Assembly (NCBI RefSeq): GCF_009735625.1
Contig: NZ_CP046244.1
Location: forward strand, 186,001 to 250,000
Source: Moorella glycerini
GTDB taxonomy: Bacteria > Bacillota > DSM-521 > Neomoorellales > Neomoorellaceae
Length of the DNA: 64,000 bases
Reading direction: 5' to 3'
Shown here: positions 1 through 64,000 of the stretch, one piece after another
How positions within the stretch are numbered: the first letter of the stretch is position 1
Layout of the letters: every line of letters starts with the position of its first letter
The notes under the pieces: generated by a model
Told to the model about the DNA's origin: nothing
The model's database searches: none
What the model saw: the letters and a program-made list of their open reading frames with translations, nothing else
Position numbers and translations under genes: made by a program

Positions 1-655
1 CAACCACTTCATCCTGGCCTGGTACCATTTGCTGGCTGGCGATCTGGGTTCTTATGCGCTCCAGGGCTATCAGAGCTTTTTCCAGGTTTGTACCGGGAAG
101 TATGACTAAAAACTCCTCCCCGCCGTACCGTATTACTTTATCTGCCGCGCGGAGCGCTTTCTTAATGATAAAAGCTGCGGCGCGTAAAACCTCATCCCCT
201 GCGTGATGGCCGAACTGGTCATTTACTGCCTTAAAATCATCCAGGTCCAGCATGGCGACGACCAGCGGTATTCCTTTTTCCTGCGCTTCTTTGAGCAAGT
301 GGTTGAGGATGGGATACATGGCGATCCTGTTGTATAATCCTGTCAGGGGGTCATGTTCAATGCGGTCTTTTAGCTGGAGAAGAAAAGTGTCGATAACTAC
401 CAGGATTTGCGCCAGGAATTCAGTAGCCCGGTCAATATATATCCACTGGACGGCATCGCTATCCCGCCTGATGCCCATCACTTCCCTCAGGGCACGGGTG
501 TGGATATCGAGGATGTTGGCTGCCTGCACATAATAATCATCCAGGTTGGCGGTCAAATCCTGGTAGGCCTCCAGCAGAACACCCTCTGCTCCACCCTCAC
601 ACACGTATCGTTCTAAATAGTTCCTGTAGGTATCGTAAAACGCTTCTGCAAGCAA
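1..655 (-). CDS. Diguanylate cyclase (GGDEF), stressosome output, partial
   Basis: This cytosolic enzyme makes cyclic di-GMP from two GTP. It is cut by the window edge, and 218 codons are visible. The first ~110 residues resemble the RsbU N-terminal domain that binds the RsbT switch kinase (AYQDLTANLDDYY region). A GGDEF domain follows, starting at DPLTGLYNR, with the active-site motif RYGGEEF and an RxxD product-inhibition site (RAAD) at the usual distance before it. The start is TTG at 655 behind GGAGGTGG; the stop of the upstream rsbX-like gene lies 2 bases away. It is the last gene of the rsbR-S-T-X operon, in the place where Bacillus carries the RsbU phosphatase, so RsbT probably activates this cyclase. 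Such a stressosome-controlled cyclase is described from Moorella thermoacetica. The C-terminus is not seen. Confidence 0.9.
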   Translation of the reverse strand, partial: MLAEAFYDTYRNYLERYVCEGGAEGVLLEAYQDLTANLDDYYVQAANILDIHTRALREVMGIRRDSDAVQWIYIDRATEFLAQILVVIDTFLLQLKDRIEHDPLTGLYNRIAMYPILNHLLKEAQEKGIPLVVAMLDLDDFKAVNDQFGHHAGDEVLRAAAFIIKKALRAADKVIRYGGEEFLVILPGTNLEKALIALERIRTQIASQQMVPGQDEVV

Positions 656-656
656 G

Positions 657-1268
657 TTACGGCCACCTCCTGCCCACAAGAACGCTGGCATCGTCTTCCG
701 CAATGCTGAACTCCTCAAGTATTGAGCATGTTAAACCAAAACCGTCATCTCGCCATAATTGCCGGGGCGAGTGACCCGGCAGGAAACTGCGCTTGATCCC
801 ATCTGAACAGACCAGCAGCATAGATTTATCATTTAATTGTATGCTCCGCATGGCAGGAAGGATTTTACGGCCCCCGACAATCCCGGCTTGCCCCGGGAGG
901 ATCTCGATCCTCGCCGGGTTAATTACCCAGCCACGTATATTGCCCACCAGGATGTAATCAAGAAAACACTCCCCCAGCATGCCCAGAAAAAGCGCGCAGC
1001 CTCGCGAGCGAAAGGCAGTTTGCTCTATGCGCCCGAATATCTCTAAGAGATTTTCTCCACCCGCTTCCAATTCCCGGCGGATTCCCTCTAAAGAACGGTG
1101 GGCCTCTTCCCCGTGTCCCAACACATCAACACAGGCCGCGAGAAGACCGCTCCTGCCCCCTTCGGCATAACAAAAATCCCCTCCGGCGATATATCCCCGG
1201 CGGGGCCGCCAGCAGGCCCAGATTTGCCAGCCGTTTCCTCCTGCCGTGCACCGGGATAACAGGGTCAA
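657..1268 (-). CDS. rsbX: RsbX-like PP2C (SpoIIE-type) phosphatase
   Basis: This is a small 203-residue PP2C/SpoIIE-family serine/threonine phosphatase without a sensor domain, as in RsbX. Visible metal-site motifs are GGDFCYAE near residue 30, VDVLGHG near residue 48 and a late CSDGI near residue 155. RsbX removes phosphates from RsbR and RsbS and so resets the stressosome after signalling. The start overlaps the rsbT stop by 4 bases, and the stop lies just before the GGDEF gene, so these genes are translationally coupled. The length matches the RsbX family. The assignment rests on motifs plus operon position. Confidence 0.87.
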   Translation of the reverse strand: MTLLSRCTAGGNGWQIWACWRPRRGYIAGGDFCYAEGGRSGLLAACVDVLGHGEEAHRSLEGIRRELEAGGENLLEIFGRIEQTAFRSRGCALFLGMLGECFLDYILVGNIRGWVINPARIEILPGQAGIVGGRKILPAMRSIQLNDKSMLLVCSDGIKRSFLPGHSPRQLWRDDGFGLTCSILEEFSIAEDDASVLVGRRWP

Positions 1269-1738
1269 AATTTACGCCTCCTCTTGCCGGCAATGACTAC
1301 CGTCCCCTTGCCCACTTCTGAATATATGGCAAAAGAATCCATGAGGCGTTTTACCCCCGAAAGGCCTATACCCAGGCTGCGTTCATATGTAGTGTAGCCT
1401 TTAGTCATGACCAGCTCAATTTCTGCAATACCCGGTCCACGGTCGGAGGCTATTACTTCTAAATACGGTCCCTCCCTTTCATTCAGCAGTTTTTTGATCA
1501 TAATCCGGCCCTGCCCGGCATAGCGGTAGATATTGCGCGCCAGTTCGGAAACGGCCGTGGCTATCTTTGTAATATCGGCCAGGGAAAACCCGGCCTCCTG
1601 GGCCAGCTGTTTGGCCATTTGCCGGGCTACGGCAATATCTTCCTCCCTGGCGATACGGATAAACACGTCATACTCTTCCGCCGGGCTGTTAAAGACCCTG
1701 TCGATATCAACATTTTCATGCTCATTTTTGTAAAGCAC
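1265..1738 (-). CDS. rsbT: Stressosome switch kinase RsbT
   Basis: This is a GHKL-type serine/threonine kinase of 157 residues. The N-box helix (VSELARNIYRYAG, about residues 63-75) and the G1 box (SDRGPGI, about 98-104) are clear, and a glycine-rich GIGLSG segment closes the ATP lid. RsbT phosphorylates the STAS domains of RsbS and RsbR, is then released from the complex, and binds the N-terminal domain of its output partner. That partner is probably the GGDEF protein two genes downstream. The start is GTG, with AGGAG about 11 bases upstream. It sits 3 bases after rsbS and overlaps rsbX. An N-terminal stretch of about 25 residues precedes the usual kinase start. Confidence 0.92.
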   Translation of the reverse strand: MLYKNEHENVDIDRVFNSPAEEYDVFIRIAREEDIAVARQMAKQLAQEAGFSLADITKIATAVSELARNIYRYAGQGRIMIKKLLNEREGPYLEVIASDRGPGIAEIELVMTKGYTTYERSLGIGLSGVKRLMDSFAIYSEVGKGTVVIAGKRRRKF

Positions 1739-1741
1739 TGC

Positions 1742-2143
1742 TTACCCAACTCCTGACTGGCTGCCCGCTACAAGCAGGGCGTGCTCCAGGTCCCGGGCAA
1801 CGATAATATCCTGTAACATTACCCCCATCTGGGCCAGGGTTAAAGCCACTGGAGGTTGAATACCGCATAGTACCGTGCGGCATCCCATTAAACGCGCCAT
1901 GGCCGCCGTCTCGGAAATTGTGTATGAAATGTAGCTATCTATCACATCAACCATGCGTACATCTATAATAACTGCCTGGGCCCTGGTGTTTTCTAATTCT
2001 TCCAATATTTGTTGCTGAAGCAGGCCCACCGTCCTGTCGTCCAGGTCAATCTGGATCGGTACCAGTAAAAACTCCCCCAGGGAGATGACCGGTACGACTC
2101 TGGAACTCCTGGCGTTAGATATCAATTTCTTCATCGCCTTCAC
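1742..2143 (-). CDS. rsbS: Stressosome scaffold RsbS (STAS domain)
   Basis: This is a single STAS domain of 133 residues. The phosphorylatable serine lies in the DVIDSYISY segment, at the place where RsbT phosphorylates RsbS to free itself from the stressosome. The later GIQPPVALTLAQMG stretch is the usual RsbS ending. It forms the icosahedral core together with RsbR. The GTG start taken here overlaps rsbR by 29 bases; an ATG three codons in is an equally plausible start. Gene order is R-S-T-X, as in other stressosome operons. Confidence 0.92.
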   Translation of the reverse strand: MKAMKKLISNARSSRVVPVISLGEFLLVPIQIDLDDRTVGLLQQQILEELENTRAQAVIIDVRMVDVIDSYISYTISETAAMARLMGCRTVLCGIQPPVALTLAQMGVMLQDIIVARDLEHALLVAGSQSGVG

Positions 2144-2882
2144 TCTCTTTGTTACCAGTTATTACCCGGGCCAGCTGCCTGCGCCTTTTCTTTTCATCCG
2201 CTATGATGGCAATCCCTTTCCTGAGGGCGTCTTCCAGATCGCGGGCAATAGTCACCATGCGAAAGTCTACCCCCAGTTTCACCAGGGTATGGGCTACTTC
2301 CGGTTTGATGCCTGTTAAGATAACCTCGGCCCCCAAAAATCTGATGGCATTGAACATTTCTATTAAAAAGCCGCCCACGACCGTATCAATCATGGGAACT
2401 CCCGTCACATCGACCAGCACCACTTTAGTTCTGGTAACACTCACTCGATCCAATAGCCTCTCGGCAATACTTTGCGCCCACTGGCTGTCCAGGTTGCCGA
2501 TCAAGGCCACCAGCAACATATCTGTCCAGATGCGGATTATAGGGGTGGCCAGTTCGGGCAGCATCTGGCGAAGATTGTTGATAGTCTGTTCGTTTTCTTT
2601 ACGGATCTCCCCGCACACCTGGACAGCAGTAGAGAGCAGTTCGGCAACAGGCAGCGCGGGATTTCGGTCGGCTACAGCTCTCAGCTTTTCTGTAAAGGAC
2701 TGCTCACCGATCTCCGCAAATAGTAATCCCAGGGTCTCCTTGAGCTGTTCCAGCTGCTTTTTATCTCTATTAACCGCGAGGGCTGTCGACAAAAAATTAT
2801 GCCACAGCCTTTGCGTCCTGCTCCCGGCCGCCAGCTCCTGTACCAATTCTTCCAGCTTATCCCTGGTTACGTTTAACTCCAT
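2115..2882 (-). CDS. rsbR: Stressosome sensor RsbR
   Basis: This is a 255-residue co-antagonist: an N-terminal helical sensor domain (about residues 1-135, non-heme globin-like in this family) and a C-terminal STAS domain (about 140-235). The two threonines phosphorylated in RsbR proteins are at DVTGVPMIDT and ILTGIKPE. The N-domains form the turrets of the stressosome and are thought to receive the signal, which is not identifiable here. The C-terminal tail is charged (KKRRRQ, then acidic). The start ATG has GGAGG 9 bases upstream. It is the first gene of the operon, divergent from the c-di-GMP riboswitch transcript. Confidence 0.92.
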   Translation of the reverse strand: MELNVTRDKLEELVQELAAGSRTQRLWHNFLSTALAVNRDKKQLEQLKETLGLLFAEIGEQSFTEKLRAVADRNPALPVAELLSTAVQVCGEIRKENEQTINNLRQMLPELATPIIRIWTDMLLVALIGNLDSQWAQSIAERLLDRVSVTRTKVVLVDVTGVPMIDTVVGGFLIEMFNAIRFLGAEVILTGIKPEVAHTLVKLGVDFRMVTIARDLEDALRKGIAIIADEKKRRRQLARVITGNKESEGDEEIDI

Positions 2883-3068
2883 AAATATTTCCTCCCCAAC
2901 TACTTAATAACAATGTCCCTACACAGAGGTTCTAACTTAAACTTAAATTTATTCAATGCCCATTACCATTTTCCTGCCGGCGCTGATAAATCCATTATAT
3001 TTGGTACCGTCAATAAATTTGCACAGGCCTATCCCGGCTTGCCATTATAAAGCCAGGGTATCCCGCTT
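2883..3068. other. Divergent intergenic region between rsbR and the riboswitch promoter
   Basis: This AT-rich spacer has no gene. It should contain the minus-strand promoter of the stressosome operon. A TATAAT sequence on the minus strand near 2996-3001 is a possible -10 box, but its -35 partner is weak, so no promoter is called. Confidence 0.4.
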
Positions 3069-3098
3069 TAGACTTGTTTAGACTTGTCTAGACCTCAC
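3069..3098 (+). repeat. Three 10-bp direct repeats abutting a -35 box
   Basis: Three head-to-tail units with a period of exactly 10 bp read TAGACTTGTT, TAGACTTGTC and TAGACCTCAC, so the third is only half conserved. They end directly at the -35 hexamer of the promoter for the riboswitch transcript. One unit per helical turn on one DNA face suggests a binding site for an activator or repressor. No regulator can be named. Confidence 0.6.
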
Positions 3099-3127
3099 TT
3101 GACAAAGGGATCTGGTAAAGCTAATAT
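3099..3127 (+). promoter_or_regulatory. Consensus sigma-A promoter of the riboswitch transcript
   Basis: TTGACA and TAATAT are separated by exactly 17 bases. Transcription would begin near 3134, about 30 bases before the c-di-GMP riboswitch aptamer. Confidence 0.85.
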
Positions 3128-3160
3128 GAAAGTGCAACAATTAAAAAACAAGTTTTCTCT

Positions 3161-3256
3161 ACCGCCAAGGGCAAACCCGCTCGAAAGACGGGGACGCAAA
3201 GCCACGGGCCTGGGTCTCATCTTTGAGATATGGCAGCCGGGCTGCCGGTAGGAAGC
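3161..3256 (+). promoter_or_regulatory. Cyclic di-GMP-I (GEMM) riboswitch
   Basis: The hallmark blocks of the GEMM aptamer appear in order: AGGGCAAACC, CTCGAAAG, GGACGCAAAGCCACGGGCC, then ATGGCAGCCGGGCTGCCG. The aptamer lies between a strong promoter and an intrinsic terminator hairpin, so it probably controls termination in response to c-di-GMP. The downstream gene is a PAS-HD protein, now broken. A diguanylate cyclase and an HD-GYP protein are encoded nearby. Confidence 0.93.
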
Positions 3257-3267
3257 CGCTGGGTAGT

Positions 3268-3307
3268 ACCAGGCGCAGTCAAAAGGAAGGCGGTAGCCTG
3301 GTTTTTT
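3268..3307 (+). terminator. Intrinsic terminator of the c-di-GMP riboswitch
   Basis: ACCAGGC pairs with GCCTGGT across a 20-base loop and is followed by a run of T. It begins about 12 bases after the aptamer and precedes the coding region, as expected for the expression platform of the riboswitch. Confidence 0.75.
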
Positions 3308-3418
3308 ATTTAAGTACGGAGAAGGCCGGCGGCAGCCGGGTACGGGTTCCCTGGCAGCCCGGGGGAGGGAGTTAAAAAGGACCAGAGCGGGAGCCGAGTT
3401 GCCGAAAGGAGTTTTCTG

Positions 3419-4428
3419 TTGAAGGGCTCCTGGCCAGGGCCCTGGAAAGCCACGCCAGGGAACAGGAAATGCGCCTGGTGCTTGAGGAGTTGATTAATGT
3501 AGTAATTGCGGAGGCACCGGTGGGGCTGGCCTTTTTAAACCCCAAAGGCGAGATCTAGCATCTCAATTCCCTGGCGGCCCGGCTAATGAAAGACGCATCT
3601 TTAAACTGCGGCGAGTTAATGAGCATGGCCAATAATAGTGAAACGAAAACTGTCAGGGCCAACAACCGCAGTTATAAATTGTGGGTGGTCAAATCCGGCA
3701 AGGAAAAGGCGCCCGGGTACCTGGCGATTTTTGTCGATGTAACAACAGAGCAGCAGCTCGTGGAAAAGGTCAAATATGCCCAGCAGGAGGCCGAGCTGGC
3801 GCTGGCCACGCTGCTGCCTGACCAGCGGGTGGAGGTCAGGTTGCGGGCCATTGTGGAATACATGGATGAATATGACGCCTTAAGCGGGAAGATAAAAGTC
3901 ACCGGCGTGATCCGGGAAGGCGTGTACCGGCATGTAATAAATATCCTGCGCCTGATAGCCGAACTCTCCAAGCAGGGCCTCACCGAGCTGCCGGGGGTAG
4001 ATAAAGATATCCTGGTGCAGGCAGCGATATTCCACGACTTGGCCAAGGTGCAGCCCTACCTGCAACCGGGGGATGTGGTGGACCCGCGGGAAGCTTTTGA
4101 GCCCGGCTACCTGCACGCCTTTCGCAGCGCTTCCCTGGCCAGGGGGATCTACAACATAGATGAGAGGACCGTCAATCTTATAAAATATCACCACCACGAA
4201 GAAAATGACCTGCCGGAAGATTATCCCCTCTACCTGTTGCCCATGTACCGCCTCTTCCGGCTGCTGGACGGTTTATCGGCAGGTATCACCAGGAGGGGAT
4301 CCAGGGTAAAATTAACGACAAATGGAACACTCATTAACGTGAGGGAAGAAAGCTCCTTCCCCCTTTATAACCGGCATTTAGAGCTGGACCTATACTCCGG
4401 CAGGACGAGCATCAGACCGCTACTTTAA
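3419..4428 (+). pseudogene. PAS-HD signalling protein, interrupted by an in-frame TAG
   Basis: The reading frame encodes a PAS domain (EAPVGLAFLNPKGEI, then HLNSLAARLM) followed by an HD phosphohydrolase domain (FHDLAKV and later KYHHHEEN). An in-frame TAG at 3556-3558 falls inside the PAS domain, where a CAG to TAG change would explain it. Upstream, AAAGGAG is correctly placed for a TTG at 3419, but that TTG is one base out of frame with the protein, which suggests a lost base near the start (TTGGAAGGG to TTGAAGGG). The remaining 280-residue frame from ATG 3586 has no ribosome site and half a PAS domain. The gene lies downstream of the c-di-GMP riboswitch and was presumably its regulated output. 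Low-level readthrough is possible. Confidence 0.75.
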
Positions 4429-4622
4429 ATTTTTATAAAACAATCCTTACCCTTCCCTTGCCGGAGCTGTCCCGGAAAAATTTCCTTTTTTATTTGCACC
4501 TCATCGCCTACCAGGGTAATTGCTAAATAATCACCCGGCCGCCAGTCCAGTAATTTCCTTATTCTTGCCGGCAATCTAACCCGGCCTTTGTCGTCCAGGC
4601 AAACAGTTGGCAGGGATGACAT
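4425..4622 (-). CDS. AbrB/SpoVT-type swapped-hairpin regulator
   Basis: This 65-residue protein is a single AbrB-like DNA-binding domain (DDKGRVRLPARIRKLLDWRPGD), which dimerises as a swapped hairpin. The start is ATG with GAGGAGGT 10 bases upstream. It is the last gene of the chemosensory operon, 30 bases after the separate phosphotransfer gene, and its end overlaps the convergent broken PAS-HD frame by 4 bases. It could be a transition-state-type regulator or an antitoxin-like factor; no partner toxin is visible. Confidence 0.8.
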   Translation of the reverse strand: MSSLPTVCLDDKGRVRLPARIRKLLDWRPGDYLAITLVGDEVQIKKEIFPGQLRQGKGKDCFIKI

Positions 4623-4652
4623 TAAAACTTTACCTCCTCAATCTCTTCCCGG

Positions 4653-5516
4653 CTAAACATGCCACAGAGCCAGCTTGCGGAGGACCCGGCGCGCAACCGG
4701 GTCCCGGGCCCAGAGGAACCACCCGGCGGTTAAAGCTGCAGCCATGGCTTCAAGCGCTTCCAGATCAAGGTGCAATTTGTCCCCTGTAAACTCAAGGGCT
4801 ACCTTTTTCCCCCGGGAAGCCAGTTCCCGGGCCCTGGCTATCTTCGCCGGCCAGCCAGTACCGTCTATTTCTATCACGTGCCGGACATCGACCGTTACTA
4901 TATCCGGGTAACCTTCAATACATTCGTACAATTCACGTTCCCCTGCCTCGCTATCTATAACCGCCACCATGGTATCCGGTACTATTCTTTCACTTATGAG
5001 TTCTTCCGGACTGGGAATAGCATACTTGAGCTCTCCCATCTCCTCCAATCTCTTGAGGATGACAAAACTCCTGGCTCCCCGCATCTCGGAGGTGCGGTCA
5101 AGCACTACATCGACCAGGAACCTGCCGGTGCTCCTGCCTGCCTCACCTTGTACCAGCTCCAGCTCTGCGGCCAGCTGCTCATTATGGCAAAGTGGAGTGG
5201 CGTCCCCGCCTTCAGCGACTGCGAATATGAGGGAGCGCAGGACGTCGCTCGACTGCAGCAGCAGCCGGCAGGTATTCTCGCTTATTACCGCTTTGCCCTG
5301 CCTGATCTTATCCAGCAGGTTCTCCATTTTGTGGGCAAAGTCGGCGATATCTTTTAATCCCATGCAGGCTGCTGAACCTTTGAGAGTATGGACGATCCGG
5401 AAAATGGCATCCAGGGTTATGCTTTTCCCTGCATCGAGTTCCAGGAGAAGCTGCTCCAGCTGATCGAGCTGTTCCCGGGCCTCTTCTAAAAATACCTGCC
5501 TTAAGTCCGCGGCCAT
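4653..5516 (-). CDS. Free-standing Hpt (CheA P1-like) protein
   Basis: This 287-residue protein starts with an Hpt domain. The phosphoacceptor histidine lies in IVHTLKGSAACMG (about residues 42-54), with acidic DxxEQ helices around it. The rest (about 130-280) contains a ferredoxin-like region that may bind a response regulator, then an unassigned tail (VALEFTGDKLHLDLEAL). It lacks kinase, dimerisation and CheW modules. The neighbouring upstream gene encodes exactly those modules and has no Hpt domain, so the two probably form a split CheA in which phosphate passes in trans. The start ATG follows GGGAGG and lies 2 bases after the kinase stop. Confidence 0.85.
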   Translation of the reverse strand: MAADLRQVFLEEAREQLDQLEQLLLELDAGKSITLDAIFRIVHTLKGSAACMGLKDIADFAHKMENLLDKIRQGKAVISENTCRLLLQSSDVLRSLIFAVAEGGDATPLCHNEQLAAELELVQGEAGRSTGRFLVDVVLDRTSEMRGARSFVILKRLEEMGELKYAIPSPEELISERIVPDTMVAVIDSEAGERELYECIEGYPDIVTVDVRHVIEIDGTGWPAKIARARELASRGKKVALEFTGDKLHLDLEALEAMAAALTAGWFLWARDPVARRVLRKLALWHV

Positions 5517-5518
5517 CT

Positions 5519-6973
5519 TTACACCATTCCTCCCAGCACGCCGCCATTCAAAATCAGGGCGATTTCACCGCTGCCCAGCACCGCCGCACCGCTGAACAGG
5601 CTAATTCCTGCCAGTTGGGACGGTAAATTCTTGAGCACCACATCCTGCTCGCCGATGATTCTCCCCACTTCTATCGTCAACCCTCCCAGGAGCACCACCA
5701 GCACCATTTCGTCTGCCTCCCTGTTTCCTGCCTCCCCGCTCCCAAGCAACCGGCCGAGACGCAGGAGGGGATACAGCTTATCCCTAAGGGCCACGACTTC
5801 TTTATTTTTCAAGTGATGGATTTGATCTATCTTGACCCTGACTATCTCTTTAATTTCTCCCACAGGTATACCATAAAGGCCACCGCACTCCAGCAGCAAT
5901 ATTTTAGTAACACTCATTGTAACCGGTATTTCCAGCCTGGTTTCCGTCCCCTGGCCGGGCTGGCTCCAGATGCTTACCTTGCCTCCCAAACCCCGGACTG
6001 TCTCCCGCACCACATCCATTCCTACCCCGCGCCCGGATATTTCACCGGCGACTTCCCTGGTGCTGAAACCCGGGTGAAAGACCAGTTCCAGGGCTTCCTG
6101 GTAACTCATCTTCCCCGCCTGCTCTTCGCTGATCAGGCCCAGCCGCAGGGCCTTAGACTTCAACGCCCCCTCGTCAATGCCCCTGCCGTCATCCTTTACA
6201 GTAATAACCACGCGCTCCCCCCTTTTCCAGGCGGCAAGCTCTATTTCTCCTTCTTCCTCCTTACCCGCGGCCAGGCGTTCCGGGGGGAGCTCCAGGCCAT
6301 GGTCCAGGGCATTGCGCACCAGGTGCAGGAGGGGTTCATATATGGCCGCGGCTACATTGCGGTCGATGGTCACCTTATCTCCCCGGGTCTTTAAACGCGC
6401 TTTCTTTCCCAGGTCATGCCCCAGTTCCCGGATCACCCGCCGGAAGCGTTCAAAAACCAGCCCTACCGGCATCAGGCGCATTTCCATTACCGTATCTTGA
6501 AGGCCCCAGCTGGTGCGGGTAAGGGACGCCTGGTAGTCTTTTAATTCCCGGATAACCTCTACGGGTATACCCAGATTTTCCAGCCTCCGGATCAGGTAAA
6601 CCAAGCCGTTGCTGTTAATGATCAATTCTCCCGCCAGGGACAGGAGCCTGTTTATTTTCTCCTGCTCTACCCTGACGGTCTTAGCCCCGGACCAGCTTCT
6701 GGCAATATCGATCCCGGTTCCCGTTTCTTCCGGGCCGCCGCCCGCGCCCCTTTGAAAATCATCCAGGAACCGCCGCACCTCTTCCCGGGGGGCTTCATCC
6801 GCCAGGATAATCTCCATTTCAACAATTTGCCCCCCTTTACTTTTCAGCCCTATTCTTTCCAGCCAGCCCTTTTGTTCCAGGTTATATAACAGGGGCCAGG
6901 CATCCCGGCCGCACAGCTCATTGGGGCCGAGCTTTAATGCATTTTCCCGCCCGGAATTAAGAAGTTCCCTCAT
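5519..6973 (-). CDS. cheA: CheA-type histidine kinase core lacking Hpt
   Basis: From about residue 95 it contains the P3 dimerisation helices, the HATPase domain with N-box HLVRNALDHG, G1 DDGRGID and the FSTREVAGEISGRGVGMDVV lid region, then a C-terminal CheW-like domain. The first ~90 residues do not look like Hpt: no HxxKG motif is present. The phosphate-accepting histidine is supplied by the next gene. The ATG at 6973 is chosen over a GTG at 6985 because AAAGGGTGG is 8 bases from the ATG but touches the GTG. It overlaps the cheY-like gene by 17 bases. It acts in the cytoplasmic signalling array with the CheW and receptor proteins encoded upstream. Confidence 0.9.
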   Translation of the reverse strand: MRELLNSGRENALKLGPNELCGRDAWPLLYNLEQKGWLERIGLKSKGGQIVEMEIILADEAPREEVRRFLDDFQRGAGGGPEETGTGIDIARSWSGAKTVRVEQEKINRLLSLAGELIINSNGLVYLIRRLENLGIPVEVIRELKDYQASLTRTSWGLQDTVMEMRLMPVGLVFERFRRVIRELGHDLGKKARLKTRGDKVTIDRNVAAAIYEPLLHLVRNALDHGLELPPERLAAGKEEEGEIELAAWKRGERVVITVKDDGRGIDEGALKSKALRLGLISEEQAGKMSYQEALELVFHPGFSTREVAGEISGRGVGMDVVRETVRGLGGKVSIWSQPGQGTETRLEIPVTMSVTKILLLECGGLYGIPVGEIKEIVRVKIDQIHHLKNKEVVALRDKLYPLLRLGRLLGSGEAGNREADEMVLVVLLGGLTIEVGRIIGEQDVVLKNLPSQLAGISLFSGAAVLGSGEIALILNGGVLGGMV

Positions 6974-7352
6974 GATAAGTGCCACCCTTTAAACCGGCAA
7001 GGTGCAGGCAAGTTTTTTTAAGTTCCTCAGGGTCTACGGGCTTAACGAGGTAAAGATCCGCCCCGGCTTTATAGGCCGCCAGCCGGTCGTGAGGGCCGGC
7101 TTCGGTAGAGATCATAATAATACCCATAGATTGACCTCGCTCCGTCTTCCGGATCTCCTTGACCAGTTCGTACCCGTGCATGGATGGCATATTTACGTCG
7201 ACCAGCAGCACATCATAATCTGCAGCGCAGATCTTCTCCAGGCCCTCATAACCGTTAGCGGCAACGTCTACTGCAAAGCCGCAGCCCTGCAGCACTGCCG
7301 CGTGGTACGCCCGCACGGCACTGGAATCGTCCACAATCAAGACCTTGACCAA
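6957..7352 (-). CDS. CheY-like single-domain response regulator
   Basis: This is a 131-residue receiver domain. The acidic pair is DDSS at residues 8-11, the phosphoacceptor Asp is in LLVDVNMP (about residue 53), the switch Ser/Thr is in MISTEA and the conserved Lys is in VKPVDP. No output domain is fused. With no flagellar genes nearby, its target need not be a flagellar motor. The start is TTG, with GGAGG 8 bases upstream. Confidence 0.88.
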   Translation of the reverse strand: MVKVLIVDDSSAVRAYHAAVLQGCGFAVDVAANGYEGLEKICAADYDVLLVDVNMPSMHGYELVKEIRKTERGQSMGIIMISTEAGPHDRLAAYKAGADLYLVKPVDPEELKKTCLHLAGLKGGTYHEGTS

Positions 7353-7371
7353 CGCCGACGCCTCCAGGGTC

Positions 7372-8175
7372 TTACTTTTGATAAATTATCGCGTTGTTAA
7401 ACCTGACTGGTTTGAACAAGGTGGTGATGCGGCTCATGGATTCGGAATGGCCGAGAAAAATATACCCGCCCGGTTCCAGGGTCTGGTAAAAATGGAGGGC
7501 CACCCGCCGCCGGGAAATGTCATCAAAATAGATCAAGACATTGCGGCAAAATATGGCATGGTAATTGCGCATGACCTGCATGGCCGCGTCATCAACCAGG
7601 TTAACCTGATAAAATTTAATGCGGGACTTTAAAATGGACTTCACAGCATAGTTATCCCCCAGGCGGGTGAAATACCGGTCTAAATAAGCAAGGGGTACCT
7701 GCCTGATGGCATAATAGTTATATACGCCCCTTTCCGCCCTGCCCAGGACTTCCGTATTTATATCGGTGGCGTGGATTTCCCAGGCCATGCCGGCAGCCAT
7801 CTCCTGCATGATGATGGCCAGGGTATAGGCTTCTTCCCCGGAAGAGCAGCCGGCACACCAGATCTTCACGCCCCGCCGCCTCCCGCCGTTGCCGGCCCAG
7901 AGAGATATCACCTCTTCCGCCAGGCATTTTAACTGGTCGTACTCGCGGAAGAAATAGGTTTCATTTACGGTAAGGGCGTTTAAAAGTTCCTGCCGCATCT
8001 TACCCGCGGCATCAAAGCGCAGGGCTGCCAGGTAAGCCGTAAAGTCCCGCATGCCGTGTTTTTCCATCTGCTGTTGGATGCGTTTTTCTACGTAATACTT
8101 CTTTTCGTCTTCAAAATAAATGCCCGTCTCCCGGTAGATGTATTCCCTTATCTTCTCGAACTCAGACCGGTTCAT
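7372..8175 (-). CDS. cheR: Chemoreceptor glutamate methyltransferase CheR
   Basis: CheR uses S-adenosylmethionine to methylate receptor glutamates. At 267 residues it has the N-terminal helical domain (about 1-75, LTVNETYFFRE at its end) and the C-terminal SAM-binding domain with WCAGCSSGEEAYTLA, an ATDINTEVL motif, and CRNVLIYFD. The start overlaps the HEAT-repeat gene by 14 bases. CheB is encoded two genes upstream, so the cluster has a complete adaptation pair for the receptor at the head of the operon. Confidence 0.95.
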   Translation of the reverse strand: MNRSEFEKIREYIYRETGIYFEDEKKYYVEKRIQQQMEKHGMRDFTAYLAALRFDAAGKMRQELLNALTVNETYFFREYDQLKCLAEEVISLWAGNGGRRRGVKIWCAGCSSGEEAYTLAIIMQEMAAGMAWEIHATDINTEVLGRAERGVYNYYAIRQVPLAYLDRYFTRLGDNYAVKSILKSRIKFYQVNLVDDAAMQVMRNYHAIFCRNVLIYFDDISRRRVALHFYQTLEPGGYIFLGHSESMSRITTLFKPVRFNNAIIYQK

Positions 8176-8797
8176 TCAGGTATTCTTCACCCTCTACCTG
8201 CTGGCTCTCCATGCTGGCCTGTAACTGTTGCAAAGTTTTTGTAGCTATAAATTCCATGTAGGGGTGCCGGAAACGCTGCCTGCAGCTCTCAACCAGGGGC
8301 CTGTCTCCCGGCCTCCCCAGTTCGCCGATATATTCCAGCGCCGCGCAGGCGACGTTAATATCCTCCTCCCGCTGCACGACCTGCCTGAGCAAGTCCAGGC
8401 TGCCGCTATACCTGCTCCTGCCCAGCACATGGACCGCCAGGACGCGCACGTCCCGGTCGCCGTCCTGCAGCAGCTGCTCCAGAACCCCGGCGGCCCTATC
8501 CTCAACCTTGCACGTTAAAATTTCCAGGGCCAGGCTCCTGGAGGTGGGATCATCGCTTTTAAGCAGGGGCGCGACTTCTTGCACTACCTCTCCGGCGTCG
8601 CATAAAAGCAGGGAACCCATAATCGCCTCGCGGACTACTGCCTCTTGTTCCCGCTGCAGGGCCTTAACTAGTATCGCCGCCGTTCCCCCGGCTCCCCAGC
8701 TACCCAGCCGGCAGGCGGCGTTGAGGCGTTCTGCCCTGTCCGGTGACGATTCTAAGGCTTCTACCAGGGAGAAATACTCTTTCGCGGTTACTCTCAA
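8162..8797 (-). CDS. HEAT-repeat scaffold protein in the chemosensory operon
   Basis: This 211-residue all-helical protein consists of PBS-lyase-like HEAT repeats (for example AACRLGSWGAGGTAAILVKAL, DVRVLAVHVLGRSRY and NVACAALEYIGELGR). No catalytic residues are seen. Such repeats normally hold protein partners. It lies between cheB and cheR with an 8-base gap on one side and an overlap on the other, so it is probably a partner of this array. The start is a TTG with GGGGGG about 11 bases upstream, and it is the weakest start in the operon. Confidence 0.8.
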   Translation of the reverse strand: MRVTAKEYFSLVEALESSPDRAERLNAACRLGSWGAGGTAAILVKALQREQEAVVREAIMGSLLLCDAGEVVQEVAPLLKSDDPTSRSLALEILTCKVEDRAAGVLEQLLQDGDRDVRVLAVHVLGRSRYSGSLDLLRQVVQREEDINVACAALEYIGELGRPGDRPLVESCRQRFRHPYMEFIATKTLQQLQASMESQQVEGEEYLNEPV

Positions 8798-8804
8798 GGC
8801 TTAT

Positions 8805-9854
8805 TCATCCCCCCACCTTCTGCTTGATAATGTCCGCAATTTTGTAGCTGGGCGCAACCACACTGGCTCCCCCGCGCTCTATGGCCGCCCGGGGCATTCC
8901 CCATACCACCGCCGTTTCTTCACTTTCCGCAATGGTAAACCCTCCCCGCCGCCGCAATTCCAGCATAGCGTCGGCGCCGTCGTCCCCCATACCGGTCAGG
9001 AGCACTCCTATGATACGGTCGGGAACAAAGCACTCCATGGCTGCCTGCAGGGTTACATTGACCGACGGCTTAAAAGCCGTATTTTCCGGGCTGGAGGACA
9101 GGTGACAGCATAGCTTCTCGTTCATGTTCAAGAAGAGCAGGTGATAGCCGCCCCTGGCGATAACCGCCATGCCCGGCTCAACGGGCAGGCCTTCACCGGC
9201 TTCTTCCACCCTGAAGGGGCAATGCTGGTTAAAGCGGCTAGCCAGGCTGGCAGTAAAGCGCGCCGGCATATGCTGGACCACCACCACGCCCGCCTGTAAG
9301 CCGGCCGGTAACTGCGGCAGGATATCTTCCAGGGTCCTGGGACCGCCTGTAGATACGCCGATCACTACCAGCCAGTCCATTTTATTGACACTATGAAAGC
9401 CATGCGGCTTTTTCCTGGCCGGCGCCGTCCATCTCCTGGCACCTCGCCGCACCCTGGCTCGCGCTGCGGCCCGCACTTTGCTGACGATCTCACCGGCAAG
9501 CCTGTTTATGCCCAGGGAAACGGTCCCGTCAGGCTTGGCGACAAAGTCAACAGCACCTAATTCCAGGGCCTCAAAGGTAGCCAGGGCGTCCTCCTGGGTG
9601 AGAGAAGAGATCATCACTACCCGCGCCTGCGTCCCGGTCACTATGTAATGGAGGGCGGTCAAGCCATCCATGCCTGGCATATTAATGTCTAAAGTTACCA
9701 CATCCGGCTGGAGCAGCAGTGCCTTTTCGACGCCTTCCAGCCCGTCCCGCGCTACATCTAGCACCTCTATGTCCCCGGCCGTTTCAAGGATCTGCCGCAA
9801 CACCCGGCGCATAAAAGCCGAATCATCGACAATCAGGACTTTTATCCGCTTCAA
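8805..9854 (-). CDS. cheB: Chemotaxis methylesterase/deamidase CheB
   Basis: This is a 349-residue two-domain CheB. The receiver domain (1-120) has DDSAFMR, phosphoacceptor DINMPGMDG and KPDG. The methylesterase domain (about 160-345) has the catalytic Ser in GVSTGGPRTL, the His in VVQHMP and the Asp in TGMGDDGAD. When phosphorylated it removes methyl groups from receptors and so counters CheR. The start is TTG, with GGGGTGA upstream. Confidence 0.95.
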   Translation of the reverse strand: MKRIKVLIVDDSAFMRRVLRQILETAGDIEVLDVARDGLEGVEKALLLQPDVVTLDINMPGMDGLTALHYIVTGTQARVVMISSLTQEDALATFEALELGAVDFVAKPDGTVSLGINRLAGEIVSKVRAAARARVRRGARRWTAPARKKPHGFHSVNKMDWLVVIGVSTGGPRTLEDILPQLPAGLQAGVVVVQHMPARFTASLASRFNQHCPFRVEEAGEGLPVEPGMAVIARGGYHLLFLNMNEKLCCHLSSSPENTAFKPSVNVTLQAAMECFVPDRIIGVLLTGMGDDGADAMLELRRRGGFTIAESEETAVVWGMPRAAIERGGASVVAPSYKIADIIKQKVGG

Positions 9855-9878
9855 TTTGCATTTTTCACCCCGCCTGCG

Positions 9879-11375
9879 CTACGCCTGCCACCCATCATCC
9901 CCCATTAGCACCCTGGCCGCATCCAGGATAATAACGTTCCTTCCCTTTTCTAATTTAGCAATGCCGCTGACGCAGGGGCGTTCCCCGCCCGGCTGGGATA
10001 TGCCCGGAGGTGCTGCCTCGATCTTGCTGGCCAGTATTTTTAAAACCTCTCTCACACCGTCAACCATTAATCCTACAACTGAACCATTGCCCTCGCAGAT
10101 CAGGATGCGGTCCTGCTCGTCGGGGGGTCTTTCCGGGTAGGCAAAGCGCCTTCTTAAGTCGATTACCGGTACTATGCTGCCGCGCAGGTTGAAGATACCC
10201 CTTACAAAGGAACGGGTACCAGGAACGGCAGTAATGTGGCCGGCGCGGATTATTTCCCGCACGCTCTTTATTGGCAGGGCAAATTCCTCTTTGCCCAGCT
10301 CAAAGGTGACCAGTTGATACTCCTCTTCATGGTAGCGCCTGCGGCCAACTGCCGCTGCGTCCCCTCCGGACTCTACTCCGGTTAAAAAAGAAACATCTCC
10401 CAGCAATTTTTCGGAATCTAATACAAACACCATCCGCTTTTCGCCCAGACGGCATACTGCCGCTATCTCCCCGGCACCCTGGCGTAAGATAGCAGGCACC
10501 GGCTCCATGGACCGCTCGTTCACCCGCAGCACTTCCGCCAGGCTGTCCACTACGATGCCGGCGGTAACTTTTTTCCCCTGGCCGGCATAAGCCACTATCA
10601 CCCGCCCTCCGGGCGCCTGGCTATCTCCCAATCCGAAGACTCTTCTCATGCTGATGAGGGGTAAAACCTGGTCACGCAGGGAAATCAGTCCCAGGACGTA
10701 GGGGGGAGCTTCGTGAAGGGCATTCCATTCCTCCGGCAGGTGGACGATTTCCTTCACATCAGCTATATTCAAAGCATACTCTTCGCCGCCGACCCGGAAA
10801 ATCAACAGTTGTTGCTCGCTTTCCTGAACCTTATTGGCCCTGCCTGCCTCTCTTTCCTCCCCGGCTTCATAATGCCCGTTGCCGTTGCCCGCAGCCAAGG
10901 TAGCCAGGGCCGGCCCGGCCATTTCCGCTATCATGCCGGCCATATCCACCAGCAGGACCAGCCTACCCTCACCTATCCGGGCTGCCCTGCTCACATAACT
11001 CCCGCCTGCCGTTCCTTCCCGGAACTCTTCGATGGCCTCTGCCGGGATATCCATTACTCCTTCAATGCGGTCGACGATAAAGCCGGCCTGGCGGCCGCCG
11101 GCAGTCACCACAATGACCCGGCTGTTTTCGTCAGCCGAGGTGCTCTCGAGCCCCATCTTCATGCGGGTATCGTATACGGTAAGGATGGTCCCGCGGAGGT
11201 TGGCAAGCCCCCGGATATAGGGAGGGGTCATGGGCACCCTGACTACCGCAGGAACCCTGATAATTTCCTGCAGGTGATCGATGACTATGCCATAACTTTC
11301 CGGGCCCAATTTAAAAACAACATATTGCCCGGTTTTACTACCAACTGCTACATCTCCGTCTTCCCGAACTCGCAC
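9879..11375 (-). CDS. Triple-CheW coupling protein
   Basis: The 498 residues hold three CheW domains in tandem, at about 15-155, 185-325 and 350-490. Each shows the CheW pattern of a short beta-rich entry, an R/G-N/S-LRG or SLRD core (RGLANLRGTILTVYD, LGLISLRDQVLPL, RGIFNLRGSIVPVID), and a DxxxGV or DGV close. Ordinary CheW has one domain. A trivalent coupler could bind several kinase and receptor tips and tighten or branch the array. The first linker is rich in Gly/Glu. The start is GTG behind GGAGGAGGG, 31 bases after the receptor gene. Confidence 0.9.
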   Translation of the reverse strand: MRVREDGDVAVGSKTGQYVVFKLGPESYGIVIDHLQEIIRVPAVVRVPMTPPYIRGLANLRGTILTVYDTRMKMGLESTSADENSRVIVVTAGGRQAGFIVDRIEGVMDIPAEAIEEFREGTAGGSYVSRAARIGEGRLVLLVDMAGMIAEMAGPALATLAAGNGNGHYEAGEEREAGRANKVQESEQQLLIFRVGGEEYALNIADVKEIVHLPEEWNALHEAPPYVLGLISLRDQVLPLISMRRVFGLGDSQAPGGRVIVAYAGQGKKVTAGIVVDSLAEVLRVNERSMEPVPAILRQGAGEIAAVCRLGEKRMVFVLDSEKLLGDVSFLTGVESGGDAAAVGRRRYHEEEYQLVTFELGKEEFALPIKSVREIIRAGHITAVPGTRSFVRGIFNLRGSIVPVIDLRRRFAYPERPPDEQDRILICEGNGSVVGLMVDGVREVLKILASKIEAAPPGISQPGGERPCVSGIAKLEKGRNVIILDAARVLMGDDGWQA

Positions 11376-11405
11376 CTGTCACCCTCCTCCGGGCCTGTAG
11401 ATATC

Positions 11406-13337
11406 TCAACCCTGCTGCAATTCGTCCGCCATGGCCGCTATTTCTTCTATGGCCTGGGCCAGTTCTTTCATGCCTTCCGCCTGCTGGCGGCTGGCCGTGG
11501 CCGCTTCCTGGGCGGCGCTGCTGGCTTCCTGGGCAGCGGTAGCAATCTGCTCGATACCCCGGGCTGCTTCTTCAACTTTTAGGAGACTTTGATCGGCCTG
11601 GGATTTTACTTCTTCCATACCCTTCAATACTGCCCCCATATCATTATCTATCAAATCCAGGTTAAGTGCCGTTTTTTGCGCCTCCTCCGCCTCTTTACGG
11701 ATGACGTCGCCGATGTTGGTGATATCATGCAAAACGTTCATTACCTGTTCCTGGATGCCTTTTACCATCTCTTTGATTTGCTCGGCGTTACGGGCGCTTT
11801 CCTGGGCAAGATTGCGTATGTCCGAAGCGACAACGGCGAAACCTTTGCCGTATTCCCCGGCCCGTGCCGCCTCAATGGCGCCGCTCACGGCCAGCATATT
11901 GGTCTGGATGCTCACGCTGGCTATAGTGTCCACTATCTTGTCGATCTGGCGCGCGCTCCGCTCGAGCTGGTTAACTTTATGAACGTTTTCCAGGTTTGTG
12001 GTGGCCGCCTGGGAAATGCCGGTGATTAGTTCCTTTACCCTTTCTTTGTTGGCGGCCAGGAGTTCACTCAATTCCTGTACCTGTTGCCTGGAATTCCCGG
12101 CTTCACCGGCCGTTAACTGCATGGCTTTTTCTATCTGCTTGATGGCGCTGGCGGATTCCTCCGAAGCAGCAGCCTGGGTCTCGGTGCTGCCGGCAATCTG
12201 GTTTAAAGCCGCTTCAATTTCTCCGGCCGACCTGCTGGCTTCCTCGATGGCGGCCGATAGCTCTTCAGCAGCAGCCGCCAGCCCTTCGGCCGATTTGACA
12301 ATATCCGTTGAGCTTCTCAGCTCGTCCGCCAGATCGGCCAGGTTGGCAGTGCTGCTCCTGATTTCCGTTAAAGCCCGGGCCTGCTGCTCTATACCCTGCA
12401 GCGCCTGCTCTGCGGCGCTGGCCTGTTCTTCCGCTGTAGCTGCTATCTGCTCGCTGCCCTTTTGAAATTCGCTTATGGCTTTGTCCGCTTCGTTAACCAT
12501 GCGGTCAATGTTCACGGCGCCTTCTATTATGCGATTTACGGCTGCCTCTATTTTTTTCAATTCTATAGTTATCTCTTTTCCTTTCTCTGTTTCGCCCCTG
12601 GCAACTTCGGCCGCCCTGTTAATGGCCCCGGCTACTATCCTCACATCCTCCTGGATGCTGTTTACAATTTGCCGGATGTCGCTGGCCGCTTTTTCAGAAG
12701 TCTCGGCCAGGGTCCTGACTTCGTCCGCCACTACGGCAAAACCTCGCCCGTGCTCTCCCGCCCGCGCGGCTTCAATAGCGGCATTGAGGGCCAGCAAATT
12801 TGTCTGCTCGGCAATCCTGACCACCGTACGGACAATCTCGCCAATCCTGGCCGCTTCTTCTTCCAGGCGAGCTACCAGACGGGCCGATTCCTCACTGCGC
12901 GCCGCCGCGTCATTGACCCCGCGCACCAGCCCTTCAATGTCCGTTGAAGTGGTGTTGATAAGCGAGCCAATTGCTTTGCAACGTTCCAAGGAGGTCCCGA
13001 CCTGCTTCACCGCCTGTCGGGCACCATCGCCGATTACCTGAATAGCCGCCAGGGACTGCTGGGTAGCACTGCTGGCTTCCTGGGCGCCGCGCGCGATCTG
13101 CTCCATGGCCGCCCGCAATTCCTCCACCGCGCTGGAAGCCTCTTCCACGCCGGATGACAGCTGCTCACTGGCGCTGGCTATCCTTTCAGCCATTTGTTGC
13201 TGCTTGGCATGGGTCCTAGCCTGCCGGCGCCGCGCCTCCAGTTCCTTCCTCTCCGTCAATCTTGTTATGTTGCTCTTGGGCGCTTCATAAACCCCCTTCT
13301 TTTCCCCGGGCAGGGGTTCCAGTGTTTTTTGTTCCAT
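11406..13337 (-). CDS. Soluble chemoreceptor with two signalling tips
   Basis: This is a 643-residue cytoplasmic methyl-accepting protein with no membrane helix, HAMP or ligand domain. It is nearly all coiled coil. Two separate hairpin tips are present: [20 protein letters not shown] (about residue 185) and [20 protein letters not shown] (about residue 490), each flanked by heptads rich in Ala, Glu and Gln with EEQASAAEQ-type possible methylation sites. One protein thus carries two CheW/CheA contact points, as if two receptors had fused. What it senses is unknown. ATG has AGAGGAGGT upstream, and this is the first gene of the operon. Confidence 0.88.
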
Positions 13338-13431
13338 AAAAAGATACCTCCTCTTTAAGATTAAACCATACTTATTGTTTTTTTTGTATTATTTATTAAT
13401 ATCTGCTTCACCCACACGTTTTAAAAACCGG

Positions 13432-14067
13432 CTATCTAGTTTCTTTCCCTATCTTTTGCGTCAAATAGGCCGCTATATCGGCATCCAGCCTGCCGTGATA
13501 CGCCTCCTGGAGAATAATGTCCAGGGCCTGCCGGGGTGTAAGGGCGCCGCGGTAGGGCCTCGGACTCACCAGGGCGGAAAAAACATCTGCCACGGCCAGA
13601 ATCCTGCCTGCCAGGGTAATGGCGCTGCCCCTGGCGCCAGCGGGATATCCCGAACCATCCAGGCGCTCATGATGCTCTATGCAGGCTTGAACGACCCGCC
13701 CTTCATAATGATAATGTTTTAAAATTTCTGCGGTGTAGCGAACATGGAGCTGCATGGCCTGCCTTTCCCGGGGGCCGAAAAACCGGTTTGAATGCAGGAG
13801 TTCGGGTGCTATGTGGAGCTTGCCTATATCATGCAATACGCCTGCTTCATACAGCCAGCTCCTATCCGCAATAATTCCCATCGCTGTCGCTATTTCCGCC
13901 GCCACCTCACCTACTTGGAGGCTGTGAACTGCTGATACTTCGTCCAGGGCGTATAATTGCGACAGCAGGTACCTGGTTGTCGGCGACAGCTCAGTACCAA
14001 ATGATGTAGAGGGTTGCGCGCCAGGATATGCCTTTGTCATCCCCACTTTATCCCCATATCTAGACAT
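13432..14067 (-). CDS. HD-GYP domain protein, probable c-di-GMP phosphodiesterase
   Basis: This is a 211-residue HD-GYP protein. The metal-binding HD pair is in LHDIGKL and the signature HHERLDGSGYP is complete, followed by LAVADVFSAL. These are the residues of active c-di-GMP or related cyclic dinucleotide phosphodiesterases. About 30 residues precede the domain and show no sensor fold. The start is uncertain, because an ATG nine codons in is equally possible and neither has a good ribosome site. It lies 94 bases upstream of the receptor gene on the same strand and may be co-transcribed. Confidence 0.85.
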   Translation of the reverse strand: MSRYGDKVGMTKAYPGAQPSTSFGTELSPTTRYLLSQLYALDEVSAVHSLQVGEVAAEIATAMGIIADRSWLYEAGVLHDIGKLHIAPELLHSNRFFGPRERQAMQLHVRYTAEILKHYHYEGRVVQACIEHHERLDGSGYPAGARGSAITLAGRILAVADVFSALVSPRPYRGALTPRQALDIILQEAYHGRLDADIAAYLTQKIGKETR

Positions 14068-14515
14068 CTGTAATTATGGATACCGTGATAGCCATCACGC
14101 CCATGTATTTTTAAAAGTCCTATCCTGGTAAAAAAAAACTCTTTATAATTAGAGAAAAGGGCCTCCCTTGCCTTTTTCTCTAATAATAAAGAGTAAACCA
14201 CGAAGACAAGGATATCTTAAAAACACAACTATTTGGACCCCTAACTGACCTTAATCTTTACGATGTTATTTTTTAGTAATAATTACTATTTTTAACTTAT
14301 GATAACCAACTTTTGCTTGTTTTATATTTCTATTGTATTTTGGCCCGGATAAAATTCAATGCGGAAATTGTTCTTTTTAAACCGGCTACGCTAAATTTTG
14401 TCTTTCATCGACGAGAAGACGCTCTTTCTCTTACATTATGTATTGTTTTTTTCTTTTTTTAGACACACTGTCGTATTAATAAAGAAAACTTACTACGTAT
14501 CACGGAGGATTAAAA
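14068..14515. other. AT-rich divergent intergenic region
   Basis: This 448-base stretch separates the HD-GYP gene and the SinR-like gene. It is much richer in A+T than its neighbours and holds a long inverted repeat, listed separately. No gene or RNA family is recognised. It should contain both divergent promoters. Confidence 0.6.
14138..14194. repeat. Long near-perfect inverted repeat (about 23 bp arms)
   Basis: The arms at 14138-14160 and 14171-14194 begin ACTCTTTAT and end ATAAAGAGT; they match at about 22 of 24 positions around a 10-base loop. No T-run suits a terminator on either strand. It could be an extended operator, a transcript-stabilising hairpin or a tiny MITE-like element. Confidence 0.6.
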
Positions 14516-14893
14516 ATGAAATCAAAACTGGGAGCCAGGCTCCGCTATTACCGAACGAAACGCTATCTGACATTAAGGCAGGTTGAAGACCTGACCGGCC
14601 TCCATTCCACTACTATTTCAAGTTATGAACGCGGGACACGCGAACCTTCTCAAGAAACGCTGCGCATTCTGGCTAAGGCCTATAATATCCATGTGGCTTA
14701 TCTCCTACTGGATGAAGCCGAGATAAACCGTCTCCTGGAGGAAAAAGAGGACAATTTAGCGGTAGTTATCAACCAGCGCCCTGAAATCGCCGAGCTAGTA
14801 AATGAGCTAACAGAGCTCCAGCCCCCGGCCATAAAGGCCCTGGTGAATTTCATAAAACACGTGAAGCAGTCCTGGCAACCCCGGGATACCTAA
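14516..14893 (+). CDS. XRE/SinR-type HTH regulator
   Basis: This 125-residue protein has an N-terminal Cro/CI-type helix-turn-helix (about residues 5-60: LRQVEDLTGLHSTTISSYERGTREPS). Its C-terminal ~60 residues are helical and probably dimerise, ending LVNFIKHVKQSW in the manner of SinR-like proteins. The start is ATG with GGAGG 8 bases upstream. It is a single gene followed by a terminator and sits in an AT-rich island. Confidence 0.85.
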   Translation: MKSKLGARLRYYRTKRYLTLRQVEDLTGLHSTTISSYERGTREPSQETLRILAKAYNIHVAYLLLDEAEINRLLEEKEDNLAVVINQRPEIAELVNELTELQPPAIKALVNFIKHVKQSWQPRDT

Positions 14894-14901
14894 AATAAAA
14901 G

Positions 14902-14939
14902 CCCGCCCGGCATTTTGCTGCCAGGCGGGTTCATTTTTT
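14902..14939. terminator. Bidirectional terminator between the HTH gene and thrS
   Basis: An 11-bp stem (CCCGCCCGGCA against TGCCAGGCGGG, one mismatch) is followed by TTCATTTTTT on the plus strand and flanked by A-rich sequence on the other side. It serves the convergent genes. Confidence 0.8.
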
Positions 14940-14949
14940 AACAAAGGTT

Positions 14950-16851
14950 TTACTCCCGCCGTCTAATCTCTCCGGTTACCCTGTCGATAAAGGCCCGGAG
15001 GGGGACGCTACCCGTATCCCCGGCGCGGCGTTCCCTGACGGCTACGGTACCCTCGGTTGCTTCCTTATCACCTACCACCAGCATGTAAGGGATTTGTTCC
15101 AATTGGGCGGTGCGGATCTTATAGCCGATTTTATCATTGCGGTCGTTGACTTCGGCCCGGATGCCGGCCCGCACCAGTTCTTCCCTGACCTTGAAGGCAT
15201 AGTCGTTGTGGCGGTCGGTAATGGGCAGTACTCGCACCTGCACCGGGGCCAGCCAGACGGGGAAGGCGCCGCCGTAATGCTCGATTAAGATGCCGATGAA
15301 ACGTTCAATGCTGCCAAAGACGACCCGGTGAATCATGACCGGCCGGTGCCTCTGGCCATCCTCCCCGATGTAGTGCAGGTCAAATTTCTCGGGCATAAGG
15401 AAATCCAGCTGAATGGTGCCGCACTGCCAGGTCCGGCCCAGGGAATCCTCCAGGTGGAAATCGATCTTGGGACCGTAGAAGGCGCCGTCACCTTCATTAA
15501 CCACATAGGGCATCCCCTTGGCCTCCAGGGCCTGGCGCAGGGCGCCTGTGGCCGTTTCCCAGATCTCATCGGAACCCATGGCGTTATCCGGCCGGGTGGA
15601 GAGCTCGACGTGGTATTTAAAGCCAAAGAGGCGGTAAAAGCGGTCTACCAGGTCGATAACCCCCTGGATTTCGGCCGTGATCTGGGAGGGCAGCATAAAG
15701 ATATGAGCGTCGTCCTGGGTAAAGGCCCGCACCCGCATCAGGCCGTGGAGGACGCCGGATTTCTCGTGGCGGTGCACCAGGCCCAGTTCGGCCAGGCGTA
15801 AAGGCAGGTCGCGGTAGCTGTGTTGCTCTGTTTTATAGACCAGGATGGCCCCGGGGCAGTTCATGGGTTTGATGGCGTAGTCGGCCTCATCAATCCTGGT
15901 AAAGTACATGTTTTCCCGGTAGTGGTCCCAGTGGCCCGACTGCTCCCACAGGGAGCGGCTCAATATCACCGGCGTGCGGATCTCCAGGTAACCGGCCTTG
16001 CGGTGCTCTTCCCGCCAGAACTGCTCCAGCTCGTTGCGGATAATCATACCCTTAGGATGGAAAAAGGGGAAACCCGGCCCTTCTTCATGAAGGCTGAAAA
16101 GGCCCAGCTGCGCCCCCAGCCGCCGGTGATCCCGTTTTTTCGCCTCTTCCAGCCGGTGGAGGTAGTCTTCCAGGTCTTTAGCCTTAGGGAAGGCGGTACC
16201 GTAAATCCGCTGCAGCATAGGGTTGGCCTCGCTGCCGCGCCAGTAGGCCCCGGCCAGGCTGGTGAGCTTTATTGCCTTGAGGTAGCCGGTGCTGGGCAGG
16301 TGGGGCCCGGCGCAGAGGTCCAGGAAGTCGCCCTGGCGGTAGGTGCTGATGGGTACCCCTTCCGGCAGGTCGTTGATGAGCTCGATCTTATAGGGTTCAT
16401 TGAGCTGGCGGAAAATTTCCAGGGCCTCGTCCCGGCTTATTTCCTGCCGTTCCAGGGGCAGGTCGGCTTTAATGATTCTTTGCATTTCCGCCTCAATGGC
16501 GTTTAAGTCCTCGGGGGTAAATTTATGCTCGCTGTCGAAGTCGTAGTAAAACCCGTCGGTTATAGCCGGGCCGATACCCAGCCTGGTCCCGGGGAACAGG
16601 TGCTTGACGGCCTGGGCCAGGACGTGGGCCGCCGTATGGCGATAGGCCAGGCGCCCGCCCTCATCGGCAAAGGTCAAGAGCTCCAGCCGGCACTGCTCCG
16701 GCAAAGGACGGGTAAGGTCCCATACTTCGCCATCAACCCGCGCCGCCAGGGCCTCCCGGGCGAGTTTCGCTGAAATGTCCCTGGCCACCTCCAGGGCCGT
16801 AGTACCGGCTGCATATTCCCTCACGCTGCCGTCCGGTAAAGTTACCTGCAT
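14950..16851 (-). CDS. thrS: Threonyl-tRNA synthetase
   Basis: ThrRS charges tRNA-Thr. At 633 residues it has the full layout: TGS domain (about 1-60), the editing domain with HTAAHVLAQAVKHLFP and later DLCAGPHLPSTG, the class II catalytic core (KPMNCPGAILVYK, RAFTQDDAHIF) and the anticodon-binding domain (PVQVRVLPI onward). The start chosen is the ATG of MQVTLPDGS, because AGGAGG lies 9 bases upstream of it while ATGs further out have no spacing from it. Expression is under a T-box leader. Confidence 0.97.
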   Translation of the reverse strand: MQVTLPDGSVREYAAGTTALEVARDISAKLAREALAARVDGEVWDLTRPLPEQCRLELLTFADEGGRLAYRHTAAHVLAQAVKHLFPGTRLGIGPAITDGFYYDFDSEHKFTPEDLNAIEAEMQRIIKADLPLERQEISRDEALEIFRQLNEPYKIELINDLPEGVPISTYRQGDFLDLCAGPHLPSTGYLKAIKLTSLAGAYWRGSEANPMLQRIYGTAFPKAKDLEDYLHRLEEAKKRDHRRLGAQLGLFSLHEEGPGFPFFHPKGMIIRNELEQFWREEHRKAGYLEIRTPVILSRSLWEQSGHWDHYRENMYFTRIDEADYAIKPMNCPGAILVYKTEQHSYRDLPLRLAELGLVHRHEKSGVLHGLMRVRAFTQDDAHIFMLPSQITAEIQGVIDLVDRFYRLFGFKYHVELSTRPDNAMGSDEIWETATGALRQALEAKGMPYVVNEGDGAFYGPKIDFHLEDSLGRTWQCGTIQLDFLMPEKFDLHYIGEDGQRHRPVMIHRVVFGSIERFIGILIEHYGGAFPVWLAPVQVRVLPITDRHNDYAFKVREELVRAGIRAEVNDRNDKIGYKIRTAQLEQIPYMLVVGDKEATEGTVAVRERRAGDTGSVPLRAFIDRVTGEIRRRE

Positions 16852-16954
16852 AATAGCCATCCTCCTCTGAATCATGCATAAATCCTTTGCTACTTATCAA
16901 AACCCTTACCTGGCCGGACTCTACCGGCAGGCCAGGAAATCCCCTTACCCCCGC

Positions 16955-17194
16955 AAAAAATAAAAACCCTCGTCCCTCAAAAGGGACGAGAGTTCTTCCC
17001 GTGGTTCCACCCTTCTTCAGGGGATATGCTCCCCCCTCCAAAGCTGATAACGGTAGCCAGCCGGCCGGGCTTACTCGTTATTCAGCCCGGCAGCTCCGGA
17101 GTGGTCCGGCTCCCTGCCATCGCCCGGGACGCTTCCAGCCGCGGCATCCCTCTCTGGTGAGCAGTTCAGGGGCCTCTTCTCCTTCTTCGCCGTT
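16955..17194 (-). promoter_or_regulatory. T-box leader of thrS
   Basis: The minus strand shows the conserved T-box sequence AGGGTGGAACCACGG (16998-17013), followed by a terminator stem CTCGTCCC/GGGACGAG and a T-rich tail. The upstream part holds a stem I with an AGAGAGG motif. The most likely specifier is in GGACCACTCC near 17100, where both ACC and ACT are threonine codons. Uncharged tRNA-Thr should favour read-through into thrS. Confidence 0.93.
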
Positions 17195-17200
17195 AGGTAC

Positions 17201-17230
17201 ATTATAGCTATATAAATTAATACGTGTCAA
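17201..17230 (-). promoter_or_regulatory. Promoter of the thrS T-box transcript
   Basis: TTGACA and TATAAT are separated by 18 bases on the minus strand, just upstream of the T-box leader. Confidence 0.8.
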
Positions 17231-17253
17231 GATTTGGGTAATATACCCCAGCA

Positions 17254-17844
17254 TTACCTCCATCCTGCCAGGGCAGCCTGGACCAGGCCAATAAGGAACC
17301 CCAGCAACCCGCCCAGCCATTCTATGTAGCGCAGTTCCCGGCCGGCTACTTCGACGACTACCTCCTCGACCTGGTTTAAATTTAATTTATTAAACTTTGC
17401 CGCTAGAATTTCACCTATAGAAAAGGCCTCCGGATTGCGGCCCAGTTCCTCTATCAATTCCTGCAGGGCCGGCGGCATCTCCCGGTGCAGGGTTTCTTCT
17501 ACCGCCCTGCCAGCTGCTTCTTTTAAACCCTGGGGGATAAAGGAAGGCAGGCGCTCTACCAGGCGCCGCCGGGCCACTTCCGCCACTATGGCCGTAAGCC
17601 TGCCGGCAACGGCGGGAGTATTAAGGTGGGCCAGCACTTCATTGAGGGGCAGTAAATTTTTGTCAACGACGCCGGCGATATTGGCCGCTATCTCAGCCTG
17701 TCTTTTGGGAATAAGCCCCTGCAGGGTCCAGCAAAATATTTTTAACGGGCGGCGGGGGCGAAAGAGCATCCTGATGGCCACAACGTTGGTCAACCAGCCA
17801 ATAAAAGCGCCGATGAGAGGGATCAAGATCCACCTGGCAAGCAA
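17254..17844 (-). CDS. DUF445 family membrane protein
   Basis: This 196-residue protein has an N-terminal membrane segment (WILIPLIGAFIGWLTNVVAI), a helical soluble middle (about 50-160) and a C-terminal membrane segment (GGLLGFLIGLVQAALAG), as in YheB/YjiN-type DUF445 proteins. The N-terminal GWLTNVVAIRMLFRP motif is typical. The function is not established. The start taken is TTG with GGTGGGGTG upstream; a longer frame to 18018 would overlap ytxC heavily and encodes low-complexity alanine. Confidence 0.82.
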   Translation of the reverse strand: MLARWILIPLIGAFIGWLTNVVAIRMLFRPRRPLKIFCWTLQGLIPKRQAEIAANIAGVVDKNLLPLNEVLAHLNTPAVAGRLTAIVAEVARRRLVERLPSFIPQGLKEAAGRAVEETLHREMPPALQELIEELGRNPEAFSIGEILAAKFNKLNLNQVEEVVVEVAGRELRYIEWLGGLLGFLIGLVQAALAGWR

Positions 17845-17953
17845 ATTTATTTCACCCCACCGAGTGCAATAATAACAAAAGCCCGGCCAAAAGACAACTG
17901 GCCCGGCCAGGGTAAAAACTGCAATTAATGGGTTTAAGGGACCGGTACGACCG

Positions 17954-18820
17954 TTAGCGCTTTTGCAAAGGCTGCAAGCAGCGGCTGCAGCCGCTGCAAT
18001 GGATGAGCCGCTCACCAAAAACGCTCTTGATGGTACTGATGGTGTTATGGTGACGTCCTTTATCCACAGCGTGCAGGACTACCTGGCGGGGAGCAATGGT
18101 TATCAGGGCGCTGATTAATAAATCCTCATAGTTGAGATCACTATCAGCCATATCGACGACAAAGCCTTCCAGGTAGTCGCCACTGAGGTTCCGGTTTTCG
18201 CCGTCATAGAGCTGGAAGCCGCCACCTGGACTTAAAACTACGTGGACTTTTTCCACCCGGGGCTCCTGAGCTTCCACAAAGTAGCGTAAAAGGCGGATGA
18301 ATTCGTCATATTCCTTTTCCATCAGGTATTCATCAACGGCTTCTTCCAGGGCCTGGTCCAGTTCCATTAAATAATCCGGCAGGCGAAAGCGTACAAATCC
18401 GTCGATATTTAACCAGGTGTTTTCCTGGAAATACTCCAGTATGCGGGCAGCAATGGGCTCCCCCCGCTGCTGGAGCTGGAGGTAACTGTTTTCACCCTGA
18501 TCCAGGATGGCCCGGGCCCGCCGGCAGATTTCTTCAATGGCCCCGGCATCCAGGCCTTCATACTGGCTTAAAAGCATACCTTCCAGTAAAGCCACTTCCC
18601 ACCGTTCGACAATAAAGGCGGCCACAATCTCGGCCACCTGCTCTTGAAAGCGTTTCACTTCCCTTTTTGAAGGCCGGCGCGGTCCCGTTTCTAAAAAACA
18701 GCGGCAGAAATTAAAGCCCCCCGCCTGCCACAGGTGGAGGCCCACGCTAAAGCCAAATCTATGATTAAACTCGGCCTGCAAGAAGTCAATTGGCCTGGCG
18801 GTAATTAACGTGATATTCAT
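17954..18820 (-). CDS. ytxC: Putative sporulation protein YtxC
   Basis: This 288-residue protein matches the YtxC family of spore-formers: an N-terminal region beginning MNITLITARP, a helical middle with acidic pairs (EEAVDEYLMEKEYDEFIRLL) and a C-terminal cysteine cluster HCSGCSRC. The ytxC gene commonly lies near thrS, as here. The biochemical function is unknown. The ATG at 18820 is chosen because AAGGAGG lies 10 bases upstream; the longer open frame before it is not supported. Confidence 0.82.
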   Translation of the reverse strand: MNITLITARPIDFLQAEFNHRFGFSVGLHLWQAGGFNFCRCFLETGPRRPSKREVKRFQEQVAEIVAAFIVERWEVALLEGMLLSQYEGLDAGAIEEICRRARAILDQGENSYLQLQQRGEPIAARILEYFQENTWLNIDGFVRFRLPDYLMELDQALEEAVDEYLMEKEYDEFIRLLRYFVEAQEPRVEKVHVVLSPGGGFQLYDGENRNLSGDYLEGFVVDMADSDLNYEDLLISALITIAPRQVVLHAVDKGRHHNTISTIKSVFGERLIHCSGCSRCLQPLQKR

Positions 18821-19007
18821 GGGCGCTGAACCTCCTTGTGCTGCTATTATATGTGCCGCCCATGTTTTGTATACAGTTAAGCTGCCGCCAGGTTGTTTAA
18901 AAATAAAGCCATTGCAAGGCCTGGTGTACCGGCTGAAATTGGCACTGAGGTAATTTTTGTTAAAAAAATGACCCCTGCATTCTTGCAAAGGCCACTTCTT
19001 TTCTTCC

Positions 19008-19082
19008 TGGTGGGTCCGGCAGGGATTGAACCTGCGACCCCCTCCGCGTCAAGGAGGTGCTCTCCCACTGAGCTACGAACCC
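19008..19082 (-). tRNA. tRNA-Val (GAC)
   Basis: It folds into a full cloverleaf with acceptor GGGTTCG/CGGACCC, anticodon loop TTGACGC giving anticodon GAC, T-arm GCAGGTTCAATCCCTGC and an encoded CCA end. Confidence 0.96.
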
Positions 19083-19136
19083 GTTTATTTTTATCTCCAG
19101 TGACGTTATATATTATGCCCGAAAAAGGCCAGTATG

Positions 19137-20039
19137 TCAAGAGCAGGAGGGCTTCTTCCCGGCCACTTTCTCACTAAACTCGGCAGCATGGTAAGAACTG
19201 CGAACAAAAGGGGCAGCGGCCACATAGAGGAAGCCCATTTCCCGGCCTTTTTCAGCGTACCAGGCAAAGGTTTCCGGGGTGACAAATTCCTTAATCTCCA
19301 GGTGCCCGGCGGAAGGCCGCAGGTACTGGCCGGTAGTCAGGATATCGCAGTCTACCGACCGGAGATCAGCCATTACCTGTAAAACTTCATCGGTTGTTTC
19401 TCCCAGGCCTACCATCAGGCCGGACTTGGTATAGATGGCCGGATCAAGCTCCTTCATTTTTTTAAGAACCTGAAGGCTACGCCGGTAGTCAGCTTGAGGC
19501 CGCACCATGGGATAGAGCCGCGGTACCGTCTCTACGTTATGGTTAAAAATATCCGGCTTCGCCCGGGCCACGGTGGCCAGGGCCTCCTCGTCACCGCGAA
19601 AATCTGGCGTCAGGACCTCAATATAGGCCTGCGGCAGGACGGCCCGCAGGGCGGCAATGGTGGCGGCAAAATGGCCGGCGCCGCCGTCGGGCAGGTCGTC
19701 CCGGGTTACTGAAGTTACGACGACATGTTTTAGCCCCAGCCGCCGCGCCGCTTCGGCCACCCGCCCGGGTTCATCCTGGTCCACTGTTTCCGGCCGGCCG
19801 TGCTCTACGGCACAAAAGCGGCAGTTACGGGTGCAGGTATTGCCCAGGATCATAAAGGTCGCCGTGCGCCTGGCAAAACATTCACCCTGGTTGGGGCAGA
19901 GGGCGCTCTGGCAAACGGTGTTGAGATGCAGGTCGGCCAGCAGCCGCCGGGTGGCTTCTATATCCCCGCAAGAGGGTAGACGCTTGTGCAACCATGAGGG
20001 CAGGCGCCTGTGCCTCGCTACCACTGATGATGTAGCCAT
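19137..20039 (-). CDS. lipA: Lipoyl synthase
   Basis: This radical SAM enzyme inserts two sulfurs into octanoyl groups on lipoyl proteins. The 300 residues contain the auxiliary cluster motif [12 protein letters not shown] (CX4CX5C) and the radical SAM motif CTRNCRFC (CX3CX2C), and end with the family's RSSYHA serine ligand segment. The start is ATG with AAAGGGGT upstream. A dihydrolipoamide dehydrogenase gene is next upstream on the same strand, so lipoyl metabolism is grouped here. Confidence 0.96.
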
Positions 20040-20104
20040 TTTCCTACCCCTTTGCTTTCGCTAGTTTATATACCCTGCAATGCAGATGGACTCCTGGCCC
20101 CTTG

Positions 20105-20218
20105 ATGAACTCCCTGGAAAAAGACTTCTCCCTAAAGTGGTGCTTCCTGGTAGAAGGATTCGACTTCAAGTACAGCATAGATTTTCATAGTTTCAGGGAG
20201 AGGGTGCAGCGCCTATAA
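20105..20218 (+). CDS. Possible 37-residue ORF or gene remnant between lipA and lpdA
   Basis: An open frame from ATG encodes MNSLEKDFSLKWCFLVEG and continues to HSFRERVQRL. It has no clear ribosome site, and no family is recognised. It may be a decayed fragment of a larger gene, because the lipA-lpdA gap is otherwise empty. Confidence 0.2.
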   Translation: MNSLEKDFSLKWCFLVEGFDFKYSIDFHSFRERVQRL

Positions 20219-20242
20219 GGAACTCCTTAGGAAACCTCGCTT

Positions 20243-21622
20243 TTACGAATGGATACTCATCCCATGGACGGCCTCGGCGGCTTCCATGACGGCTTCGGCC
20301 AGGGTGGGATGGGCATGGATGGTGGCTGCCAGTTCGGTAGCCGTAATCCCCTGGCTCACCGCCAGGGTGCCTTCGGCAATGAGTTCCGTGGCATGGGGTC
20401 CCATGATAAAGACGCCTACGACCCGGTCGCTTTCTGCCTCGGCAATTATCTTGACCATACCTTCTGTTTCCCCGCTGCAGAGGGCCTTGCCGCTGGCCAG
20501 GAAGGGGAATTTACCGACCTTTACCTTTAGCCCCCGTTCTTCGGCTGCTTCTCTGGTCAGGCCGACGCCGGCAATCTCCGGCAGGGTATAGATGCAGCTG
20601 GGCACGGCGTCGTAGTTGACTTTAGTGGGACGACCCATGATAGTCTCCACGGCCGCCAGGCCCTGGGCCGAGGCTACATGGGCGAGTTGAATTTTATTGG
20701 TAACATCGCCGATGGCGTAGATGCCCGGGACGCTGGTGCGCATATATTCATCGACGATTATTTCCCCTTTTGGTCCCAGGGCTATCCCGGCTTCTTCCAG
20801 GCCCAAGTCCCGGGTATTGAACTGGCGACCGATGGAGATCAACACCTTGTCAGCAGTTACTGTCTGACCGTCAGCCAATGTGGCCTTTACCCGGCCGTCT
20901 TCTTCCCGAACTGAAATAATCTGGGCCTTCGTCTTTATCTCCACCCCGGCCTTTTTCAGGATCATGCTGAAACGCCGGGAAATTTCACTGTCAATCATGG
21001 GGAGGATGGTGGGCATCATTTCCACAATGGTGACCTTGCTGCCCAGGGTGGCAAAGAGGGTGGCAAATTCGCAGCCAATGACCCCGCCGCCGATAATGAG
21101 AAGTTCTGCCGGCACTTCCGTCCAGGCCAGGGCCTCGGTGCTGGTTACGACGCTGTTGCCGTTATAGCCCAGGGCGGTAATCAGGGCCGGCTCCGACCCG
21201 GTGGCCAGGATAATGTTTTCGGCCTCGATATTTTCTACCGTGCCTTCGGCGGTGGCCACTTCCACCCGGCCGGGGCCTTTGAGCAAGCCCCGCCCTTTGA
21301 TATGGTCAACTTTATTTTTCTTAAATAAGTAGGCAATACCCTGGGTCAACTGCTTGACCACGGCGTCTTTGCGCGCCGCCAGGCGGGCATAGTCCACCCG
21401 GTAATCCTTAACGTCAATACCAAAGGCCGCCGCTCCCTGGATGCCCTTCACCAGGGCTGCCCCGGCCAGCAACGCCTTGGTGGGGATGCAACCGCGATTG
21501 AGACAGGTGCCACCTAAAGCGTCCTGTTCGATTACTACCACCCTGGTCCCCAGCTGGGCCGCCCGGATGGCCGCCACATAGCCGCCGGGCCCGCCGCCGA
21601 TGATGGCTACCTGGTAACGCAT
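20243..21622 (-). CDS. lpdA: Dihydrolipoamide dehydrogenase
   Basis: This FAD enzyme (459 residues) reoxidises dihydrolipoyl groups with NAD. Visible are the FAD-binding GGGPGGYVAA, the redox disulfide GGTCLNRGCIPTKA, the NAD-binding GGGVIGCEFA, the second FAD contact AIGDV, and the catalytic His-Glu pair in HAHPTLAEAVMEAAEA near the C-terminus. All key residues are present. No E2 or glycine-cleavage gene is in the window, so the complex it serves cannot be stated. ATG has GGGAGG upstream. Confidence 0.95.
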   Translation of the reverse strand: MRYQVAIIGGGPGGYVAAIRAAQLGTRVVVIEQDALGGTCLNRGCIPTKALLAGAALVKGIQGAAAFGIDVKDYRVDYARLAARKDAVVKQLTQGIAYLFKKNKVDHIKGRGLLKGPGRVEVATAEGTVENIEAENIILATGSEPALITALGYNGNSVVTSTEALAWTEVPAELLIIGGGVIGCEFATLFATLGSKVTIVEMMPTILPMIDSEISRRFSMILKKAGVEIKTKAQIISVREEDGRVKATLADGQTVTADKVLISIGRQFNTRDLGLEEAGIALGPKGEIIVDEYMRTSVPGIYAIGDVTNKIQLAHVASAQGLAAVETIMGRPTKVNYDAVPSCIYTLPEIAGVGLTREAAEERGLKVKVGKFPFLASGKALCSGETEGMVKIIAEAESDRVVGVFIMGPHATELIAEGTLAVSQGITATELAATIHAHPTLAEAVMEAAEAVHGMSIHS

Positions 21623-21664
21623 TCTGTACTTCCTCCCTGTTCTGATGCGTTTGTGTTTCCTAAA

Positions 21665-22993
21665 CTAAAACTTGGTCAGGTACTGGTCTATTTCCCACTG
21701 GTGCACCCGGGTGCGGTATTCCTCACACTCGATCCGTTTGGCTTCCAGGAAGCGCTGGTAGATATGGGGACCCAGGGCTTCCTGGATTACCGCGTCCTTT
21801 TCCAGTTCGTCCAGGGCTTCATCCAGGGTGCCCGGGAGGAGTACAATGCCCCGCTGCTTCAGGGTATCCTTGTCCATATCATAGATATTTTCGTTAACCG
21901 GTGCCGGGGGCTCAATCCGGTTTTTAATGCCGTCCAGGCCGGCCTTCAGCATGACGGCGATGGCCAGGTAGGGGTTGGCCGACGGATCGGGGTGGCGTAC
22001 CTCCAGCCGCGTGGACAGGCCCCGTTTGGCCGGGATGCGGATTAAGGGGCTGCGGTTTTGGGGTGACCAGGCAATATAGACCGGCGCCTCGTATCCCGAT
22101 ACCAGGCGTTTATAGGAGTTAACCGTGGGGTTGGTAATGGCCGTCATACCCCGGGCATGGGCCATCAAGCCACCGATAAAGTAATAGGCAATTTCACTTA
22201 ACTGTAGTTTATCTTCCGGGTCATAAAAAGCATTTTTACCGTCGCGGAAGAGGGAGATGTTGCAGTGCATGCCCGAGCCTGCTATGCCATAAATGGGTTT
22301 GGGCATAAAGGTGGCATGGAGGCCGTGGCGCTGGGCAATGGTCCGCACCACGAACTTGAAGGTGGCTATATTGTCGGCCGTCCGCAGGGCGTCGGCATAC
22401 TTAAAGTCAATTTCATGCTGGCCGGGGGCCACTTCATGGTGGGAAGCTTCAATTTCAAAGCCCATCTGCTGCAGGGTCAGGACCATATCCCGCCGGGCGT
22501 CTTCGCCAAGGTCAACCGGGGTCAGGTCAAAGTAACCGGCCCGGTCGTGGGTCTCCAGGGTAGGGCGACCGCTGGCGTCGGTATGGAAAAGGAAAAACTC
22601 CGCCTCCGGCCCGACGTTCATGGTAAAGCCCAGGGCTTCCGCTTCGGCAATAACCCGTTTCAGGGTTCCCCGCGGGCAGCCGATAAAGGGTGTGCCGTCA
22701 GCATTGTATACATCGCAGATGAGGCGCGCCACAGCGTCGCCGTTGGGGCGCCAGGGAAAGATGGTAAAGGTGGAAGGGTCCGGTCGCAAGTACATGTCCG
22801 ACTCTTCAATGCGGACAAAACCTTCAATGGATGAACCGTCAAACATGAGTTCATTGTTGAGGGCCTTGGGTAGCTGCTCGACTGTTATGGCTACATTTTT
22901 TAAAACACCAAAGATATCAGTAAACTGCAGGCGGATAAACTTGACTCCCAAATCAGCAGCCTCATGTAAAATTAACTCCCGGCCACCGGCCAT
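21665..22993 (-). CDS. glnA: Glutamine synthetase type I
   Basis: This 442-residue GS I-alpha enzyme makes glutamine from glutamate, ammonia and ATP. Visible are the N-terminal beta-grasp region, FDGSSIEGF, the metal/glutamate motif GPEAEFFLF, the ATP motif [17 protein letters not shown] and the NSYKRL loop. Length and lack of the GS I-beta adenylylation insert indicate the feedback-inhibited alpha type of Firmicutes. ATG has AGAGGGGAAG upstream, and a sigma-A promoter lies about 70 bases before it. No glnR gene is adjacent. Confidence 0.96.
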
Positions 22994-23063
22994 AAATTAG
23001 CTTCCCCTCTCTATAATGATGAAAGCGCCCCGGTAAAAGGACGCTCTTTACTTATACAGGTTG

Positions 23064-23092
23064 ATTATATCATCCGCTCAGGCAAGATTCAA
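23064..23092 (-). promoter_or_regulatory. glnA promoter
   Basis: TTGAAT and a perfect TATAAT are spaced by 17 bases on the minus strand. The leader contains a small GC hairpin (GAGCG...CGCTT) before the ribosome site. Confidence 0.8.
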
Positions 23093-23268
23093 CAATTTCT
23101 TAACTAAGGTTCCAGTTTTATATTCGCAGGTGACTACCACTTCCCAGGATCAGGCCTAAAGATAGCCGCCCCTGATGGTAACTTCTGCCCACCCGCCAAA
23201 TTTTCTCTCCAGCACCGCACCCGGCGGCTACCTGATCCCGGCGCCCGGCAATCGTCCGGCCACCCCGA

Positions 23269-24402
23269 CTATACCTGACCCAGGATTTCGGCTGCATAAC
23301 CCAGGATGCGCTGGAGGATTTCTTCCCGTTTGGCATTAATGGCTGCAAAATCCATGGCCGGGATATAATAACTTTCCATATGGTCATGGGTAAGTTTCGC
23401 CTCCCGGATATGGGCAATGGCCCGGTCCAGGGCCGCCTGGTAACGGACAATGGCGCTGGCAATTTCATTGCCATAAAGGCTTAAATGCTCCCGGTCGATA
23501 AACCGGTTTAAATCTACGGCCATAGCCACCTGGAGCCCGGGGATGGCCTGGACATCAATATCATGGGGTGGCTGCCAGTTCATCGCCGCCACCTGGATTT
23601 CCGGGATAATAACCATATCAATATTGTTGGGGTCAAAGGGGCAGTGGTAAACTTCGGTATCCAGGCCCTTCTCGTGGGCCAGGCGTGCCACCGCGGCCAG
23701 GATCCCCGGAACACCGGTACCCGGGTCCCCGGCAATGGTGAAAAGCCGCCGGATGTCCTGGAGCAGGGTTTCCACGTTACCGGTAACTAACCCCTGGGGT
23801 GTCAGGGCCGTGGCAAAGAGATGGCGTTCCCGGGCCGGCCGGTTATAACGGGGCCGTACCCCGGCAAAAATAGCCTCGAGGAGTTCCGCCTTGGCCTGGT
23901 AGACCCGGGGTAAAATCATGCTCTCGGCCACATAGCTCTCCCACTCATCCCGGATCACCCTGGCCTCCTTTAGAGCACTGTAGGCAATGCGGTACAGGCG
24001 GCTGATGCGGGCGTTATCCTGGAGGACCTGCTCCTTGCTGGCCCGCATCTTATCCTCGTCCCAGTAGTCGCCCAGGTGGATGATTTCATCCACCGCCCCC
24101 GGGTTCTTAGGGTCAACGATGTGGGGGGCGGTGCCGTCGATAATGGCCACTTTGATTTTGGGGATGACCACTCCATCCAGGGAATTATTGTCCGAAGAGC
24201 AGCAGTGGAATTCTACGTCCAAGCCTCGCTCCAGCATGGCTTCGCCAATCTTACGCATGAAGGTGGACTTGCCCACCCCGGGACCACCTTTGACGACAAA
24301 GATGCGGGTGGCATCGGGTTCAATGATAAAATCGTAAAAGGAATAAAAACCCATGCAGGTATTGCCACCGGGAAATACCTTCTTTAACTTGCCTTTTGGC
24401 AT
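23269..24402 (-). CDS. Tandem P-loop ATPase, PRK06851-like, second P-loop degenerate
   Basis: The 377 residues form two homologous halves. The first half has a perfect Walker A (GGPGVGKST, about residue 38) and the motif HCCSSDNNSLDGVVIPK. The second half repeats this as YHCPFDPNNIDMVIIPE, but its P-loop reads GDPGTGVPG, with the GK[ST] residues lost. Similar clostridial and Bacillus proteins are known only as ATPases of unknown role. The ATG at 24402 is chosen because AAAAGGAGGG lies 5-7 bases upstream. It is a single gene, with glnA downstream. Confidence 0.8.
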   Translation of the reverse strand: MPKGKLKKVFPGGNTCMGFYSFYDFIIEPDATRIFVVKGGPGVGKSTFMRKIGEAMLERGLDVEFHCCSSDNNSLDGVVIPKIKVAIIDGTAPHIVDPKNPGAVDEIIHLGDYWDEDKMRASKEQVLQDNARISRLYRIAYSALKEARVIRDEWESYVAESMILPRVYQAKAELLEAIFAGVRPRYNRPARERHLFATALTPQGLVTGNVETLLQDIRRLFTIAGDPGTGVPGILAAVARLAHEKGLDTEVYHCPFDPNNIDMVIIPEIQVAAMNWQPPHDIDVQAIPGLQVAMAVDLNRFIDREHLSLYGNEIASAIVRYQAALDRAIAHIREAKLTHDHMESYYIPAMDFAAINAKREEILQRILGYAAEILGQV

Positions 24403-24587
24403 GCTTTCCCTCCTTTTCCGGCTGCCATAATAGCGATCGCTCCAATACATGATATGCCCCCGGTGGCAGGAATTTCTGCTGCCCTATGAGGAAATGAATG
24501 GAACAACACTTTAGCTAATACTTAACCACCCGGCAGAGTTATAACACCTCAACCTGCCCCAATTGAATTTTCAGGAGGCCGTAAAGT

Positions 24588-25076
24588 TTGGACGTCGGTG
24601 AAAGCCTGGTCGGTTCTTACTTTAAATACGTCCTGGGCTGCAAGATTGTCGTTTACAACTGCCACCTGGAGGGCGGCGGCGAGATAGACGTGATCGCCCT
24701 GGCGCCGGACGGCAGCAAAGTCTACCTGTGTGAAGTGGCCACTCACCTGCGGGGCCTCCTCTACGGCGACAGCAACGCCACCACATGTACGCGCATAGCC
24801 CATAAAATCAAAAGGGCGGCTGCCTTCGCCGCCGCTAATTTTCCCGGCCGGGAGCCGGTCTTCATGCTCTGGGCCCCGGCCGTGTCCCGGGGTCTGGTGC
24901 GGGATCTGGTTGCCATAAAAGAAAACTGCCCCACCCAGGGCATCACGGTCGAGCTGGTCCTCAACCACAACTATACCGCCTGCATCCGCCGCTTACGGGA
25001 AGCGGCACGGCAAAATATTAAAACCACCGACGAACCCGCCTTCCGGCTGCTGCAGATCCTGGAACACCTGCGGTAA
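24588..25076 (+). CDS. Predicted PD-(D/E)XK nuclease-like protein
   Basis: This 162-residue protein carries a pattern typical of the endonuclease fold: an early glutamate, then GEIDVIAL followed by VYLCEV (the D...ExK-like strands, with Val in place of Lys), then a basic helix HKIKRAAAFA. No close family is recognised and no methylase partner is present. The start is TTG with AGGAGG 9 bases upstream. It is a single gene between two minus-strand genes. Confidence 0.55.
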   Translation: MDVGESLVGSYFKYVLGCKIVVYNCHLEGGGEIDVIALAPDGSKVYLCEVATHLRGLLYGDSNATTCTRIAHKIKRAAAFAAANFPGREPVFMLWAPAVSRGLVRDLVAIKENCPTQGITVELVLNHNYTACIRRLREAARQNIKTTDEPAFRLLQILEHLR

Positions 25077-25245
25077 AATTTACCGTTCCTTATGGAAAAA
25101 ATCGTGCCGGCGGCACATCCGGCCCACCAACGTAAGCCGCGCCCCGGACAAGGAGATAACCAGGCATCAGCGGCAGGAGTTCCGCCGGCACCAGTAAAAA
25201 TCACGGAAAAGGAATTATGGGAATCATGGGGAAGAACATGAAAAA

Positions 25246-25656
25246 TTAATACGGCAGCATGGTAAATCCGGCTACCACAAAATGATCATCAAATGCAAAG
25301 GCTTCATTAACTTTTACCTGTTGCATAACTGCAAAGGAAACAGCATCGGTTAGGGAAAAGGCTTGATCATCAAACTTACGTAAAAATTTGACGGCTTCCC
25401 AGGTAATATCAGCGTCGGCATATATCATCTTGACCTTTAACGACGTTGTTATCCTTTCCCACCATCCCAGGGCCACATCCAGGCCGCAATCCAGGCGTAA
25501 TAAAATATAAGTTTCAGCCGCTACCAGGTTTGTGGTAATAAGTTGCCCATATTCCTGAAAAGCATTTTTATAAAACGTGCTGGCCATATTATGGTATTGA
25601 TCGCGACGATTTACTACGGCTACCCAGGCAGAAGTATCTACGAATAGCTTCTTCAC
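25246..25656 (-). CDS. PIN-domain toxin (VapC-type)
   Basis: This 136-residue PIN-domain RNase has the acidic active-site residues in place: FVDTSAWVA at the start, a conserved Glu in AAETYILLR and Asp residues in SLTDAVSFA and FDDHF. Such toxins cut RNA when the antitoxin is degraded. It overlaps the ribbon-helix-helix gene upstream by 4 bases, the normal antitoxin-toxin coupling. Confidence 0.88.
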   Translation of the reverse strand: MKKLFVDTSAWVAVVNRRDQYHNMASTFYKNAFQEYGQLITTNLVAAETYILLRLDCGLDVALGWWERITTSLKVKMIYADADITWEAVKFLRKFDDQAFSLTDAVSFAVMQQVKVNEAFAFDDHFVVAGFTMLPY

Positions 25657-25904
25657 TTTTGCCAGTTCTCCTTCTCCTTCAACACCAGGTACTGGTCATG
25701 TTTATGCGCCAGATCAGTTCTTTTACCTGCACCCAGGCCAATGATTTCCAGAGCCGGGTCATCCGGGCCAAGGTCTTTATCCAGGCCACGATAAAGATAC
25801 TTTCTAACCAGTTCGGATTGGGTCACCCCTTGTCTCTGGGCCACTAGCCGGAGACGTTCATGAAGGGTTTTATCAATATATACCTGTAAGGGAACCTGAT
25901 TCAT
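25653..25904 (-). CDS. Ribbon-helix-helix antitoxin
   Basis: This 83-residue CopG/RHH-like protein has a short beta strand VPLQVYIDKTLHERLR followed by two helices (GVTQSELVRKYLYRGL) and a C-terminal extension that should wrap the PIN toxin. It probably represses its own promoter, where nested palindromes are found. The start is ATG with GGTGGTG upstream. Confidence 0.87.
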   Translation of the reverse strand: MNQVPLQVYIDKTLHERLRLVAQRQGVTQSELVRKYLYRGLDKDLGPDDPALEIIGLGAGKRTDLAHKHDQYLVLKEKENWQK

Positions 25905-25917
25905 GAAAAAATCACCA

Positions 25918-25968
25918 CCACATTATTTTTCATGTTAACATTATATGTGGCAGTCAGGGAAAAAGCAA
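25918..25968 (-). promoter_or_regulatory. Promoter with nested palindromic operator for the PIN/RHH pair
   Basis: TTGCTT and TATAAT are 17 bases apart on the minus strand. A perfect palindrome ATGTTAACAT (25932-25941) overlaps the -10 box and sits inside a wider pair CCACAT/ATGTGG (25918-25923 and 25945-25950). The layout suits autoregulation by the RHH antitoxin. Confidence 0.7.
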
Positions 25969-26013
25969 GTATCTTCCACACCATCTAGGCCGGCACGCAC
26001 ATTTCCAGCTTAA

Positions 26014-26042
26014 AATATAAAAAGCTCCGGGATAACCCGGAG
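26014..26042 (-). terminator. Terminator of the IclR-headed catabolic operon
   Basis: A perfect 7-bp stem CTCCGGG/CCCGGAG with a 4-base loop is followed by CTTTTTATATTTT on the minus strand, just after the M24 gene stop. Confidence 0.88.
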
Positions 26043-26060
26043 AGCGCTTCTATCATACCA

Positions 26061-27164
26061 TCATACCCGCACCAGTTCCCGCGGGTAATCCGTCAGTATT
26101 TCGTTCTTATCCTTGCTGATATAAATTACATCCGTCACCCGGGGACCGCCGATGCCGGGACGGTAAATGGTCGGCAGGAGCAAATCCACTACCATGCCGG
26201 CCTCAATTATTTCCGCCCGGCCCTTACCGATAATGGGGTAAAACTCCGACTGGCGCAGGCCCACCCCATAGCCGGCCACGTCCAGGTAGCTGTTGCCGTA
26301 GCCGGCGGCCTCAACCACCTCCCGGGCGGCGGCATCCACTTCTCCTGCTGCGGCCCCGGGCCTTAAGGCGGCTATGGCCCGGCCCTGGGCTTCCAGCAGG
26401 ACCTGATACACCCTTTCCTGTTCGGCCGGTATCTCACCCACGGCTACAGTCCGGCACATCTTGGCGCAGTAGCCTTCGCAGGTTGCTCCCAGGTGGATGA
26501 CTACTACTTCGCCAGGAGCAATCTTTTTATTGCTGGCACAGGGGTGGGTAAGGAGGGTACGTTCCCCCGATACTACCTGGGGCCGGAAGGAAGAACCGCC
26601 TGAACCCGCCTTCAGCATGGCGTATTCCGCCTCGGCCAGGATATCGAGTTCCGTCACCCCCGGCCGGACGCTCTTAATGGCCGCTGCCATGCCGCGGCAG
26701 GCGGCTGCCGCCGCCCGCCGCAGGAGATCCACTTCCGCTGGTTCTTTAATGGCTCGAATATGATAGAAGATATCGCTCGCCCCGATAAAATTGCTTTCCG
26801 GAAAAGCCTGGCGCAAGCCGTCGTAAAGGGCGAAGTCGACAAAATAGCGCTCAAACCCGATACGTGGCTCCTTCAGGCCGTAGGCCCTAATCCGTTCTAC
26901 AACCTTGCAGGCCAGGCTCTCCCGGGGGAAGAAATAGCCATAGGTGGTAAGCCCCGACTGTCGTTCCACGTAGCCTGCATCCAGCCAGAGGGTGACGGCG
27001 CAGGGTACACCCTCCCTGGGGATAAGCACGGCCAGGCACTCAATCTGGGTCAGGCCGGTGAAGTAGATCAGGTTTTCCCGGTTGACCACCAGGAGAAGGT
27101 CTAAATCCTTTTCCACCATTAATTGCCTGGCTCTGGCAAACCGGTTGGCAAAACGGGGCGCCAA
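26061..27164 (-). CDS. M24 (creatinase/aminopeptidase P-like) protein without metal ligands
   Basis: This 367-residue protein has the creatinase N-terminal domain (about 1-125) and a pita-bread C-terminal domain. None of the five metal ligands of M24 metallopeptidases is kept: the first Asp is His (VVIHLGATC), the second Asp is Lys (CAKMCRT), the HGIG histidine is Tyr (AGYGVGL), and the two Glu positions are Leu (VVDLLLP) and Thr (PRVTDV). Creatinase itself is metal-free, so a hydrolase or lyase acting on a small amidino or carboxyl compound is possible; a binding role is equally possible. TTG at 27164 has AAGGAG 8 bases upstream. It is the last gene of the catabolic operon. Confidence 0.8.
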   Translation of the reverse strand: MAPRFANRFARARQLMVEKDLDLLLVVNRENLIYFTGLTQIECLAVLIPREGVPCAVTLWLDAGYVERQSGLTTYGYFFPRESLACKVVERIRAYGLKEPRIGFERYFVDFALYDGLRQAFPESNFIGASDIFYHIRAIKEPAEVDLLRRAAAAACRGMAAAIKSVRPGVTELDILAEAEYAMLKAGSGGSSFRPQVVSGERTLLTHPCASNKKIAPGEVVVIHLGATCEGYCAKMCRTVAVGEIPAEQERVYQVLLEAQGRAIAALRPGAAAGEVDAAAREVVEAAGYGNSYLDVAGYGVGLRQSEFYPIIGKGRAEIIEAGMVVDLLLPTIYRPGIGGPRVTDVIYISKDKNEILTDYPRELVRV

Positions 27165-27189
27165 TGCTACCACTCCTTTTTTTACATCT

Positions 27190-28437
27190 TTAAAAGTCTT
27201 TAGGTTCCACCAGCAGGGAAACAATAACCCCCCCTACCAGGGACCAGAAGGGTGAACTGATCTTCAAGATGGTAATACCCGACATGGCGATTACCAGAGC
27301 AAAGAAGGCGCCGTAGCGGAACTTTTTGGAGGAAAAGGCCAGCTCAAATGCACTCAAAAGCACCCCGATCATGGCCAGGCCGGCCAGGAGGCTTACAAGT
27401 TGCGCTGGCAGGGCCTTGACAAAGGGCACTGCCACGCTGGCAAAGAGGCCAAAGGCGCCAAAGGTGATGCCGTTAACTATAGTCGCGGCGTAGCGGCCCG
27501 ATTTGTCAGGTCCTGCCTCTTCCGAGCTGCAGATTGCTGTCATGGGGCCGGCAATATTGGCGTTGTGGCCGCCGAAGAAGGAGGTTATTATGCCGCCGAT
27601 GCCACTGATGACAGTCATAGCGTTAATGGGTGCCTTGTATCCCTGGGCGGTCAGGACACCGTAGGCCTGGGCGTTTTCGGCGCCGATTACCAGTACCGCC
27701 AGGGGTATGGCAATGGCAAAGAAGGCTCCCGCGGAAAAGCCGGGCACGAAGAACTGCGGTAGTACCCAGGTTATTTTGACATCAGCAAACTTGAAGCCAC
27801 CTACCAACAAAGCTACAACTACGCCAACGACCAGGGACCAGAGAATAGGTGACACCTTTTTAGTCAGCCTCTGACCCAGGAAATAGCCTGCCAGGGCGGC
27901 GCCGGCTATAACCGGTGCTTGCTGGGTAGAGGTCACAATGCCCGTGCCGAACCTGATCATAGCCCCGGCGATCATGGCCATGACTATCGGCAACGGGATC
28001 CAGCGCATGGCCTTACCGATCAGACCGGAGACCCCCAGGAGCAGGACCAGGATGCCAGCGATCAGATAGGCACCCACGGCTTCGTTAAACGGAAACAGGG
28101 GTAAGGCCGAGGCCAGCATGACGGCGCCGGGAATGGACCAGGCCCCGTTAATGGGCATTTTGTAGTACAGGCCTAGAATGATACTGATGAGACCGCCAAA
28201 GAAATAAATTGAAAATAACCAGGATATGGTTTGAACATCCGTAAGTTTTCCATTCTGGGCAGCATTCATAACAATCAGGGCAGGCCCGGAACAACCGAAA
28301 ATGGTGGCCACTATTCCTGCCGTGATAGTGTTGGCGTTTAGTTTGCCCCAGAGATCACGCCAACCTTCACCAAATCCCGGGCCCTTTTCCCATATGGCTT
28401 CTTTGGGCTTTGATGACGTCTCGGTAGCTACGGACAT
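27190..28437 (-). CDS. BenE-like membrane permease
   Basis: This 415-residue protein has about 11-12 hydrophobic segments and motifs of the benzoate/proton symporter (BenE) and related NCS2-like fold (GAENAQAYGVLTAQGYKAP, FFGGHNANIAGPMTAIC). It probably imports an organic acid for the pathway encoded around it. An N-terminal hydrophilic stretch of about 30 residues precedes the first helix. ATG has AAAGGAGGT upstream. A strong hairpin separates it from the LarA-like gene, so expression within the operon may be uneven. Confidence 0.8.
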   Translation of the reverse strand: MSVATETSSKPKEAIWEKGPGFGEGWRDLWGKLNANTITAGIVATIFGCSGPALIVMNAAQNGKLTDVQTISWLFSIYFFGGLISIILGLYYKMPINGAWSIPGAVMLASALPLFPFNEAVGAYLIAGILVLLLGVSGLIGKAMRWIPLPIVMAMIAGAMIRFGTGIVTSTQQAPVIAGAALAGYFLGQRLTKKVSPILWSLVVGVVVALLVGGFKFADVKITWVLPQFFVPGFSAGAFFAIAIPLAVLVIGAENAQAYGVLTAQGYKAPINAMTVISGIGGIITSFFGGHNANIAGPMTAICSSEEAGPDKSGRYAATIVNGITFGAFGLFASVAVPFVKALPAQLVSLLAGLAMIGVLLSAFELAFSSKKFRYGAFFALVIAMSGITILKISSPFWSLVGGVIVSLLVEPKDF

Positions 28438-28475
28438 TGTAGTTTTACCTCCTTTAGAGAATTTTAATTAATTTT

Positions 28476-28516
28476 GGCCCCCTCCGGCTGTCCAGCCGGA
28501 GGGGGGCTGTTTTTTT
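28476..28516. terminator. Strong intergenic hairpin in the catabolic operon
   Basis: A 13-bp stem GCCCCCTCCGGCT/AGCCGGAGGGGG has a T-run on the plus-strand side only. Read on the operon strand it lacks a T tail, so there it is more likely an mRNA-end or processing hairpin; on the plus strand it would block antisense transcription. Confidence 0.6.
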
Positions 28517-29960
28517 AGCTGGCGGCTTTTCCGAGAACGCTCATGTCTATGCCCCGCTGCCGCAGCCACTTGGGTAAGAGTTCATTCTCTACTCGCTCGC
28601 TGACGGCCGGTGCTTTCTTTAGCAGCAGTTCGGCCAGGGGTTCGCTGACGTTGATACCGCCCATGGCGCCGTCAAAGATGAGGACCTTGCGGGTACCGGT
28701 AGTCTTATAGGCAAACTCCATGGCCGCTTCCGTTGTTTCGGCCACCACCGCATGCTTCAAATAGGTCAGGTTCTGGGGGTCACGGTTGAAGAGGTCCGCC
28801 TGCTCCTGGCCCACTACCACCGTGGGGATGTGCTCGCTGAAGAAGGCGCTGGGATAACCCGTCCAGGCGTAGTTGTGGACACACATCTTGATGGCCGGGT
28901 TCAGCGGGGGTATATCTTTCAGGAGCGGCCTTCCTGCCTTGCCGTAGAAGGCTTCCGTGTACCAGGTATAGGCCGGCAGGGGCAGGTCCAGGTCGTAGAG
29001 GTCGGTATTGGCCCCGGCAAAGTTGGCGTAAATGACCCCGGCCGAGAAGACATACACCACCGGGCAGGGGAAATCCAGGGCGGCAATGCACTCGTCGATC
29101 TCGCCGAAGAGGGTCATCATCTTACCGTAGTAACGGCAGCCGATCTGGGTCACCCGGTCGTTCAGGGCATAAAGGTCGCTGTCGGCGTCGACGCCGATGA
29201 TGCCGTTGGGCGCCACCGTCAAGAAAGAAGCAAAGGCAAACTTGCCCTGGACAAAGGGCGAGTCAAAGATAGCCCTGGCCGTAAAGTTGGCCGCCCGCGG
29301 CCCCAGGTTCTGGTGATAGGTGGACCGGGTCTCAATGCGGGCGTAGGACATGCCGAAGGGTTTCACGGCCCGGTCTACCTGGCGGTGGAAGTGGACCTCG
29401 CGCACGTCGCTGTTATGGGCATGGACAATCCAATCGGCGTCGTAAATCTTGCGGATGCCGTACAGCGTGCCTATCTCGGTTTCAATGGGTATCCCCTGGT
29501 CGATGGGCGCCACGCCGATGGCCTTGCCTTCAAAGTGTTTATCCAGGCCGTAGCGCTTGATATACTCTTCCGTCTCCCGGAAGCGCAGGCCCACCCCGGC
29601 CCGCAGGCGGATATTGTTACACCCCGTCCGGGCTTCGATGACGTCTTTCAAGGTCTTCAGCATCTCGGCGTAGGGCTCGCCGCCCAGGAGAGTGAAGCCG
29701 TGGTGGGAGGCCAGGATATTGACCGAGTGCTCCGGCTTGATCCTGCTCATGTCGATATTTTTGAGGGCTTCCTCCGTTGCCTTCCGGACGGCAGATACTC
29801 CCCCGGCGCCGGGATAAATTACTTCCGGCAGGTCGGGGAAAAGCTCTTTCAGTAAGACGGAGGTCATGCCCGGCAACTCGCTGACGCGAGTTTTAACCAG
29901 GGCGGGGTCAATACCATACTGGGATTTCCTCGGTGGTATAGGTGTAATGGGAGGACGCAT
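28515..29960 (-). CDS. LarA-type (DUF2088) protein, likely nickel-pincer nucleotide enzyme
   Basis: This 481-residue protein is unannotated at first sight but aligns by eye with lactate racemase LarA. The LarA His174, Lys184 and His200 (nickel ligand, cofactor-tethering lysine, nickel ligand) correspond to His190, Lys200 and His216 with identical spacing. The segments ETEEYIKRYG and AMEFAYKTTG...LIFDGAMG match LarA's STHEELVNKYG and C-terminal AMEKAYARE... regions. LarA His108, one of the two acid/base residues, appears replaced by Arg126 (GVGLRF), so simple lactate racemisation is unlikely. Neighbours suggest a 2-hydroxy or 2-oxo acid substrate. The comparison uses remembered LarA sequence. 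ATG has AAGGAGGG upstream. Confidence 0.6.
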   Translation of the reverse strand: MRPPITPIPPRKSQYGIDPALVKTRVSELPGMTSVLLKELFPDLPEVIYPGAGGVSAVRKATEEALKNIDMSRIKPEHSVNILASHHGFTLLGGEPYAEMLKTLKDVIEARTGCNNIRLRAGVGLRFRETEEYIKRYGLDKHFEGKAIGVAPIDQGIPIETEIGTLYGIRKIYDADWIVHAHNSDVREVHFHRQVDRAVKPFGMSYARIETRSTYHQNLGPRAANFTARAIFDSPFVQGKFAFASFLTVAPNGIIGVDADSDLYALNDRVTQIGCRYYGKMMTLFGEIDECIAALDFPCPVVYVFSAGVIYANFAGANTDLYDLDLPLPAYTWYTEAFYGKAGRPLLKDIPPLNPAIKMCVHNYAWTGYPSAFFSEHIPTVVVGQEQADLFNRDPQNLTYLKHAVVAETTEAAMEFAYKTTGTRKVLIFDGAMGGINVSEPLAELLLKKAPAVSERVENELLPKWLRQRGIDMSVLGKAAS

Positions 29961-30580
29961 CAGGATTCCCTCCTTCCCTGCAGGGGGGCTGCCACTACCC
30001 GGTCCAAAAGTTTGATGTCCTCGTCAAAGTAAAAGCCGCGGGTAGCATACTTGTGCTTGACTTCGTCCGGTATTTCCCACACCGTTACCGTCCGGCCGTA
30101 CCACTGCCAGCCGTCTTTAGGCGGTTCCGGTTTGATGCCGGCCGCTTCCAGGAGGCGCAGGATGGGCTGGATGCACTCCACCTTGCAGCCGGTACGGGCT
30201 CCCGTGAGGAAAGAAACCTCTTCCGGGGACCTCGCCCCCTGCAAAATGGCGGCGGCGACTTCTTCCGCCCGCGTGGCAGTGCAGTAGCAGATGATCTGCT
30301 CCGGGTTGAGCCGGGCGCGGCGGCAGATTTCTTCCACCCGGGCATAGTCAACGGCACTGACGTCGACTTTGACCACTACCGGTTGCTCCCGCTTTACCAT
30401 GGTAATGGCGTAGTCCGGGCAGCGCTGCTCGCAGGCGGCGCAGCCGCGGCAGCGTTCCGTGTCAACCACAGCCTTGTGGTTTTCTACTTTAATCGCCAGC
30501 ACCGGGCAGACCTTCTCGCAGGTTTTGCAGCCCCGGCACTTTTCGGCATCGACTGCCGCCAGTAAATTGACCACCTTCAA
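29960..30580 (-). CDS. Ferredoxin/BFD-like iron-sulfur protein
   Basis: This 206-residue protein has an N-terminal 2[4Fe-4S] ferredoxin domain (CRGCKTCEKVCP and CRGCAACEQRCP) and a bacterioferredoxin-associated [2Fe-2S] domain (CYCTATRAEEV, then TGCKVEC). The C-terminal ~50 residues are unassigned. It probably passes electrons in the pathway of this operon, for example to or from a redox step that precedes the hydratase. The stop/start contact with the LarA-like gene is one base, so the two are tightly coupled. The start is TTG behind AAGGAGGGG. Confidence 0.82.
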   Translation of the reverse strand: MKVVNLLAAVDAEKCRGCKTCEKVCPVLAIKVENHKAVVDTERCRGCAACEQRCPDYAITMVKREQPVVVKVDVSAVDYARVEEICRRARLNPEQIICYCTATRAEEVAAAILQGARSPEEVSFLTGARTGCKVECIQPILRLLEAAGIKPEPPKDGWQWYGRTVTVWEIPDEVKHKYATRGFYFDEDIKLLDRVVAAPLQGRRES

Positions 30581-30582
30581 GT

Positions 30583-31602
30583 TTAAACCCCTCCTTTCTT
30601 TTGTGCCAACTGGTAAGCAACATCAACAATCATGTCTTCCTGCCCGCCGACCATTCGCCTCCTTCCTAGTTCTACCAGGATATCCCGGGGGTCGAGGTTG
30701 AATTTCTCGGCCGCCCGGTAGGTATGCAAGAGGAAACTGGAGTAAACACCGGCATAGCCCAGCATCAGGGGTGCGTTGCGCACCACCTGGGGCCGGTGCA
30801 TGATGGGTTCGACGATATCTTCGGCCACATCCATTATCTTGTAGAAATCGACACCCGTCTGGTAGCCCAGCTTCTCCAGCACGCCTACCAGGGCCTCGGT
30901 CTGGGCGTTGCCGGCCCCGGCCCCTAAACCCCGGCAGGCACCGTCCAGGAAAGTCGCGCCGGCCTCTACCGCCGCCAGGGCGTTGGCCGTAGCCATGGTC
31001 AGGTTGTTGTGGGCATGGAACCCCACGGGTACTTTCACAGCTTCCACCACGGCCCCCACCCGGGCTTTGACGTCTTCCGGCAGCATGGCCCCGGCGGAAT
31101 CGGCTACATAGATAAAGTCCGCCCCGTATGATTCAAAGAGTCGGGCCTGCTCGACCACCTTTTCCGGCGGTGCCATGTGGCACATCATCAAGAAACCGAA
31201 GGCCTGCATCCCCAGCTTTTTGGCCATGCCGATGTGCTGCTCGCCAATATCGGCTTCGGTGACGTGGGTGGCCACCCTTACGGCCTTCGCGCCGCAATGA
31301 GCCGCCATTTCCAGGTCTTCCTGGGTGCCGATGCCCGGCAGGAGCAGGACTGTCAGGTTGCTTTTTTTAATGGCCCCGGCCGCCGCCTTGAGCATTTCTT
31401 CCTCGTTGAGCAACGCCCAGCCGTAGTTATAGGAGGAACCGGCCAGGCCATCGCCATGGGAAACTTCGATATATTCCACCCCGGCAGCGTCCAGGCCGCC
31501 GGCAATGGCGGCAATTTGTTCGGCCGTGAACTGGTGGCTGACGGCATGGCTGCCGTCGCGCAAGGTTGTATCGACCACGTGGATAAGCTTGGTGTTTTTC
31601 AT
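30583..31602 (-). CDS. mhpE: 4-hydroxy-2-oxovalerate aldolase
   Basis: The enzyme splits 4-hydroxy-2-oxovalerate into pyruvate and acetaldehyde and, in the family, channels acetaldehyde to the dehydrogenase encoded next to it. The 339-residue DRE-TIM metallolyase shows [16 protein letters not shown] at its N-terminus, the metal-binding HAHNN (about residue 198) and the C-terminal communication domain ([18 protein letters not shown]). Its start overlaps the dehydrogenase stop in ATGA. The length and motifs are normal. Confidence 0.95.
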
Positions 31603-32474
31603 GCTGCCACTTCCCCTGCTAAAATCTTTTGGGCCAGTTTTTCCGCTACGGCCACGGCGGCGGAGGTGATGATATCGAGATTGCCGGAGTACCTGGGCAG
31701 GAAATCGCCGGCACCCTCCACCTGGATGATTGTCGTTACCTTGTTCCCGTCCAGCAGGGGCGGCACCCGGAGCTGGTAGCCCGGTACGTAGCTCTGGATT
31801 TCCTTTACCATGGCCTCTACCGAGGCCCGGATGGCCCGCTCGTCCGGTTTTTCTACCTCAACGTAAATGGTATTGGTCATCATAATGGGCGGCTCGGCCG
31901 GGTTCAGGATAATAATGGCCTTGCCTTTTTGGGCTCCCCCGACAACGGTAAGAGCTTTAGCCGTCGTCTGGGTGAATTCATCGATGTTCTGGCGCGTGCC
32001 CGGGCCGGCGCTTTTGGAAGCAATACAGGCTACAATCTCGGCATACCTGGCTCCCGCCGCCCGGTTGATGGCGTGGACTATGGGCACCGTAGCCTGGCCG
32101 CCGCAGGTGACCATATTGAGATTGGGCTCAGCCTTGACCTGGTCCAGGTTAACACAGGGCACGACATAGGGGCCGACGGCGGCCGGCGTCAGGTCGATGG
32201 CGATTTTACCGGCCTCTTTTAAAAGCGGGGCGTGCTGCAGGTGGGGTTTGGCCCCGGTGGCGTCGAAGACTATTTTTATGTCTTTATCCTCCAGGACAGC
32301 CTGGACGCCTGCGGTAGAGGTCTTGATGCCTAGCCCGCGCGCTCGTTTGATGCCTTCGGATTCGATAATGCCGGTCATCAGGGCCATCTCCAGGTGCCGG
32401 CTGCGCAGGATCTTGTACATCAGGTCGGAACCGATATTCCCCGGGCCGATGACGGCCACTTTAACTTTATCCAC
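31599..32474 (-). CDS. mhpF: Acetaldehyde dehydrogenase (acylating)
   Basis: This enzyme converts acetaldehyde, CoA and NAD to acetyl-CoA. The 291 residues have the Rossmann motif [12 protein letters not shown], the catalytic Cys in [12 protein letters not shown] and the family-specific [15 protein letters not shown] stretch. It forms the DmpFG-type complex with the aldolase. The GTG at 32474 is chosen because AAAGGAG sits 8 bases upstream; the ATG seven codons earlier would bury that ribosome site inside the gene. Confidence 0.95.
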
Positions 32475-32538
32475 TGTCACATCTCCTTTTACCATTTATT
32501 CACGGATGGGCTTCGCCGGCCAGCAATAGCGCTCTATG

Positions 32539-33312
32539 CTATACAAATTTCAGGCTCAGGCTCCCCAGGCCGTAGAAGGATACGGTGAAGACATCGCCGG
32601 CGCCGGCGTTTTCGGCGGCGGTGACGGCGCCGGAGAGGATGATCTCCCCGGCTTCCAGGGCGATATCAAAGGTGGCCAGCTTGTTGGCCAGCCAGGCCAC
32701 GGCCGCCGCCGGGTGCCCCCAGACGGCGGCACCGGCGCCGGTACTCGCCACTTCCCCGTTCTTTTCCAGCACCATGCCGATGAGGCGCAGGTCCAGGTCT
32801 TTGATGGGCACCATACGGCTGCCCAGGACCAGGCGGGCGCTGGAGGCATTGTCGGCAATGGTATCCGGGAGCTTGATCTTCCAGTCGCGGATGCGGCTGT
32901 CGACAATCTCAAAGGCCGGCATAATGCCTTCCGTAGCCCGGTAAACGTCGGCAATGGTCACCCCCGGGCCCTTAAGGGTGTCCTTTAAAATAAAGGCCAG
33001 TTCCCCCTCCACCCGCGGCAAAAGAAGTTCCTCCCGCCGGCAAGGTTCTCCCTCCAGGAGCAGCATGTTGTCCAGCAGGTGGCCGTAGTCGGGTTCATTG
33101 ACCCCCAGCAGCTGCTGCATGGCCTTGCTGGTCAGGCCGATCTTTTTACCAATAACCTTGCTGCCCCGCCCTTTCTTCATCTCAATGCCGGCCAGCTGGA
33201 TGCGGTAGGCATCCTCTACCGTTAAATCCGGATAAGTAGTGGTCAGCGGTTCAATGGGCCGGCAGCTGGCTTCTGCGGCCAGGAGTTCAGCGGCAATGGC
33301 CTGGTAATCCAT
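32539..33312 (-). CDS. mhpD: 2-oxopent-4-enoate hydratase (MhpD/DmpE family)
   Basis: This 257-residue enzyme adds water to 2-hydroxypenta-2,4-dienoate to give 4-hydroxy-2-oxovalerate, feeding the aldolase downstream. Motifs include GKKIGLTSKAMQQLLGVNEPDYG and the metal-site EGELAFIL with a further Glu in MPAFEIVDSR. A close alternative is 4-oxalocrotonate decarboxylase of the same superfamily. ATG has AAGGAGGCC 6-10 bases upstream and overlaps the upstream MoCF-domain gene by 26 bases. Confidence 0.87.
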   Translation of the reverse strand: MDYQAIAAELLAAEASCRPIEPLTTTYPDLTVEDAYRIQLAGIEMKKGRGSKVIGKKIGLTSKAMQQLLGVNEPDYGHLLDNMLLLEGEPCRREELLLPRVEGELAFILKDTLKGPGVTIADVYRATEGIMPAFEIVDSRIRDWKIKLPDTIADNASSARLVLGSRMVPIKDLDLRLIGMVLEKNGEVASTGAGAAVWGHPAAAVAWLANKLATFDIALEAGEIILSGAVTAAENAGAGDVFTVSFYGLGSLSLKFV

Positions 33313-34207
33313 CTTCGTGGCCTCCTTCTTTCATTACGTTGCGCCAGCGTTCCCGCAGGGCGCCGGCTATATATTCTGCCAGGGCGCCTTTTTCCAGTCC
33401 CTGCTCCAGGCCGGCTAGCAGCCGGTCGCAGCCCAGCCGGGCTTCTTCATGGGGACCGGGCAGGGCCACCAGGCGGGCTATGCCCACCTGGCCCACGGCA
33501 ATGCGCACCCCTTCTTTATGATGGCGGTGATAATCAGGTTTAAACTTCAAGATCCAGGGAGTACAGGCCTCCGGGTCCAGGCGCAAGATGGCTTCAATGC
33601 TGAAGTCCTTGTCCTCGGCCCCGACGCCGCCGGTGGTGATCAGCAATCCATAACCTTCTTCCAGGGCGCCTTCCAGGCGGTTGGCCACCGCCACGGCGTC
33701 ATCCTCCAGGATCCCGCCGAAGCTCGTGCGGTAGCCTGCTTTTTCCAGGGCCGCTATAATATAAGGCGAATTGGTGTCTTTGATCTTCCCGGCTATAACT
33801 TCCGCTCCGGAAGCAAAGACCGCGGCCCGCCGGGCGACGGCCCGGCTGATACCCCGCGCCAGGGCGGCCGATTCCGCCAGTACCCGGGCCGCCGCCTCCG
33901 GCTCCAGGGCAATTACCCCCAGCACCCCTTCCGAGTGAACGGCGGCTCCCGGTTTTAAAGTTACCCCCGGCAAATCCGCCAGGCGCCTTAAGATTTCCTT
34001 CTCCTTGCCGGCTACTGCTTCCGCCCGCACCCTGCGCCGCAGGATATCAAAGGCCACCAGCCCCGGCCGGACGTCCACCACCATTACTTCCTGAGCTGGT
34101 AGTTCCATGGCGGCGGCTGCTGCCGCGGCCACCTGGCCCAGGTCGGCGGCGGTTAGTTCAATGTTATCGATCCAGAAGGTCGTTTTCTCCAGCAGGTCCC
34201 ATTCCAC
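33287..34207 (-). CDS. MoCF-type molybdopterin-binding domain protein
   Basis: This 306-residue protein has a C-terminal MoCF domain (about 140-290) as in MogA, MoaB and CinA: the motif LLITTGGVGAEDKDFS and a final RLVALPGPHEEA. The N-terminal ~120 residues are unassigned. Such domains bind molybdopterin or a related ligand. It is odd to find it in a meta-pathway operon with no molybdenum enzyme nearby, and it may bind a different nucleotide-like ligand. The GTG at 34207 with AAGGGGGG upstream is used rather than an outer ATG, which would overlap the next gene. Confidence 0.75.
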   Translation of the reverse strand: MEWDLLEKTTFWIDNIELTAADLGQVAAAAAAAMELPAQEVMVVDVRPGLVAFDILRRRVRAEAVAGKEKEILRRLADLPGVTLKPGAAVHSEGVLGVIALEPEAAARVLAESAALARGISRAVARRAAVFASGAEVIAGKIKDTNSPYIIAALEKAGYRTSFGGILEDDAVAVANRLEGALEEGYGLLITTGGVGAEDKDFSIEAILRLDPEACTPWILKFKPDYHRHHKEGVRIAVGQVGIARLVALPGPHEEARLGCDRLLAGLEQGLEKGALAEYIAGALRERWRNVMKEGGHEDGLPGHCR

Positions 34208-34322
34208 GGGGTAATCCCCCCTTCTCATAGTATTTGACCCGGCCCCGCTTGCCATATGATGGCAACAGGATAGTGTATAATTTGCTTGAGTTGGAATGTA
34301 CAGGAAAATGTTATCCTTCCGT

Positions 34323-35135
34323 TTATACAGAAATCCCTTCCACATCCAGGCTTAAATCCAGCAGCGGCGCATCGATAATGGCCCGGCCGACATCGACGAT
34401 GTCCGCCCCGGCGGCAATTACCTCCTCCAGGCCTGCCGGCGTGACGCCGCCGGCAAAGGCGAGTTTTACTTTTTCCCGCCAGCCGCCTTGCTGCGCTGCT
34501 GTCACCACTGTTGCCAGGTCCTCCAGAAGGCCGGTATCTACCATGATAATTCCTGCCCCGGCCCTTACTGCGGCCTCCGCTTCACCGGCTATGGGCCGGC
34601 CCTCCCCGCGGACCTGCACGGCGATCACCCGCTCCTGGTCATAGGCGCGCGCCCGGCTCACCGCCGGCTCGACGCCTCCTAAAAGGCGGACGTAATTTTT
34701 ATCCAGGTAGATAAAGGGGCGTTCGGTAATGCGGATACCGGCACCGCCGGTGGCGATGGCCCGGCGCAACTCGTCCCTTATTTCCGGGGCTACCTTTTTC
34801 CACGCGCCGCAGACGACTTTTATCCGTCCCCCGGCCTGCCGGACAAAATTAGCCGCCGCCGTGGCCACCCCGGAGGGCTTACCTATAACTCCCAGGAGCA
34901 TCTCTTCGGCCCGGATAATCGCCGGGGCCTCGCCCCTGGCCCGGAAAAGGCAGCTTCCCGTTTCCAGGGGATAACCCTCGGGGGCTGCCCAGGTTACTTC
35001 CAGCCCCAGTTCACCTGCTACCCGGGTTAACCTGGCTGCCCCGGAGAATATTCCCCTTTCCCGGGCGGTGATGGCAAAGGCCAGGATATGCCCCGCCAGG
35101 GGGGCAAAGAGATATTCTCTAAGCTCCACTGGCAT
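34323..35135 (-). CDS. Divergent QPRTase/ModD-like protein
   Basis: The sequence follows the quinolinate phosphoribosyltransferase (NadC) and ModD fold: an N-terminal region, LLGGVEPAVSRARAYD, IIMVDTG and the closing block FAGGVTPAGLEEVIAAGADIVDVG. The NadC signature RKT-PG is not evident, and the catalytic EVEV glutamate position reads QVRG. It is therefore unlikely to be a normal NadC. It may act on another pyridine or phosphoribosyl substrate. The start ATG at 35135 overlaps the IclR gene by 17 bases, so the two are coupled. Confidence 0.7.
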   Translation of the reverse strand: MPVELREYLFAPLAGHILAFAITARERGIFSGAARLTRVAGELGLEVTWAAPEGYPLETGSCLFRARGEAPAIIRAEEMLLGVIGKPSGVATAAANFVRQAGGRIKVVCGAWKKVAPEIRDELRRAIATGGAGIRITERPFIYLDKNYVRLLGGVEPAVSRARAYDQERVIAVQVRGEGRPIAGEAEAAVRAGAGIIMVDTGLLEDLATVVTAAQQGGWREKVKLAFAGGVTPAGLEEVIAAGADIVDVGRAIIDAPLLDLSLDVEGISV

Positions 35136-35928
35136 CACTTCCTGCCGCAGGCCGGTAACCAAGGCCGGCCGAAATCTCCGCTGCCGTCCGGGTGACCAGT
35201 TCTACGGCCAGCTGGAACCTCTCCCCTTCCAACCGTGCCACCGGGCCTGCAACGCTAATCGCGGCACATACTTTGCCGTTATGGTCCCTTATCGGAGCTG
35301 CCACGCAGCGGAGACTATCCATAATTTCCTCATTATCTACGGCATACCCTGCCGCCCGGATTTTTTCCAGTTCCGCCTCCAGCCGGCGCGGGTCGGTGAT
35401 GGTATGACTGGTATAGCGGGCCAGGCCTTTGGTCGCGATGATCCGTTTCACCTCGCTGGGGTGCAGGTAGGCCAGCAGTACCTTACCCACCCCGGTACAG
35501 TGGGCCGGCAGGCGCATGCCGACCTGGGAAACAATCCGCAGGGACTGCTGGCTTTCTCGCTTGTCAATATACAGTACTTCCCCCTTATCGAGGACCACCA
35601 GGTGGACTGTCTCCTCCATTTCATTAACCAGCTGTTGAATAAAGGGTGCGGCAACTTTACGCACATCCCAGTTGGCAGCAACAACGTTGCCGATTTCAAA
35701 AAGCCGTACCCCCAGGCGGTAGCGGCCGTCGAAGGGCGACTGCTCCAGATATCCGAAATCCCGCAGGGTAGCCAGCAACCCATGAAGGGTGCTTTTCGGC
35801 AAATCCATGGCGCGAGCTATTTCCGCCAGCGACATATCGCGCTGGTTGGCGGCCAGCAGGTCCAGGATCATTAACGCCTTGGCCACCGAGCGAATCCGCG
35901 AAGCATTATTCTGGTCCTTTATTGCCAT
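35119..35928 (-). CDS. IclR-family transcription regulator
   Basis: This 269-residue protein has an N-terminal winged helix (about 10-75: MSLAEIARAMDLPKSTLHGLLATL) and a C-terminal GAF-like effector domain with the family's GRYRLGVRLFEIG and AISVAGPVARL motifs. It heads the operon and should control it in response to a small acid, as IclR proteins do for aromatic and hydroxy-acid catabolism. ATG has GGAGGCTGGC upstream. Confidence 0.92.
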   Translation of the reverse strand: MAIKDQNNASRIRSVAKALMILDLLAANQRDMSLAEIARAMDLPKSTLHGLLATLRDFGYLEQSPFDGRYRLGVRLFEIGNVVAANWDVRKVAAPFIQQLVNEMEETVHLVVLDKGEVLYIDKRESQQSLRIVSQVGMRLPAHCTGVGKVLLAYLHPSEVKRIIATKGLARYTSHTITDPRRLEAELEKIRAAGYAVDNEEIMDSLRCVAAPIRDHNGKVCAAISVAGPVARLEGERFQLAVELVTRTAAEISAGLGYRPAAGSDASGA

Positions 35929-36350
35929 TATGCCAGCCTCCGTTCTATATAGCCGAACAAGATTTGATTTTTTTAAGTATACAATAGATCTCTGTCAGAT
36001 GCTACCCTCTCCCGGCTGGTCATATTCGGCATTGTCAAATGCTGTTCTGTATCTTACGTTAAAACAAATTCGCCATTAATTTTGGTATTCCTGCTGTACC
36101 ATAGCCCTTTTTGTTCGGCATTATCGTAAATTTATTGACCATAGTGAACGAAGGAAATTCCGGTACCTCAATAACGGAATTGGCATATCCTGGTGGTAAT
36201 AAGGAATAATAGTAGCACAGACCTGGCCTGAGTAGTAATTCTGCCCTGGCTTAAAATTAAAACCGGGAACTGGTACAGCCAATTCGTACAGGCAATCCGA
36301 CTTCCGACTTCCTGCTTCTGACTTCCATATAAGAAGGAGGTACCCCGGCC
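35929..36350. other. Intergenic region between the IclR operon and the SDH-type gene
   Basis: This 420-base divergent gap holds the promoters of both genes, but no hexamer pair with correct spacing is clear enough to call. Repeated TTCGGCAT (near 36026 and 36113) may be an operator half-site. No gene or RNA family is recognised. Confidence 0.4.
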
Positions 36351-37181
36351 GTGGATTTCCTGAGTATCATCTGGATCATCTTCCTGATCTCGGCCTTTTT
36401 ACCCATGTTGCACCAGCGGCGGATCGAAGCCGCCCGCCTGCACCTCATCCGGACCTTTGAAAGAAAGAAGAATTCGCGTCTTATTACCCTCATCCACCGC
36501 CAGGAAGCCCTGAGTTTCCTGGGCATTCCCCTTACTCGCTATATTAATATCGAAGATTCGGAGCAGCTCCTGCGGGCCATTCGTCTAACCCCCGAGGATA
36601 TGCCCATTGACCTGGTCCTCCATACTCCCGGCGGCCTGGTCCTGGCAGCCGAGCAGATCGCCCACGCCATTTTGAAACACCCGGCCAGGGTAACCGTCTA
36701 CGTACCCCACTATGCCATGTCCGGCGGCACCCTCATCGCCCTGGCAGCCGATGAAATCGTCATGGACGAAAACGCCGTCCTGGGCCCTATCGACCCCCAG
36801 CTGGGCGAGTACCCGGCGGCCTCGATCCTTAAGGTTATCGAAGAAAAGGATAAAAATGAGATTGACGACCGCACCCTTATCCTGGGCGATATCGCCCGCA
36901 AGGCCATGCGGCAGGTGCGGGAGAGCCTGGTAGAACTCCTGGCTGAAAAAATGGAGCGCCAGAAGGCCGAAGAACTGGCCACCATTTTAAGCGAAGGCCG
37001 CTGGACCCATGACTATCCCATCGGCGTAGAGCAGTTAATAAAAATGGGGCTGCCGGTGAAAACCGGTTTGCCCCGGGAAATATACCAGCTCATGGAACTC
37101 TATCCCCAGCCGGCCGGACGCCGGCCTTCGGTCCAGTACGTGCCCCTGCCCTACAGCCGCCGCGACGGGGGACGGCGTTAA
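36351..37181 (+). CDS. SDH-type ClpP-like membrane serine protease
   Basis: This 276-residue protein is of the serine dehydrogenase proteinase (SDH_sah) family, related to ClpP and SppA. A hydrophobic N-terminal segment (SIIWIIFLISAFLPML) anchors it. The protease domain has HTPGGLVLAAEQI, the nucleophile in YAMSGGTLIALAADEIVMD and a GPIDPQLG segment. It probably degrades membrane-associated peptides. The start is GTG with AAGGAGGT 10 bases upstream. Confidence 0.87.
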   Translation: MDFLSIIWIIFLISAFLPMLHQRRIEAARLHLIRTFERKKNSRLITLIHRQEALSFLGIPLTRYINIEDSEQLLRAIRLTPEDMPIDLVLHTPGGLVLAAEQIAHAILKHPARVTVYVPHYAMSGGTLIALAADEIVMDENAVLGPIDPQLGEYPAASILKVIEEKDKNEIDDRTLILGDIARKAMRQVRESLVELLAEKMERQKAEELATILSEGRWTHDYPIGVEQLIKMGLPVKTGLPREIYQLMELYPQPAGRRPSVQYVPLPYSRRDGGRR

Positions 37182-37227
37182 AAATCCCGGCCTGATTAGC
37201 CGCGTGCTTAACGGGGTTACCGGCGCC

Positions 37228-37956
37228 TTAAAAGGGCGGTACCAGGGGCAGCCGCCTTTTGTGGGCACTGCAGGCGGCCATGGACTCTATTTTCTCTTTC
37301 GCCGCCGGCGGCGCTTCCCCCGTCAGGAGATAATGGTCCAGGACTTCATAGGTGAGGCCCATCTCACCCTCATCCGTCTGGCCGGCCCACAGGCCCGCTG
37401 AAGGGGCTTTAGTAATAATCCTTTCCGGCAGTCTTAAGTAACGGGCCAGCTCCCTTACCTGGGACTTCACCAGGTTGGCCAGGGGCAGCAGGTCCACACC
37501 GCCGTCGCCATACTTGGTAAAGTACCCCACTGCCAGCTCACTTCTATTGCCGGTGCCAATGACCAGGTAATTGCGCTCGTTGGCATGGAAATAGAGGGTC
37601 ATCATCCTGAGGCGCGGCTTTAAGTTGGCCAGGGCCAGGCTCCGCCGGCCGGCTGCGTAGGGTTTTCCCGTCAGGAGCAGTACCAGCTGGTCGTAGACGC
37701 CATCCAGTACCACCTCTAACACCGGTAAATCCAGGTGCCGGGCAACCAGCCGGGCATCCCCGGCATCAGCCGGGTCGCTGTGGCAGGGCAGGATCAACCC
37801 CAGGCAATTTTCCGGGAAAGCCCGCCGGCAGAGGGCCGCCACTACGGCGGAGTCAATACCGCCACTTAAACCCACGACCGCACCCCGGGCACCGGCCTTA
37901 TGCACCTCCTCCTGCAACCAGGCTACCAGTTCCGTTACCATTTTGGCCGCATCCAT
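37228..37956 (-). CDS. nadE: NAD+ synthase, ammonia-dependent
   Basis: This enzyme amidates nicotinic acid adenine dinucleotide (NaAD) to NAD. The 242 residues have the PP-loop LSGGIDSAVVAAL, the KPRLRMMTLYFHAN segment, GTGNRSELAVGY and GLWAGQTDEGEMGL. No glutaminase domain is fused, so ammonia is the nitrogen donor. ATG has AGGAGG 7 bases upstream. It is next to a divergent protease gene and 2 kb from the LarA-containing operon; LarA-type cofactors also derive from NaAD, but the link is only positional. Confidence 0.94.
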   Translation of the reverse strand: MDAAKMVTELVAWLQEEVHKAGARGAVVGLSGGIDSAVVAALCRRAFPENCLGLILPCHSDPADAGDARLVARHLDLPVLEVVLDGVYDQLVLLLTGKPYAAGRRSLALANLKPRLRMMTLYFHANERNYLVIGTGNRSELAVGYFTKYGDGGVDLLPLANLVKSQVRELARYLRLPERIITKAPSAGLWAGQTDEGEMGLTYEVLDHYLLTGEAPPAAKEKIESMAACSAHKRRLPLVPPF

Positions 37957-38227
37957 ATTTTTTACCTCCTGGGCCGCTAAACCGGCTCCAACCACAGGCC
38001 GGTAGCAGCAGATTTTAGCCGCCGGCTAAGAGCCTTTCCCGCTGCTACGCCCCTTTGCTGCTTGTGACAGTGCCCCATTGCACTGCCAGAAACACCGGGT
38101 GACCGCACCGGACGACCGGCACGAGCTAAAAGCCCAAGCTGCTTACTTCCATTTTCGACGTAGAGACGCCAATTCCTGCCGCAGTTCATGAGCACCGGAA
38201 TGACCGGCAAGGGCCGGTATAAAGATA
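37957..38227 (-). other. Possible structured leader upstream of nadE
   Basis: On the minus strand this 270-base GC-rich segment has no real gene but contains nested complementary arms: GTAGCAGC pairs with GCTGCTAC around an inner TTAGCC/GGCTAA hairpin (37998-38048). It ends close to the nadE ribosome site. It does not match a riboswitch class I can name. Confidence 0.35.
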
Positions 38228-38261
38228 GCCTCCGGTAACTATCCCACCCGGAGGCATTTTT
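38228..38261. terminator. Hairpin between the spore-coat genes and the nadE leader
   Basis: A perfect 8-bp stem GCCTCCGG/CCGGAGGC is followed by ATTTTT on the plus strand; the minus-strand tail is TATCTTT. It probably ends the minus-strand cotF-like transcript, though its better T-run is on the other strand. Confidence 0.6.
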
Positions 38262-38361
38262 GCAAGTTAATCCCTTTATTGTTTTGAGACGTCTTTAATC
38301 CTGGTAAATTTTCTTGTTCTGCCATAATTTTACCTTGACGACTCAATTTCCCAACTGTTAG

Positions 38362-38703
38362 TTACACCCGGTACTGGGGTATCCCGCCACCCACCTGGGG
38401 CGCCATTCCCATCTGGGCTCCCATCATGCCGCCCTGCTGGAGCTGCATTTGTTCCTGTTGCAAGCGCTGTTGCAGCTGGCTGATCTCCTGCTGGCTGGCC
38501 ATGCTGAGCTGGTACCACCCTTTTGCATGCATAACATCCCACACAGCCTTCAGGCAGTTCTGCTCATCCTGGTAAACGGCCATAAAATCCCGCCGCAGCT
38601 GGTCGCTGGCACATTCCGTAATTGCCGTATTATAGCAGCTGGTTAAAAGCTTCTCGCTGGCCAGGCAATCGCTGCACATGGTCTTGTCGTCAAAAAGTTG
38701 CAT
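38362..38703 (-). CDS. cotF: CotF-family spore coat protein
   Basis: This 113-residue ferritin-like four-helix protein of the CotF family has CSDCLASEKLLTSCYNTAITECASDQLRRDFM and DEQNCLKAVWDVMHAKGWY. The tail is rich in Gln and Met, low complexity (QQEQMQLQQGGMMGAQMG). It lies in the spore coat in related species. A smaller paralogue lies 17 bases upstream. Confidence 0.9.
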   Translation of the reverse strand: MQLFDDKTMCSDCLASEKLLTSCYNTAITECASDQLRRDFMAVYQDEQNCLKAVWDVMHAKGWYQLSMASQQEISQLQQRLQQEQMQLQQGGMMGAQMGMAPQVGGGIPQYRV

Positions 38704-38720
38704 GGGCTTGCCTTCCCCCT

Positions 38721-38921
38721 TTACATCATATGCTGCCCGCCCAGGTGGCGGATCAGGGTATTATAGTGGCGCTGGTGGGCCTGCTGCACAGAACTCAGGA
38801 CTTGCTTCAACTGGGGATCGCTGCACTGGGCCGCGTAGGCCCCGAATTTCCGGATCATCAATAATTCGTTACTTAAATTTTCCCGGAGCTGCATTAATTC
38901 AGCCTGGGTTAAACCAGCCAT
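38721..38921 (-). CDS. Small CotF-like coat protein
   Basis: This 66-residue helical protein (AELMQLRENLSNELLMIRKF then AHQRHYNTLIRHLGG) resembles half of a CotF fold and is a typical partner of cotF in spore-forming clostridia. ATG has AAGGAGG upstream. Together the two genes form a sporulation operon. Confidence 0.82.
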   Translation of the reverse strand: MAGLTQAELMQLRENLSNELLMIRKFGAYAAQCSDPQLKQVLSSVQQAHQRHYNTLIRHLGGQHMM

Positions 38922-39039
38922 GGTATAGCCTCCTTCCGTATATTTATGTTACCAGGGATCATCTTTCCCCACCGGCAGGGGCCTATACATAAAAATGGTA
39001 ACCAATAAAAACCAGGCCGGGGCACGTACCCCGGCATCT

Positions 39040-39276
39040 CTAGTGAAATATTTTATTCAAGCGGTTTTCATCAAAACCTACAATTACCTGGCCGTCAACG
39101 ACCAGGGTGGGCACGGCCGCCAGGCCGCCATTACGCCGGCACAATTCCTCCATGGCCCGGTCATCCACGCTGATATCCTTTTCTTCATAGTTAACGCCTT
39201 GCCGGGAAAGATACTCTTTCACCGTCTTGCAGGTGGGTCAGGTCGGAGTAGTGTAGACTATGACATTATCTGGCAT
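39040..39276 (-). CDS. Selenocysteine glutaredoxin-like protein
   Basis: Read from ATG 39276 (GGGAGG 8 bases upstream) the frame is MPDNVIVYTTPT, an in-frame TGA (39238-39240), then PTCKTVKEYLSRQG and the rest of a glutaredoxin/NrdH-like fold ending AAVPTLVVDGQVIVGF. The TGA falls exactly where the first Cys of the CxxC redox motif of this family stands (YTTPTCPxC), so the product has U-P-T-C. A bulged hairpin fitting a bacterial SECIS lies directly after the TGA. Translated from the next start alone, the protein would lose its first strand and active site. The 78-residue protein is probably a thiol/selenol disulfide reductase. Selenocysteine machinery is not in the window but is known in Moorella. 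Confidence 0.85.
39203..39224 (-). promoter_or_regulatory. Candidate SECIS hairpin
   Basis: In the mRNA, 5 bp (GAAAG/CUUUC) cap a loop AGUAU, below which sits a bulged U (39221) and three more bp (CGG/CCG). A bulged U plus a GU in the apical loop is the known SelB-binding pattern in E. coli, there at bases 17 and 23-24 from the UGA; here they are at 20 and 27-28, with the same spacing between them. Confidence 0.7.
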
Positions 39277-39393
39277 CAGGCTAACCTCCCGGGAGACTTT
39301 TTTCTTAGTCTGCCAGGAAGCCGCAAGCTTTATGCCTTTGCCTGGAGCAAACCCGGCCAGCCACGTACGGCTACAGCATCGCTCCTTACCCTT

Positions 39394-40794
39394 CTACTTG
39401 CGTTTTAACAGGGAACCCAGGGCCGTTTTGGCGCTGCTTAAAGTTACACCGATAAAGCCGTACCCGCGCAGGATATCCTCCAGGGCCGCCAGCACCTGTT
39501 CAATCTCCCCTTCGGTGACAATCAAGGGCGGCTCCAGGCGGATAACATTGGGGTTATTTAACGTATAGGCCGTAATCACCTGGTGTTTATTCATCAATTC
39601 CCCGGCCACCAGGGACCCGAAATATTCCCCGGCCAGCTCATTCACCTTGCCCCGGGTAAGTTTGTCGAACCACCCTCCCACGGGCTGGTTAAACTCCAGG
39701 CCGATGAGGAGACCCCGGCCGCGGACTTCTTTAATGAGGCCATATTTCTCTTTAAGCTGCCGCAGCCGCTCCAGGAAGAAGCGCCCTCTGGCTGCCGCCT
39801 GACCTGCCAGGTCCTGGTCCAGGATGCCCTGCAGGGCCGCCAGGCCGGCGGCCGCCGCCAGGCTATTGCCGCCAAAGGTGGAAGTATGGAGCAAAGCCTT
39901 ATCCATGCCGCCGTAGGCCTTATCCCAGACAGCCGGCCGGGCAATATAAGCGCCAATGGGCATGACACCGCCGCCCAGGGATTTGGCCAGGCACATGATA
40001 TCCGGTACCACGCCCTCATGCTCGCAGGCAAAAAGATAGCCTGTCCGGCCAAAGCCCGTCTGGATCTCGTCGAGGATTAACAGGCTGCCGTAGCGGTCGC
40101 AGAGGTCCCGCGCCCCCTTCAAGTAACCGTCATGGGGGACAATAACGCCGCCCTCACCCTGGATGGGCTCGACGATAAAGGCAGCCACATCGCCACCGGC
40201 CAGTTTGGCCTCCAGGGCCTCCAGATCATCATACGGTACCGCCTCGCAGCCTGGCAGTAAAGGAGCAAAGGGACGCTGGTATTTCTCCCGCCCGGTGACG
40301 GACAGGGAACCAAAACTTTTGCCGTGGAAGGAATTCCGGCAGTAAATGATCTTCTCCCGGCCGGTGGCGGCCCGGGCCAGCTTCAGGGCGCCCTCCACAG
40401 CCTCGGTGCCGCTGTTGCAGAAAAAGACCCGCTCCAGGTCCCCGGGCGTCACCCGGGCCAGGTTGTGGGCCAGGGCGGCGGCCAGGGGATTCAAAGAGGC
40501 CTGGAGGAGATTGGGCCGCCCCATGACCCTTTTAACAGCGGCCAGTACCTCCGGCGGGTTGTGGCCCAGGTTGAGGGCACCATAGCCACCCAGGAAGTCC
40601 AGGTAACGTTTGCCCTCCCTGTCCCAGACGGCAATCCCTTCCGCCCGGACAAAGGCCTTGTCAAAATCCAGCAGGGCCAGCATACCCGCCAGGCCGGGAT
40701 TAACATAGCGGCGATATAATTCCCGCGTCTCCTGGCGGGAAAACTCCATGGCCTCTTCCAGGCTAAATAACTTTTCCTCAGCCAATCTCTTCAC
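39394..40794 (-). CDS. Class III aminotransferase (ornithine/putrescine-type)
   Basis: This 466-residue PLP enzyme has the class III signature: SLGGGVMPIGAY around the PLP lysine (CLAKSLGG), LILDEIQTGFGRTG, and YLDFLGGYGALNLGHNPPEV at the N-terminus. It transfers an amino group from ornithine, putrescine or a similar diamine to 2-oxoglutarate. The substrate is not fixed by sequence; the N-terminal helical extension (about 40 residues) resembles putrescine aminotransferases. The start is GTG behind AAAGGTAA. Polyamine genes speB and speE lie 8 kb away. Confidence 0.87.
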   Translation of the reverse strand: MKRLAEEKLFSLEEAMEFSRQETRELYRRYVNPGLAGMLALLDFDKAFVRAEGIAVWDREGKRYLDFLGGYGALNLGHNPPEVLAAVKRVMGRPNLLQASLNPLAAALAHNLARVTPGDLERVFFCNSGTEAVEGALKLARAATGREKIIYCRNSFHGKSFGSLSVTGREKYQRPFAPLLPGCEAVPYDDLEALEAKLAGGDVAAFIVEPIQGEGGVIVPHDGYLKGARDLCDRYGSLLILDEIQTGFGRTGYLFACEHEGVVPDIMCLAKSLGGGVMPIGAYIARPAVWDKAYGGMDKALLHTSTFGGNSLAAAAGLAALQGILDQDLAGQAAARGRFFLERLRQLKEKYGLIKEVRGRGLLIGLEFNQPVGGWFDKLTRGKVNELAGEYFGSLVAGELMNKHQVITAYTLNNPNVIRLEPPLIVTEGEIEQVLAALEDILRGYGFIGVTLSSAKTALGSLLKRK

Positions 40795-40870
40795 TTACCT
40801 TTCCAGAAAATAAAAATGACCTCAAGAGCCTTCTCTCAAGGCCATTTTACCATCTTTACCCGCTTTCTGT

Positions 40871-42259
40871 CTAATGGGTCTGGCAACAATTTTCCCCTTC
40901 CACCGCTACGGCCACAGCTTTTCCTTCTTCCGCCCAGATGCGGTCGGCCACCTCTCCCCAGGCCCGGGCATAGGGAGCCAGTTTGGCAGCAAACTCGGCT
41001 GCCGTCTCGTCATCATGCAACTGGGTCGAGCGGGCACCCGACTCGGCCACTATATCCCGCAGCATTTCCGGGTGATCAATGAGGGGGCAGGGACGGCGCA
41101 GGTTCTGGTTAAAGGGCTGGCGCTTCTGGTAGGCCCGGAAAAGGGGGTTCTGCAGGGCTTCCACCAGGCTCACATCCTTAATGTTGCAGGTGCTGTAGTG
41201 GACAAAGGCGCAGGGCTCGACTTCACCGGCCGCGTTAATATGGAAATAACGCCGGCCACCGGCGATACAGCCGTTGCTGGCCTCGCCGTCGTTCCAGAAG
41301 TCCACCAGGAAGATGGGTTTGGTCCGGCGGAAATACTGGATACGCTCAAACATCCAGGCCCGCTGCGATGGGGTGGCCATCATTTCCAGGTCCACGTCCT
41401 TGCCAATGGGGATATAGGTAAAATACCAGCCAAAGGCAACTCCTTTGTCCACCAGCATATCAACAAAGGCGTCGCTGCCCAGTTCCTCGGTATTATTGCG
41501 GCTGTAGGTTACCGAGACGCCATAGACGGCCCCGGCGGCCCGCATGAGGTCCATGGCCTGCATAACCTTGGCGAAAACACCTTTGCCGCGGCGGCCATCA
41601 GTCCTTTCCTCAAAACCTTCCAGGCTTAAGGCTACCGTAATATTACCCAGGCGCACCATATCGTCGACAAATTTTTGATCAATTAAAGTACCATTGGTAA
41701 AGAGGTGGAAAACCTGGTCAGGATGCTTCTCGGCCAGCCGGACAATATCGTCGCGGCGCAGCATGGGTTCACCGCCGGAAAGAACAATAAAATTAATGCC
41801 CAGCTTCTCGCCTTCGGTAACAATGCGGTCCATGGTAGCAAAATCCAGTTCTTGCGCCCGCTGGTAATCCCCAGCCCAGCAGCCCAGACAGTGCAAATTA
41901 CACTTTTCCGTTGGGTCCATGAGGATGGCCCACGGTACGGCGACACCGAGTTTCGCCGCCCACTCTTTCTGCCGCGGCACACCGATAAAGGTTGAATTAA
42001 CAAAGAAATCCATGGCCAGGCGCTGCCTGACATTGGGGTGGGTCTGAGTCAGCAGCCGCCGGGCAAACCGGTACCAGTTGCCATTTCTATCCGCTAAAAC
42101 TCTCTTAACATTGGCCACCATCTCCCGGTGATAAGGATCCCGGGCCAGCTTTTCAGCTACGGTAATCAGGCGGGGAATATTCTTTTCCGGGTTATTGAGG
42201 ATTAATTTAACCCCCTGCTCCAGCAACTTTTCCCCCACATAAGTTGCCGCCAGGTTCAC
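40871..42259 (-). CDS. Radical SAM protein with SPASM-like C-terminus
   Basis: This 462-residue protein has the radical SAM motif CNLHCLGC (about residue 125), then LSGGEPMLR and a second cysteine set (GCIAGG, EPCAFVHYSTC) that looks like a SPASM/twitch auxiliary cluster. The N-terminal ~100 residues are helical and the C-terminus ends CCQTH. No peptide substrate is visible beside it; the role is unknown. The GTG at 42259 with AAGGAGG 8 bases upstream is preferred to a TTG two codons earlier. A perfect 8-bp inverted repeat, TGGTAGCC/GGCTACCA, lies in the leader (42296-42330). Confidence 0.85.
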   Translation of the reverse strand: MNLAATYVGEKLLEQGVKLILNNPEKNIPRLITVAEKLARDPYHREMVANVKRVLADRNGNWYRFARRLLTQTHPNVRQRLAMDFFVNSTFIGVPRQKEWAAKLGVAVPWAILMDPTEKCNLHCLGCWAGDYQRAQELDFATMDRIVTEGEKLGINFIVLSGGEPMLRRDDIVRLAEKHPDQVFHLFTNGTLIDQKFVDDMVRLGNITVALSLEGFEERTDGRRGKGVFAKVMQAMDLMRAAGAVYGVSVTYSRNNTEELGSDAFVDMLVDKGVAFGWYFTYIPIGKDVDLEMMATPSQRAWMFERIQYFRRTKPIFLVDFWNDGEASNGCIAGGRRYFHINAAGEVEPCAFVHYSTCNIKDVSLVEALQNPLFRAYQKRQPFNQNLRRPCPLIDHPEMLRDIVAESGARSTQLHDDETAAEFAAKLAPYARAWGEVADRIWAEEGKAVAVAVEGENCCQTH

Positions 42260-42497
42260 GCGCAATACCTCCTTCCCAGCTTTATAAACACAAAATGGTA
42301 GCCCTTATGTCCTGTCAACGCCGGCTACCACCTCCCAAAACTCCCAAAAGACCAATTTTTGTTTTTATTATACGCTTCCGGCCATATCTGGTCAAGGGTT
42401 CCCTTGTGGGTAGAAAGTGCTTCTTATATTATTCTCCTTCAGGGTCAAAACTATCAAATGGACAGGGATTAGTACTGCAAAGGAGGGTTTTTAAAAA

Positions 42498-42728
42498 ATG
42501 ACCATCGGCACCAAAATGCACCAGACCCTCACCAGCCTGGAAGGCGCCGTCGCCGACCTGAAGTCCTACGCTCTGGAAACCCAGGATAAGAATGCCAGGA
42601 AGCAGTTTACCGATTATGCCAACCAGCTCGAAAACATCGCCCAGGGCTTGAAGGGCCGGGTCAATTACCTGGAAAGCCAGGAACCCCAGTACAAGGTTTT
42701 CCAGCAGGCGCAGGGCAAGATGCAGTAA
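42498..42728 (+). CDS. DUF1657 small protein
   Basis: This 76-residue helical protein (MTIGTKMHQTLTSLEGA, then YLESQEPQYKVFQQ) belongs to DUF1657, a family of spore-forming Firmicutes often placed among sporulation or stress genes. The function is unknown. ATG has AAAGGAGGG 9 bases upstream. It is a single gene with its own terminator. Confidence 0.85.
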   Translation: MTIGTKMHQTLTSLEGAVADLKSYALETQDKNARKQFTDYANQLENIAQGLKGRVNYLESQEPQYKVFQQAQGKMQ

Positions 42729-42742
42729 CGTCCCTTTGGCAT

Positions 42743-42772
42743 AGCCCCCGTTAACACGGGGGCTTATATTTA
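42743..42772 (+). terminator. Terminator of the DUF1657 gene
   Basis: A 9-bp stem AGCCCCCGT/ACGGGGGCT is followed by TATATTTAT. Confidence 0.7.
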
Positions 42773-42883
42773 TAGCCTATGCCGGGATGGAAAAGAATAC
42801 AACGCCACTATGCAAAAAACAAAAAAGCCGGGGCAAACGCTCTACAGGCCAAAAGAAAAAGGCCCTTTCGGCCTTGATTTTCC

Positions 42884-42972
42884 TGGTGCGAGAGGCGGGA
42901 CTTGAACCCGCACGGACCAAAAGGTCCACGAGATTTTAAGTCTCGGGCGTCTGCCGGTTCCGCCACTCTCGC
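42884..42972 (-). tRNA. tRNA-Leu (TAA)
   Basis: This class II tRNA has a long variable arm (TGGACC/GGTCCG), acceptor GCGAGAG/CTCTCGC, anticodon loop ending in TAA (GAGACTTAAAATCTC) and an encoded CCA. Confidence 0.95.
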
Positions 42973-43113
42973 AGGCAAAAGATATTATAGCATATAACGA
43001 TGGGGATATTCAATACTAAGTTTTAATCTTTCTCGCCACCCGCCGGAGACACTGCGGTATTTTACCGGGCGCCGGGTAGTAAATGTCGCCAGTATCTCCC
43101 GGTAAAAAACGGA

Positions 43114-43536
43114 TTATTTCACATAAAATATTCCCCCGGCGGTTGCCACCGGCTGGCCGCCAACAGCCATCCTTGCCTCCGTTACTACTATCCTTTCGCC
43201 GTTATGGATTACCATCCCCCGGCACTCCACCACCTGGCCGGCCTCCACCGGCCTTAAATAACCGACCTGCAGGTTCAGGGTAACAGCCTGCCTGCCAATA
43301 GAACGCACGGCAATACCCATGGCCCGGTCGGCCAGGGCAGCATAGACGCCACCATGGAGGGTCCGCCAGGAGTTGAGATGTCTAGGAAGCACTTTCAAGC
43401 GTACCAGGCTCCGCCCCGGCCCTACTCCGGCTACTTCTATACCCATCAACTCGGCAAAGGGATTGTCCGGTTGAACGATGGCCTGCCATTTTTCCGCATC
43501 AAGTTCACCTGCTGCCCAGGAAAAATCCCCTCCCAT
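43114..43536 (-). CDS. PaaI-like hotdog thioesterase
   Basis: This 140-residue hotdog protein has the PaaI pattern: HGGVYAALADRAMGIAV on the long helix, with an Asp as the usual active-site acid, and RSIGRQAVTLNLQVGYLRPV. It probably hydrolyses acyl-CoA esters. The ATG at 43536 is used because AGAAGGAG lies 8 bases upstream; an earlier ATG lacks one. Confidence 0.87.
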   Translation of the reverse strand: MGGDFSWAAGELDAEKWQAIVQPDNPFAELMGIEVAGVGPGRSLVRLKVLPRHLNSWRTLHGGVYAALADRAMGIAVRSIGRQAVTLNLQVGYLRPVEAGQVVECRGMVIHNGERIVVTEARMAVGGQPVATAGGIFYVK

Positions 43537-43644
43537 AATGCCACTCCTTCTGCTATAATGAACCATTATAATGAACCATAAACGGGCTATCCTAAAAAAA
43601 TTATTGCGCCTCTTAATGCTATAAAGGATAAAGGTGGGATTAAT

Positions 43645-43821
43645 CTGGCAACTTTACAAGAACGCATCAACCAGTTACAGGCGGAAATTGCCGATTTGAA
43701 GCGGCGTTTCCCTGCCCATTCCTTAAAGCCTGCCATGTTCCAGCAGCTGGAAGACCTGGAAGAGGAGCTGGAAAAGTTGCTCCAGCAACAAAAGGAGGAA
43801 CAATTACATCCTAACAGTTAG
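43645..43821 (+). CDS. Small coiled-coil protein with probable CTG start
   Basis: An open frame of 58 residues encodes a short coiled coil (ATLQERINQLQAEIADLKRR and FQQLEDLEEELEKLLQQQ). No ATG, GTG or TTG starts it in frame; CTG at 43645 is 6 bases after AAAGGTGGG, an excellent ribosome site. Heptad hydrophobics and charge pattern indicate a real protein. No family is recognised beyond similar short helical proteins of clostridia. Confidence 0.6.
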   Translation: MATLQERINQLQAEIADLKRRFPAHSLKPAMFQQLEDLEEELEKLLQQQKEEQLHPNS

Positions 43822-43945
43822 CTGCTGATATGTCAACTTCTGGGAAGTAAGATGCTGCAGCTTCAGGCGTAAATTGCAGGCAACAACTGGATAATACAAA
43901 AAGACCACTTTGCCCGCCGGCAAAATGGCCTTCCAGCTACCAACC

Positions 43946-44021
43946 TGGAGGCGCGGGCCGGATTTGAACCGGCGAATAGCGGTTTTGCAGACCGCGGCGT
44001 TAGCCACTTCGCCACCGCGCC
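43946..44021 (-). tRNA. tRNA-Cys (GCA)
   Basis: It has acceptor GGCGCGG/CCGCGCC, anticodon loop CTGCAAA, U73 discriminator (a tRNA-Cys identity base) and an encoded CCA. Confidence 0.96.
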
Positions 44022-44033
44022 AGGGTAAAAAAA

Positions 44034-44108
44034 TGGAGCGGAAAACGGGATTTGAACCCGCGACCCCCGCCTTGGCAAGGCGATGCTCTACCGCTGAGCT
44101 ACTTCCGC
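44034..44108 (-). tRNA. tRNA-Gly (GCC)
   Basis: It has acceptor GCGGAAG paired with TTTCCGC, anticodon loop TTGCCAA giving GCC, and an encoded CCA. It lies 12 bases from tRNA-Cys on the same strand and is probably co-transcribed. Confidence 0.95.
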
Positions 44109-44213
44109 TCGCTCACTGCATGTTTGATTATAGCACGGCCAAAAAGTCCTGTCAAGCATCCGCGATCACTCAAGCTGGCCCAAAGTATAATCTTACCGGA
44201 GGAAGCGGGGCCA

Positions 44214-44891
44214 TTATACAGCCCCACTCTCGCTCCTGCCCGTCAGGATATACTCCAGTTCCGCCTGAACAGATGGGTTAGTGAGGGCAAAGACCAGGTC
44301 CCCTGCTTTCAGGACCGTATTGCCACAGGGAACAATGGCCGTATCACCCCGGACAATAGTCACCAGAATACACTCGTTGGGAAAGGGTATCTCCTTGATT
44401 TTCCGCCCCAGGACAGGGGCATCAGGACCAAGTTTAAACTGGATCATTTTTAAATCCTTAATGCCCTGCATCCACAGGGCCGTAGTCGCATCCATATCCA
44501 CCCTTTCCTGGATTAATCCCAGGATAAGGGAAGCGGGGCCAATTACCTGGTTGACCCCCAGCCAGCGGAAGAGCTTCTCATTGCCCGGATTATTCACCAG
44601 GGCCAGGGTACGTCTGGCTTTAAACTGGCGCTCCGCCAGCTGGCAGATTACCAGGTTGTCCTGGTCGTCATCCGTGATAGCAATAACTATATCTGCCTCT
44701 TCAGCGCCGGCCTTTTTCAGAACTGGTGGCCTGGTACCGTCACCAATGACTACCGGCAGGCCGAGTTCCTGCTTAATTTTTTCACCCTTTTCCTGGTCAT
44801 GTTCTACCACCACTACTTCACAACCCCAGGCGGCACACTGTTTGGCTACCTGGTAACCAACCTTACCGCCACCGACTACGACAATCCTCAT
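44214..44891 (-). CDS. trkA: TrkA-type potassium uptake regulator
   Basis: This 225-residue cytosolic subunit has an N-terminal RCK domain (about 1-135) binding NAD through VGGGKVGYQVA and acidic VVEHD, and a C-terminal TrkA_C domain (about 140-220). It gates a TrkH/KtrB channel. No channel gene is in the window. Confidence 0.92.
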   Translation of the reverse strand: MRIVVVGGGKVGYQVAKQCAAWGCEVVVVEHDQEKGEKIKQELGLPVVIGDGTRPPVLKKAGAEEADIVIAITDDDQDNLVICQLAERQFKARRTLALVNNPGNEKLFRWLGVNQVIGPASLILGLIQERVDMDATTALWMQGIKDLKMIQFKLGPDAPVLGRKIKEIPFPNECILVTIVRGDTAIVPCGNTVLKAGDLVFALTNPSVQAELEYILTGRSESGAV

Positions 44892-45139
44892 GACCCAACC
44901 CCTTTCTGCTATAACTATTCGCCACCACCTCCTCGCTTCCTGCCGCTGGTAAATTTTATTCTTTCCGGGCTGGTTGCGGCAGCGGCCGGCTATCTCTACC
45001 AGGAGGGCCAGGTATAAATTATCAATAGGTTCGATGATTTGACGGTGGCCATTAATGACCTGGCCCGGACCCGAAGGGAAAACAAAAGCACCCCCCTTGT
45101 GACATGGGAGGAGCTGCTTTTCAGGTTTTTAAACATATT
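44892..45139 (+). other. Unassigned stretch with two coherent short frames
   Basis: One plus-strand frame ends with a membrane-like segment (LVNFILSGLVAAAAGYLYQEGQV, stop at 45017). Another, just after it, reads NRFDDLTVAINDLARTRREN to FLNIF (stop at about 45142) behind AGGAGGG but with no standard start codon (ATT is the nearest). Both have protein-like composition, but neither start can be defended. Confidence 0.3.
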
Positions 45140-46060
45140 TTAACTTACCCCCACGACCCGGCGGGCCTCAGCGAGGAGCTGGACCCAGGTGGGCGGCGGC
45201 ATTGGCTCAGGTCGCCCGGAGGTCCGGGCAATCCGGCTTAAAGCCTGCCATCGTTGCTGCATCCGGGCGTGGAGGCTGGCGACGTACTCCCCCAGCTCGC
45301 CATCAAGCCAGGCTTCCAGGTAATTGCGGACGTAATCGCCGGCAGAGGCATCCCCGATTTTGTAATAGGCAGCGCGGGTACCCCGGACACGGCCATTGGT
45401 GGTATAGGGCAGCCACCAGGGCCGGTAAGGCTCGTCCACATTATCGCTGTATAAATAACGGATATACCTGTTGCCGGCAAGGACCGCCAGGGCCGGTTTC
45501 ATCCAGAATCGGGCGGCAGCACCCACATGCAAAACACGGCCTTCACCCAGGAGGAGAAGCTGCCACTGGACGGCCCGGGCCTGGTGCAGGTAGGCGCTGC
45601 CTGCTTTTGAAGGCAGGCCCTGGAGCTGGAGGACGGCGGCCTCATGTGGAGAGAGATCACCTTCCATAGCCCGGCGGGCAGAATTAAAGCTAATAACCTG
45701 CCGGACGGCAGTAGCAGCTATTTCCCCGCCAGCGCCCCGGCTACCATACTGGCCGGCACTGATGACTCCCGTTCCCTCCCGGGTATTGCTACTATTACTA
45801 CCCTGCTCCTTCAAAGCCTGCACTGCCTGCCGCACGTCTTCTTCCAGTTCCGGCCAGATGATATCCGTCCTGTACTTCCAACCGCAGCCGAGCTTGGCGG
45901 CCACTCTTTCCAGCTGGGATTTAACTGTACCCTGCTGGATTGCCAGGGCCGTTGCTATCTCCCAGCGCTTTAAACCGGCCCGGGCCAGGAGTGCCACCTG
46001 GAGTTCCAGTTTAGCTAATTTAAGGCGAGCATCAATAACTTTCTGGCAGTTGCGGTCCAT
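45140..46060 (-). CDS. HTH protein of unknown function
   Basis: This 306-residue protein starts with a LuxR/sigma-4-like helix-turn-helix (AGLKRWEIATALAIQQGTVKSQLERVAAKLG, about 28-58). The remaining 230 residues are Trp- and Tyr-rich (RYIRYLYSDNVDEPYRPWWLPYTT) and match nothing I recognise. The ribosome site is weak. It lies among tRNA and accessory genes, and may be a mobile or recently acquired regulator. Confidence 0.65.
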   Translation of the reverse strand: MDRNCQKVIDARLKLAKLELQVALLARAGLKRWEIATALAIQQGTVKSQLERVAAKLGCGWKYRTDIIWPELEEDVRQAVQALKEQGSNSSNTREGTGVISAGQYGSRGAGGEIAATAVRQVISFNSARRAMEGDLSPHEAAVLQLQGLPSKAGSAYLHQARAVQWQLLLLGEGRVLHVGAAARFWMKPALAVLAGNRYIRYLYSDNVDEPYRPWWLPYTTNGRVRGTRAAYYKIGDASAGDYVRNYLEAWLDGELGEYVASLHARMQQRWQALSRIARTSGRPEPMPPPTWVQLLAEARRVVGVS

Positions 46061-46203
46061 TTGGCTTTATATTTAACTCCTGCAATAGTAACATGATGTA
46101 TAACTAACTCTTATACATATTCTGCAACTAAGAAAATAATCCTGCTGCCTCGTCCCCCTAGAGATTTATTATGGTATAATAAACCAGGAAAGGAGGGTTT
46201 ATT

Positions 46204-46782
46204 ATGAGCCTGGCATGGGAAGAGATAGCAGTCACCGGGGGACTTACCTATGAGGATTATCTCCTTTTTCCGGAGGATGGCCGGCGACACGAGTTGATTG
46301 GGGGGGATCACTATATGACACCAGCACCTACTGTTGTGCACCAGCGGTTTCTACGCAATCTCAGCCATATACTAAGCGAGTACGTAACTAAAAATAAGCT
46401 GGGGGAGGTTTTATTCTCCCCCATAGATGTAGTGATTTCCCCCGGGGATGTAGTCCAGCCAGATCTCATCTTTATCAGCAATAACCGCCGCCAACGCCTG
46501 ACGCCTAAAAATGTCCAGGGGGCGCCGGACCTGGTGGTAGAAGTCATCTCAGATGCTTCCCGCCGCCTGGATCGTAAATTAAAGCGTAATCTTTATGGGC
46601 GCTATGATGTTCTTGAATACTGGCTCTTCGACCCGGACCTTCGCCTAGCGGAAATCTTCCGTCGCGACGAGGCCGGCCGCCTGGTGAAGGCGGCCGAATA
46701 CGAAGATGAAGGCGAGCTGACCTCCCCCCTGTTGCCAGGCCTGGTCATAGATTTAAAACTCCTCTGGCCGGAGGAAGTATGA
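46204..46782 (+). CDS. Uma2/DUF820 family putative nuclease
   Basis: This 192-residue protein has the PD-(D/E)XK core of the Uma2 family: VVISPGDVVQPDLIFIS, PDLVVEVISDASRRLDRKLK and YWLFDPDLR. Members are common in cyanobacteria and some Firmicutes with unknown targets. ATG has AAAGGAGGG 6-9 bases upstream, behind TATAAT in a palindrome TTTATTATGGTATAATAAA that may be an operator. Confidence 0.87.
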   Translation: MSLAWEEIAVTGGLTYEDYLLFPEDGRRHELIGGDHYMTPAPTVVHQRFLRNLSHILSEYVTKNKLGEVLFSPIDVVISPGDVVQPDLIFISNNRRQRLTPKNVQGAPDLVVEVISDASRRLDRKLKRNLYGRYDVLEYWLFDPDLRLAEIFRRDEAGRLVKAAEYEDEGELTSPLLPGLVIDLKLLWPEEV

Positions 46783-46796
46783 CCCCAGTGTTTTCC

Positions 46797-47948
46797 TTAA
46801 TAAGTCAGGCTTACTGCTCCATTTTCCGTAACCACATACGTATCCTCTACCCCGGCGCTGCCCTGGCCCGGGAAGACAAATTTGGGCTCCAGGGCAAAGA
46901 CCATACCGGTTGCCAGGACGGTCTTATCCCCCCTGGCGATCACCGGCCACTCGTTCAATTCCAGCCCGATACCGTGGCCAATATAACTCACCTGGCGGCC
47001 ATGACCCATAAAGTGTTCGCCCAGCCCGGCCCGGCTGGCCATGGTGACGGCCAGGTCATAGAGTTCGCCTGCCGTTACCCCGGGCCTGGCCTTCTCCGCC
47101 ACCCTGGCTGCTATCTCCATGGCTGTTTCCTGGGCTTTCTGCAAAACAGGTGCTGCGGTTGCATCCAGGTAAATCCGCGTCTGGTCGACGGTATAGTCCC
47201 CATACACGCCGGCATAGTCAATGAGCAGGGGTTCTCCTGCTTCCCAGCGGTGCCGGCTGGGACCAAGGGGGTAAAGGGGTGTTAGGCCGCGGCCGGCCAG
47301 GGGTACGTCGAAACAGGAAGCCAGGGCCGAATTGGCCCCGGCCGCCACGATGCCCGGTATCATTCCCTGCTCCTGGCCACGGAAACGTTTCGTCCCCTGG
47401 TGGCCCAGGCGGCGGGCATAGCCTTCAAACTCGGCGGCGATTTCCAGTTCCGTCATCCCCGGCTTTATTACGCTACTTATGTACTTGAAGACCTCGGCGT
47501 GCCTGCCCGCTGCATACCGCAGGGCCTCCAGTTCCTGGCCGGACTTGACCATGCGCTGGGACCGCAATATTTGACTTATGTCCACCCACTGGCAGTCCGG
47601 GAAAAGCGCCTGGTAGCGCCGGAACAGGCTTAAAGGGATGACGTCCATTTCTAAACCCAACCGCTTAAGCCCGCTCCCGCCGGTTCCTGCCAGTAGCCCG
47701 GGTATTTCTCTAAAGCTGCCCAGGGGCAGTACCTGATTTAAAGCAGCCTCTGCCTGCGCCCGGGCGGTATCCCGGTAGGCCAGAAGCAAGGGTTCTCCCG
47801 TCGCCGGGACAAACAGGTGGCAACTCTGGGCCGTACCGCTCAGGTAATACAGGTCGGCGGCCTGGAAAATGAGGGCGCCGTCTAATTCCCGGGCCTGCAG
47901 GGCCTCCTGGAAACGCCTGAGACGCTCTTGGTATTCAGTCGTGGTCAT
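46797..47948 (-). CDS. M24 Xaa-Pro peptidase, complete active site
   Basis: This 383-residue aminopeptidase P-like enzyme cuts the N-terminal residue before proline. The full metal set is present: IDYAGVYGDYTVDQTR (two Asp), GHGIGL (His), FALEPKF (Glu) and GVEDTY (Glu). It contrasts with the ligand-free relative at 26061-27164. The N-terminal creatinase-like domain covers about 1-145. ATG has GGAGGCTGACA upstream. Confidence 0.93.
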   Translation of the reverse strand: MTTTEYQERLRRFQEALQARELDGALIFQAADLYYLSGTAQSCHLFVPATGEPLLLAYRDTARAQAEAALNQVLPLGSFREIPGLLAGTGGSGLKRLGLEMDVIPLSLFRRYQALFPDCQWVDISQILRSQRMVKSGQELEALRYAAGRHAEVFKYISSVIKPGMTELEIAAEFEGYARRLGHQGTKRFRGQEQGMIPGIVAAGANSALASCFDVPLAGRGLTPLYPLGPSRHRWEAGEPLLIDYAGVYGDYTVDQTRIYLDATAAPVLQKAQETAMEIAARVAEKARPGVTAGELYDLAVTMASRAGLGEHFMGHGRQVSYIGHGIGLELNEWPVIARGDKTVLATGMVFALEPKFVFPGQGSAGVEDTYVVTENGAVSLTY

Positions 47949-48057
47949 TGTCAGCCTCCATGATTAGCCTTTCTAATTCTTATTCTAAGCCACGAAAATG
48001 CTCCTGGCAACCAGCGGTATAACAGAAAAGGCCTGGTTTCTTCCAGGCCTTCCGTGC

Positions 48058-48133
<76 letters not shown>

Positions 48134-48138
48134 ATGTC

Positions 48139-48215
48139 TGGCGGAGCCGACGGGATTTGAACCCGCGATCTTCGGCGTGACAGGCCGACATGTTAAACCG
48201 CTACACTACGGCTCC
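48139..48215 (-). tRNA. tRNA-Asp (GTC)
   Basis: It has acceptor GGAGCCG/CGGCTCC, discriminator G, anticodon loop CTGTCAC and an encoded CCA. Confidence 0.95.
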
Positions 48216-48220
48216 TCTCC

Positions 48221-48295
48221 TGGTGGGCAGTGGCAGGATTGAACTGCCGACCCCCTGCTTGTAAGGCAGGTGCTCTCCCGCTGAGCTAACCGCCC
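48221..48295 (-). tRNA. tRNA-Val (TAC)
   Basis: It has acceptor GGGCGGT/ACTGCCC, discriminator A, anticodon loop CTTACAA giving TAC and an encoded CCA. Confidence 0.95.
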
Positions 48296-48371
48296 TCATG
48301 TACCTGTCGCGTAAGATATTATAGCACGGTACTCCCCCGAAGTCAAATATATTTTCTCCCTCAGGGTTATT

Positions 48372-49256
48372 TTACCTTCCCCAGGCAAGGATGGCCTCGC
48401 GAACGATTTTGGCCGCCAGGATGGCGGTTATATTACCCTGGTCGTAGGCCGGGCAGACCTCCACCAGGTCAAAGGCCACCACGTTGGCCTCCCGCAACAG
48501 GTAAATAGCCTGCAGGATCTCCCGGGGTGTGCAGCCCCCCGGTTCAGGGGTACCGGTACCGGGGGCGAAGGCAGGGTCCACTACATCAATATCTATGCTA
48601 ACATAAAGGGGGCGAGATCCCAGTTCGGGTACCAGCTTCTCCAGGGGGGTAGTAATGACATCCATAAAAAAATTGGTTTCTTCCTGGCCATAGGCGAACT
48701 CGCCCCAGGTGCCGGAACGGATGCCAAACTGGTAAAGGTTCCCGGGGCCGATTTCCTCCGCCACCAGGCGCATAACGGTGGCGTGGGAAAGCCTTTCCCC
48801 CAGGTATTCCTCCCTTAGATCGGCATGGGCGTCAAAGTGGAGGACGGCAAGCTTGGGGTAGCGGCGGTGCGCCGCCCGGATAAGGGGATAGCTCACCAGG
48901 TGCTCTCCCCCCAGGAATAAAGGAAGCTTCCCGTCCTGGAAAAGGGCGGCAGCAGCAGCCTCCATCCGCTCCAGGTTGGCCTCCACCCGGCCCGGTACCA
49001 GGTCAAGGTCGCCGGCATCGTAAACAGGCACCTGTCCCAGTTCGCGCTTAAGGTACGGGCTGTATTCTTCCAGGACTTCCGACACGGCGCGAATGGCCTG
49101 GGGGCCCCAGCGGGTGCCGGGGCGAAAGCTGGTGGTGGCGTCAAAGGGGATGCCCGCCAGGACCACCCGGGCGGCTTCATAATTATCGCCGCTGGCCAGG
49201 AAGCCCTGGTTTTTTACATAACCTGCCAGCACTTGAATTGTTTCCTCCGTATTCAA
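48372..49256 (-). CDS. speB: Agmatinase
   Basis: This enzyme hydrolyses agmatine to putrescine and urea. The 294-residue ureohydrolase has the manganese motifs LGGEHLVSYP, LHFDAHADLREEY and YVSIDIDVVDPAFAPGTGTP. The start is TTG with a weak AAAAAAGG site. It sits directly downstream of speE on the same strand, so putrescine can pass to spermidine synthesis. Confidence 0.93.
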   Translation of the reverse strand: MNTEETIQVLAGYVKNQGFLASGDNYEAARVVLAGIPFDATTSFRPGTRWGPQAIRAVSEVLEEYSPYLKRELGQVPVYDAGDLDLVPGRVEANLERMEAAAAALFQDGKLPLFLGGEHLVSYPLIRAAHRRYPKLAVLHFDAHADLREEYLGERLSHATVMRLVAEEIGPGNLYQFGIRSGTWGEFAYGQEETNFFMDVITTPLEKLVPELGSRPLYVSIDIDVVDPAFAPGTGTPEPGGCTPREILQAIYLLREANVVAFDLVEVCPAYDQGNITAILAAKIVREAILAWGR

Positions 49257-49321
49257 CCTTTTTTACATAACTATATTACCTGGCCGGCACGGGGCGCGGG
49301 ACCCAGTAGAGAGGGGCCCAC

Positions 49322-50173
49322 CTAAAACTCCTCTTCGTCCCGCTTATCTAGAATCTCCTGGACGAAGGGTGGCAGGGCAAAAGCCCCCTGGTGGATGGCC
49401 GGGGTGTAGAAGCGGGTCACCAGCTGGGGTGCCTTTTTCCAGTCGACCTCCAGGGGATCATATTCCTTGCTCCCCAGGCTGAAGCTCCAGAGGCCGCCGG
49501 GGTAGGTAGGTACCGTTGCCAGGTACAGGCGGGCAATGGGGAATATCTCCGCCAGGTCACGCTGGATGCGGCGGATGAGCCTGCCGTTAAAGAGGGGGGA
49601 CTCGGTCTGGGCTACAAAGAGCCCGTCCGGCTTCAAGGCCCGGTAAACGTTACGGTAAAACTCGGCACTGAAGAGACCTACCGCCGGGCCAATGGGATCG
49701 GTAGAGTCCACGATAATCACGTCATAGGTATTTTCCATCTGGCGGACGTGCTCAATGCCATCTTCAAAACGGATCTCCACCCGGGCATCATCCAGGCCGC
49801 AGGAAATCTCCGGCAGGTATTCGCGGGCGTTGGCCACCACCCGGGCGTCAATCTCCACCAGGGTAGCCTTTTCAATGCTGGGATGTTTGATAATCTCCCT
49901 GATAACGCCGCCGTCACCGCCGCCAATGACCAGGGCCGTACGGGGATTGGGGTGGGTATTTAATGGTACGTGGGCGATCATCTCGTGGTAAAAAAATTCA
50001 TCACCTACTGTAGTCTGGATTATGTTATCCAGGAGCAACATGCGCCCGTAAGACTCCGTTTCCACCACGGCCAGGTCCTGGTAGGGCGTTTTTTCATGGT
50101 GCAGGGTTTTTTTCAGCTTGACGGATAGGGCCAGCCCGGGAGTTTGTAGTTCGGAAAACCAGATGCCTTGCAA
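49322..50173 (-). CDS. speE: Spermidine synthase
   Basis: This enzyme transfers aminopropyl from decarboxylated SAM to putrescine. The 283-residue fold has [23 protein letters not shown] (catalytic Asp) and VAQTESP. A separate SAM decarboxylase is not in the window. The TTG at 50173 is used because GGAAGGAG lies 8 bases upstream; an outer TTG in the same frame touches that site. Confidence 0.94.
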
Positions 50174-50245
50174 AGTTAACAACTCCTTCCTTTTATCCAG
50201 AAAGCTATCATAGCAAAAAAATACCTTTACCTCAAGGCCTGCCAG

Positions 50246-51862
50246 TTAAATAATGCCCATGACCGCCTGGGCTATACTGACGTTATGGATGTTGAGACGC
50301 AGGAGCTGGTTAATCAGGTCCATGTGGACGGACGTGGTTTCCAGACTCAGGCGGTTTTCCTGCTGCAGGCGCTGGAAATGGGAGTAGCGCAGGTTCTTCT
50401 CCAGGCGTAAGATCTCGGGATGACCCTTTATGACCCTGGCGGCCATGGCTTCGTCACCGGTAGCAAAGGCCTGGATGGCCGTCGTAAAGTTCTCCTTAAC
50501 TTTATTGAACATCTCCTGGAGTTCAGCCTGCCCCGCAGGGGAAAATTCCACCCCGCTGGCTTCGATTTTCCGCCACTGGTGGGCCATTTCCACCACCACG
50601 TCGCCAATATGCTCCAGGTCATTGGCTATATAAAGGAGCCTGGTCTGGGCCACTAACTGGTCGTCGGTAAGGTTACCCTGGTTCAACTGGGCAAGGTACC
50701 TGGCCACCGCCCGGTAGAGATAGTCAAGGATATTATCCAGGCCGCGCAGCTTTTCCAGCAACTCAACCTCCCGCTCGGCCAGGGGCTGCATCACCCGGGG
50801 AAACATTTCTTCCCGGATGATGCCGGCCATGCGTAAAAGCTCCTGGGTCGCCCGGGCCAGGGCCAGTTCGGGTATATCCAGGACTTTTGCCTCCAGGTAT
50901 TTGGCCACCTTTTCTTCCTCGGGAGCGTCGGGGAGGATCCTTTCCATAAGGCGGCCTACCCACGGGGTAAAAGGAAGAAAGACGAGCATGTTAATAATAT
51001 TGAAAAGGGTGTGGCCGTCGGCCACCTGGCGGGCAATATCCGGGGATGTTAGCCGGGATAAATGGCTGTACAGTCCCAGGAAGGGTAAAAAGAGGAGGAC
51101 ACCGGCCAGCTTAAAAAAGAAATGGGCCAGGGCCACCCTTTTGGCTTCCCGGGACAGGGCAATGCTGGAAATGAGGGCTGTAGCCGTGGTGCCCAGGTTG
51201 GCCCCCAGGACCATGGCTAGGGCAGGCTCCAGGGGCAGGGCTCCCTGGGCAGCCAGGGTCATGGCCAGGACCACCGTCGCCGCGCTGGCCTGGACGATGC
51301 CGGTAAAAAGGGTGGCCGCCAGCATCATTACCCAGGGGTGGTCGGCCAGGGGGCGCAAGGCAGTCGTAAAGCCGGGCAGGGTATTTAAGGGTGCTACGGC
51401 CGTACCCATGAGGGCTGCCCCGTAAAAAATAAGGCCAAAACCGAGGATAGCCTGGCCCAGGTGGTGCCAGCGCAGGCGCCGGGCAAAAAGGTAGGGGACG
51501 AGGCCGGCGACCACGGCCCAGAGGGCGTAGTCGCTGAGGCGCAGGGCAATGAGCTGGGCCGTCAGGGTAGAGCCAATGGCCGCCCCCAGGATGACCCCCA
51601 GGGCCTGGCCCAGGCTCATGAGTCCCGCGCTGACAAAGCCCACCAGCAGCACCGTGGTGACGGCGCTGGTCTGGAGGAAAATGGTCACCACCAGCCCGGC
51701 CAGCATACCAAAGAAGCGGTTTTTCGTTACTGCCCCCAGGAGTTGCTGCACCTGGCGGGCCGCCGCCTTTTGCAGGCCGGTGCTGATGAGGTGCATCCCG
51801 AAAAGGAAAAGGGCCAGCCCCCCTGCCAGCCCGGTGGCGATGGTGAAAAACAACGTGCTCAA
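50246..51862 (-). CDS. Na+/phosphate cotransporter with PhoU-like tail
   Basis: This 538-residue NptA/PNaS protein has two Na/Pi cotransporter repeats in the first ~310 residues (membrane helices with QTSAVTTVLLVGFVSAG and QASAATVVLAMTLAAQG) and a C-terminal PhoU-like helical domain (about 330-530). It is the first gene upstream of nothing related; the phoU gene follows upstream on the same strand. The start is TTG behind GAGGGAT. Confidence 0.92.
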   Translation of the reverse strand: MSTLFFTIATGLAGGLALFLFGMHLISTGLQKAAARQVQQLLGAVTKNRFFGMLAGLVVTIFLQTSAVTTVLLVGFVSAGLMSLGQALGVILGAAIGSTLTAQLIALRLSDYALWAVVAGLVPYLFARRLRWHHLGQAILGFGLIFYGAALMGTAVAPLNTLPGFTTALRPLADHPWVMMLAATLFTGIVQASAATVVLAMTLAAQGALPLEPALAMVLGANLGTTATALISSIALSREAKRVALAHFFFKLAGVLLFLPFLGLYSHLSRLTSPDIARQVADGHTLFNIINMLVFLPFTPWVGRLMERILPDAPEEEKVAKYLEAKVLDIPELALARATQELLRMAGIIREEMFPRVMQPLAEREVELLEKLRGLDNILDYLYRAVARYLAQLNQGNLTDDQLVAQTRLLYIANDLEHIGDVVVEMAHQWRKIEASGVEFSPAGQAELQEMFNKVKENFTTAIQAFATGDEAMAARVIKGHPEILRLEKNLRYSHFQRLQQENRLSLETTSVHMDLINQLLRLNIHNVSIAQAVMGII

Positions 51863-51897
51863 GCTATTATCCCTCTAAATTGCCGGTGTTGGCCCTT

Positions 51898-52605
51898 TTA
51901 TTTCCCCAACCCCGGCAGGACGGTTTTCTGTGGTCCCTGGTAGTCTTTGAAGGCGCGGCGCTGTCCTGTCTCCCGGTAGACGACCATCTCGGCCACGTTC
52001 ACGGCATGGTCGGCAATACGTTCCAGGTAACGGGCCACCAGGGCGAGATAACTGGCCTGGTCGACATATTCCGGCCCCCGCTTCATAAAGCCCACCAGTT
52101 CGTCGTACAGGTCTTCAAAAAGACGGTCGACAGCGTCATCGGCCCGGACTATTTCCCTGGCCGCTTCCAGGTCGCGGTCCACCAGGGCCTGGAGGCTGTT
52201 CTTCAGCATGGCCCGGGCCAGGTCGCTCATCCGGGGAATATCCACCAGGGGCTTAAAATACGGTCCCAGGCGGGTGAGGCGTTCGGCCACCTCGGCAATA
52301 TTGACGGCATAATCGCCGATGCGTTCCAGCTCTTTGCCCACCCGCATTACAGTGGCCAGGGTACGCAGGTCTTCGTTAGTGGGTTGCTGTAAAGAGATCA
52401 GGTCCAGGGCCGCCATCTCGATATCGTAATCCAGGTTATCGGTAACATCGTCCCCCTCAATCACCTGCCGCGCAAGATTGCTGTCCTGGGCCTTCAAGGC
52501 AGCCAAGGCCTTATCCACCTGGCCGGCAACATAATCACCCATCCGTAAAATTTGTTTTTGCAATTCCAGCAGCGCCCGGTCATAGGCATTAAGTGGCCGG
52601 CCCAT
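51898..52605 (-). CDS. phoU: Phosphate regulator PhoU
   Basis: This 235-residue protein has two PhoU helical repeats, each with the metal-binding E/DxxxD pattern (GDYVAGQVDKAL, RVGKELERIGDYAVNIAE, LVARYLERIADHAVNVAE). Being transcribed together with a Na/Pi cotransporter rather than a Pst ABC system suggests it controls that transporter. ATG has GGAGGGAG upstream. Confidence 0.95.
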   Translation of the reverse strand: MGRPLNAYDRALLELQKQILRMGDYVAGQVDKALAALKAQDSNLARQVIEGDDVTDNLDYDIEMAALDLISLQQPTNEDLRTLATVMRVGKELERIGDYAVNIAEVAERLTRLGPYFKPLVDIPRMSDLARAMLKNSLQALVDRDLEAAREIVRADDAVDRLFEDLYDELVGFMKRGPEYVDQASYLALVARYLERIADHAVNVAEMVVYRETGQRRAFKDYQGPQKTVLPGLGK

Positions 52606-52647
52606 AGGACTCCCTCCAGGACAAATTTACCTTATATATATTCCTCG

Positions 52648-53172
52648 TCAATGGCCCTGTTGCCTGGCCCGGCCTGCCGGCGCCAGGATCCTGGCTTCAA
52701 TCAGGTCCACCAGACCGGCAGCATCATCCAGGTCATAACAAGGGACGTCAATGGCCAGGGGTTCGTCGGTGGCCACGGCCAGGAGTTCTCCCGCCGTGCA
52801 GAGGAGTTCGCCCCCTACGGCCGCCCGGTGGACTTCAATCTTGGGCTTGTCGCCGCGCTTGTAGCCCTCGGTGATGATGAGGTCGACATGATGGAGGCGT
52901 TCCGCAATGGCATCCAGGGGCAACTCCGTATCTACCTTTTCAATGAGGGCCATTTTGGTGGGTGAAGAGATGACGACCACGTCGGCCCCGGCTTCGGCGT
53001 GGCGCCAGGTGTCTTTGCCGGGGCGGTCGATGTCAAAGCCGTGGGTATCATGCTTGACGGTAGCGACCCGGTAACCTCGCCGTTTTAATTCGGGCAGGAG
53101 TTTGGTGAGTAATGTTGTTTTCCCGGCGTCGGACTTGCCGACAACGGAAATAATAGGGGTTTTGCTTGTCAT
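52648..53172 (-). CDS. mobB: Molybdopterin-guanine dinucleotide protein MobB
   Basis: This 174-residue GTPase has the P-loop VGKSDAGKTTLL, DTHGFDIDRPGKDT and a late IITEGYK motif. It assists MobA in adding GMP to molybdopterin. ATG has AAGGAGG 7 bases upstream. It is in one operon direction with moeA and mobA. Confidence 0.94.
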   Translation of the reverse strand: MTSKTPIISVVGKSDAGKTTLLTKLLPELKRRGYRVATVKHDTHGFDIDRPGKDTWRHAEAGADVVVISSPTKMALIEKVDTELPLDAIAERLHHVDLIITEGYKRGDKPKIEVHRAAVGGELLCTAGELLAVATDEPLAIDVPCYDLDDAAGLVDLIEARILAPAGRARQQGH

Positions 53173-53207
53173 GGAAAAAAACCTCCTTACTTTTCTCGTT
53201 GTTCCCT

Positions 53208-54467
53208 TCAGCTAAGTATAATCACCGTGACTTCCTCCCCGGGACCGGGAGCAGTACCGGGGGGCAGGTCAATGAGAGCGTTGGCCCCTATAGCAGCGCG
53301 GATGCCGCCGGGCCGGCGCGGCAGGGGTGTGACCTCCCAACCGCTGCCGCTGGCCCGGGCCTGGGCCCAGAGGAAGGCCCGTTCCACCCGCGGCCGGTCG
53401 ATGGCCGCCGCCAGCCTGGCCGGGAAAGTTACCGGCGCCGGTTCCCTACCTCCCAGGGCCCGGATAACCGGCCTCGCCAGGAGGTAACAGGCCACCAGGG
53501 CTGCCGGCGGGTTGCCGGGCAGGCCCAGCATCAATTTTTCCCCGGCGCGCGCAGCTATGATCCGCCGGCCGGGACGGATGTTTAGTTCCGTAAAAAGCAC
53601 TTCGCCCCCGGCCCGGGTAAAGGCGGCGGCTGTGTAGTCACCGGCGCTGCCGCCGGCACCGCCGGTGGTGAGGAGTAAATCGCCCTCTTCCAGGGCAGAC
53701 CGGTAGGCCCTTACCTGTTCCTCCAGGTTATCAGCCAGGGGACCCAGGGATATTACCCGCCCGCCGGCAGCTTCTACGGCCGCTGCCAGGGCGTAAAAGT
53801 TACTATTATATATGCAGGGAGGGACATTTACGCCGGGGTAACCCGCCTGGCTGCCGGCAGGAGGGCCTGCCTTGCCGGCCGGGTCCAGCAACTCGCTCCC
53901 GCTGGTGGCCAGGACCACCCGGGGGCGCTGGTAAACTAGCACTTCCCGCAAGCCCAGGGCGGCTAAAAGGCCGATTTCCGCCGGTCCCAGGGTTGTACCG
54001 GCGGCCAGGACCTCTTCCCCTGCGGCCACTTCGGCTCCGACGGGTTCCAGGTGGCGGCCGGGAGGCAGGCCGGGTACGCTGATGAAATCACCCCGGCTCC
54101 CTACCAGTTCCCGGGGGATGATGGCTACCGTCCCCACTGGAGGCCGGGCACCGGTAAAAATGGCTGCCGCCGTCCCCGGACTTAAGGTTATCTCCGAGTT
54201 GCTGCCGGCCGGAACCGTCCCCAGGAGGCGGTAGATTACCCCCGGACCCGCAAGCCCGGTAGGGAGGGTACCAGGGGCGGCAACCGGCGGCCCCAGGGCG
54301 TAGCCGTCGACCAGAGAGCGGGGGAAGGGAGGAAAGGGACCCGGGGCTGTTACCGCTGCCGCCAGCACCCGTCCAGCTGCCTCCTCCAGTTTTACTTTAA
54401 CCCGGCCGGGCGGTTTTAACCCTGCCAGCAACAGCGCCCGGGCCGCCTCCAGGGATAAGGGTGACAT
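53208..54467 (-). CDS. moeA: Molybdopterin molybdenumtransferase MoeA
   Basis: This enzyme inserts molybdate into adenylated molybdopterin. The 419 residues have the MoeA layout: N-terminal domains (about 1-170), the MoCF-type domain with TTGGAGGSAGDY, LMLGLPGNPPAALVACYLLA, and the C-terminal beta domain (about 350-419). It is unusually rich in Gly/Ala. Tungsten may replace molybdenum in this lineage, but sequence does not tell. ATG has AAGGAGG upstream. Confidence 0.94.
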   Translation of the reverse strand: MSPLSLEAARALLLAGLKPPGRVKVKLEEAAGRVLAAAVTAPGPFPPFPRSLVDGYALGPPVAAPGTLPTGLAGPGVIYRLLGTVPAGSNSEITLSPGTAAAIFTGARPPVGTVAIIPRELVGSRGDFISVPGLPPGRHLEPVGAEVAAGEEVLAAGTTLGPAEIGLLAALGLREVLVYQRPRVVLATSGSELLDPAGKAGPPAGSQAGYPGVNVPPCIYNSNFYALAAAVEAAGGRVISLGPLADNLEEQVRAYRSALEEGDLLLTTGGAGGSAGDYTAAAFTRAGGEVLFTELNIRPGRRIIAARAGEKLMLGLPGNPPAALVACYLLARPVIRALGGREPAPVTFPARLAAAIDRPRVERAFLWAQARASGSGWEVTPLPRRPGGIRAAIGANALIDLPPGTAPGPGEEVTVIILS

Positions 54468-54519
54468 TCCATTGCCTCCTTTCGCCAGGAATAGACGAAC
54501 CTGCCATCAGGGGGGCGCC

Positions 54520-55125
54520 TCACGGCAGGAGGTCCTTCTCATGCAGCATTCGCCGCGCCCGGGCCAGGTCGGCCGGGGTATTGATATTAAAGAATATCTT
54601 CTCCGGGTCGCTGCAACCTGCCAGCCGGTCAACGTCCACATAACGCACCTTCACCCGGGGATAAAAGGCAAAGGCCTGGTAGTTTCCCCCTGCCAGGCAA
54701 TCTTCGATGGCCTTTAAACAACCCCGGGAATAAACGGCGTGCAGGGGCTGCAGGTACTCACCCCGGCGCGGCACCACCACATCATAACCCGGCGCCTGTT
54801 CGAGGAGGTATTTGATAAAATCCGGGGCCAGGAAGGGCATGTCGCAGGCCACGATAAAATTGTGCCAGTACGGCGAGGCCAGGAGCCCGGCATGGAAGCC
54901 GCTTAAAGGTCCCAAATTGGGGATAACGTCCGGGACCAGGCGCACCTTTAAGTCCTGGTACAGCTCCGGGGTGTTGGTGACTACGATTATCTTGGGAAAT
55001 AACGGCCGTAAAGCTGTCACGACCGTGGCCAGCATGGACTCCTGCCCCAGGGGCAGCAGGGCTTTATTGGTACCCATACGGGTACTTTTGCCTCCTGCCA
55101 GGACGATCCCGGCTGCTGTGTACAC
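54520..55125 (-). CDS. mobA: Molybdenum cofactor guanylyltransferase MobA
   Basis: This 201-residue nucleotidyltransferase has the start motif IVLAGGKSTRMGTNKALLPLG, the CDMPFL metal site and the closing NINTPADLARA. It adds GMP to molybdopterin for bis-MGD enzymes such as formate dehydrogenase. The start is GTG with GGAGG 11 bases upstream, 17 bases after the transporter ATPase gene. Confidence 0.95.
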   Translation of the reverse strand: MYTAAGIVLAGGKSTRMGTNKALLPLGQESMLATVVTALRPLFPKIIVVTNTPELYQDLKVRLVPDVIPNLGPLSGFHAGLLASPYWHNFIVACDMPFLAPDFIKYLLEQAPGYDVVVPRRGEYLQPLHAVYSRGCLKAIEDCLAGGNYQAFAFYPRVKVRYVDVDRLAGCSDPEKIFFNINTPADLARARRMLHEKDLLP

Positions 55126-55142
55126 TGCCAGTTGCGCCTCCG

Positions 55143-56243
55143 TTATCCTTCTTCATCTACCGGCAAGACCCAGAAAGAATCTTTTTTTAAAGATACAGTC
55201 ACGTGGTTACCTATACTGATAGCCATGTCATGGTAAATATAACCCGGCAGCTCCAATTCAATCTCTATTCCTGTACCGGCAAGATCTAAGAACAATAAGT
55301 AACTGCCAAACTGGTCAAAAATCCGCCGGACAGTGGCGGGAAAAATATTGGACCGCACCCTCGGTGTCAAGGGACGGTCAGGGCGGATAATAACGACTTC
55401 CCGTGGGTTGATGCCAAAATGAATTTTATCGCCTGGCTGTAAATGAGGGATTGCCGGCAGTCTAAAATCAAGTCCCCGATCATTTTGAGCTACAATTTCT
55501 CCGGTTGAAAGGGTAACCACCCTGCCACTAAAGGTGTTCTGGTTTAATAATAATCTGGCTACTGCCAGGGTGGCTGGCCGGCGGTAAATCTCGTCCCGGC
55601 TGCCTATTTGCTGCAAGCGCCCGTCAATTAAAACGGCAATTTTGTCCCCCAGGAGAAAGGCTTCCTGCAGGTCATGGGTGACCTGAACAACTGTTACCTG
55701 GAATTGGGCAAAAATCTCCGGGAGTAAAAAGATTAGCTGCCTCCTGGTAAAGCTATCCAGCGCGGAAAAAGGTTCATCCATCAGGATAATATCGGGTTCC
55801 ACCAGCAGGGTCCTGGCCAGGGCCACCCGCTGTTTTTCGCCACCGCTTAAAGTCAGAGGATTAGCGCGGCTTAAAAGGTGTTCAATGCCGAGTAAAGCTG
55901 CTAATTCCCTGGCCCGCTTGCCGGCCCTGGCAGGCGGGATCCGGTTGGGACGGGCGCCAAAGGTGATGTTTTCCATGATCGAAAGGTGGGGAAATAAAGC
56001 CAGGTTTTGTTGAATATAACCAATCTTCCGTTCTTCCGGCAAAGCACGGGTAACGTCCCGGCCGGAAAAGAGTATCCTGCCTTTCCGGGGTTTTTTAAGG
56101 CCTGCCAGGGTATCTAACAGTACCGTCTTCCCGGCACCGGACGGCCCCAAAATAATCAGATATTCGGCTTTATTTACCCTGAAGGAAATGTCGCCCAGGT
56201 AAAAACCGGGCCCTGCTACGGTTAGATTTTCAACCTGGATCAC
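55143..56243 (-). CDS. Molybdate/tungstate ABC transporter ATP-binding protein
   Basis: The 366 residues have Walker A GPSGAGKTVLL, signature LSGGEKQRVALAR, Walker B IILMDEPFSALD and the switch His in VTHDLQEA. A C-terminal TOBE-like domain (about 290-366) may bind oxyanion. The start overlaps the permease stop in GTGA. Whether it carries molybdate or tungstate is open. Confidence 0.92.
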   Translation of the reverse strand: MIQVENLTVAGPGFYLGDISFRVNKAEYLIILGPSGAGKTVLLDTLAGLKKPRKGRILFSGRDVTRALPEERKIGYIQQNLALFPHLSIMENITFGARPNRIPPARAGKRARELAALLGIEHLLSRANPLTLSGGEKQRVALARTLLVEPDIILMDEPFSALDSFTRRQLIFLLPEIFAQFQVTVVQVTHDLQEAFLLGDKIAVLIDGRLQQIGSRDEIYRRPATLAVARLLLNQNTFSGRVVTLSTGEIVAQNDRGLDFRLPAIPHLQPGDKIHFGINPREVVIIRPDRPLTPRVRSNIFPATVRRIFDQFGSYLLFLDLAGTGIEIELELPGYIYHDMAISIGNHVTVSLKKDSFWVLPVDEEG

Positions 56244-57043
56244 TGGTACAATGCTCCTTTATCCGTCAGTAAACGTAAAGCCAGGAGAATTAAAAAAGCC
56301 ATCAAAACTATAATGCTTACCAGGGCCACTGCCTTTTCGATCTTTACAGCAGAGAGATTTAAATAAATGGCAATCGGTAAGGTCTCGGTTTTCATCTTGG
56401 TAGCTCCTGCCAGGGTAACGGTGGCGCCAAACTCACCCAGGGCCCGGGCCCAGGAGAGAATAAAGGTAGCCATAATACCGGGCCTGGCCATGGGCAAAGT
56501 CACCCGCCAGAAGGCCCCGGCCCTGCTTTCCCCCAGGACCCGGGCCGCCATTTCATAGGCCGGGTCGATGGCGTCAAAAATAGATTTCATCAAACGAATG
56601 GCCAGAAAAATGACAATGGTAGCCTGAGCCACAATAATGCCGGTCACGTTAAAAACTACCGAAAAAAAATGCTCCTGAAAAAACAACCCCGGAGCTGTGT
56701 TAAAAAAAATTAGCAGCATCGCCCCCAGGGCAACGGGTGAGATGACCACTGGCAGATCCATAATGGTATCGATCACCGCTTTAGCCGGCACGCTAAAGCG
56801 CGACAGGGCATAACCGGCAGGGATGCCAATTAAAAGGGCCAGCGCAGCCACTGCCAGGGCCGATTCTAAAGAGAGGGCCAGGGCAAAATGAACTTCTTTA
56901 TCTTTCAAGCTGCTGAGAAGTACTTCTTTGTTCAAATAGCTAACCTGGGAGAATAAAAGTAGTAAGATATACATTAACACCATGGTAAGAAGGCCGCTAA
57001 AAGCCATGGTAAAGGCCCTGGCGGCAATTTTTTTCCGGCCCAC
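56240..57043 (-). CDS. Molybdate/tungstate ABC transporter permease
   Basis: This 267-residue permease has about six membrane segments and the ABC EAA loop (MAARVLGESRAGAFWRVTLP). The GEFGATVTLAG segment is typical of ModB/WtpB. The start is GTG with GAAGG just upstream. It lies between the ATPase and the binding protein genes. Confidence 0.9.
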   Translation of the reverse strand: MGRKKIAARAFTMAFSGLLTMVLMYILLLLFSQVSYLNKEVLLSSLKDKEVHFALALSLESALAVAALALLIGIPAGYALSRFSVPAKAVIDTIMDLPVVISPVALGAMLLIFFNTAPGLFFQEHFFSVVFNVTGIIVAQATIVIFLAIRLMKSIFDAIDPAYEMAARVLGESRAGAFWRVTLPMARPGIMATFILSWARALGEFGATVTLAGATKMKTETLPIAIYLNLSAVKIEKAVALVSIIVLMAFLILLALRLLTDKGALYQ

Positions 57044-57085
57044 TTTCCTTCTTCACCCTCATTCTTAAAACCCTGGCCTGGTAGC

Positions 57086-57955
57086 TTAGCGCCAGTCTGC
57101 AGGCAACTGGTATTCGCCCCCAACCGGCGCCTCCGGAGCAAATTTACGCGCCTCTTCAACGCTTCCCAGGTAACCGTATTTCCGAAAAACCTCTTTGCCC
57201 TGTTCTGAGGTGAGAAAAGCCAAAAATAAGGCGGCCAGCTCCTTTTGTTGGGAAAAATTAGAGATGGCTGCGGGAATATAACCAATGCGGGTTACTTGTT
57301 CCGGCGGCAAATAGATTGTTTCAATCTTGGCCGGGTCCCATTTTTGGAAGACATCCCAGCCGATAACGGCGTCAACTTGCTTTAGGGCTACCAGGTTGGC
57401 TGTTTTCTCGCAACTTTCCGCATAAGTAACAATGTTCTTTTTAACCTTATCAGCCAGGCCAGCTTTCTCCAGGATTTCTACCCCATAAAGGCCTACGCAA
57501 ACCGTCTCGGGACGCGCCAGGCCCACCCGCATCCCGGGCCGGGCTAAATCGTTTAAAGACCGGATTCCTTGCGGGTTGCCCTTCGGTACATTAATAGCCG
57601 GTATAAGGTAAACCAGTATCTGTTCGGTTTTGGCATCCACAACGCCCTCTTTCTTGGCCATTTCCATGAAATCAGAAGAACCGGGGATGTAAATATCGCC
57701 CTGGCGGGACAATTTCATCTGAGAAAGGACGCTACCCGAACCGCCAAAGGTAAGGTTGACTTTAACGCCGGACTTTTGCATAAAAAGCGTAGCAATCTCC
57801 TCCAGGGGAGGTTTACTGGCGGCCCCGGCAAAGACCTGCAGTTCTTTAGTTTCTCCTTGCCTGGCCGGAGTTACACTTTCCTTTTGCGAGGTACAACCAG
57901 CTAAAAAAAGAAGTGCCAGCATAGTAATGACTACCATCTTCAAGATTCGTCTCAA
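57086..57955 (-). CDS. modA: Molybdate/tungstate-binding lipoprotein (ModA-like)
   Basis: This 289-residue lipoprotein has a signal peptide with lipobox FLAGC. The mature part begins FAGAASKPPLEEIATLF and contains FGGSGSVLSQMKLSRQGDIYIPG and a late GWDVFQKWDP. Binding serines near SGS and AASK fit an oxyanion-binding fold. It heads the transporter operon behind the riboswitch. The start is TTG with GGGAGG upstream. Confidence 0.9.
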   Translation of the reverse strand: MRRILKMVVITMLALLFLAGCTSQKESVTPARQGETKELQVFAGAASKPPLEEIATLFMQKSGVKVNLTFGGSGSVLSQMKLSRQGDIYIPGSSDFMEMAKKEGVVDAKTEQILVYLIPAINVPKGNPQGIRSLNDLARPGMRVGLARPETVCVGLYGVEILEKAGLADKVKKNIVTYAESCEKTANLVALKQVDAVIGWDVFQKWDPAKIETIYLPPEQVTRIGYIPAAISNFSQQKELAALFLAFLTSEQGKEVFRKYGYLGSVEEARKFAPEAPVGGEYQLPADWR

Positions 57956-58008
57956 AGTTAATCAACCTCCCGCAATTTTATGAGCCTGCCGGCCCTACAT
58001 AAGTAAAT

Positions 58009-58036
58009 GCCCCGGCTCGCAAAGGATGCCGGGGCG
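58009..58036 (-). terminator. Hairpin terminator after the Moco riboswitch
   Basis: A strong 8-bp stem GCCCCGGC/GCCGGGGC is followed by ATTTACTT on the minus strand, between the aptamer and modA. It could be the expression platform, though the T-run is short. Confidence 0.6.
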
Positions 58037-58056
58037 TCATTGACCCTGCCACGCCG

Positions 58057-58172
58057 CATCTCCTTTCCGAGCAAGGGAGGCAGGCCCGTTTCCCGGCCTA
58101 CCCCGTGGGTAATGCGACCCAGGCCGGTGTCCCATAGGCTGGCAGCCCTTAGGTAACACCGGCTCGGAGATG
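58057..58172 (-). promoter_or_regulatory. Probable Moco (molybdenum/tungsten cofactor) riboswitch
   Basis: The closing stem CATCTCC/GGAGATG brackets a GC-rich multi-helix RNA whose 3' side reads GCCTCCC...CTCGGAAAGGAG, which resembles the 3' part of the Moco motif found before E. coli moaA. It precedes a molybdate/tungstate transporter operon that ends in Moco genes. The assignment is from remembered consensus and position; structure was not computed. Confidence 0.7.
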
Positions 58173-58188
58173 GTATTTAATTTATTTC

Positions 58189-58217
58189 ATCATACCCTTA
58201 TCCCTTTGTCCCGTCAA
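58189..58217 (-). promoter_or_regulatory. Promoter of the molybdate/tungstate operon
   Basis: TTGACG and TATGAT are spaced by 17 bases on the minus strand, 10 to 20 bases before the riboswitch. Confidence 0.75.
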
Positions 58218-58244
58218 GATATTGAGAAGAACCTTTACTATCGA

Positions 58245-59159
58245 TCAAGTATTAACAGGTAACGGGAGCTGGAGATGGTGTTTTTCCAGAAAGCAGGCAA
58301 AGGCCTCGGCAGCCGGGCTTAAGGGCTGGCGGCGCCGGACCAGGTACAGGTCGCGTTTCAAATTTACCCCCTGGAGGGGAACGGTAACCAGGCGGCCGAG
58401 TTTGACGCTTTTTTCCACCGCCCAGCAGGTAACCAGGGAAATACCCAGGCCGGCCTCCACGGCGCTGACAATGGCTTCCGTACTGCCCAGCTCCATGACC
58501 ACCCGGGCCGGATCGACGGTGAAACCGGCTTTTTGCAGGCGTTCTTCCACTACCCTGCGGGTACCGGAACCGGCCTCCCGCCAGACCAGGGGCTCGCCCT
58601 GTAAATCCAGTGGATTTGCAGCAGTAACCCCGGCCAGGCGGTGCCCTGGCGGGACAATGAGGACCAGTTCATCCTCTACCAGGCGGCTATAGGAAAGGTT
58701 CCGGCCCCGGCCCCCGGCGCCGACAACCCCGAGATCGATTTCTCCATCCTGCAGGCGCCGGATCACCTCCTGGGAGTCGGCAATCTCTACCACCACCTCC
58801 ACCCGGGGATATTCCCGCCGGAAACCGCCAATCAGCCTGGGCAGGATATACTGGCCCGGCGTCGTGCTGGCCCCCAGCAGCAAGCGGCCCTTCACCAGCC
58901 GGGTTAGTTCGGCCAGTTCCCGCTGGGTTTGTTCCAGGTGACGGGCAATGGCTTTAGCATGCCGGTAACAAATCTTCCCGGCCGCCGTCAGCCGCACCTC
59001 GCGGCCCCGGCGTTCAAGTAAACGCAGGCCGTAGTAATCCTCCAGGGCCTGGAGCTGCTTGCTAACCCCCGGCTGGGTAAGGTGCAGCTCCTCGGCTGCC
59101 GCGGAAAGGGTACCTTTTTCTACCGTGGTAATAAAAGTTAACCAGTAATTGAGGTTCAT
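58245..59159 (-). CDS. LysR-family transcription regulator
   Basis: This 304-residue protein has the N-terminal winged helix (SAAAEELHLTQPGVSKQLQALEDYYGLRLLERRGREVRL) and a C-terminal inducer domain with REAGSGTRRVVEERL, as in the CysL/CbbR group. It is divergent from the lactate dehydrogenase gene, with overlapping upstream regions, so LDH is a plausible target. ATG has GGAG 10 bases upstream. Confidence 0.92.
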   Translation of the reverse strand: MNLNYWLTFITTVEKGTLSAAAEELHLTQPGVSKQLQALEDYYGLRLLERRGREVRLTAAGKICYRHAKAIARHLEQTQRELAELTRLVKGRLLLGASTTPGQYILPRLIGGFRREYPRVEVVVEIADSQEVIRRLQDGEIDLGVVGAGGRGRNLSYSRLVEDELVLIVPPGHRLAGVTAANPLDLQGEPLVWREAGSGTRRVVEERLQKAGFTVDPARVVMELGSTEAIVSAVEAGLGISLVTCWAVEKSVKLGRLVTVPLQGVNLKRDLYLVRRRQPLSPAAEAFACFLEKHHLQLPLPVNT

Positions 59160-59226
59160 AATTTACGGCTCCAGTTCCTGTATAACCCTCCTGGTAACAG
59201 TGGAGAATATGCCTAGAGGTGATATT

Positions 59227-60186
59227 ATGGCCCTGCAGGGCCCGGCCAAAGTAGCCATCATCGGCGCCGGCTATGTCGGCGCCAGTACCGCCTTTGCCCT
59301 CCTCTTCAGCCCCATCGTCAAAGAAATGGTCCTTGTCGATATTAACCGCACCCGGGCTGAAGGGGAAGCCATGGACCTCGCCCACGCGGCCACTTTGATC
59401 CGTCCCGTAAAAATTTATGCCGGCGGCCCGGCCGATTGCGCCGGCGCGCGCATTATCATTTTCACCGCCGGTGCCAACCAGCAGCCCGGGGAAACCCGCC
59501 TGGACCTGGTGCACCGCAATACGGCCATTGTCCGCGAGGCCCTGCCGCCCCTTTTGCAGCACTGCCCTGATGCTTTAATCCTCATGGTGGCCAACCCGGT
59601 GGATGTCCTGACCTATGTGGCCTGGAAGATCTCGGGGCTTCCGGAAAACAGGATCCTGGGCTCGGGGACTGTCCTGGACAGTGCCCGTTTCCGCCACCTG
59701 TTAAGCCGCCGCCTCCATGTCGACCCCCGCAACATCCATGCTTATGTCATCGGCGAGCACGGCGATACCGAAGTGCCCGTCTGGAGCCTGGCCAATGTGG
59801 CCGGGGTTGACCTGGAGGAGTTTTACCTCCTGGACGGTACCACTGAAGATGAGGCCTTCCGGACTGAAATAAGCTACCAGGTCAGGGAGGCCGCTTATGC
59901 AATCATCGAACGCAAAGGGGCTACTGCCTATGGCGTAGCCTTAGCCTTGAGCCGGATTACCGAAAGCATCCTCCGGGATGAGAAGAGCGTCCTCACCGTT
60001 TCCAGCGTCATTCGCGGCCTTTACGGCCTTGAGGGTGAGGTGGCCTTAAGTCTCCCCTGCCTGGTAGGCAGCCAGGGGCGGGAAAAAATCCTGGCCATTC
60101 CCCTGGGAGCCGGGGAACTGGCTGCCCTCAGGCACTCGGCGAGCATCCTCCAGGAAATTATCGCCCGCCTCCGTCTCCCGGGTTAG
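59227..60186 (+). CDS. ldh: L-lactate dehydrogenase
   Basis: This enzyme interconverts pyruvate and L-lactate with NAD. The 319 residues have the Rossmann motif IIGAGYVGASTA, the substrate-loop TAGANQQPGETRLDLV whose Gln (not Arg) marks lactate rather than malate specificity, MVANPVDVLT and the catalytic His in VIGEHGDTEVPVWS. The ATG at 59227 has AGAGGTGAT just upstream; an outer start is not needed. Its end overlaps the convergent triple-HTH gene by 4 bases. Confidence 0.94.
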   Translation: MALQGPAKVAIIGAGYVGASTAFALLFSPIVKEMVLVDINRTRAEGEAMDLAHAATLIRPVKIYAGGPADCAGARIIIFTAGANQQPGETRLDLVHRNTAIVREALPPLLQHCPDALILMVANPVDVLTYVAWKISGLPENRILGSGTVLDSARFRHLLSRRLHVDPRNIHAYVIGEHGDTEVPVWSLANVAGVDLEEFYLLDGTTEDEAFRTEISYQVREAAYAIIERKGATAYGVALALSRITESILRDEKSVLTVSSVIRGLYGLEGEVALSLPCLVGSQGREKILAIPLGAGELAALRHSASILQEIIARLRLPG

Positions 60187-60941
60187 TGGCAGCGTTTATA
60201 GAGCTGGATAAAATTGAGGATAAAGCGGAGTTCATCTTCGGTACAATTGCATACCAGGCGCAATACAGACTGTACCTTGGGTTCCATGAGCAACCGGCGT
60301 ACTTCGGGGCTCATCTGGTTAAGTACCTCATCCAACCCGGCATCGTCAGCTATAAAATAACAGGGGGAAATATTCAGGACTCCGCCTATTTTTTCCAGGG
60401 TTTTTAAGGATGGCTGTACCTTCCCCTGTTCAATCTGGCCGATGAGGCCGGCCGAAACCCCGGCGGCCCGGGCCAGGTCAGCCTGGGTAAGACCCTGTTC
60501 TTCCCGGGCCTGGCGCAATTTATGCCCCAGGGAACCGCCCGTACCGATAATTGCACTTAAGGGGACATCCAGAGCGGCAGTAATTTTTTTCAGAGTATCG
60601 ATGGCCGGGTAAACATTACCCCTCTCTATTTCACTCAAGTAGGAAATGGAGATGCCGGCTTCCTCGGCCAGGGTGCTCAAACTTTTACCTCGCTTTTCCC
60701 GCAAGAGCCGGATCCTGTCCCCCAGGGTGATGCCCCTCTCGTTACCGGCCTCTACGAGTTGTTCCCGGGGTAAATTTAAGGCCCTGGCAATTCTTTCTAG
60801 GGTTTTCAGGGAGGGCTTTTTGGCCCCCCGTTCGATTTCACTTAAGTATGAAACTGAGACCTCCGCTTTGCTGGCCAGGTCCTGAAGTGAATAGCCCCGT
60901 TCTTCCCTCAGTTCCCGGATGCGTTTACCACAGACGCGCAT
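60183..60941 (-). CDS. Triple-HTH XRE regulator
   Basis: This 252-residue protein has three complete Cro/CI-type HTH domains in tandem (about 5-60, 75-130 and 138-193), each with the SLQDLASKAEVSVSYLSEIERG-like helix pair. The last ~55 residues are helical with MSPEVRRLLMEP and a Cys-containing CNCTEDELRFIL. Three DNA-binding units in one chain are unusual and suggest binding to repeated sites. It lies between ldh and a secreted protein gene. Confidence 0.9.
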   Translation of the reverse strand: MRVCGKRIRELREERGYSLQDLASKAEVSVSYLSEIERGAKKPSLKTLERIARALNLPREQLVEAGNERGITLGDRIRLLREKRGKSLSTLAEEAGISISYLSEIERGNVYPAIDTLKKITAALDVPLSAIIGTGGSLGHKLRQAREEQGLTQADLARAAGVSAGLIGQIEQGKVQPSLKTLEKIGGVLNISPCYFIADDAGLDEVLNQMSPEVRRLLMEPKVQSVLRLVCNCTEDELRFILNFIQLYKRCH

Positions 60942-61106
60942 TCTCTTTCGCTCTCCCGGGAGATAATTTAAATTAACTTATAGTATTATCGAACAAAGTA
61001 TAAATTAAAAGCTCCAGCCCTGTCAAGTTTCAAATTTTCTTCATACTTTGCCCATATTTTTATCATACCTGCCGGATAAAATATACCTCGAAAGGAGGTG
61101 GCGCGG

Positions 61107-61523
61107 GTGACGAAAAAAATTGCCCTCGTCCTCGCCATAATTTTAATGCTGGGAGTGCTGGCCCCTGCCGCCTTTGCGGCCATAACGGACCAGCAAAAGG
61201 CGGAGATTGATGCCCTCTACCAGCAGATTGTCCAGTTGCGCCAGCAAATTATCGACAAGTATGTTGCAAGTGGCCAGCTGACTAAAGAGCAGGGAGACTT
61301 GATGAAGCAGCACATCCAGCAGATGGAAGAGTACCGGGCGCAAAACGGTTATGGCCCGGGTTTTGGACCCTGCGGTAACGGCTATGGCATGATGGGCGGC
61401 TACGGCATGATGGGCGGCTGGGGCCGCGGTTTCCGGGGCGGTTTTGGGAATAACCCCAACCAGGATAACCAGAATTCTGCCTTCTACGGCCCCGCCATGA
61501 TGCGCGGTTACCTGGGTCTATAA
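61107..61523 (+). CDS. Secreted DUF2680 protein
   Basis: This 138-residue protein has a signal peptide (KKIALVLAIILMLGVLAPAAFA), a helical DUF2680 segment (about 25-75: DALYQQIVQLRQQIIDKYVASGQLTKEQGDLM), then a Gly/Met-rich tail (GYGMMGGYGMMGGWGRG). The function is unknown; it is common in clostridia. The GTG at 61107 is 8 bases after AAAGGAGG; an in-frame GTG at 61098 touches that site. Confidence 0.85.
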   Translation: MTKKIALVLAIILMLGVLAPAAFAAITDQQKAEIDALYQQIVQLRQQIIDKYVASGQLTKEQGDLMKQHIQQMEEYRAQNGYGPGFGPCGNGYGMMGGYGMMGGWGRGFRGGFGNNPNQDNQNSAFYGPAMMRGYLGL

Positions 61524-61554
61524 AGCCACCGTTTTTAGTCTTACCAAACTTAAA

Positions 61555-63444
61555 ATCGAGTAGGAGGGGGCGGCTAGCCCCCGTCCTCTCACACCACCGG
61601 ACATGCGGGTCCGCATCCGGCGGTTCACCAAGCTTGACGAAGATAAGAATAGCGCTCGGTTAAGCTCATCAGGCCCTGGGATTGCCAGTAGGCATTGCCC
61701 AGGGCTCTATTCATTGGCCCATGGGCCATCCGCCACAGCCCTTTGCGGGCATTGGCGAATTCATGCACTACCCATTCCGGCAATCCCAATGCGCGTAGTT
61801 CGCGGTACCTGGTCCGTACTCGCTTCCACTGCTTCCAGAGACACATGCGCAGCCTCCGCCGCGTCCAGCTTTCTAAGTTCTTAAAGATGCTGGGCGTGTC
61901 GGCCAGGGCGAAGTACCCTATCCAGCCGCCCAGGTAGGCGTTCAGGCGCTCTATGCGCTCGGCCATCTTTAAGGGTTTATTCCGGGCGGTTATCTCCCGG
62001 ATTTTCGTTTTCACCCGGTCGATGGTCTGCGGCGCCAGGCGGATAAGGATTACTCCTGCCTTGTGTTTGTACATGCTGAACCCCAGAAATTTCAGCTTCC
62101 ACGGCCGGTCTACCGCGCTCTTCTGCTCGTTGATCTTGAGCTTCAACCGCTCCTGCAGGAAGTTGCGGATACTGGCCATGACCCTTTCTCCTGCCCGTTT
62201 GCTTTTGACGTAGATGTTGCAGTCATCGGCGTAACGGACGAACTTGTGGCCCCTCTTTTCCAGTTCTTTGTCCAGGTCGTCCAGGAGTATGTTGGCCAAT
62301 AACGGGCTTAAGGGTCCGCCCTGGGGCGTTCCTTCTGCCGTCTCCATGACCACTCCGTTTACCATGACGCCTGCCTGGAGATAGCGGCGGATAAGGGTAA
62401 GTACCCTCTTATCTGCCACTTTCCGGGCCACCCGGGCCATGAGGATGTCGTGGTTTACCCGGTCGAAGTATTTCTCGATGTCCAGGTCCACGGCCCATTC
62501 GTATCCTTCTTCTACGTATTGCCGCGCCTTCTTTACCGCATCATGGGCTTTCCTTCCGGGACGGAACCCGTAGCTGGCCTCTGAGAACTGCGGTTCGAAG
62601 ATGGGCGTCAATACTTGCAGGAGGGCCTGCTGGATTAGGCGGTCCATTACGGTGGGTATCCCTAACATCCGTTTGCCTCCCCCGGGTTTCGGGATTTCGA
62701 CCCGGCGCACGGGCTTCGGTCTGTAGGTTCCCGCGAGCAGTTCTTCCCGGATGCGCGGCCACTCGGCGCGTATTTGGTCCCGCAACCGTTCGGTCGGGAT
62801 GCCGTCCACACCGGGCGCGCCTCCGTTCCGCTCTACCCGTTTCAGCGCGGCCAGCATGTTCTCCCTGGCCACCACCTGCTCCATCAGGCCGCTACCTTGG
62901 CCTCCGCGAGGTGACGTCCCGCTTTGTGCCGGAGAAGAACTCGGCCCTCCCGCGCTCCCCCGTGGCTTCACCACTTCTTCCCGCGGGCAGGCCCCTTGCG
63001 GGGTTTTCTGCTGTCTCTGTCCTTCTCGCGAACGCACCGGTTTCACCTCTGACTTGATGTTCGGGCCTTCCCCTGGAGTTCATGACCCCCAGGGTACTAT
63101 GCCCTCTGCTGACTCCTGCCGGTTCAGCCGTACCTTCCGATACGGTTTACCAGCTCTCCCTGGCTTATCCGGCAGGCCTCCCCGGGTAAGAGCGTTAACC
63201 TTCGCCCCGTGCCCGCCCCATATACTCTACCGTCCCTTGGCAGCCTGGGATTTCGCTGTGTTCCGCCAGCTTATCCGAACGGTCTAGCCTCGTATGGGGT
63301 TCTTGTTCATCGGGCCGTGGCTTTGCCTCCGGCTTCCTTCGGATCCCACCTCGCGATGGACACCCTTGCCTTTGGCTAGCAGACTGGTGCTGCCTCGCCT
63401 GCAGTGGACTTTCACCACTAAGTTAACGCCCATGCCGGGCGCAC
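61555..63444 (-). mobile_element. Group IIC intron at a terminator hairpin
   Basis: The intron RNA starts GTGCGCCCGGCATGGGCG (63444 downward) and ends near CTACTCGAT at 61555. A domain V-like hairpin lies at about 61590-61626 (GAACCGCCGGATGCGG...). It encodes the LtrA-type reverse transcriptase. The 5' exon ends in a perfect 11-bp terminator hairpin plus TTTCCC, the usual target of group IIC introns. Ends are inferred from consensus; splicing was not tested. Confidence 0.88.
61625..63046 (-). CDS. ltrA: Group II intron reverse transcriptase/maturase
   Basis: This 473-residue maturase has the RT active site FVRYADDCNIYV, motifs ASYGFRPGRKAHDAV and TPQGGPLSPLLANILLDDLD, and a C-terminal maturase (GIIM) domain (ERLNAYLGGWIGYF). 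It lacks an H-N-H endonuclease, as class C maturases do, and so relies on replication forks or single-stranded DNA. The first ~55 residues are polar and may not all be translated (an ATG lies near residue 55). Confidence 0.95.
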   Translation of the reverse strand: MKPVRSREGQRQQKTPQGACPREEVVKPRGSAGGPSSSPAQSGTSPRGGQGSGLMEQVVARENMLAALKRVERNGGAPGVDGIPTERLRDQIRAEWPRIREELLAGTYRPKPVRRVEIPKPGGGKRMLGIPTVMDRLIQQALLQVLTPIFEPQFSEASYGFRPGRKAHDAVKKARQYVEEGYEWAVDLDIEKYFDRVNHDILMARVARKVADKRVLTLIRRYLQAGVMVNGVVMETAEGTPQGGPLSPLLANILLDDLDKELEKRGHKFVRYADDCNIYVKSKRAGERVMASIRNFLQERLKLKINEQKSAVDRPWKLKFLGFSMYKHKAGVILIRLAPQTIDRVKTKIREITARNKPLKMAERIERLNAYLGGWIGYFALADTPSIFKNLESWTRRRLRMCLWKQWKRVRTRYRELRALGLPEWVVHEFANARKGLWRMAHGPMNRALGNAYWQSQGLMSLTERYSYLRQAW

Positions 63445-63448
63445 GGGA

Positions 63449-63477
63449 AACAGCCCCATAATAAAAATGGGGCTGTT
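63449..63477. terminator. Terminator of the TlpA-like gene, target of the intron
   Basis: A perfect 11-bp stem AACAGCCCCAT/ATGGGGCTGTT with a 7-base loop. On the minus strand it follows the TlpA-like gene and is cut by the intron 5' end; on the plus strand it is followed by TTTTTCTTA. Confidence 0.88.
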
Positions 63478-63553
63478 TTTCTTAGTTTCTACTCATGATG
63501 AAAACTAAGCCACTGCTGCCCATTTTGTTTCGATATTCCAGGTAACAGGCAGG

Positions 63554-64000
63554 TCAAAGAAGATCCTTGACAAGATTATCCAGTTCTCCTGGCCCCAGGG
63601 GCCCCTGTTTGACCCGGCGGATCAGGCCCTGGCGGTCGATGATAAAGGTAGTGGGGATGCCGCCGACTCCGTAGCTCCGCGCTACCCGGCTGTCGTGGTC
63701 CAGGAGTACAAGGTAATTATGCTCCTTATTTCCCAGGAAGGCCCGGATGCCGGCCTCTGTCTCCCGCTGCATGATATTGATGGCCAGGACCTTTACCCCC
63801 CGGTCTGCCAGTCTCCCCGCCGCCGCGTCCAGTTCCTCCATTTCGGCGACACAGTAGGGGCACCAGGTGGCCCAGAAGTTCAATACTACCACCTGGCCCT
63901 TAAGGCTTGCTAGACTGACCTGGCCGCCATCCAGGACTGGCAGGGCAAAGGAGGGGGCCTGGACCTTGTTGCCCTGGCGTCCCGGCAGGATGAAGGAAGC
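63554..64000 (-). CDS. TlpA/ResA-like thioredoxin-fold protein, partial
   Basis: The frame runs to the window edge without a start. It encodes APSFALPVLDGGQVSLASLKGQ followed by VVLNFWATWCPYCVAEMEEL with a CPYC redox motif, and VGGIPTTFIIDRQG near the end. It is a membrane-bound or secreted disulfide reductase of the TlpA type; the N-terminal anchor would lie outside the window. Confidence 0.92.
   Translation of the reverse strand, partial: ASFILPGRQGNKVQAPSFALPVLDGGQVSLASLKGQVVVLNFWATWCPYCVAEMEELDAAAGRLADRGVKVLAINIMQRETEAGIRAFLGNKEHNYLVLLDHDSRVARSYGVGGIPTTFIIDRQGLIRRVKQGPLGPGELDNLVKDLL

Follow-up and report, generated by a model that had tools for sequence, protein, structure and literature searches.

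What does a bacterium do with a chemosensory array whose genes lie apart from its flagellar genes? The question is raised by a ten-gene run at 4425-14067 of the window, that is, of the whole 64,000-nucleotide stretch of the Moorella glycerini genome analyzed here. The earlier note saw Che proteins, a HEAT-repeat protein, an AbrB factor, and an HD-GYP phosphodiesterase together in this run, with stressosome genes next to it, and suggested that the array may control c-di-GMP or development instead of motility. Open reading frames and Pfam bear out the grouping, and stressosome genes indeed adjoin it (657-2882, minus strand). We think it probable, with room left for other readings, that the run encodes an F9-class system with a bipartite CheA, which sits in a c-di-GMP signaling island and feeds c-di-GMP turnover together with the stressosome.

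All ten genes lie on the minus strand, in the order HD-GYP, DosM-type receptor, CheW3, CheB, HEAT, CheR, CheY, CheA core, CheA P1-P2, and MazE/AbrB type. As they share one strand, are at most 94 bases apart, and overlap in several places, they are likely transcribed as one unit. They are adjoined by a c-di-GMP riboswitch, a decayed PAS/HD gene, and a stressosome operon in which a diguanylate cyclase gene comes last. Between receptor and kinase, the run encodes CheB with its receiver and methylesterase domains (8805-9854; Pfam 3.2e-57 and 2.7e-21), the HEAT-repeat protein (8162-8797; Pfam HEAT_2 1.1e-17), the CheR methyltransferase (7372-8175; Pfam 1.6e-56), and CheY, a single receiver domain (6957-7352; Pfam 5.3e-29). 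The HEAT-repeat protein recalls OE2401F of Halobacterium, which likewise belongs to a che region and is required for taxis according to passages of PMC2666748, but that protein is archaeal and interacts with CheD and OE2402F (CheF), and the likeness noted here is that of the HEAT repeats. The last gene encodes a small DNA-binding protein of the MazE/AbrB type (4425-4622; Pfam MazE_antitoxin 4.5e-08). We rejected it as a demonstrated part of the system (among the loci seen, an AbrB-like gene follows P1-P2 only here and in the relative G012), and did the same for an HTH gene of the window, a similar one lying nearby in G055 and G017.

Two of its genes point to the class of the system. One encodes a soluble DosM-type chemoreceptor of 643 residues (11406-13337, minus strand; Pfam MCPsignal 6.9e-67, three stretches) with two tandem signaling hairpins, whose EAARAGE tips lie near residues 189 and 489. 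Pfam finds no sensor domain in this receptor and no membrane segment is obvious; its AlphaFold model is all helix, with long helices (pLDDT 89.5), and it was aligned in a set of nine. In DosM, the two hairpins are reported to point apart. The other gene encodes CheW3, 498 residues with three concatenated CheW domains (9879-11375, minus strand; Pfam CheW 1.3e-107, three stretches). DosM, with two tandem signaling domains, and CheW3 are the signature genes of the F9 class as defined in passages of PMC9321776, and by their joint presence we putatively assign the run to that class. A search for MCP2 on plasmids gave no match. Cluster I of Vibrio cholerae (DosM VC1403, CheW3 VC1402, CheA VC1397) likewise combines a double-signaling-domain receptor and a triple CheW in one cluster, as described in parts of PMC9321776 and PMC7534058, and, judged by locus numbers alone, has the same DosM, CheW3, CheA order. 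As far as these descriptions go, it differs from the present operon, which has a split CheA, contains no partner receptor, and is accompanied by HD-GYP, riboswitch, and stressosome genes. Images of F9 arrays exist for V. cholerae, and the same sources call their role elusive or undiscovered in the passages concerned.

CheA is divided over two proteins of the same operon. The core (5519-6985, minus strand) carries the dimerization, kinase, and CheW domains but no Hpt by Pfam, and its residues 102-481 match CheA in the PDB at 1e-76. The Hpt is encoded apart, in a separate P1-P2 protein (4653-5516, minus strand; Pfam Hpt 3.6e-20, P2 3.3e-13) whose predicted structure matches CheA P1 and P2 structures and whose His43 is invariant in 10 aligned sequences. 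We rejected the idea that a frameshift or stop produced the two pieces, since they stand in reversed order (core, then P1-P2) and the split is kept in ten other genomes, where the P1-P2 frame also stands alone. A scan of genome contigs gave only distant CheA. By our reading of the annotations, the 45 F9 loci surveyed below comprise 17 with a bipartite and 19 with a canonical CheA, nine being assigned to neither; several CheW3 proteins of about 500 residues had been mislabeled as CheA without Hpt and were read as CheW3. The arrangement resembles the bipartite CheA of Berry et al. (PMC10542144, in part), likewise a core without Hpt and an Hpt gene in the same operon, but here the second protein carries both P1 and P2 plus an extra tail. 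The same source describes CheA3 and CheA4 of Rhodobacter sphaeroides, which together do the work of a single CheA within a cytoplasmic cluster; CheA3, however, includes a CheW domain and a long, degenerate central part, neither of which Pfam finds in P1-P2. The tail is a C-terminal alpha/beta region of uncertain fold, reaching only 0.024 for Pfam STAS_2 in its own sequence and giving no such match in two others. It has no profile match to RsbS, and the fold-search matches barely cover it.

The array has neighbors predicted to make, break down, and sense c-di-GMP. The first gene of the run encodes an HD-GYP protein of 211 residues without a receiver domain (13432-14067, minus strand; Pfam HD_5 6.5e-32). 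Its HDIGK and HHERLDGSGYP motifs are intact (in line with HD...HDxGK...HHExxDGxGYP) and its PDB matches are HD-GYP phosphodiesterases; it is thus a predicted phosphodiesterase. Beyond the other end lies a c-di-GMP-I riboswitch aptamer (3160-3250, plus strand), found by Rfam RF03167 at 3161-3250 (67.4 bits against a gathering threshold of 59), by our own model (3160-3249), and above gathering by RF01051, and followed by a predicted terminator hairpin. Rfam and own-model searches found no riboswitch ahead of the che run itself. The PAS/HD gene (3412-4428, plus strand) is decayed in its 5' part: the CBS region is absent, there is an in-frame stop at 3556-3558, and only 3586-4428 is open, whereas the frame is longer (420-487 residues) in most relatives having the gene.

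The stressosome operon follows on the minus strand, with an RsbR-type STAS protein (2115-2882; Pfam STAS 2.5e-16), RsbS (1742-2143; Pfam STAS, PDB RsbS 1.8e-24), an RsbT-type kinase (1265-1738; Pfam HATPase_c_2 4.7e-11, conserved with its neighbors), and an RsbX-type phosphatase (657-1268), the last recognized by position and by orthologs beside RsbT (Pfam SpoIIE, at 0.09, is below cut-off). It ends in the gene for a diguanylate cyclase of 274 residues (1-691, minus strand), which crosses the left window edge, leaving its last ~133 bases outside (Pfam GGDEF 8.4e-48 at genome positions 185885-186358). This cyclase gene after RsbX recalls Moorella thermoacetica, where an RsbT homolog is reported to act on a downstream diguanylate cyclase (PMC4976288). 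The RsbS of the window is nonetheless probably not the ortholog of the M. thermoacetica protein in structure 3zxn, because it scores 59 bits against that entry and 89 bits against the best RsbS entry, 6qcm. The stressosome of Vibrio vulnificus is likewise tied to c-di-GMP and motility and has a downstream c-di-GMP module, according to passages of PMC10014275, but there a two-component pair lies downstream, and a chemosensory array and the word chemotaxis are absent from that text. Four of the features described so far had been overlooked by the earlier note, namely the split of CheA, the two signaling modules of the receptor, the riboswitch at 3160-3250, and the cyclase gene at the left edge.

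Does this neighborhood recur? DosM-like frames occur in 41 of 398 genomes of the phylum, and 40 of these genomes supplied the 45 loci that we studied in windows of about 20 kb (8 of the 45 below 14.5 kb owing to contig ends). Left out were G306, in which DosM is divided between two frames, and a second copy each in G289, G333, and G353, while further copies in G118 and G319 fall inside windows already used. The windows, which come from 28 genera and 19 families, cannot count as independent, and our own, as counted, leaves out the diguanylate cyclase. As controls served 20 windows around flagellar CheA genes and 40 at arbitrary coordinates, which are not random draws (6 below 15 kb owing to contig ends). 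By profiles, a c-di-GMP enzyme gene is present in 24/45 F9 windows, 2/40 arbitrary windows, and 1/20 flagellar-CheA windows; these profiles favor the F9 set because they were built from proteins of F9 loci, but plain motifs agree (24/45, 2/40, and 2/20), and with one window per genus the count is 15/28. The 21 F9 windows without such an enzyme, on the other hand, count against the c-di-GMP reading, as do the decayed PAS/HD gene here, the absence of CheY and HEAT from G001 and G084, and the missing RsbT match in four relatives named below. In eight loci (our own, G012, G055, G133, G240, G370, G129, and G094), HD-GYP is the next upstream gene of DosM on the same strand. In six others, DosM is directly preceded by a c-di-GMP riboswitch, with no gene or only short reading frames between (G001, G003, both copies of G010, G017, and G192); a weak riboswitch-like match upstream of HD-GYP in G012 (27 bits) was not counted. 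The order DosM-CheW3-CheB-HEAT-CheR-CheY-CheA is repeated across several families.

Could the array serve flagellar motility all the same, its CheY joining the flagellar CheY pool or the arrays exchanging parts? Passages of PMC9321776 state that 97% of F9-bearing species are flagellated, and this genome is no exception: the earlier note's observation that no flagellar gene is seen holds for the annotated ~1-19 kb of the window, but not genome-wide, as FlhA, FlgK, and a che set lie at about 2.19-2.265 Mb. Relatives bring the two systems closer, so that one outcome named by the earlier note as refuting its proposal, flagellar genes beside the operon in related genomes, comes true in part. In G001, flgK lies ~6 kb and the flagellar cheW-cheA-cheB ~8 kb away from the F9 operon, and in G017 its next upstream gene belongs to the FapA family (Pfam name: flagellar assembly protein A); beside the other compared operons no flagellar gene was recognized, though many neighboring genes lacked identification. 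Riboswitches, moreover, occur near F9 and flagellar che genes alike; their presence in 14/20 flagellar-CheA windows (0/40 arbitrary windows) means that control by riboswitches does not set F9 apart. Against a role in motility, the flagellar set has its own CheW, A, B, D, R, C, and Y, and the F9 run lies neither within nor beside flagellar genes in this genome. In V. cholerae, furthermore, no phenotype could be detected under standard conditions when the F9 CheA was deleted (PMC7534058, in part). A role in motility is hence unlikely in our judgment, and the array is probably not a controller of the flagellar motor. Of the role proposed earlier, the non-flagellar, c-di-GMP-linked part gains support from the linkage in several families and from the separate flagellar che set, while nothing was found in favor of development or of AbrB as a target.

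The neighborhood might also be mostly chance or old hitchhiking, with F9 and stressosome genes having moved together or sharing a region rich in regulatory genes without joint function. Frequent horizontal transfer of F9 clusters is stated in a passage of PMC9321776, F9 genes occur without an adjacent stressosome in G001, G003, G012, and G084 (an RsbT match was found in none of G003, G012, G084, and G350), and G004 has a stressosome and HD gene without F9. Yet a stressosome is present in 8/45 F9 windows, from four families, and in 0/60 controls, where c-di-GMP enzymes are also rare (the 2/40 and 1/20 given above). Furthermore, genus g112 combines one stressosome-cyclase-HD locus with two distinct F9 subtypes (G133, G166), and G335, from another family, arranges its stressosome and F9 genes differently. 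We regard mere chance as quite unlikely, even a little more so than a role in motility. That the locus is decaying or silent here is highly improbable: the neighboring HD gene is broken and relatives carry damaged copies (G010; G084, where CheY and HEAT are absent; and G001, which lost both and has a stop within CheA), but every one of the ten genes has an open frame here and the key motifs inspected are kept.

That F9 loci adjoin stressosome and c-di-GMP genes in several families suggests that such arrays help to set the cell's c-di-GMP level instead of steering. Under this c-di-GMP reading, DosM and CheW3 would build a cytoplasmic, two-layered array (a layout proposed by analogy), in which the CheA core would phosphorylate the separate P1-P2 in trans. 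P1-P2 may then pass the phosphate on to CheY and CheB, with CheB and CheR adjusting DosM through methylation. CheY or the array itself would alter the c-di-GMP level, most simply via the HD-GYP protein of the same transcript, while the stressosome would control the neighboring diguanylate cyclase and riboswitches would read the resulting level. One may go further and picture F9 array and stressosome as one integrated machine acting on one c-di-GMP pool, with P1-P2 (its tail perhaps STAS-like) as the movable link, but this extension is very doubtful. If true, F9 arrays in general, V. cholerae cluster I included, may be converters of stress to c-di-GMP and not navigation devices. Among the open-access papers that our searches brought up, none was seen to link F9 or DosM with stressosomes or c-di-GMP enzymes; the recurrent association with these enzymes, riboswitches, and stressosome genes provides a concrete, testable output for F9, and would unite two large stress-responsive assemblies, stressosome and chemosensory array, in one pathway. 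Single-locus systems are on offer for such tests, some apparently one transcript: in G133, RsbR-S-T-X, GGDEF, PAS/HD, HD-GYP, and che genes all run in one direction with gaps of at most 262 bases.

The earlier note had proposed a Che operon without flagellar genes at 4425-14067, and this operon is real. ORF analysis and Pfam confirm a run of ten genes on the minus strand, several of them overlapping and none separated by more than 94 bases, transcribed in the order HD-GYP, receptor, CheW3 (a triple CheW), CheB, HEAT repeats, CheR, CheY, CheA core, Hpt-P2, and a MazE/AbrB-type gene. The receptor, DosM, is a soluble protein of 643 residues with two canonical tips spaced by exactly 300 residues, both of which are kept in a full-length alignment of nine sequences (including its own). 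It carries 13 motifs that resemble methylation sites. Just beyond the operon, where the HD-GYP gene and an HTH gene diverge, a long near-perfect inverted repeat (14137-14195) lies between them, possibly a regulator site or a terminator.

According to PMC9321776, two proteins are unique to F9-class systems: DosM, a receptor whose signalling domain is doubled in tandem, and CheW3, a concatenated triple CheW. Judged by both signature proteins, which the operon encodes, it is at the sequence level an F9-class system. Such systems are known; this variant of them has a bipartite CheA. Herein, the CheA core consists of dimerization, kinase, and CheW domains and lacks Hpt according to Pfam, while Hpt and P2 form a separate protein (P1-P2). 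A broken CheA gene is ruled out, as the two parts stand in the reverse of the normal CheA order. His43, the Hpt histidine, does not vary across ten aligned sequences, our own among them. That CheA can be divided into Hpt and core has already been published (PMC10542144). In G350, a relative, the Hpt-less core carries a fused CheY at its N-terminus (L079:8019-10334).

Stand-alone P1-P2 frames of about 300 residues occur in 11 of 398 genomes sampled from the phylum; the search matched 15 genomes at 1e-22, four of them with ordinary long CheA frames. Of the eleven, eight (M. glycerini among them) form a close set at E 9e-69 or better, and three are more distant (E ~1e-28 to 1e-30). The order from DosM through CheW3, CheB, HEAT, CheR, CheY, and CheA to P1-P2 is kept in six relatives (G010, G012, G017, G055, G133, and G240); G003 has all these genes on two contigs, and G001 and G084 lack HEAT and CheY. 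Since seven of the ten other genus members gave only ordinary CheA matches, the distribution of the split-CheA system is patchy. At the site matching the window, G004 holds the stressosome, the HD gene, and thrS but no che genes, and G010 retains a remnant of DosM and a 73-residue CheW3 piece. The second F9 copy of G010, located elsewhere, has its DosM interrupted by two inserted ORFs resembling an insertion sequence (G010:C1 ~1127190-1131610; L045, L080).

To the left of the operon we find a c-di-GMP-I riboswitch (3160-3250; Rfam, E 9.1e-14), one of seven in the genome, together with a PAS/HD gene and the stressosome genes RsbR-S-T-X, after which a GGDEF gene runs across the left edge of the window. 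The PAS label was read by eye, Pfam matching CBS and HD only. The gene's frame spans 420-487 residues in most relatives that carry it; here it is decayed, with homology from 3412, the CBS part absent, and an in-frame stop at 3556-3558. RsbT is present in 8 of the 12 genomes tried (eleven with split CheA, plus G004). It adjoins the che run in M. glycerini, G017 (with ~5 kb of GGDEF-EAL, GGDEF, and FapA-family genes in between), G055, G133, and G240, and the che remnant in G010. In G133, fifteen genes separated by no more than 262 bases share one orientation: RsbR, RsbS, RsbT, RsbX, GGDEF, PAS/HD, HD-GYP, DosM, CheW3, CheB, HEAT, CheR, CheY, CheA core, and P1-P2. G240 shares this layout, except that GGDEF is in two frames. 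In G350, GGDEF and HD adjoin the che run and RsbR is reduced to a fragment, and G335 shows a different layout with RsbR-S-T downstream of DosM-CheW3. G166 has the stressosome-GGDEF-HD arrangement of G133, but with a different F9 subtype whose CheA is undivided. At this stressosome-cyclase-HD locus (L148, G166:C7:33489-53488; 830-1700 and 4112-16900), one F9 subtype seems to have replaced another; a CheB-like fragment and a HEAT gene with a high score against our own HEAT profile persist downstream.

At a cut-off of E 1e-60, DosM-like frames turn up in 41 of the 398 genomes; 45 F9 loci from 40 of these were surveyed in windows of ~20 kb. With our own profiles, 24 of the 45 contain a gene for a c-di-GMP enzyme of the GGDEF, EAL, or HD-GYP type, versus 2 of 40 arbitrary and 1 of 20 flagellar-type CheA windows; the Fisher values for this count and its repeat assume independence between windows, an assumption that does not hold. 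Because the profiles were built from the same F9 loci, the count was repeated with plain motifs, giving 24/45, 2/40, and 2/20, respectively. Counted by genus, such a gene occurs in one or more windows in 16 of 28, and in 15 of 28 when each genus contributes a single window. A stressosome (RsbT with RsbS/R) is found in 8 of the 45, from families f1, f37, f39, and f52, and in none of the 60 controls. Genome comparison places this F9 variant in a recurrent c-di-GMP and stressosome setting. The individual parts are known; it is the bipartite-CheA F9 combination in this setting of which our search of the open-access literature found no report. The earlier note had suggested control of c-di-GMP or of development instead of motility. 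The neighborhood and the survey favor the former, towards which we lean, whereas the latter is without support.

The genome has a second chemosensory system. The only other CheA found in the genome (a 713-residue frame) lies at 2.198 Mb, in a flagellar stretch with CheW, CheB, CheD, CheR, CheC, CheY, FlgK, and FlhA (2.253 Mb), where CheC and most other flagellar names were assigned by eye. Given this separate set, the window system is not needed for flagellar chemotaxis in any obvious way. The CheC-like gene is in two frames (L050:13244-13899) and may be broken.

In G001, G003, both G010 copies, G017, and G192, c-di-GMP-I riboswitches directly precede DosM, separated from it by no more than short ORFs; several are followed by terminator-like hairpins. 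Others precede the HD-GYP-led run of G129, HEAT in G068, and the second F9 copy of G017 (one 123-residue ORF between). Two relatives carry them in tandem upstream of DosM (L080:8331-8901, L165:5341-5910). Rfam and own-model searches found none upstream of the HD-GYP-DosM run of M. glycerini. As c-di-GMP riboswitches also occur in 14 of the 20 flagellar-CheA windows (0 of the 40 arbitrary ones), c-di-GMP gating appears common to both arrays and does not single out F9. In M. glycerini itself, the flagellar region has two (L047:4523-4611 and genome 2235550-2235648), one before the receptor gene and one before a flgB-like gene.

How might the system work? F9 arrays of V. cholerae are purely cytoplasmic, two-layered, and DosM-stabilized, with unclear function (PMC7534058). 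By analogy, the array would drive the CheA core, P1-P2 would be phosphorylated in trans and pass the phosphate to CheY and CheB, and CheR and CheB would set DosM methylation. As Pfam detects no sensor domain in this DosM, its input probably comes via a partner receptor or protein. The neighborhood suggests that, as output, the co-encoded HD-GYP would break down c-di-GMP against synthesis by the stressosome-linked cyclase. In M. thermoacetica, an RsbT is stated to act on a downstream cyclase (PMC4976288), although that stressosome is distinct from the one in the window.

Further along the window are a T-box upstream of thrS (16979-17196), a molybdenum cofactor riboswitch (58044-58181), and a group II intron (61555-63360) with its reverse transcriptase (61625-63046).

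Follow-up and report, generated by a model that had tools for sequence, protein, structure and literature searches.

A conserved ten-gene cluster of Moorella glycerini with a protein of predicted LarA fold, a candidate for oxygen-independent 2-furoate catabolism

We analysed a stretch of 64,000 nucleotides from Moorella glycerini (the window) and, with moderate confidence, read a run of ten genes within it as an operon for oxygen-independent 2-furoate catabolism. In this operon, X481, a 481-residue protein with the predicted fold of LarA, would act as the reductive ring-opener. The acid, 2-furoic acid, is a product of furfural and hydroxymethylfurfural (HMF), which come from heated food and plant biomass.

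Gene content of the cluster

Ten minus-strand ORFs run from position 35928 down to 26061, with short gaps or overlaps between their ends. The ORF list and the family scans thus confirmed the sequence-only reading, which had described ten genes on one strand headed by an IclR gene. The IclR-family regulator (35119..35928; PF01614/PF09339) is followed by a QPRTase-like protein (QPRT; 34323..35162; PF02749/PF01729) and a MoCF-domain protein (33287..34345; PF00994). Both share domain matches with known families, QPRTase/ModD and MogA/MoeA/CinA, respectively; however, they fall below the curated cut-offs, which for QPRT were 198.4 bits for NadC (score, 109.2) and 178.85 bits for ModD (score, 42.4). 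The MoCF protein also differs from its relatives in an extra conserved N-terminal part and in tracking the occurrence of X481. Its true start is probably residue 40 (near 34228), because conservation sets in at about residues 40-47.

The next three genes are shared with the lower meta-cleavage route (DmpE/F/G). They encode a 2-oxopent-4-enoate hydratase-like protein of the FAA family (32539..33312), an acylating acetaldehyde dehydrogenase (31599..32495; TIGR03215, 458.6 bits against a cut-off of 282.25), and a 4-hydroxy-2-oxovalerate aldolase (30583..31602; TIGR03217, 539 bits against 286). The best NCBIfam match of the hydratase, TIGR03220, scored 316.9 bits and did not reach the equivalog cut-off of 408.8. 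In contrast to the meta-cleavage route, the Pfam and NCBIfam scans gave no ring-cleaving dioxygenase among the matches listed for the ten proteins, and the dienoate must have another source. The run continues with a ferredoxin/BFD protein (29960..30580; Fer4 and Fer2_BFD, conserved cysteines), X481 (28515..29960), a BenE-like permease (27190..28437; TIGR00843, 245.7 bits against 203.4), and an M24/creatinase-like protein (26061..27224; PF00557/PF01321). A pattern scan placed a terminator-like hairpin 3' of this last gene (26025..26042, minus strand), which is weak evidence, as such patterns were abundant (25 found against 11.5 expected).

The cluster had also been said to lack an oxygenase, and no oxygenase family reached its cut-off among the matches listed for the ten proteins (the best 25 families for two of them). 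A match to BoxA, the benzoyl-CoA epoxidase, covered only the ferredoxin part of the ferredoxin/BFD protein, with 37.9 bits against a cut-off of 459.2. Furoyl-CoA synthetase and furoyl-CoA dehydrogenase were absent among the ten proteins in the family scans.

Conservation in related loci

The neighbourhood comparison used the best 80 of 121 loci of relatives. Gene frequencies were taken from 46 of the 80, which were selected by flank length and are phylogenetically non-independent. The family scans covered a single representative per neighbour cluster, and BLAST grouping supplied the names of the remaining members. Conserved columns were read from length-filtered alignments of 61, 60, 78, 60, and 38 rows, with one row per locus and the window included.

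The ferredoxin/BFD gene was kept in all 46 well-covered loci, the hydratase in 45, QPRT in 44, an IclR match in 41, and the acetaldehyde dehydrogenase and the aldolase in 37 each. The neighbours are therefore conserved together in relatives. Co-occurrence, suggested as a check for all ten genes, held for a core of QPRT, MoCF, hydratase, and ferredoxin/BFD, found together in 43 of the 46 loci, but not for BenE (28/46) and M24 (24/46), which are accessory genes of the cluster. Benzoate, to which only the BenE name points, was dropped as a substrate, and no benzoyl-CoA reductase was found among the conserved neighbour clusters identified.

MoCF was present in all 26 genomes with X481, against 2 of 372 genomes lacking it. 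The cluster is conserved in records from several phyla, and the carriers of X481 include Flavonifractor plautii and Oscillibacter, both of gut origin. X481 was also found in loci of Aneurinibacillus and Alicyclobacillus, which are aerobes, and this was counted against an oxygen-independent furoate route.

Predicted fold of X481 and cofactor genes

X481 had no Pfam or NCBIfam family match and no PDB sequence match at a meaningful E-value. A search of the window's genome with Lar_N (Pfam) recovered four other proteins and did not match X481, and hhalign of X481 against LarA profiles gave a probability of 1%. We therefore rejected X481 as a plain LarA by sequence family, and LarA was retained at the level of the fold. 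A structure model was built from 74 sequences, comprising the window and 73 of the 80 loci (L039, L046, L049, L053, L058, L107, and L112 were omitted), and reached a pLDDT of 85.5. It superseded a weak model from an alignment of 12 sequences (pLDDT 68.9), for which just two PDB matches had E<0.001, both of them malate racemases. With the larger model, nine of nine Foldseek matches with E<0.001 were LarA-family proteins; the Z-scores against LarA-family structures were 15-18, and the next fold had 7.2. As modelled, X481 has the LarA fold, so the LarA-like enzyme of the sequence-only reading is borne out by the predicted structure and not by a sequence family.

Residues H190, K200, and H216 of X481 are invariant and form its single invariant His-Lys-His triple with LarA spacing, which also occurs in four LarA proteins of the window's genome. 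By this spacing, H190 matches the catalytic His174 of LarA, whereas R126 is the residue that a weak alignment places opposite LarA His108. These residues suggest that X481 probably carries a nickel-pincer nucleotide (NPN) on Lys200, with the nickel held by His216. X481 resembles the LarA/DUF2088 superfamily (PDB 5huq, 8ezh, 9q3k) in its predicted fold, in the His-Lys-His spacing, and in having the cofactor genes elsewhere in its genome, frequently close to the locus. It differs in having no Lar_N match, an identity of 12-16% to most LarA structures, a probable Arg (weakly aligned) for the first catalytic His, and a link both to a ferredoxin/BFD protein and to a catabolic cluster.

LarB, LarC, or LarE lay nearby in at least 26 of the 80 loci, a lower bound as the positions of LarC were incompletely listed. 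The window's genome encodes all three. LarC was found in 25 of the 26 X481 genomes (all except G012), against 200 of the 372 genomes lacking X481. Conservation, the predicted fold, and the neighbouring nickel-pincer genes support the earlier proposal of an oxygen-independent route that would join a LarA-like enzyme to lower meta-cleavage. QPRT and MoCF may make or adapt the nickel-pincer cofactor. Action of QPRT on the catabolic substrate was dropped because furan has no ring nitrogen.

Substrate, proposed route, and alternatives

A UbiD protein of the HmfF type adjoins X481 in the three lineages tested. These proteins scored 638, 527, and 561 bits to PtHmfF (6h6v), against 226, 203, and 187 bits for other UbiD families, and about 117 bits to 4ip2 (PA0254, a pyrrole-2-carboxylate decarboxylase). 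In one order with 113 genomes, X481 was present in eight of eight HmfF genomes, at a distance of at most 20 kb from HmfF in seven, and one HmfF gene was identical to the crystallised PtHmfF. Pairs of alcohol dehydrogenase and aldehyde oxidoreductase (AOR) genes share gene runs with X481 in related loci. Given the association with HmfF, alcohol dehydrogenase, and AOR, 2-furoate is therefore the likely substrate, as judged from gene neighbourhoods. A UbiD gene lay within the retrieved stretch in only 9 of the 80 loci, and the cluster in the window is not flanked by HmfF, AOR, or alcohol dehydrogenase genes; the nearest UbiD in the same genome, about 100 kb away, has 44% identity to HmfF of M. 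stamsii. By our own arithmetic the formula balance is exact, with furoic acid (C5H4O3) plus 2[H] giving C5H6O3, which is 2-hydroxypenta-2,4-dienoate, the substrate of the hydratase.

From the gene content, conservation, predicted fold, and co-localisation, we infer the following route. The BenE-like permease would import furoate, which relatives would also make on site, from furfuryl alcohol or furfural via alcohol dehydrogenase and AOR, or from HMF/FDCA via the HmfF decarboxylase. The ferredoxin/BFD protein would pass electrons to X481, which, with its nickel-pincer cofactor, would deliver a hydride to the furan ring and yield dihydrofuroate. Elimination of the ring oxygen would then open the ring to 2-hydroxypenta-2,4-dienoate, and the hydratase, aldolase, and acetaldehyde dehydrogenase would convert this to pyruvate, acetyl-CoA, and NADH. 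Because the lower steps yield NADH alongside pyruvate and acetyl-CoA, the whole route would involve no net redox change (furoate + 2 H2O = pyruvate + acetate). A role of X481 as hydratase or isomerase only was dropped, as two electrons would stay unsupplied.

The aerobic furfural/HMF pathway comprises hmfABCDE and hmfFGH, as described in PMC6604932. Common to both are the HmfF-type decarboxylase, in relatives, and 2-furoate as the proposed hub; however, the aerobic pathway runs via furoyl-CoA and 2-oxoglutarate, whereas the proposed route would be reductive and end in pyruvate and acetyl-CoA.

It is unlikely, in our estimate, that X481 is an ordinary NPN racemase or epimerase that fixes the stereochemistry of a 2-hydroxy acid in the pathway while an unlinked enzyme opens the ring. 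LarA-superfamily enzymes so far known are racemases or epimerases, according to PMC11770544, and the X481 model has their fold; however, a racemase would need no ferredoxin/BFD protein, which adjoins X481 in every well-covered locus, and no other conserved cluster gene would supply the ring-opening reduction. The apparent replacement of His108 by R126, in a weak alignment only, also speaks against a racemase.

We give a low probability to the same layout acting on a different substrate that leads to the same dienoate, either a related furan acid or a five-membered heteroaromatic acid of another kind (for example, pyrrole-2-carboxylate). By our own chemistry, reduction and then hydrolysis of pyrrole-2-carboxylate could also yield 2-oxopent-4-enoate, and 71 of the 80 loci have no UbiD within the retrieved stretch, but the UbiD proteins tested are closer to HmfF than to PA0254, and the alcohol dehydrogenase/AOR pairs suit furfural-type aldehydes. 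Initial conversion of furoate to 5-oxo-4,5-dihydrofuroate by a molybdenum hydroxylase, with X481 left to a minor redox-neutral step, seems very improbable. A Desulfovibrio furfuralis route via this intermediate, cited in PMC11384913, was counted against the proposed pathway, and xanthine-dehydrogenase-type subunits occur in 5 of the 80 loci; however, 75 have no such large subunit within the retrieved stretch, and a hydroxylase route has no need for the hydratase or the 4-hydroxy-2-oxovalerate aldolase, both conserved in the cluster.

Returning to reductive opening by X481, we found no description of this pathway among the open-licence papers listed, which is weak evidence of absence. A strict anaerobe growing on furfural was reportedly described by Brune et al. 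in 1983. Still-unknown furan routes in anaerobes are expected in a 2018 review (PMC6604932), and the cluster supplies named genes for the question of anaerobic furan degradation. More tentatively, X481 could be the first net-reducing nickel-pincer enzyme, dearomatising and opening furan with a dedicated ferredoxin/BFD protein, while QPRT-MoCF would build a new nicotinate-derived cofactor variant; this would be a new class of biological ring-opening chemistry, passed horizontally between anaerobes that live in the gut, in sediments, and in hot habitats. In practical terms, microbes in biomass hydrolysates are inhibited by furfural and HMF, both of which are also present in cooked food, and Flavonifractor plautii and Oscillibacter are among the carriers.

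A conserved ten-gene run

The window (C1:186001-250000 of a 3.56-Mb genome) carries ten minus-strand genes, running from 35928 to 26061 with ends that overlap or almost touch, in the order IclR, QPRTase-like (QPRT), MoCF, hydratase, acetaldehyde dehydrogenase, aldolase, ferredoxin/BFD, X481, BenE permease, and M24. ORF positions and family scans confirmed the one-strand run of hydratase, aldolase, acetaldehyde dehydrogenase, ferredoxin/BFD, and BenE genes proposed in the sequence-only reading. Aldolase, acetaldehyde dehydrogenase, and BenE exceeded curated cut-offs, and the best family of the hydratase was 2-oxopent-4-enoate hydratase, with a score below its cut-off. X481, the central 481-residue protein, had no match in the Pfam and NCBIfam scans and nothing better than E 0.09 against PDB sequences. 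At 28478-28505, a perfect-looking, G+C-rich hairpin of 12 pairs separates X481 from BenE; its plus-strand side has a T run.

X481 was found in 14 of the 22 genomes of its class; sampling 398 genomes from its phylum gave 26 carriers. From 121 loci confirmed in genome_contigs, we kept the best 80 (67-97% identity); many are from Bacillota, and other titles name Deltaproteobacteria, Desulfovibrio, Myxococcales, Chloroflexi, and Breznakiella, a spirochaete. A kept locus was considered well covered when its flanks extended 6 kb or more upstream and 3.5 kb or more downstream; 46 qualified. They harbored ferredoxin/BFD (46), hydratase (45), MoCF (45), QPRT (44), IclR (41), aldolase (37), acetaldehyde dehydrogenase (37), BenE (28), and M24 (24), and 43 combined QPRT, MoCF, hydratase, and ferredoxin/BFD. 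MoCF occurred in 26/26 sampled genomes with X481 versus 2/372 without it (Fisher 9e-39, 398 genomes); of these two, one contig stops inside the aldolase gene, ahead of the expected X481 place (G386:C63), and the other, 4.3 kb long, carries QPRT together with a disrupted MoCF (G069:C55). Joint conservation of the neighbors, whose lack had been named as the refutation, is thus observed, and the ten-gene cluster is real and conserved. Among the papers listed in our literature searches, none describes this cluster or pathway.

Some loci depart from this arrangement. An X481 genome, G008, has a truncated MoCF and a truncated hydratase that run together (L122:7686-8605), the remaining cluster genes appearing complete or nearly so. 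Genome G009 has, besides a full X481 elsewhere, a 50-residue fragment resembling the X481 N-terminus (78% identity; C2:803156-803305, locus L019); a LarC gene (C2:801958-803097) lies some 60 bases away from this fragment. X481 is also carried by Aneurinibacillus and by Alicyclobacillus, both aerobic genera; the Alicyclobacillus locus (L102) has no hydratase, aldolase, or dehydrogenase within the available stretch.

Predicted fold of X481 and putative nickel-pincer cofactor supply

The X481 structure was modeled from 74 sequences (pLDDT 85.5, pTM 0.88). All nine Foldseek matches with E<0.001 were LarA-family proteins, and a second structural alignment gave Z 15.0-18.1 for 12 entries, the next row scoring 7.2. 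Eleven of the 12 are titled lactate racemase, malate racemase, or LarA-like; the twelfth, 4nar, is a Thermotoga protein whose title gives no function. On the predicted structure, X481 is a LarA-fold protein, so the earlier label "LarA-like" holds at the fold level, whereas sequence profiles barely show the relation (hhalign probability 1%, E 0.057, in a short alignment covering the corresponding N-terminal region).

Among 129 invariant X481 positions, exactly one His-Lys-His triple, H190-K200-H216, is spaced as in LarA, by 10 and 16 residues (LarA residue numbers K184 and H200); the four Lar_N proteins of the window's genome share this spacing, as counted by eye in an alignment. According to PMC12611868, a thioamide bond anchors the LarA cofactor, a histidine supplies the last nickel ligand, and acid-base catalysis is carried out by His108 and His174. 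The His108 position seems to be changed in X481 in a weak alignment, which would fit other chemistry. We consider it very likely that X481 binds the nickel-pincer nucleotide (NPN). Lar_N-type proteins, one of them family-scanned, lie near four X481 clusters (L053:15241-16533, L056:5315-6703, L090:6200-7498, and L091:7123-8418) and lack the His174 and Lys positions in the alignment.

Neighbors of X481 in the best 80 of 121 loci included LarB (22), LarC (22), and LarE (14), with at least one of them in 26. One representative per neighbor cluster was scanned: LarC matched Ni_insertion, and the names LarB (AIR-carboxylase domain) and LarE (NAD-synthase domain) are our presumed assignments. LarC was present in 25/26 genomes with X481 versus 200/372 without (p 4e-6), and nine or more of the 26 have it no farther than 20 kb from X481. 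The sole exception, the 99%-complete G012 (L008, L053), has X481 and MoCF and gave no LarC match. In the window's genome, LarE and LarC are side by side and LarB is elsewhere, none adjoining the cluster. DUF3842 proteins (one scanned) occur near seven of the best 80 of 121 loci (L064, L067, L068, L071, L077, L084, and L109), four of which also have Lar genes.

NAD-pathway intermediates are precursors of NPN. An ORF at 37228-37995, upstream of the IclR gene, resembles NAD synthetase by eye; M. stamsii and M. sulfitireducens have a similar ORF close to their clusters (neighbor cluster C39). QPRT aligned along QPRTase structures, scoring below the NadC and ModD cut-offs, and MoCF retains a GGVGAExKD-type motif in the alignment. 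Because NPN is described as a pyridinium mononucleotide (PMC11796402), our best guess, and no more, is that QPRT and MoCF make the cofactor.

Furan-2-carboxylate as the candidate substrate

A UbiD-type decarboxylase was found at nine of the best 80 of 121 loci. Three, from different lineages, were closest in the PDB to 6h6v, the FDCA decarboxylase HmfF (638, 527, and 561 bits; the second-best family gave 226, 203, and 187). For HmfF of Pelotomaculum thermopropionicum, PMC6644310 reports the reaction opposite to decarboxylation, in which FDCA is formed by carboxylating 2-furoic acid. In the reverse direction, we searched the 113 genomes of the order of G352, counting HmfF at 60-80% identity. 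X481 was present in 8/8 genomes with HmfF versus 5/105 others (p 2.5e-9). In seven of the eight, the two genes share a contig, with 11-19 kb between them; the eighth has them on different contigs. Five weaker UbiD matches (39-43% identity) were scored as not HmfF, including that of G458, which has X481.

The UbiD of G484 is identical to 6h6v over 448 residues; therefore, G484 is the source organism of 6h6v or very near it. Its locus reads IclR, ferredoxin/BFD, X481, QPRT, hydratase, acetaldehyde dehydrogenase, aldolase, Fe-alcohol dehydrogenase, MoCF, ferredoxin, aldehyde oxidoreductase (AOR), Fe-alcohol dehydrogenase, several ORFs, AOR, Fe-alcohol dehydrogenase, and HmfF. Two alcohol dehydrogenase/AOR sets plus HmfF would match the needs of furfuryl alcohol to furoate and of HMF via FDCA to furoate. 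A tungsten AOR is reported in PMC9424855 to oxidize furfural and HMF with ferredoxin as acceptor, furfural yielding furoic acid. No HmfF adjoins the window's own cluster; the nearest UbiD of its genome is 44% identical to M. stamsii HmfF and scores 314 bits to 6h6v versus 168 for other solved families. The substrate class is, with high probability, furan-2-carboxylate.

Proposed reductive ring opening

By formula, furoic acid (C5H4O3) plus two hydrogens equals C5H6O3, 2-hydroxypenta-2,4-dienoic acid, the enol of 2-oxopent-4-enoate, and two-electron cleavage of the furoate O1-C5 bond yields this structure. In the proposed mechanism, NPN would give a hydride to furoate C5, forming dihydrofuroate; the C4 proton would be lost, and the ring oxygen would depart as the enolate of the alpha-keto acid. 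This product would be converted by hydratase, aldolase, and acetaldehyde dehydrogenase into pyruvate and acetyl-CoA, with formation of NADH. Furoate plus 2 H2O equals pyruvate plus acetate, and therefore the two electrons come back. The natural electron donor may be the ferredoxin/BFD protein, whose cysteines are conserved in 78 aligned rows.

Aldolase or acetaldehyde dehydrogenase is missing in nine of the 46 well-covered loci, and an indolepyruvate- or pyruvate-type oxidoreductase gene lies nearby in 6/9 of these versus 1/37 others, as judged from scanned cluster representatives. This pattern fits an enzyme oxidizing 4-hydroxy-2-oxovalerate to 3-hydroxybutyryl-CoA or, more simply, one that oxidizes pyruvate if the aldolase is encoded at another place. 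For Desulfovibrio furfuralis, another route is cited in PMC11384913. We regard reductive ring opening by X481 with ferredoxin/BFD as somewhat favored, and the old question of how furans are broken anaerobically becomes a direct test of one enzyme.

Follow-up and report, generated by a model that had tools for sequence, protein, structure and literature searches.

LARX, our working name for the protein encoded at 28515–29960 on the minus strand of the window (the whole stretch of 64,000 nucleotides of Moorella glycerini DNA that was analyzed), is a previously uncatalogued distant cousin of lactate racemase (LarA), and its family is missing from Pfam and NCBIfam. Our preferred reading, to which we assign a probability of about 0.6, is that LARX opens the ring of 2-furoate reductively in a ferredoxin-dependent reaction. 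The fold, the invariant residues, the gene content and the linkage of the gene were established by computation, and from these we infer the cofactor, the substrate, the electron flow and the chemistry.

28515–29960, minus strand: LARX, a distant LarA-fold protein of 481 aa matched by no Pfam or NCBIfam model; candidate residues are K200 (NPN lysine), H216 (Ni ligand) and H190 (acid/base), with R126 for LarA His108

The LARX gene is an intact ORF with an ATG start and a 1-base overlap with the preceding ferredoxin gene. An earlier note on this DNA had called the product a LarA-type enzyme and had looked to a LarA/DUF2088 HMM match for support. No Pfam or NCBIfam model matched LARX at 1e-3, and a Lar_N search of the M. 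glycerini genome (E≤1) recovered four ordinary LarA proteins without returning LARX. Searches of the PDB with LARX by phmmer and by profile gave no LarA match, comparison of LARX with LarA by sequence alone (hhalign) was not significant, and a 67-member profile found no family intermediate between the two in 396 genomes of the phylum. The missing LarA/DUF2088 match is due to divergence, since the predicted fold is clearly that of LarA. A search of 398 genomes of the phylum gave 25 near-full-length relatives of LARX and 1 partial one, and the GTDB species set gave 106, with more than 100 relatives at 66–97% identity. The roughly 100 bacteria that carry LARX are mostly anaerobic and include Moorella, Desulfotomaculum-type bacteria, Desulfosporosinus, Clostridium, Oscillibacter, Flavonifractor and Sporomusa, with further hosts in the Deltaproteobacteria, the Chloroflexi and a few Alicyclobacillus/Aneurinibacillus. 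No copy of LARX turned up when plasmids were searched.

Structure prediction makes us confident that LARX is a LarA-fold protein. The AF2 model computed with 67 sequences (pLDDT 87, pTM 0.88) has the two-domain fold of LarA; an earlier, weak model from 20 sequences (pLDDT 63) was already LarA-like. When the model was compared with the PDB, the best 11 entries were all LarA-type and matched over both domains (Z 18.6–20.1), and the next, unrelated entry scored 6.7. Foldseek agreed with the LarA-type match, with E-values to 4e-9. The description of LARX as a LarA-type enzyme is thus supported at the level of predicted fold, and its candidate pincer lysine is supported as well.

The residue assignments proposed earlier fared unevenly. 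The correspondence of His190-Lys200-His216 with LarA His174-Lys184-His200 was borne out: the spacing is the same (−10/0/+16 around the lysine), so that the NPN lysine (K184) and the Ni-ligand His (H200, +16) of LarA have counterparts in K200 and H216, and all three LARX residues, like R126, are invariant in 67/67 aligned relatives. The pattern HX9KX15H appears in 1.3% of shuffles of LARX; spacing alone is therefore modest evidence, and it is the fold match that makes it convincing. In the MAFFT alignment of the N-domains the Lys/His motif was left unplaced and its register was taken from spacing; overall, the proposed register is based on spacing, on invariance and on the predicted fold that LARX has in common with LarA. 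As for the claim that Arg126 stands in place of LarA His108, LARX and all 67 relatives appear to have no His at that position, whichever alignment is used, but the pairing with R126 itself is seen only on the ungapped profile diagonal; in the MAFFT alignment H108 lies opposite a one-residue gap and R126 pairs with LarA Arg109. The profile diagonals of LARX and LarA are colinear (offsets 17, 20, 18 and 26). From the pair of catalytic His residues of LarA (H108 and H174) only H190, equivalent to H174, is found in LARX. That the enzyme has only one catalytic His was nevertheless not established, as the family has additional invariant His residues (H86, H87, H180, H182 and H192).

A further difference went unremarked in the earlier note. 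LarA D72 and R75 align with LARX H86 and F89, both by MAFFT and on the profile diagonals, and Asp72 and Arg75 thus appear to be replaced by His86 and Phe89. In LarA, Arg75 contacts the NPN phosphate and Asp72 serves in catalysis. These apparent changes, read from the alignments, may mean that the cofactor is bound differently or is modified. LARX shares the fold, the Lys/His residues and the larBCE linkage of LarA but not His108, Asp72/Arg75 or the HMM match, and LarA-like is therefore a better name for it than LarA racemase.

The genes around LARX form a cassette in the order IclR, QPRT-like, MogA-like, MhpD, MhpF, MhpE, ferredoxin, LARX, BenE and M24:

26061–27224, minus strand: M24 creatinase/prolidase-like hydrolase (PF00557/PF01321), present in about half of the loci
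27190–28437, minus strand: BenE-type aromatic-acid transporter (TIGR00843, 245.7 bits, cut-off 203), proposed to take up furoate
29960–30580, minus strand: ferredoxin (Pfam Fer4 and Fer2_BFD) with two 4Fe-4S motifs and a BFD-like [2Fe-2S] domain, the proposed electron donor
30583–31602, minus strand: MhpE/DmpG, 4-hydroxy-2-oxovalerate aldolase with DmpG communication domain (TIGR03217, 539 bits, cut-off 286)
31599–32495, minus strand: MhpF/DmpF, acetaldehyde dehydrogenase (acylating) (TIGR03215, 458.6 bits, cut-off 282)
32539–33312, minus strand: MhpD/DmpE-like, 2-oxopent-4-enoate hydratase (TIGR03220, 316.9 bits, below the cut-off of 408.8)
33287–34345, minus strand: MogA/MoeA-type (MoCF_biosynth, PF00994) protein with an N-terminal domain of its own; the true start probably lies some 40 residues into the ORF
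34323–35162, minus strand: QPRT-like protein of the NadC/ModD fold (PF01729/PF02749), below the nadC and modD cut-offs, proposed to carry out a nucleotide-cofactor step
35119–35928, minus strand: IclR-type transcriptional regulator (PF01614/PF09339), recurring in most loci

The ferredoxin gene adjoins LARX in 80 of the 85 loci that have both on one strand, and pyruvate:ferredoxin oxidoreductase lies beside several LARX loci. The M24 hydrolase perhaps frees furoate from an amide conjugate.

Neighbor genes were clustered over 104 stretches, made up of the window, 23 whole-genome stretches and 80 GTDB loci, with some loci represented twice. Three recurrent neighbor families were identified by NCBIfam as LarC, LarB and LarE, the proteins of nickel-pincer (NPN) cofactor synthesis. 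At least one of larB, larC and larE is present at 33 LARX loci, and in 30 of these all are on the LARX strand. At a Dethiosulfatibacter locus (L100) the run is QPRT-MogA-MhpD-MhpF-MhpE-Fd-LARX-UbiD-transporter, continued by a small ORF, UbiX (assigned by membership of cluster c33), a second small ORF, LarB, LarC and LarE. LarC occurs in 25/26 LARX genomes compared with 200/372 others (p=4e-6). The earlier note had asked for larB, larC and larE in the genome, and all three were found there, LarE and LarC side by side and LarB elsewhere. Two genomes (G132 and G087) have LARX together with LarB, LarC and LarE and lack any Lar_N protein, so that LARX is the sole visible client of the NPN cofactor in them. 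At most loci the cofactor made by LarBCE might, in principle, be destined for other LarA proteins that the genome encodes. Because larBCE genes lie beside LARX and these two genomes carry LarBCE without a recognizable LarA, we consider it very likely that LARX is a LarA-fold enzyme that uses the NPN cofactor.

Several irregular loci were also seen. One genome (G308, 99% complete) has LARX, LarA, LarB and LarE with LarC undetected, either an assembly gap or a real loss. At L027 (G098:C2:803156-803305) a second, N-terminal LARX fragment of 50–64 residues adjoins larC, apparently the remnant of a second LARX-larC locus. Matches to larC came in pieces at G343:C77:51682 and at G042:C27:5639-6783 (in overlapping frames in G042), and these genes are perhaps split or frameshifted. 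In the M. glycerini genome itself (L032, 2857366-2860524), a DUF362-like protein that carries ferredoxin motifs weakly matches the end of Lar_N, a hint that LarA and the DUF362-type proteins are remotely related.

The genes for the QPRT-like and MogA-like proteins are recurrent companions of LARX (window 33287–35162; loci L051, L081, L116 and L122). In some loci the two appear as fused ORFs, through which they fall into one cluster. All 26 LARX genomes encode the N-domain of the MogA-like protein, against 2/370 others (p=1e-38), a tighter association than that of LarC. This protein keeps the TTGG motif of MogA; in the QPRT-like protein the typical NadC substrate motifs look, by eye, changed or lost. 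Since the QPRT and MogA fold types both handle nucleotide cofactors, the pincer nucleotide may plausibly be modified here, and the two proteins possibly constitute a new nucleotide-cofactor pathway. We speculate that the cofactor is such a modified pincer nucleotide, in which case the apparently missing Arg75 would be in keeping with an altered tail on the nucleotide. That two proteins co-inherited with LARX have no role in the furoate proposal counts against it.

The same near-perfect co-occurrence, together with the apparent loss of Arg75, would also suit a LarA fold that works without NPN, with larBCE serving another LarA and the cofactor of LARX perhaps supplied by the QPRT-like and MogA-like proteins. 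We give this a low probability, as K200 and H216 are invariant and two LARX genomes have LarBCE and no recognizable LarA. Moreover, among loci L067–L146 only 1 of the 24 with larB/C/E has a Mar-type LarA cluster, larB/C/E being found at 33 loci overall.

Returning to the preferred reading of LARX as a 2-furoate reductase, the substrate is suggested by what lies downstream and upstream. MhpE and MhpF score above their cut-offs and the MhpD-like protein is nearest to the hydratase (TIGR03220 was the best of four related models), and the pathway should therefore run through 2-hydroxypenta-2,4-dienoate to pyruvate and acetyl-CoA. Addition of 2H to 2-furoic acid (C5H4O3) gives C5H6O3, the formula of 2-hydroxypenta-2,4-dienoic acid, which is the MhpD substrate. 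On the upstream side, an aldehyde:ferredoxin oxidoreductase (AOR) with its ferredoxin and an Fe-ADH recur at other loci, as do UbiX and TRAP genes. A dozen loci carry a UbiD that is orthologous to PtHmfF (641 bits to 6h6v, next family 222), and the full-length UbiD proteins at LARX loci are about 50–100% identical to the tested UbiD. HmfF and AOR occur at a minority of loci and neither is in the window. Structure 6h6v is that of PtHmfF (PMC8988006), which interconverts 2,5-furandicarboxylate (FDCA) and 2-furoate and also accepts pyrrole-2-carboxylate (PMC8252502), and a related tungsten AOR oxidizes furfural to furoate (PMC9424855). We infer that the HmfF-type UbiD, AOR and Fe-ADH neighbors converge on 2-furoate. 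Nicotinate and benzoate degradation were considered and rejected, as matching genes do not recur among the identified neighbors.

In the proposed pathway, 2-furoate would be taken up by BenE or a TRAP transporter, formed from 2,5-furandicarboxylate through decarboxylation by HmfF/UbiD, or derived from furfural via Fe-ADH and AOR. The NPN cofactor of LARX, probably tethered at Lys200 and with its nickel bound by His216, would be reduced or recharged by the adjacent ferredoxin. NPN carries hydride at C4 (PMC11770544), and a hydride from C4 of the cofactor (or from Ni) would attack C5 of 2-furoate. The C5-O bond would then break to leave an enolate, which could be protonated by His190 or His86 to release 2-hydroxypenta-2,4-dienoate. 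Arg126 and nearby conserved Arg would hold the furoate carboxylate; a reductase needs one acid and no pair of His residues, which agrees with an Arg that binds the carboxylate where LarA has His108. MhpD would hydrate the dienoate, MhpE would split the product into pyruvate and acetaldehyde, and MhpF would convert the latter to acetyl-CoA. To our knowledge, no NPN enzyme carries out a net reduction. A fuller version of this proposal, in which a ferredoxin-coupled NPN enzyme opens 2-furoate reductively and the QPRT-like and MogA-like proteins possibly convert NPN into a variant form, has in our judgment about an even chance of being right.

The earlier note had suggested that LARX might run a different reaction from LarA, such as epimerization, dehydration or redox at a 2-hydroxy acid. 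Epimerization and dehydration are disfavored because the neighbors imply no 2-hydroxy acid, and the ferredoxin and MhpDFE point to net reduction; redox chemistry, which the note did list, is thus the option favored, although on a different type of substrate. A conventional NPN racemase, epimerase or dehydratase of a pathway-linked 2-hydroxy acid would be in keeping with the LarA fold, the larBCE linkage and the activities of known LarA enzymes (PMC7583248, PMC11770544). We nevertheless regard it as quite improbable, given that 0/67 relatives have a His at the His108 position, LarA D72 and R75 appear changed, a ferredoxin adjoins LARX, and MhpD-E-F require no 2-hydroxy acid.

Two other alternatives alter the substrate. 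The same enzyme and pathway may act on pyrrole-2-carboxylate or another five-membered heteroaromatic acid, opening of the pyrrole giving 2-aminopenta-2,4-dienoate and its hydrolysis 2-oxopent-4-enoate and ammonia. PtHmfF tolerates pyrrole-2-carboxylate (PMC8252502) and the product would join the same MhpDFE route; the presence of AOR, Fe-ADH and dicarboxylate/TRAP transporters speaks rather for furfural, furfuryl alcohol and FDCA, and we consider the pyrrole version unlikely. That LARX acts on a different aromatic acid, with MhpD serving as decarboxylase or hydratase on a C6 product, would agree with the benzoate-type transporter BenE and with an MhpD below the cut-off for both hydratase and decarboxylase models. 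Most cassettes have a single MhpD-family gene, however, and the UbiD neighbors are HmfF-type rather than hydroxybenzoate decarboxylases, which makes this possibility very unlikely.

The NPN enzymes described in the papers that we consulted racemize or epimerize 2-hydroxy acids, as shown or proposed (PMC7583248, PMC11770544). If the 2-furoate reading is correct, LARX would be the first case of net redox chemistry by an NPN enzyme, widening the role of the cofactor, and would show how hydride can be supplied to NPN from ferredoxin. It would also supply the step, missing so far, by which furans enter degradation in anaerobes. Anaerobes have been reported to degrade furfural. According to a 2018 review, alternative routes independent of oxygen were still to be found (PMC6604932), and the LARX cassette, whose conservation extends from Moorella to Deltaproteobacteria and Oscillospiraceae of the gut, is a specific candidate for such a route. 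In our literature search of CC-licensed PMC papers we found no description of an anaerobic enzyme for 2-furoate ring opening and no paper that joins furoate with NPN; prior publication is possible. An anaerobic route to acetyl-CoA from furoate, furfural and FDCA would have practical value, since all three rank among the major biomass chemicals.

LARX resembles LarA of Lactiplantibacillus plantarum (5HUQ) and the malate racemase Mar2 (6D6Z) in its predicted two-domain fold, its His-Lys-His spacing and its larBCE linkage. It differs from them in having no Pfam or NCBIfam match, no His108 and apparently changed D72 and R75, and in its adjacent ferredoxin and catabolic MhpDFE cassette. The single-His proteins LarA-Bw and LarA-Sp (9Q3J, 9Q3K; PMC12611868) likewise have the LarA fold, miss one catalytic His and are not standard racemases. 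They keep the His108 equivalent and have Asn for His174 (PMC12611868), whereas LARX loses the His108 position, so LARX is a different variant; moreover, they were found by LarA sequence search, unlike LARX, and their context points to carbohydrate metabolism. The Trudgill pathway (HmfABCDE of Cupriavidus basilensis; PMC6604932) shares with our proposal the substrate 2-furoate and an HmfF-type decarboxylase upstream, but proceeds through furoyl-CoA and hydroxylation to 2-oxoglutarate, and not to pyruvate and acetyl-CoA. Neither a CoA ligase, a furoyl-CoA dehydrogenase or another HmfABCDE protein nor a ring-cleavage dioxygenase is among the recurrent LARX-locus neighbors that were identified. 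With the lower pathway of meta-cleavage (MhpDFE, DmpEFG) the LARX cassette has the MhpD, MhpF and MhpE homologs in common; in contrast to that pathway, the hosts of LARX are mostly anaerobic and the ring opening would be reductive.

Follow-up and report, generated by a model that had tools for sequence, protein, structure and literature searches.

A glutaredoxin-like gene of Moorella glycerini predicted to carry selenocysteine in its active site

The locus and its predicted product

The stretch of DNA analyzed here, which we call the window, comprises 64,000 nucleotides of the Moorella glycerini genome (contig NZ_CP046244.1, positions 186,001 to 250,000 of the forward strand). On its minus strand lies an open reading frame of 78 codons (39276..39040) that contains a single in-frame TGA. 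This TGA is codon 13 and stands in the context TTPT-U-PTC when it is read as selenocysteine (Sec). The genes and features of this part of the window are as follows.

39040..39276, minus strand: predicted glutaredoxin-like selenoprotein gene, 78 aa with Sec (open reading frame, Pfam and NCBIfam matches, orthologues)
39238..39240, minus strand: TGA codon, predicted to be read as Sec, at position one of the UPTC active site (conserved TGA, alignment with Cys)
39203..39224, minus strand: putative bacterial SECIS hairpin inside the coding region (fixed spacing, synonymous conservation, compensatory pairs, decay in Cys forms)
39285..39289, minus strand: GGAGG, a good ribosome-binding site, 8 nt before the ATG of this open reading frame (read from the sequence)
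39394..40794, minus strand: class III aminotransferase, upstream neighbor (synteny conserved in Moorellaceae)
40871..42265, minus strand: radical SAM/SPASM protein, second upstream neighbor (synteny conserved in Moorellaceae)
38362..38703, minus strand: Coat F domain (spore coat) protein, downstream neighbor in most of the family

The gene order radical SAM/SPASM protein, class III aminotransferase, redoxin gene, Coat F protein (38362-42265) is kept in most of the Moorellaceae loci examined.

A gene caller that is unaware of Sec would end the protein after 12 residues. When the TGA is read through, the product is MPDNVIVYTTPTUPTCKTVKEYLSRQGVNYEEKDISVDDRAMEELCRRNGGLAAVPTLVVDGQVIVGFDENRLNKIFH and matches the Pfam Glutaredoxin family PF00462 with an E value of 1.2e-16 and 61.1 bits, the gathering cut-off being 22.9, and the alignment includes both the UPTC motif and AVPT, in which VPT holds the cis-Pro. 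The protein also scores above the curated cut-off of NF041212, the "Uxx-star family glutaredoxin-like (seleno)protein" model (68.4 bits versus 66), and it retains the resolving Cys (UPTC). The best E value among the NCBIfam models (6.5e-24) was obtained with the YruB family, TIGR02196, but with C written for Sec the score of 84.2 bits falls slightly short of the curated cut-off, which is 88.55. For Uxx-star subfamilies 1, 2, and 3, the protein is far under the cut-off of each. The closest named loci are those of M. mulderi and M. stamsii, with 96% identity.

Conservation of the TGA codon and exchange with cysteine

Twenty-two genomes of the class were searched and the gene was present in 18 of them; in all 18 orthologues there is a single TGA, at the same codon by translation. 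A phylum-wide search of 398 genomes, 163 of which gave a match, added more TGA forms as well as open Cys forms, and the loci fetched from this search yielded a motif alignment of 58 TGA and 16 Cys homologues. Opposite the TGA, every one of the 16 homologues without a TGA has Cys. The TGA is therefore aligned with the catalytic Cys or with another TGA in homologues, which is what is looked for in a bacterial selenoprotein. The initial annotation had proposed that the TGA replaces the first Cys of a CPxC motif and had made this reading dependent on homologues with Cys or Sec at the position and on the presence of sel genes. The alignment agrees with the first of these expectations, and the genome agrees with the second.

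In the profile search of the genome, selB was over the cut-off. Next to selB, an open reading frame reads as selA, an assignment made by eye from its sequence and not from a model match. A tRNA-Sec gene with anticodon TCA (UCA in the tRNA) adjoins selB as well. Both selD (L059, G000:C1:34016-34942) and a formate dehydrogenase were also over the cut-off, and the latter is likewise TGA containing. The set of selA, selB, selC, and selD that is sought in a genome encoding bacterial selenoproteins is present. The selD gene of this Moorella genome is a selenoprotein gene itself, with its own in-frame TGA in SCSSG-U-AAKMGPG. Among the searched genomes with a Sec form, selB was over the cut-off in all except G010, an assembly that is 58% complete.

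It could be argued that the TGA is read by a route other than Sec insertion (near-cognate decoding, Trp, or similar) or that it is a true stop followed by re-initiation at the GTG at 39222, from which a mechanically called open reading frame of 60 aa does follow the TGA. A product started at this GTG would have neither the catalytic residue nor the first strand. Decoding as another amino acid is contradicted by the aligned Cys in 16/16 non-TGA homologues, by the presence of selB in essentially all genomes that have the TGA form, and by the complete Sec system and the further TGA-containing selenoproteins of this genome. We regard both versions of this explanation as very improbable and read the TGA as a Sec codon.

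When the Sec or Cys state was placed as a label on the protein tree, seven changes were required, five of which are forced by well-supported branches, and this indicates that Sec/Cys interchange happened repeatedly. Two Cys homologues with a TGC/TGT codon still hold remnants of the hairpin described below: L051, from genome G208, keeps the full GTGAAAGAGTTTCTTTCC, and in L043, from genome G318, the loop G has become A. As selB is still present in both G208 and G318, Sec was apparently swapped for Cys recently in these two. At the other end of the family, distant TGA-bearing relatives (L086, L090, L092, L096, and L098 to L102) have a C-terminal extension beyond the redoxin domain. This extension contains CxxC and is zinc-ribbon-like, e.g., FSCEKCGTRMRVP; the protein in the window is without such a tail.

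The hairpin downstream of the TGA

The RNA following the UGA is predicted to fold as CGG-U-GAAAGA-GUA-UCUUUC-CCG with a free energy of -9.6 kcal/mol, which places the GU loop 23 nt past the TGA. The initial annotation had described this element as a bulged hairpin with a U bulge and a GU loop at nearly the E. coli SECIS spacing. The hairpin and the loop hold, and so does the bulge in the window itself, but the bulge is not conserved: it is present in about half of the relatives, the others pairing this position with A or having a C-G pair. Since so many relatives pair or replace the position, a bulged U does not define the hairpin. As for the spacing, we take the distance from the UGA to the loop to exceed that in E. 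coli fdhF by approximately 4 to 5 nt. The hairpin nevertheless falls within the bacterial SECIS model, in which the element is expected 16 to 37 nt after the UGA with a G among the first two loop nucleotides and a minimum free energy of at most -7.5 kcal/mol (PMC13188914), the values in the window being 23 nt, loop GUA, and -9.6 kcal/mol.

Judged from this one sequence, the hairpin is only modestly unusual, as 75 of 5,000 synonymous recodings fold equally well. Its folding z-score of -1.25 to -1.99 is too weak to prove a SECIS element, and for this reason comparative tests were used instead. A search of the hairpin against Rfam returned only weak chance matches.

Across the TGA forms the distance from the TGA to the GU loop is fixed at 23 nt, and the hairpin decays in the Cys forms. 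At codons +6 to +10 (GTG AAA GAG TWT CTT), synonymous sites are nearly frozen among the TGA forms, whereas they vary freely among the Cys forms. The Val codon at +6 is identical in 95% of the same-residue pairs of TGA forms, versus 29 to 34% for Val elsewhere. Of the six stem pairs, five show double substitutions that preserve pairing. The bacterial SECIS model fits 55 of the 58 TGA forms versus 2 of the 16 Cys forms (Fisher P = 1.6e-10), and 330 of 342 stem cells pair, compared to at most 322 in 500 shuffles, both being supportive figures only, because the sequences are related and most of the changes are rare. The comparative evidence as a whole points decisively to a hairpin that is under selection at the RNA level.

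One might instead suspect a pseudogene or an artifact, with the TGA having arisen in a CPTC glutaredoxin gene of the ordinary kind by nonsense mutation or by an error in sequencing. In favor of this, a single base separates TGA from TGC/TGT, and the nearest Cys homologues (L043, L051, and L052) are intact genes. However, independent genomes share this TGA at identities as low as about 40%, with conservation of the protein that follows it, and the synonymous sites of the hairpin are frozen only in the TGA forms. With TGA in 18/18 class orthologues, we reject nonsense mutation, sequencing error, and true stop alike on conservation, and all three are practically excluded.

We are therefore highly confident, as far as comparison of sequences allows, that the gene encodes a small thiol-disulfide oxidoreductase of the glutaredoxin/NrdH-like type in which selenocysteine, which would be inserted via SelB and the hairpin, takes the place of the catalytic Cys (UPTC). 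This is in line with the small, glutaredoxin-like Sec redoxin that was initially proposed, given the glutaredoxin fold, the conserved TGA, the hairpin, and the full set of sel genes.

Proposed mechanism and relation to known selenoproteins

During translation, SelB carrying Sec-tRNA(UCA) would bind the hairpin just 3' of the UGA, so that Sec is inserted and the ribosome does not stop. Once the protein is made, its selenolate, located where helix 1 begins, may attack a disulfide or another oxidized group on a partner; the mixed selenenyl-sulfide would then be resolved by the Cys three residues after Sec. The oxidized protein would then be re-reduced, probably by a flavoprotein of the thioredoxin reductase type and not by glutathione. 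We infer this cycle, as well as the donor of electrons and any substrate, from relatives, the attack by the selenolate and its resolution by homology to the Sec glutaredoxin-1 (cGrx1) of Clostridium oremlandii. Glutathione is the usual reductant of the glutaredoxin class (PMC7642778), but the protein described here probably does not work with it. The Gram-negative-type glutamate-cysteine ligase PF04262, the sole ligase family searched, was not found in the genome, two thioredoxin reductases (G000:C1:1162136 and 808208) were over the cut-off, and in genome G363 a Cys homologue lies immediately upstream of a thioredoxin reductase gene; together these point to a flavoprotein reductase as the donor. 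Beside the gene in the window, neither a thioredoxin reductase nor a peroxiredoxin is adjacent, so that the donor and the substrate are guesses. A gene of the peroxiredoxin family (AhpC-TSA) is present at 63614-63961 of the window and is the sole member of this family to pass the cut-off in the genome; its product is a plausible candidate substrate. Possibly, the redoxin could instead be a dedicated selenium-based reductant for a pathway of the neighboring radical SAM/SPASM protein and aminotransferase and not a general redoxin, but we consider this unlikely.

Among solved structures, the best match of the protein was the cGrx1 structure PDB 7c10 (phmmer, E = 5e-17). The entries 7c10, 7c12, and 7c13 are presumably the cGrx1 proteins of the paper on glutaredoxin-1 of Clostridium oremlandii. 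In this glutaredoxin the U(or C)PXC motif carries Sec natively (PMC7642778), and that Sec aligns exactly with the TGA of the window. The two systems differ in a possible partner, as cGrx1 was proposed to reduce a selenoprotein MsrA (PMC7642778), whereas a search of the M. glycerini genome did not find MsrA, and MsrA was for this reason rejected as a partner.

Within the genus, the reported selenoproteins of Moorella thermoacetica are SelD, two FdhA proteins, HdrA, FrhD, and a glutaredoxin (Zhang et al. 2006, PMC1794560). The latter is a Sec-containing protein from another species, with no apparent difference of kind from the one described here. The text of that paper gives the protein without a sequence; as each searched Moorella genome has at least one TGA-bearing orthologue, it is almost certainly the orthologue of the gene in the window. 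The biology of Sec glutaredoxins in Moorella and in clostridia has thus been published before, and the Sec glutaredoxin of Moorella was already known in kind and, it appears, as the same orthologous gene. What the locus offers is a clean comparative case, in which a single SECIS hairpin inside a coding region has stayed frozen throughout a phylum. Remnants of this hairpin persist in at least two Cys homologues, and this suggests that the replacement of Sec by Cys is ongoing in the family.
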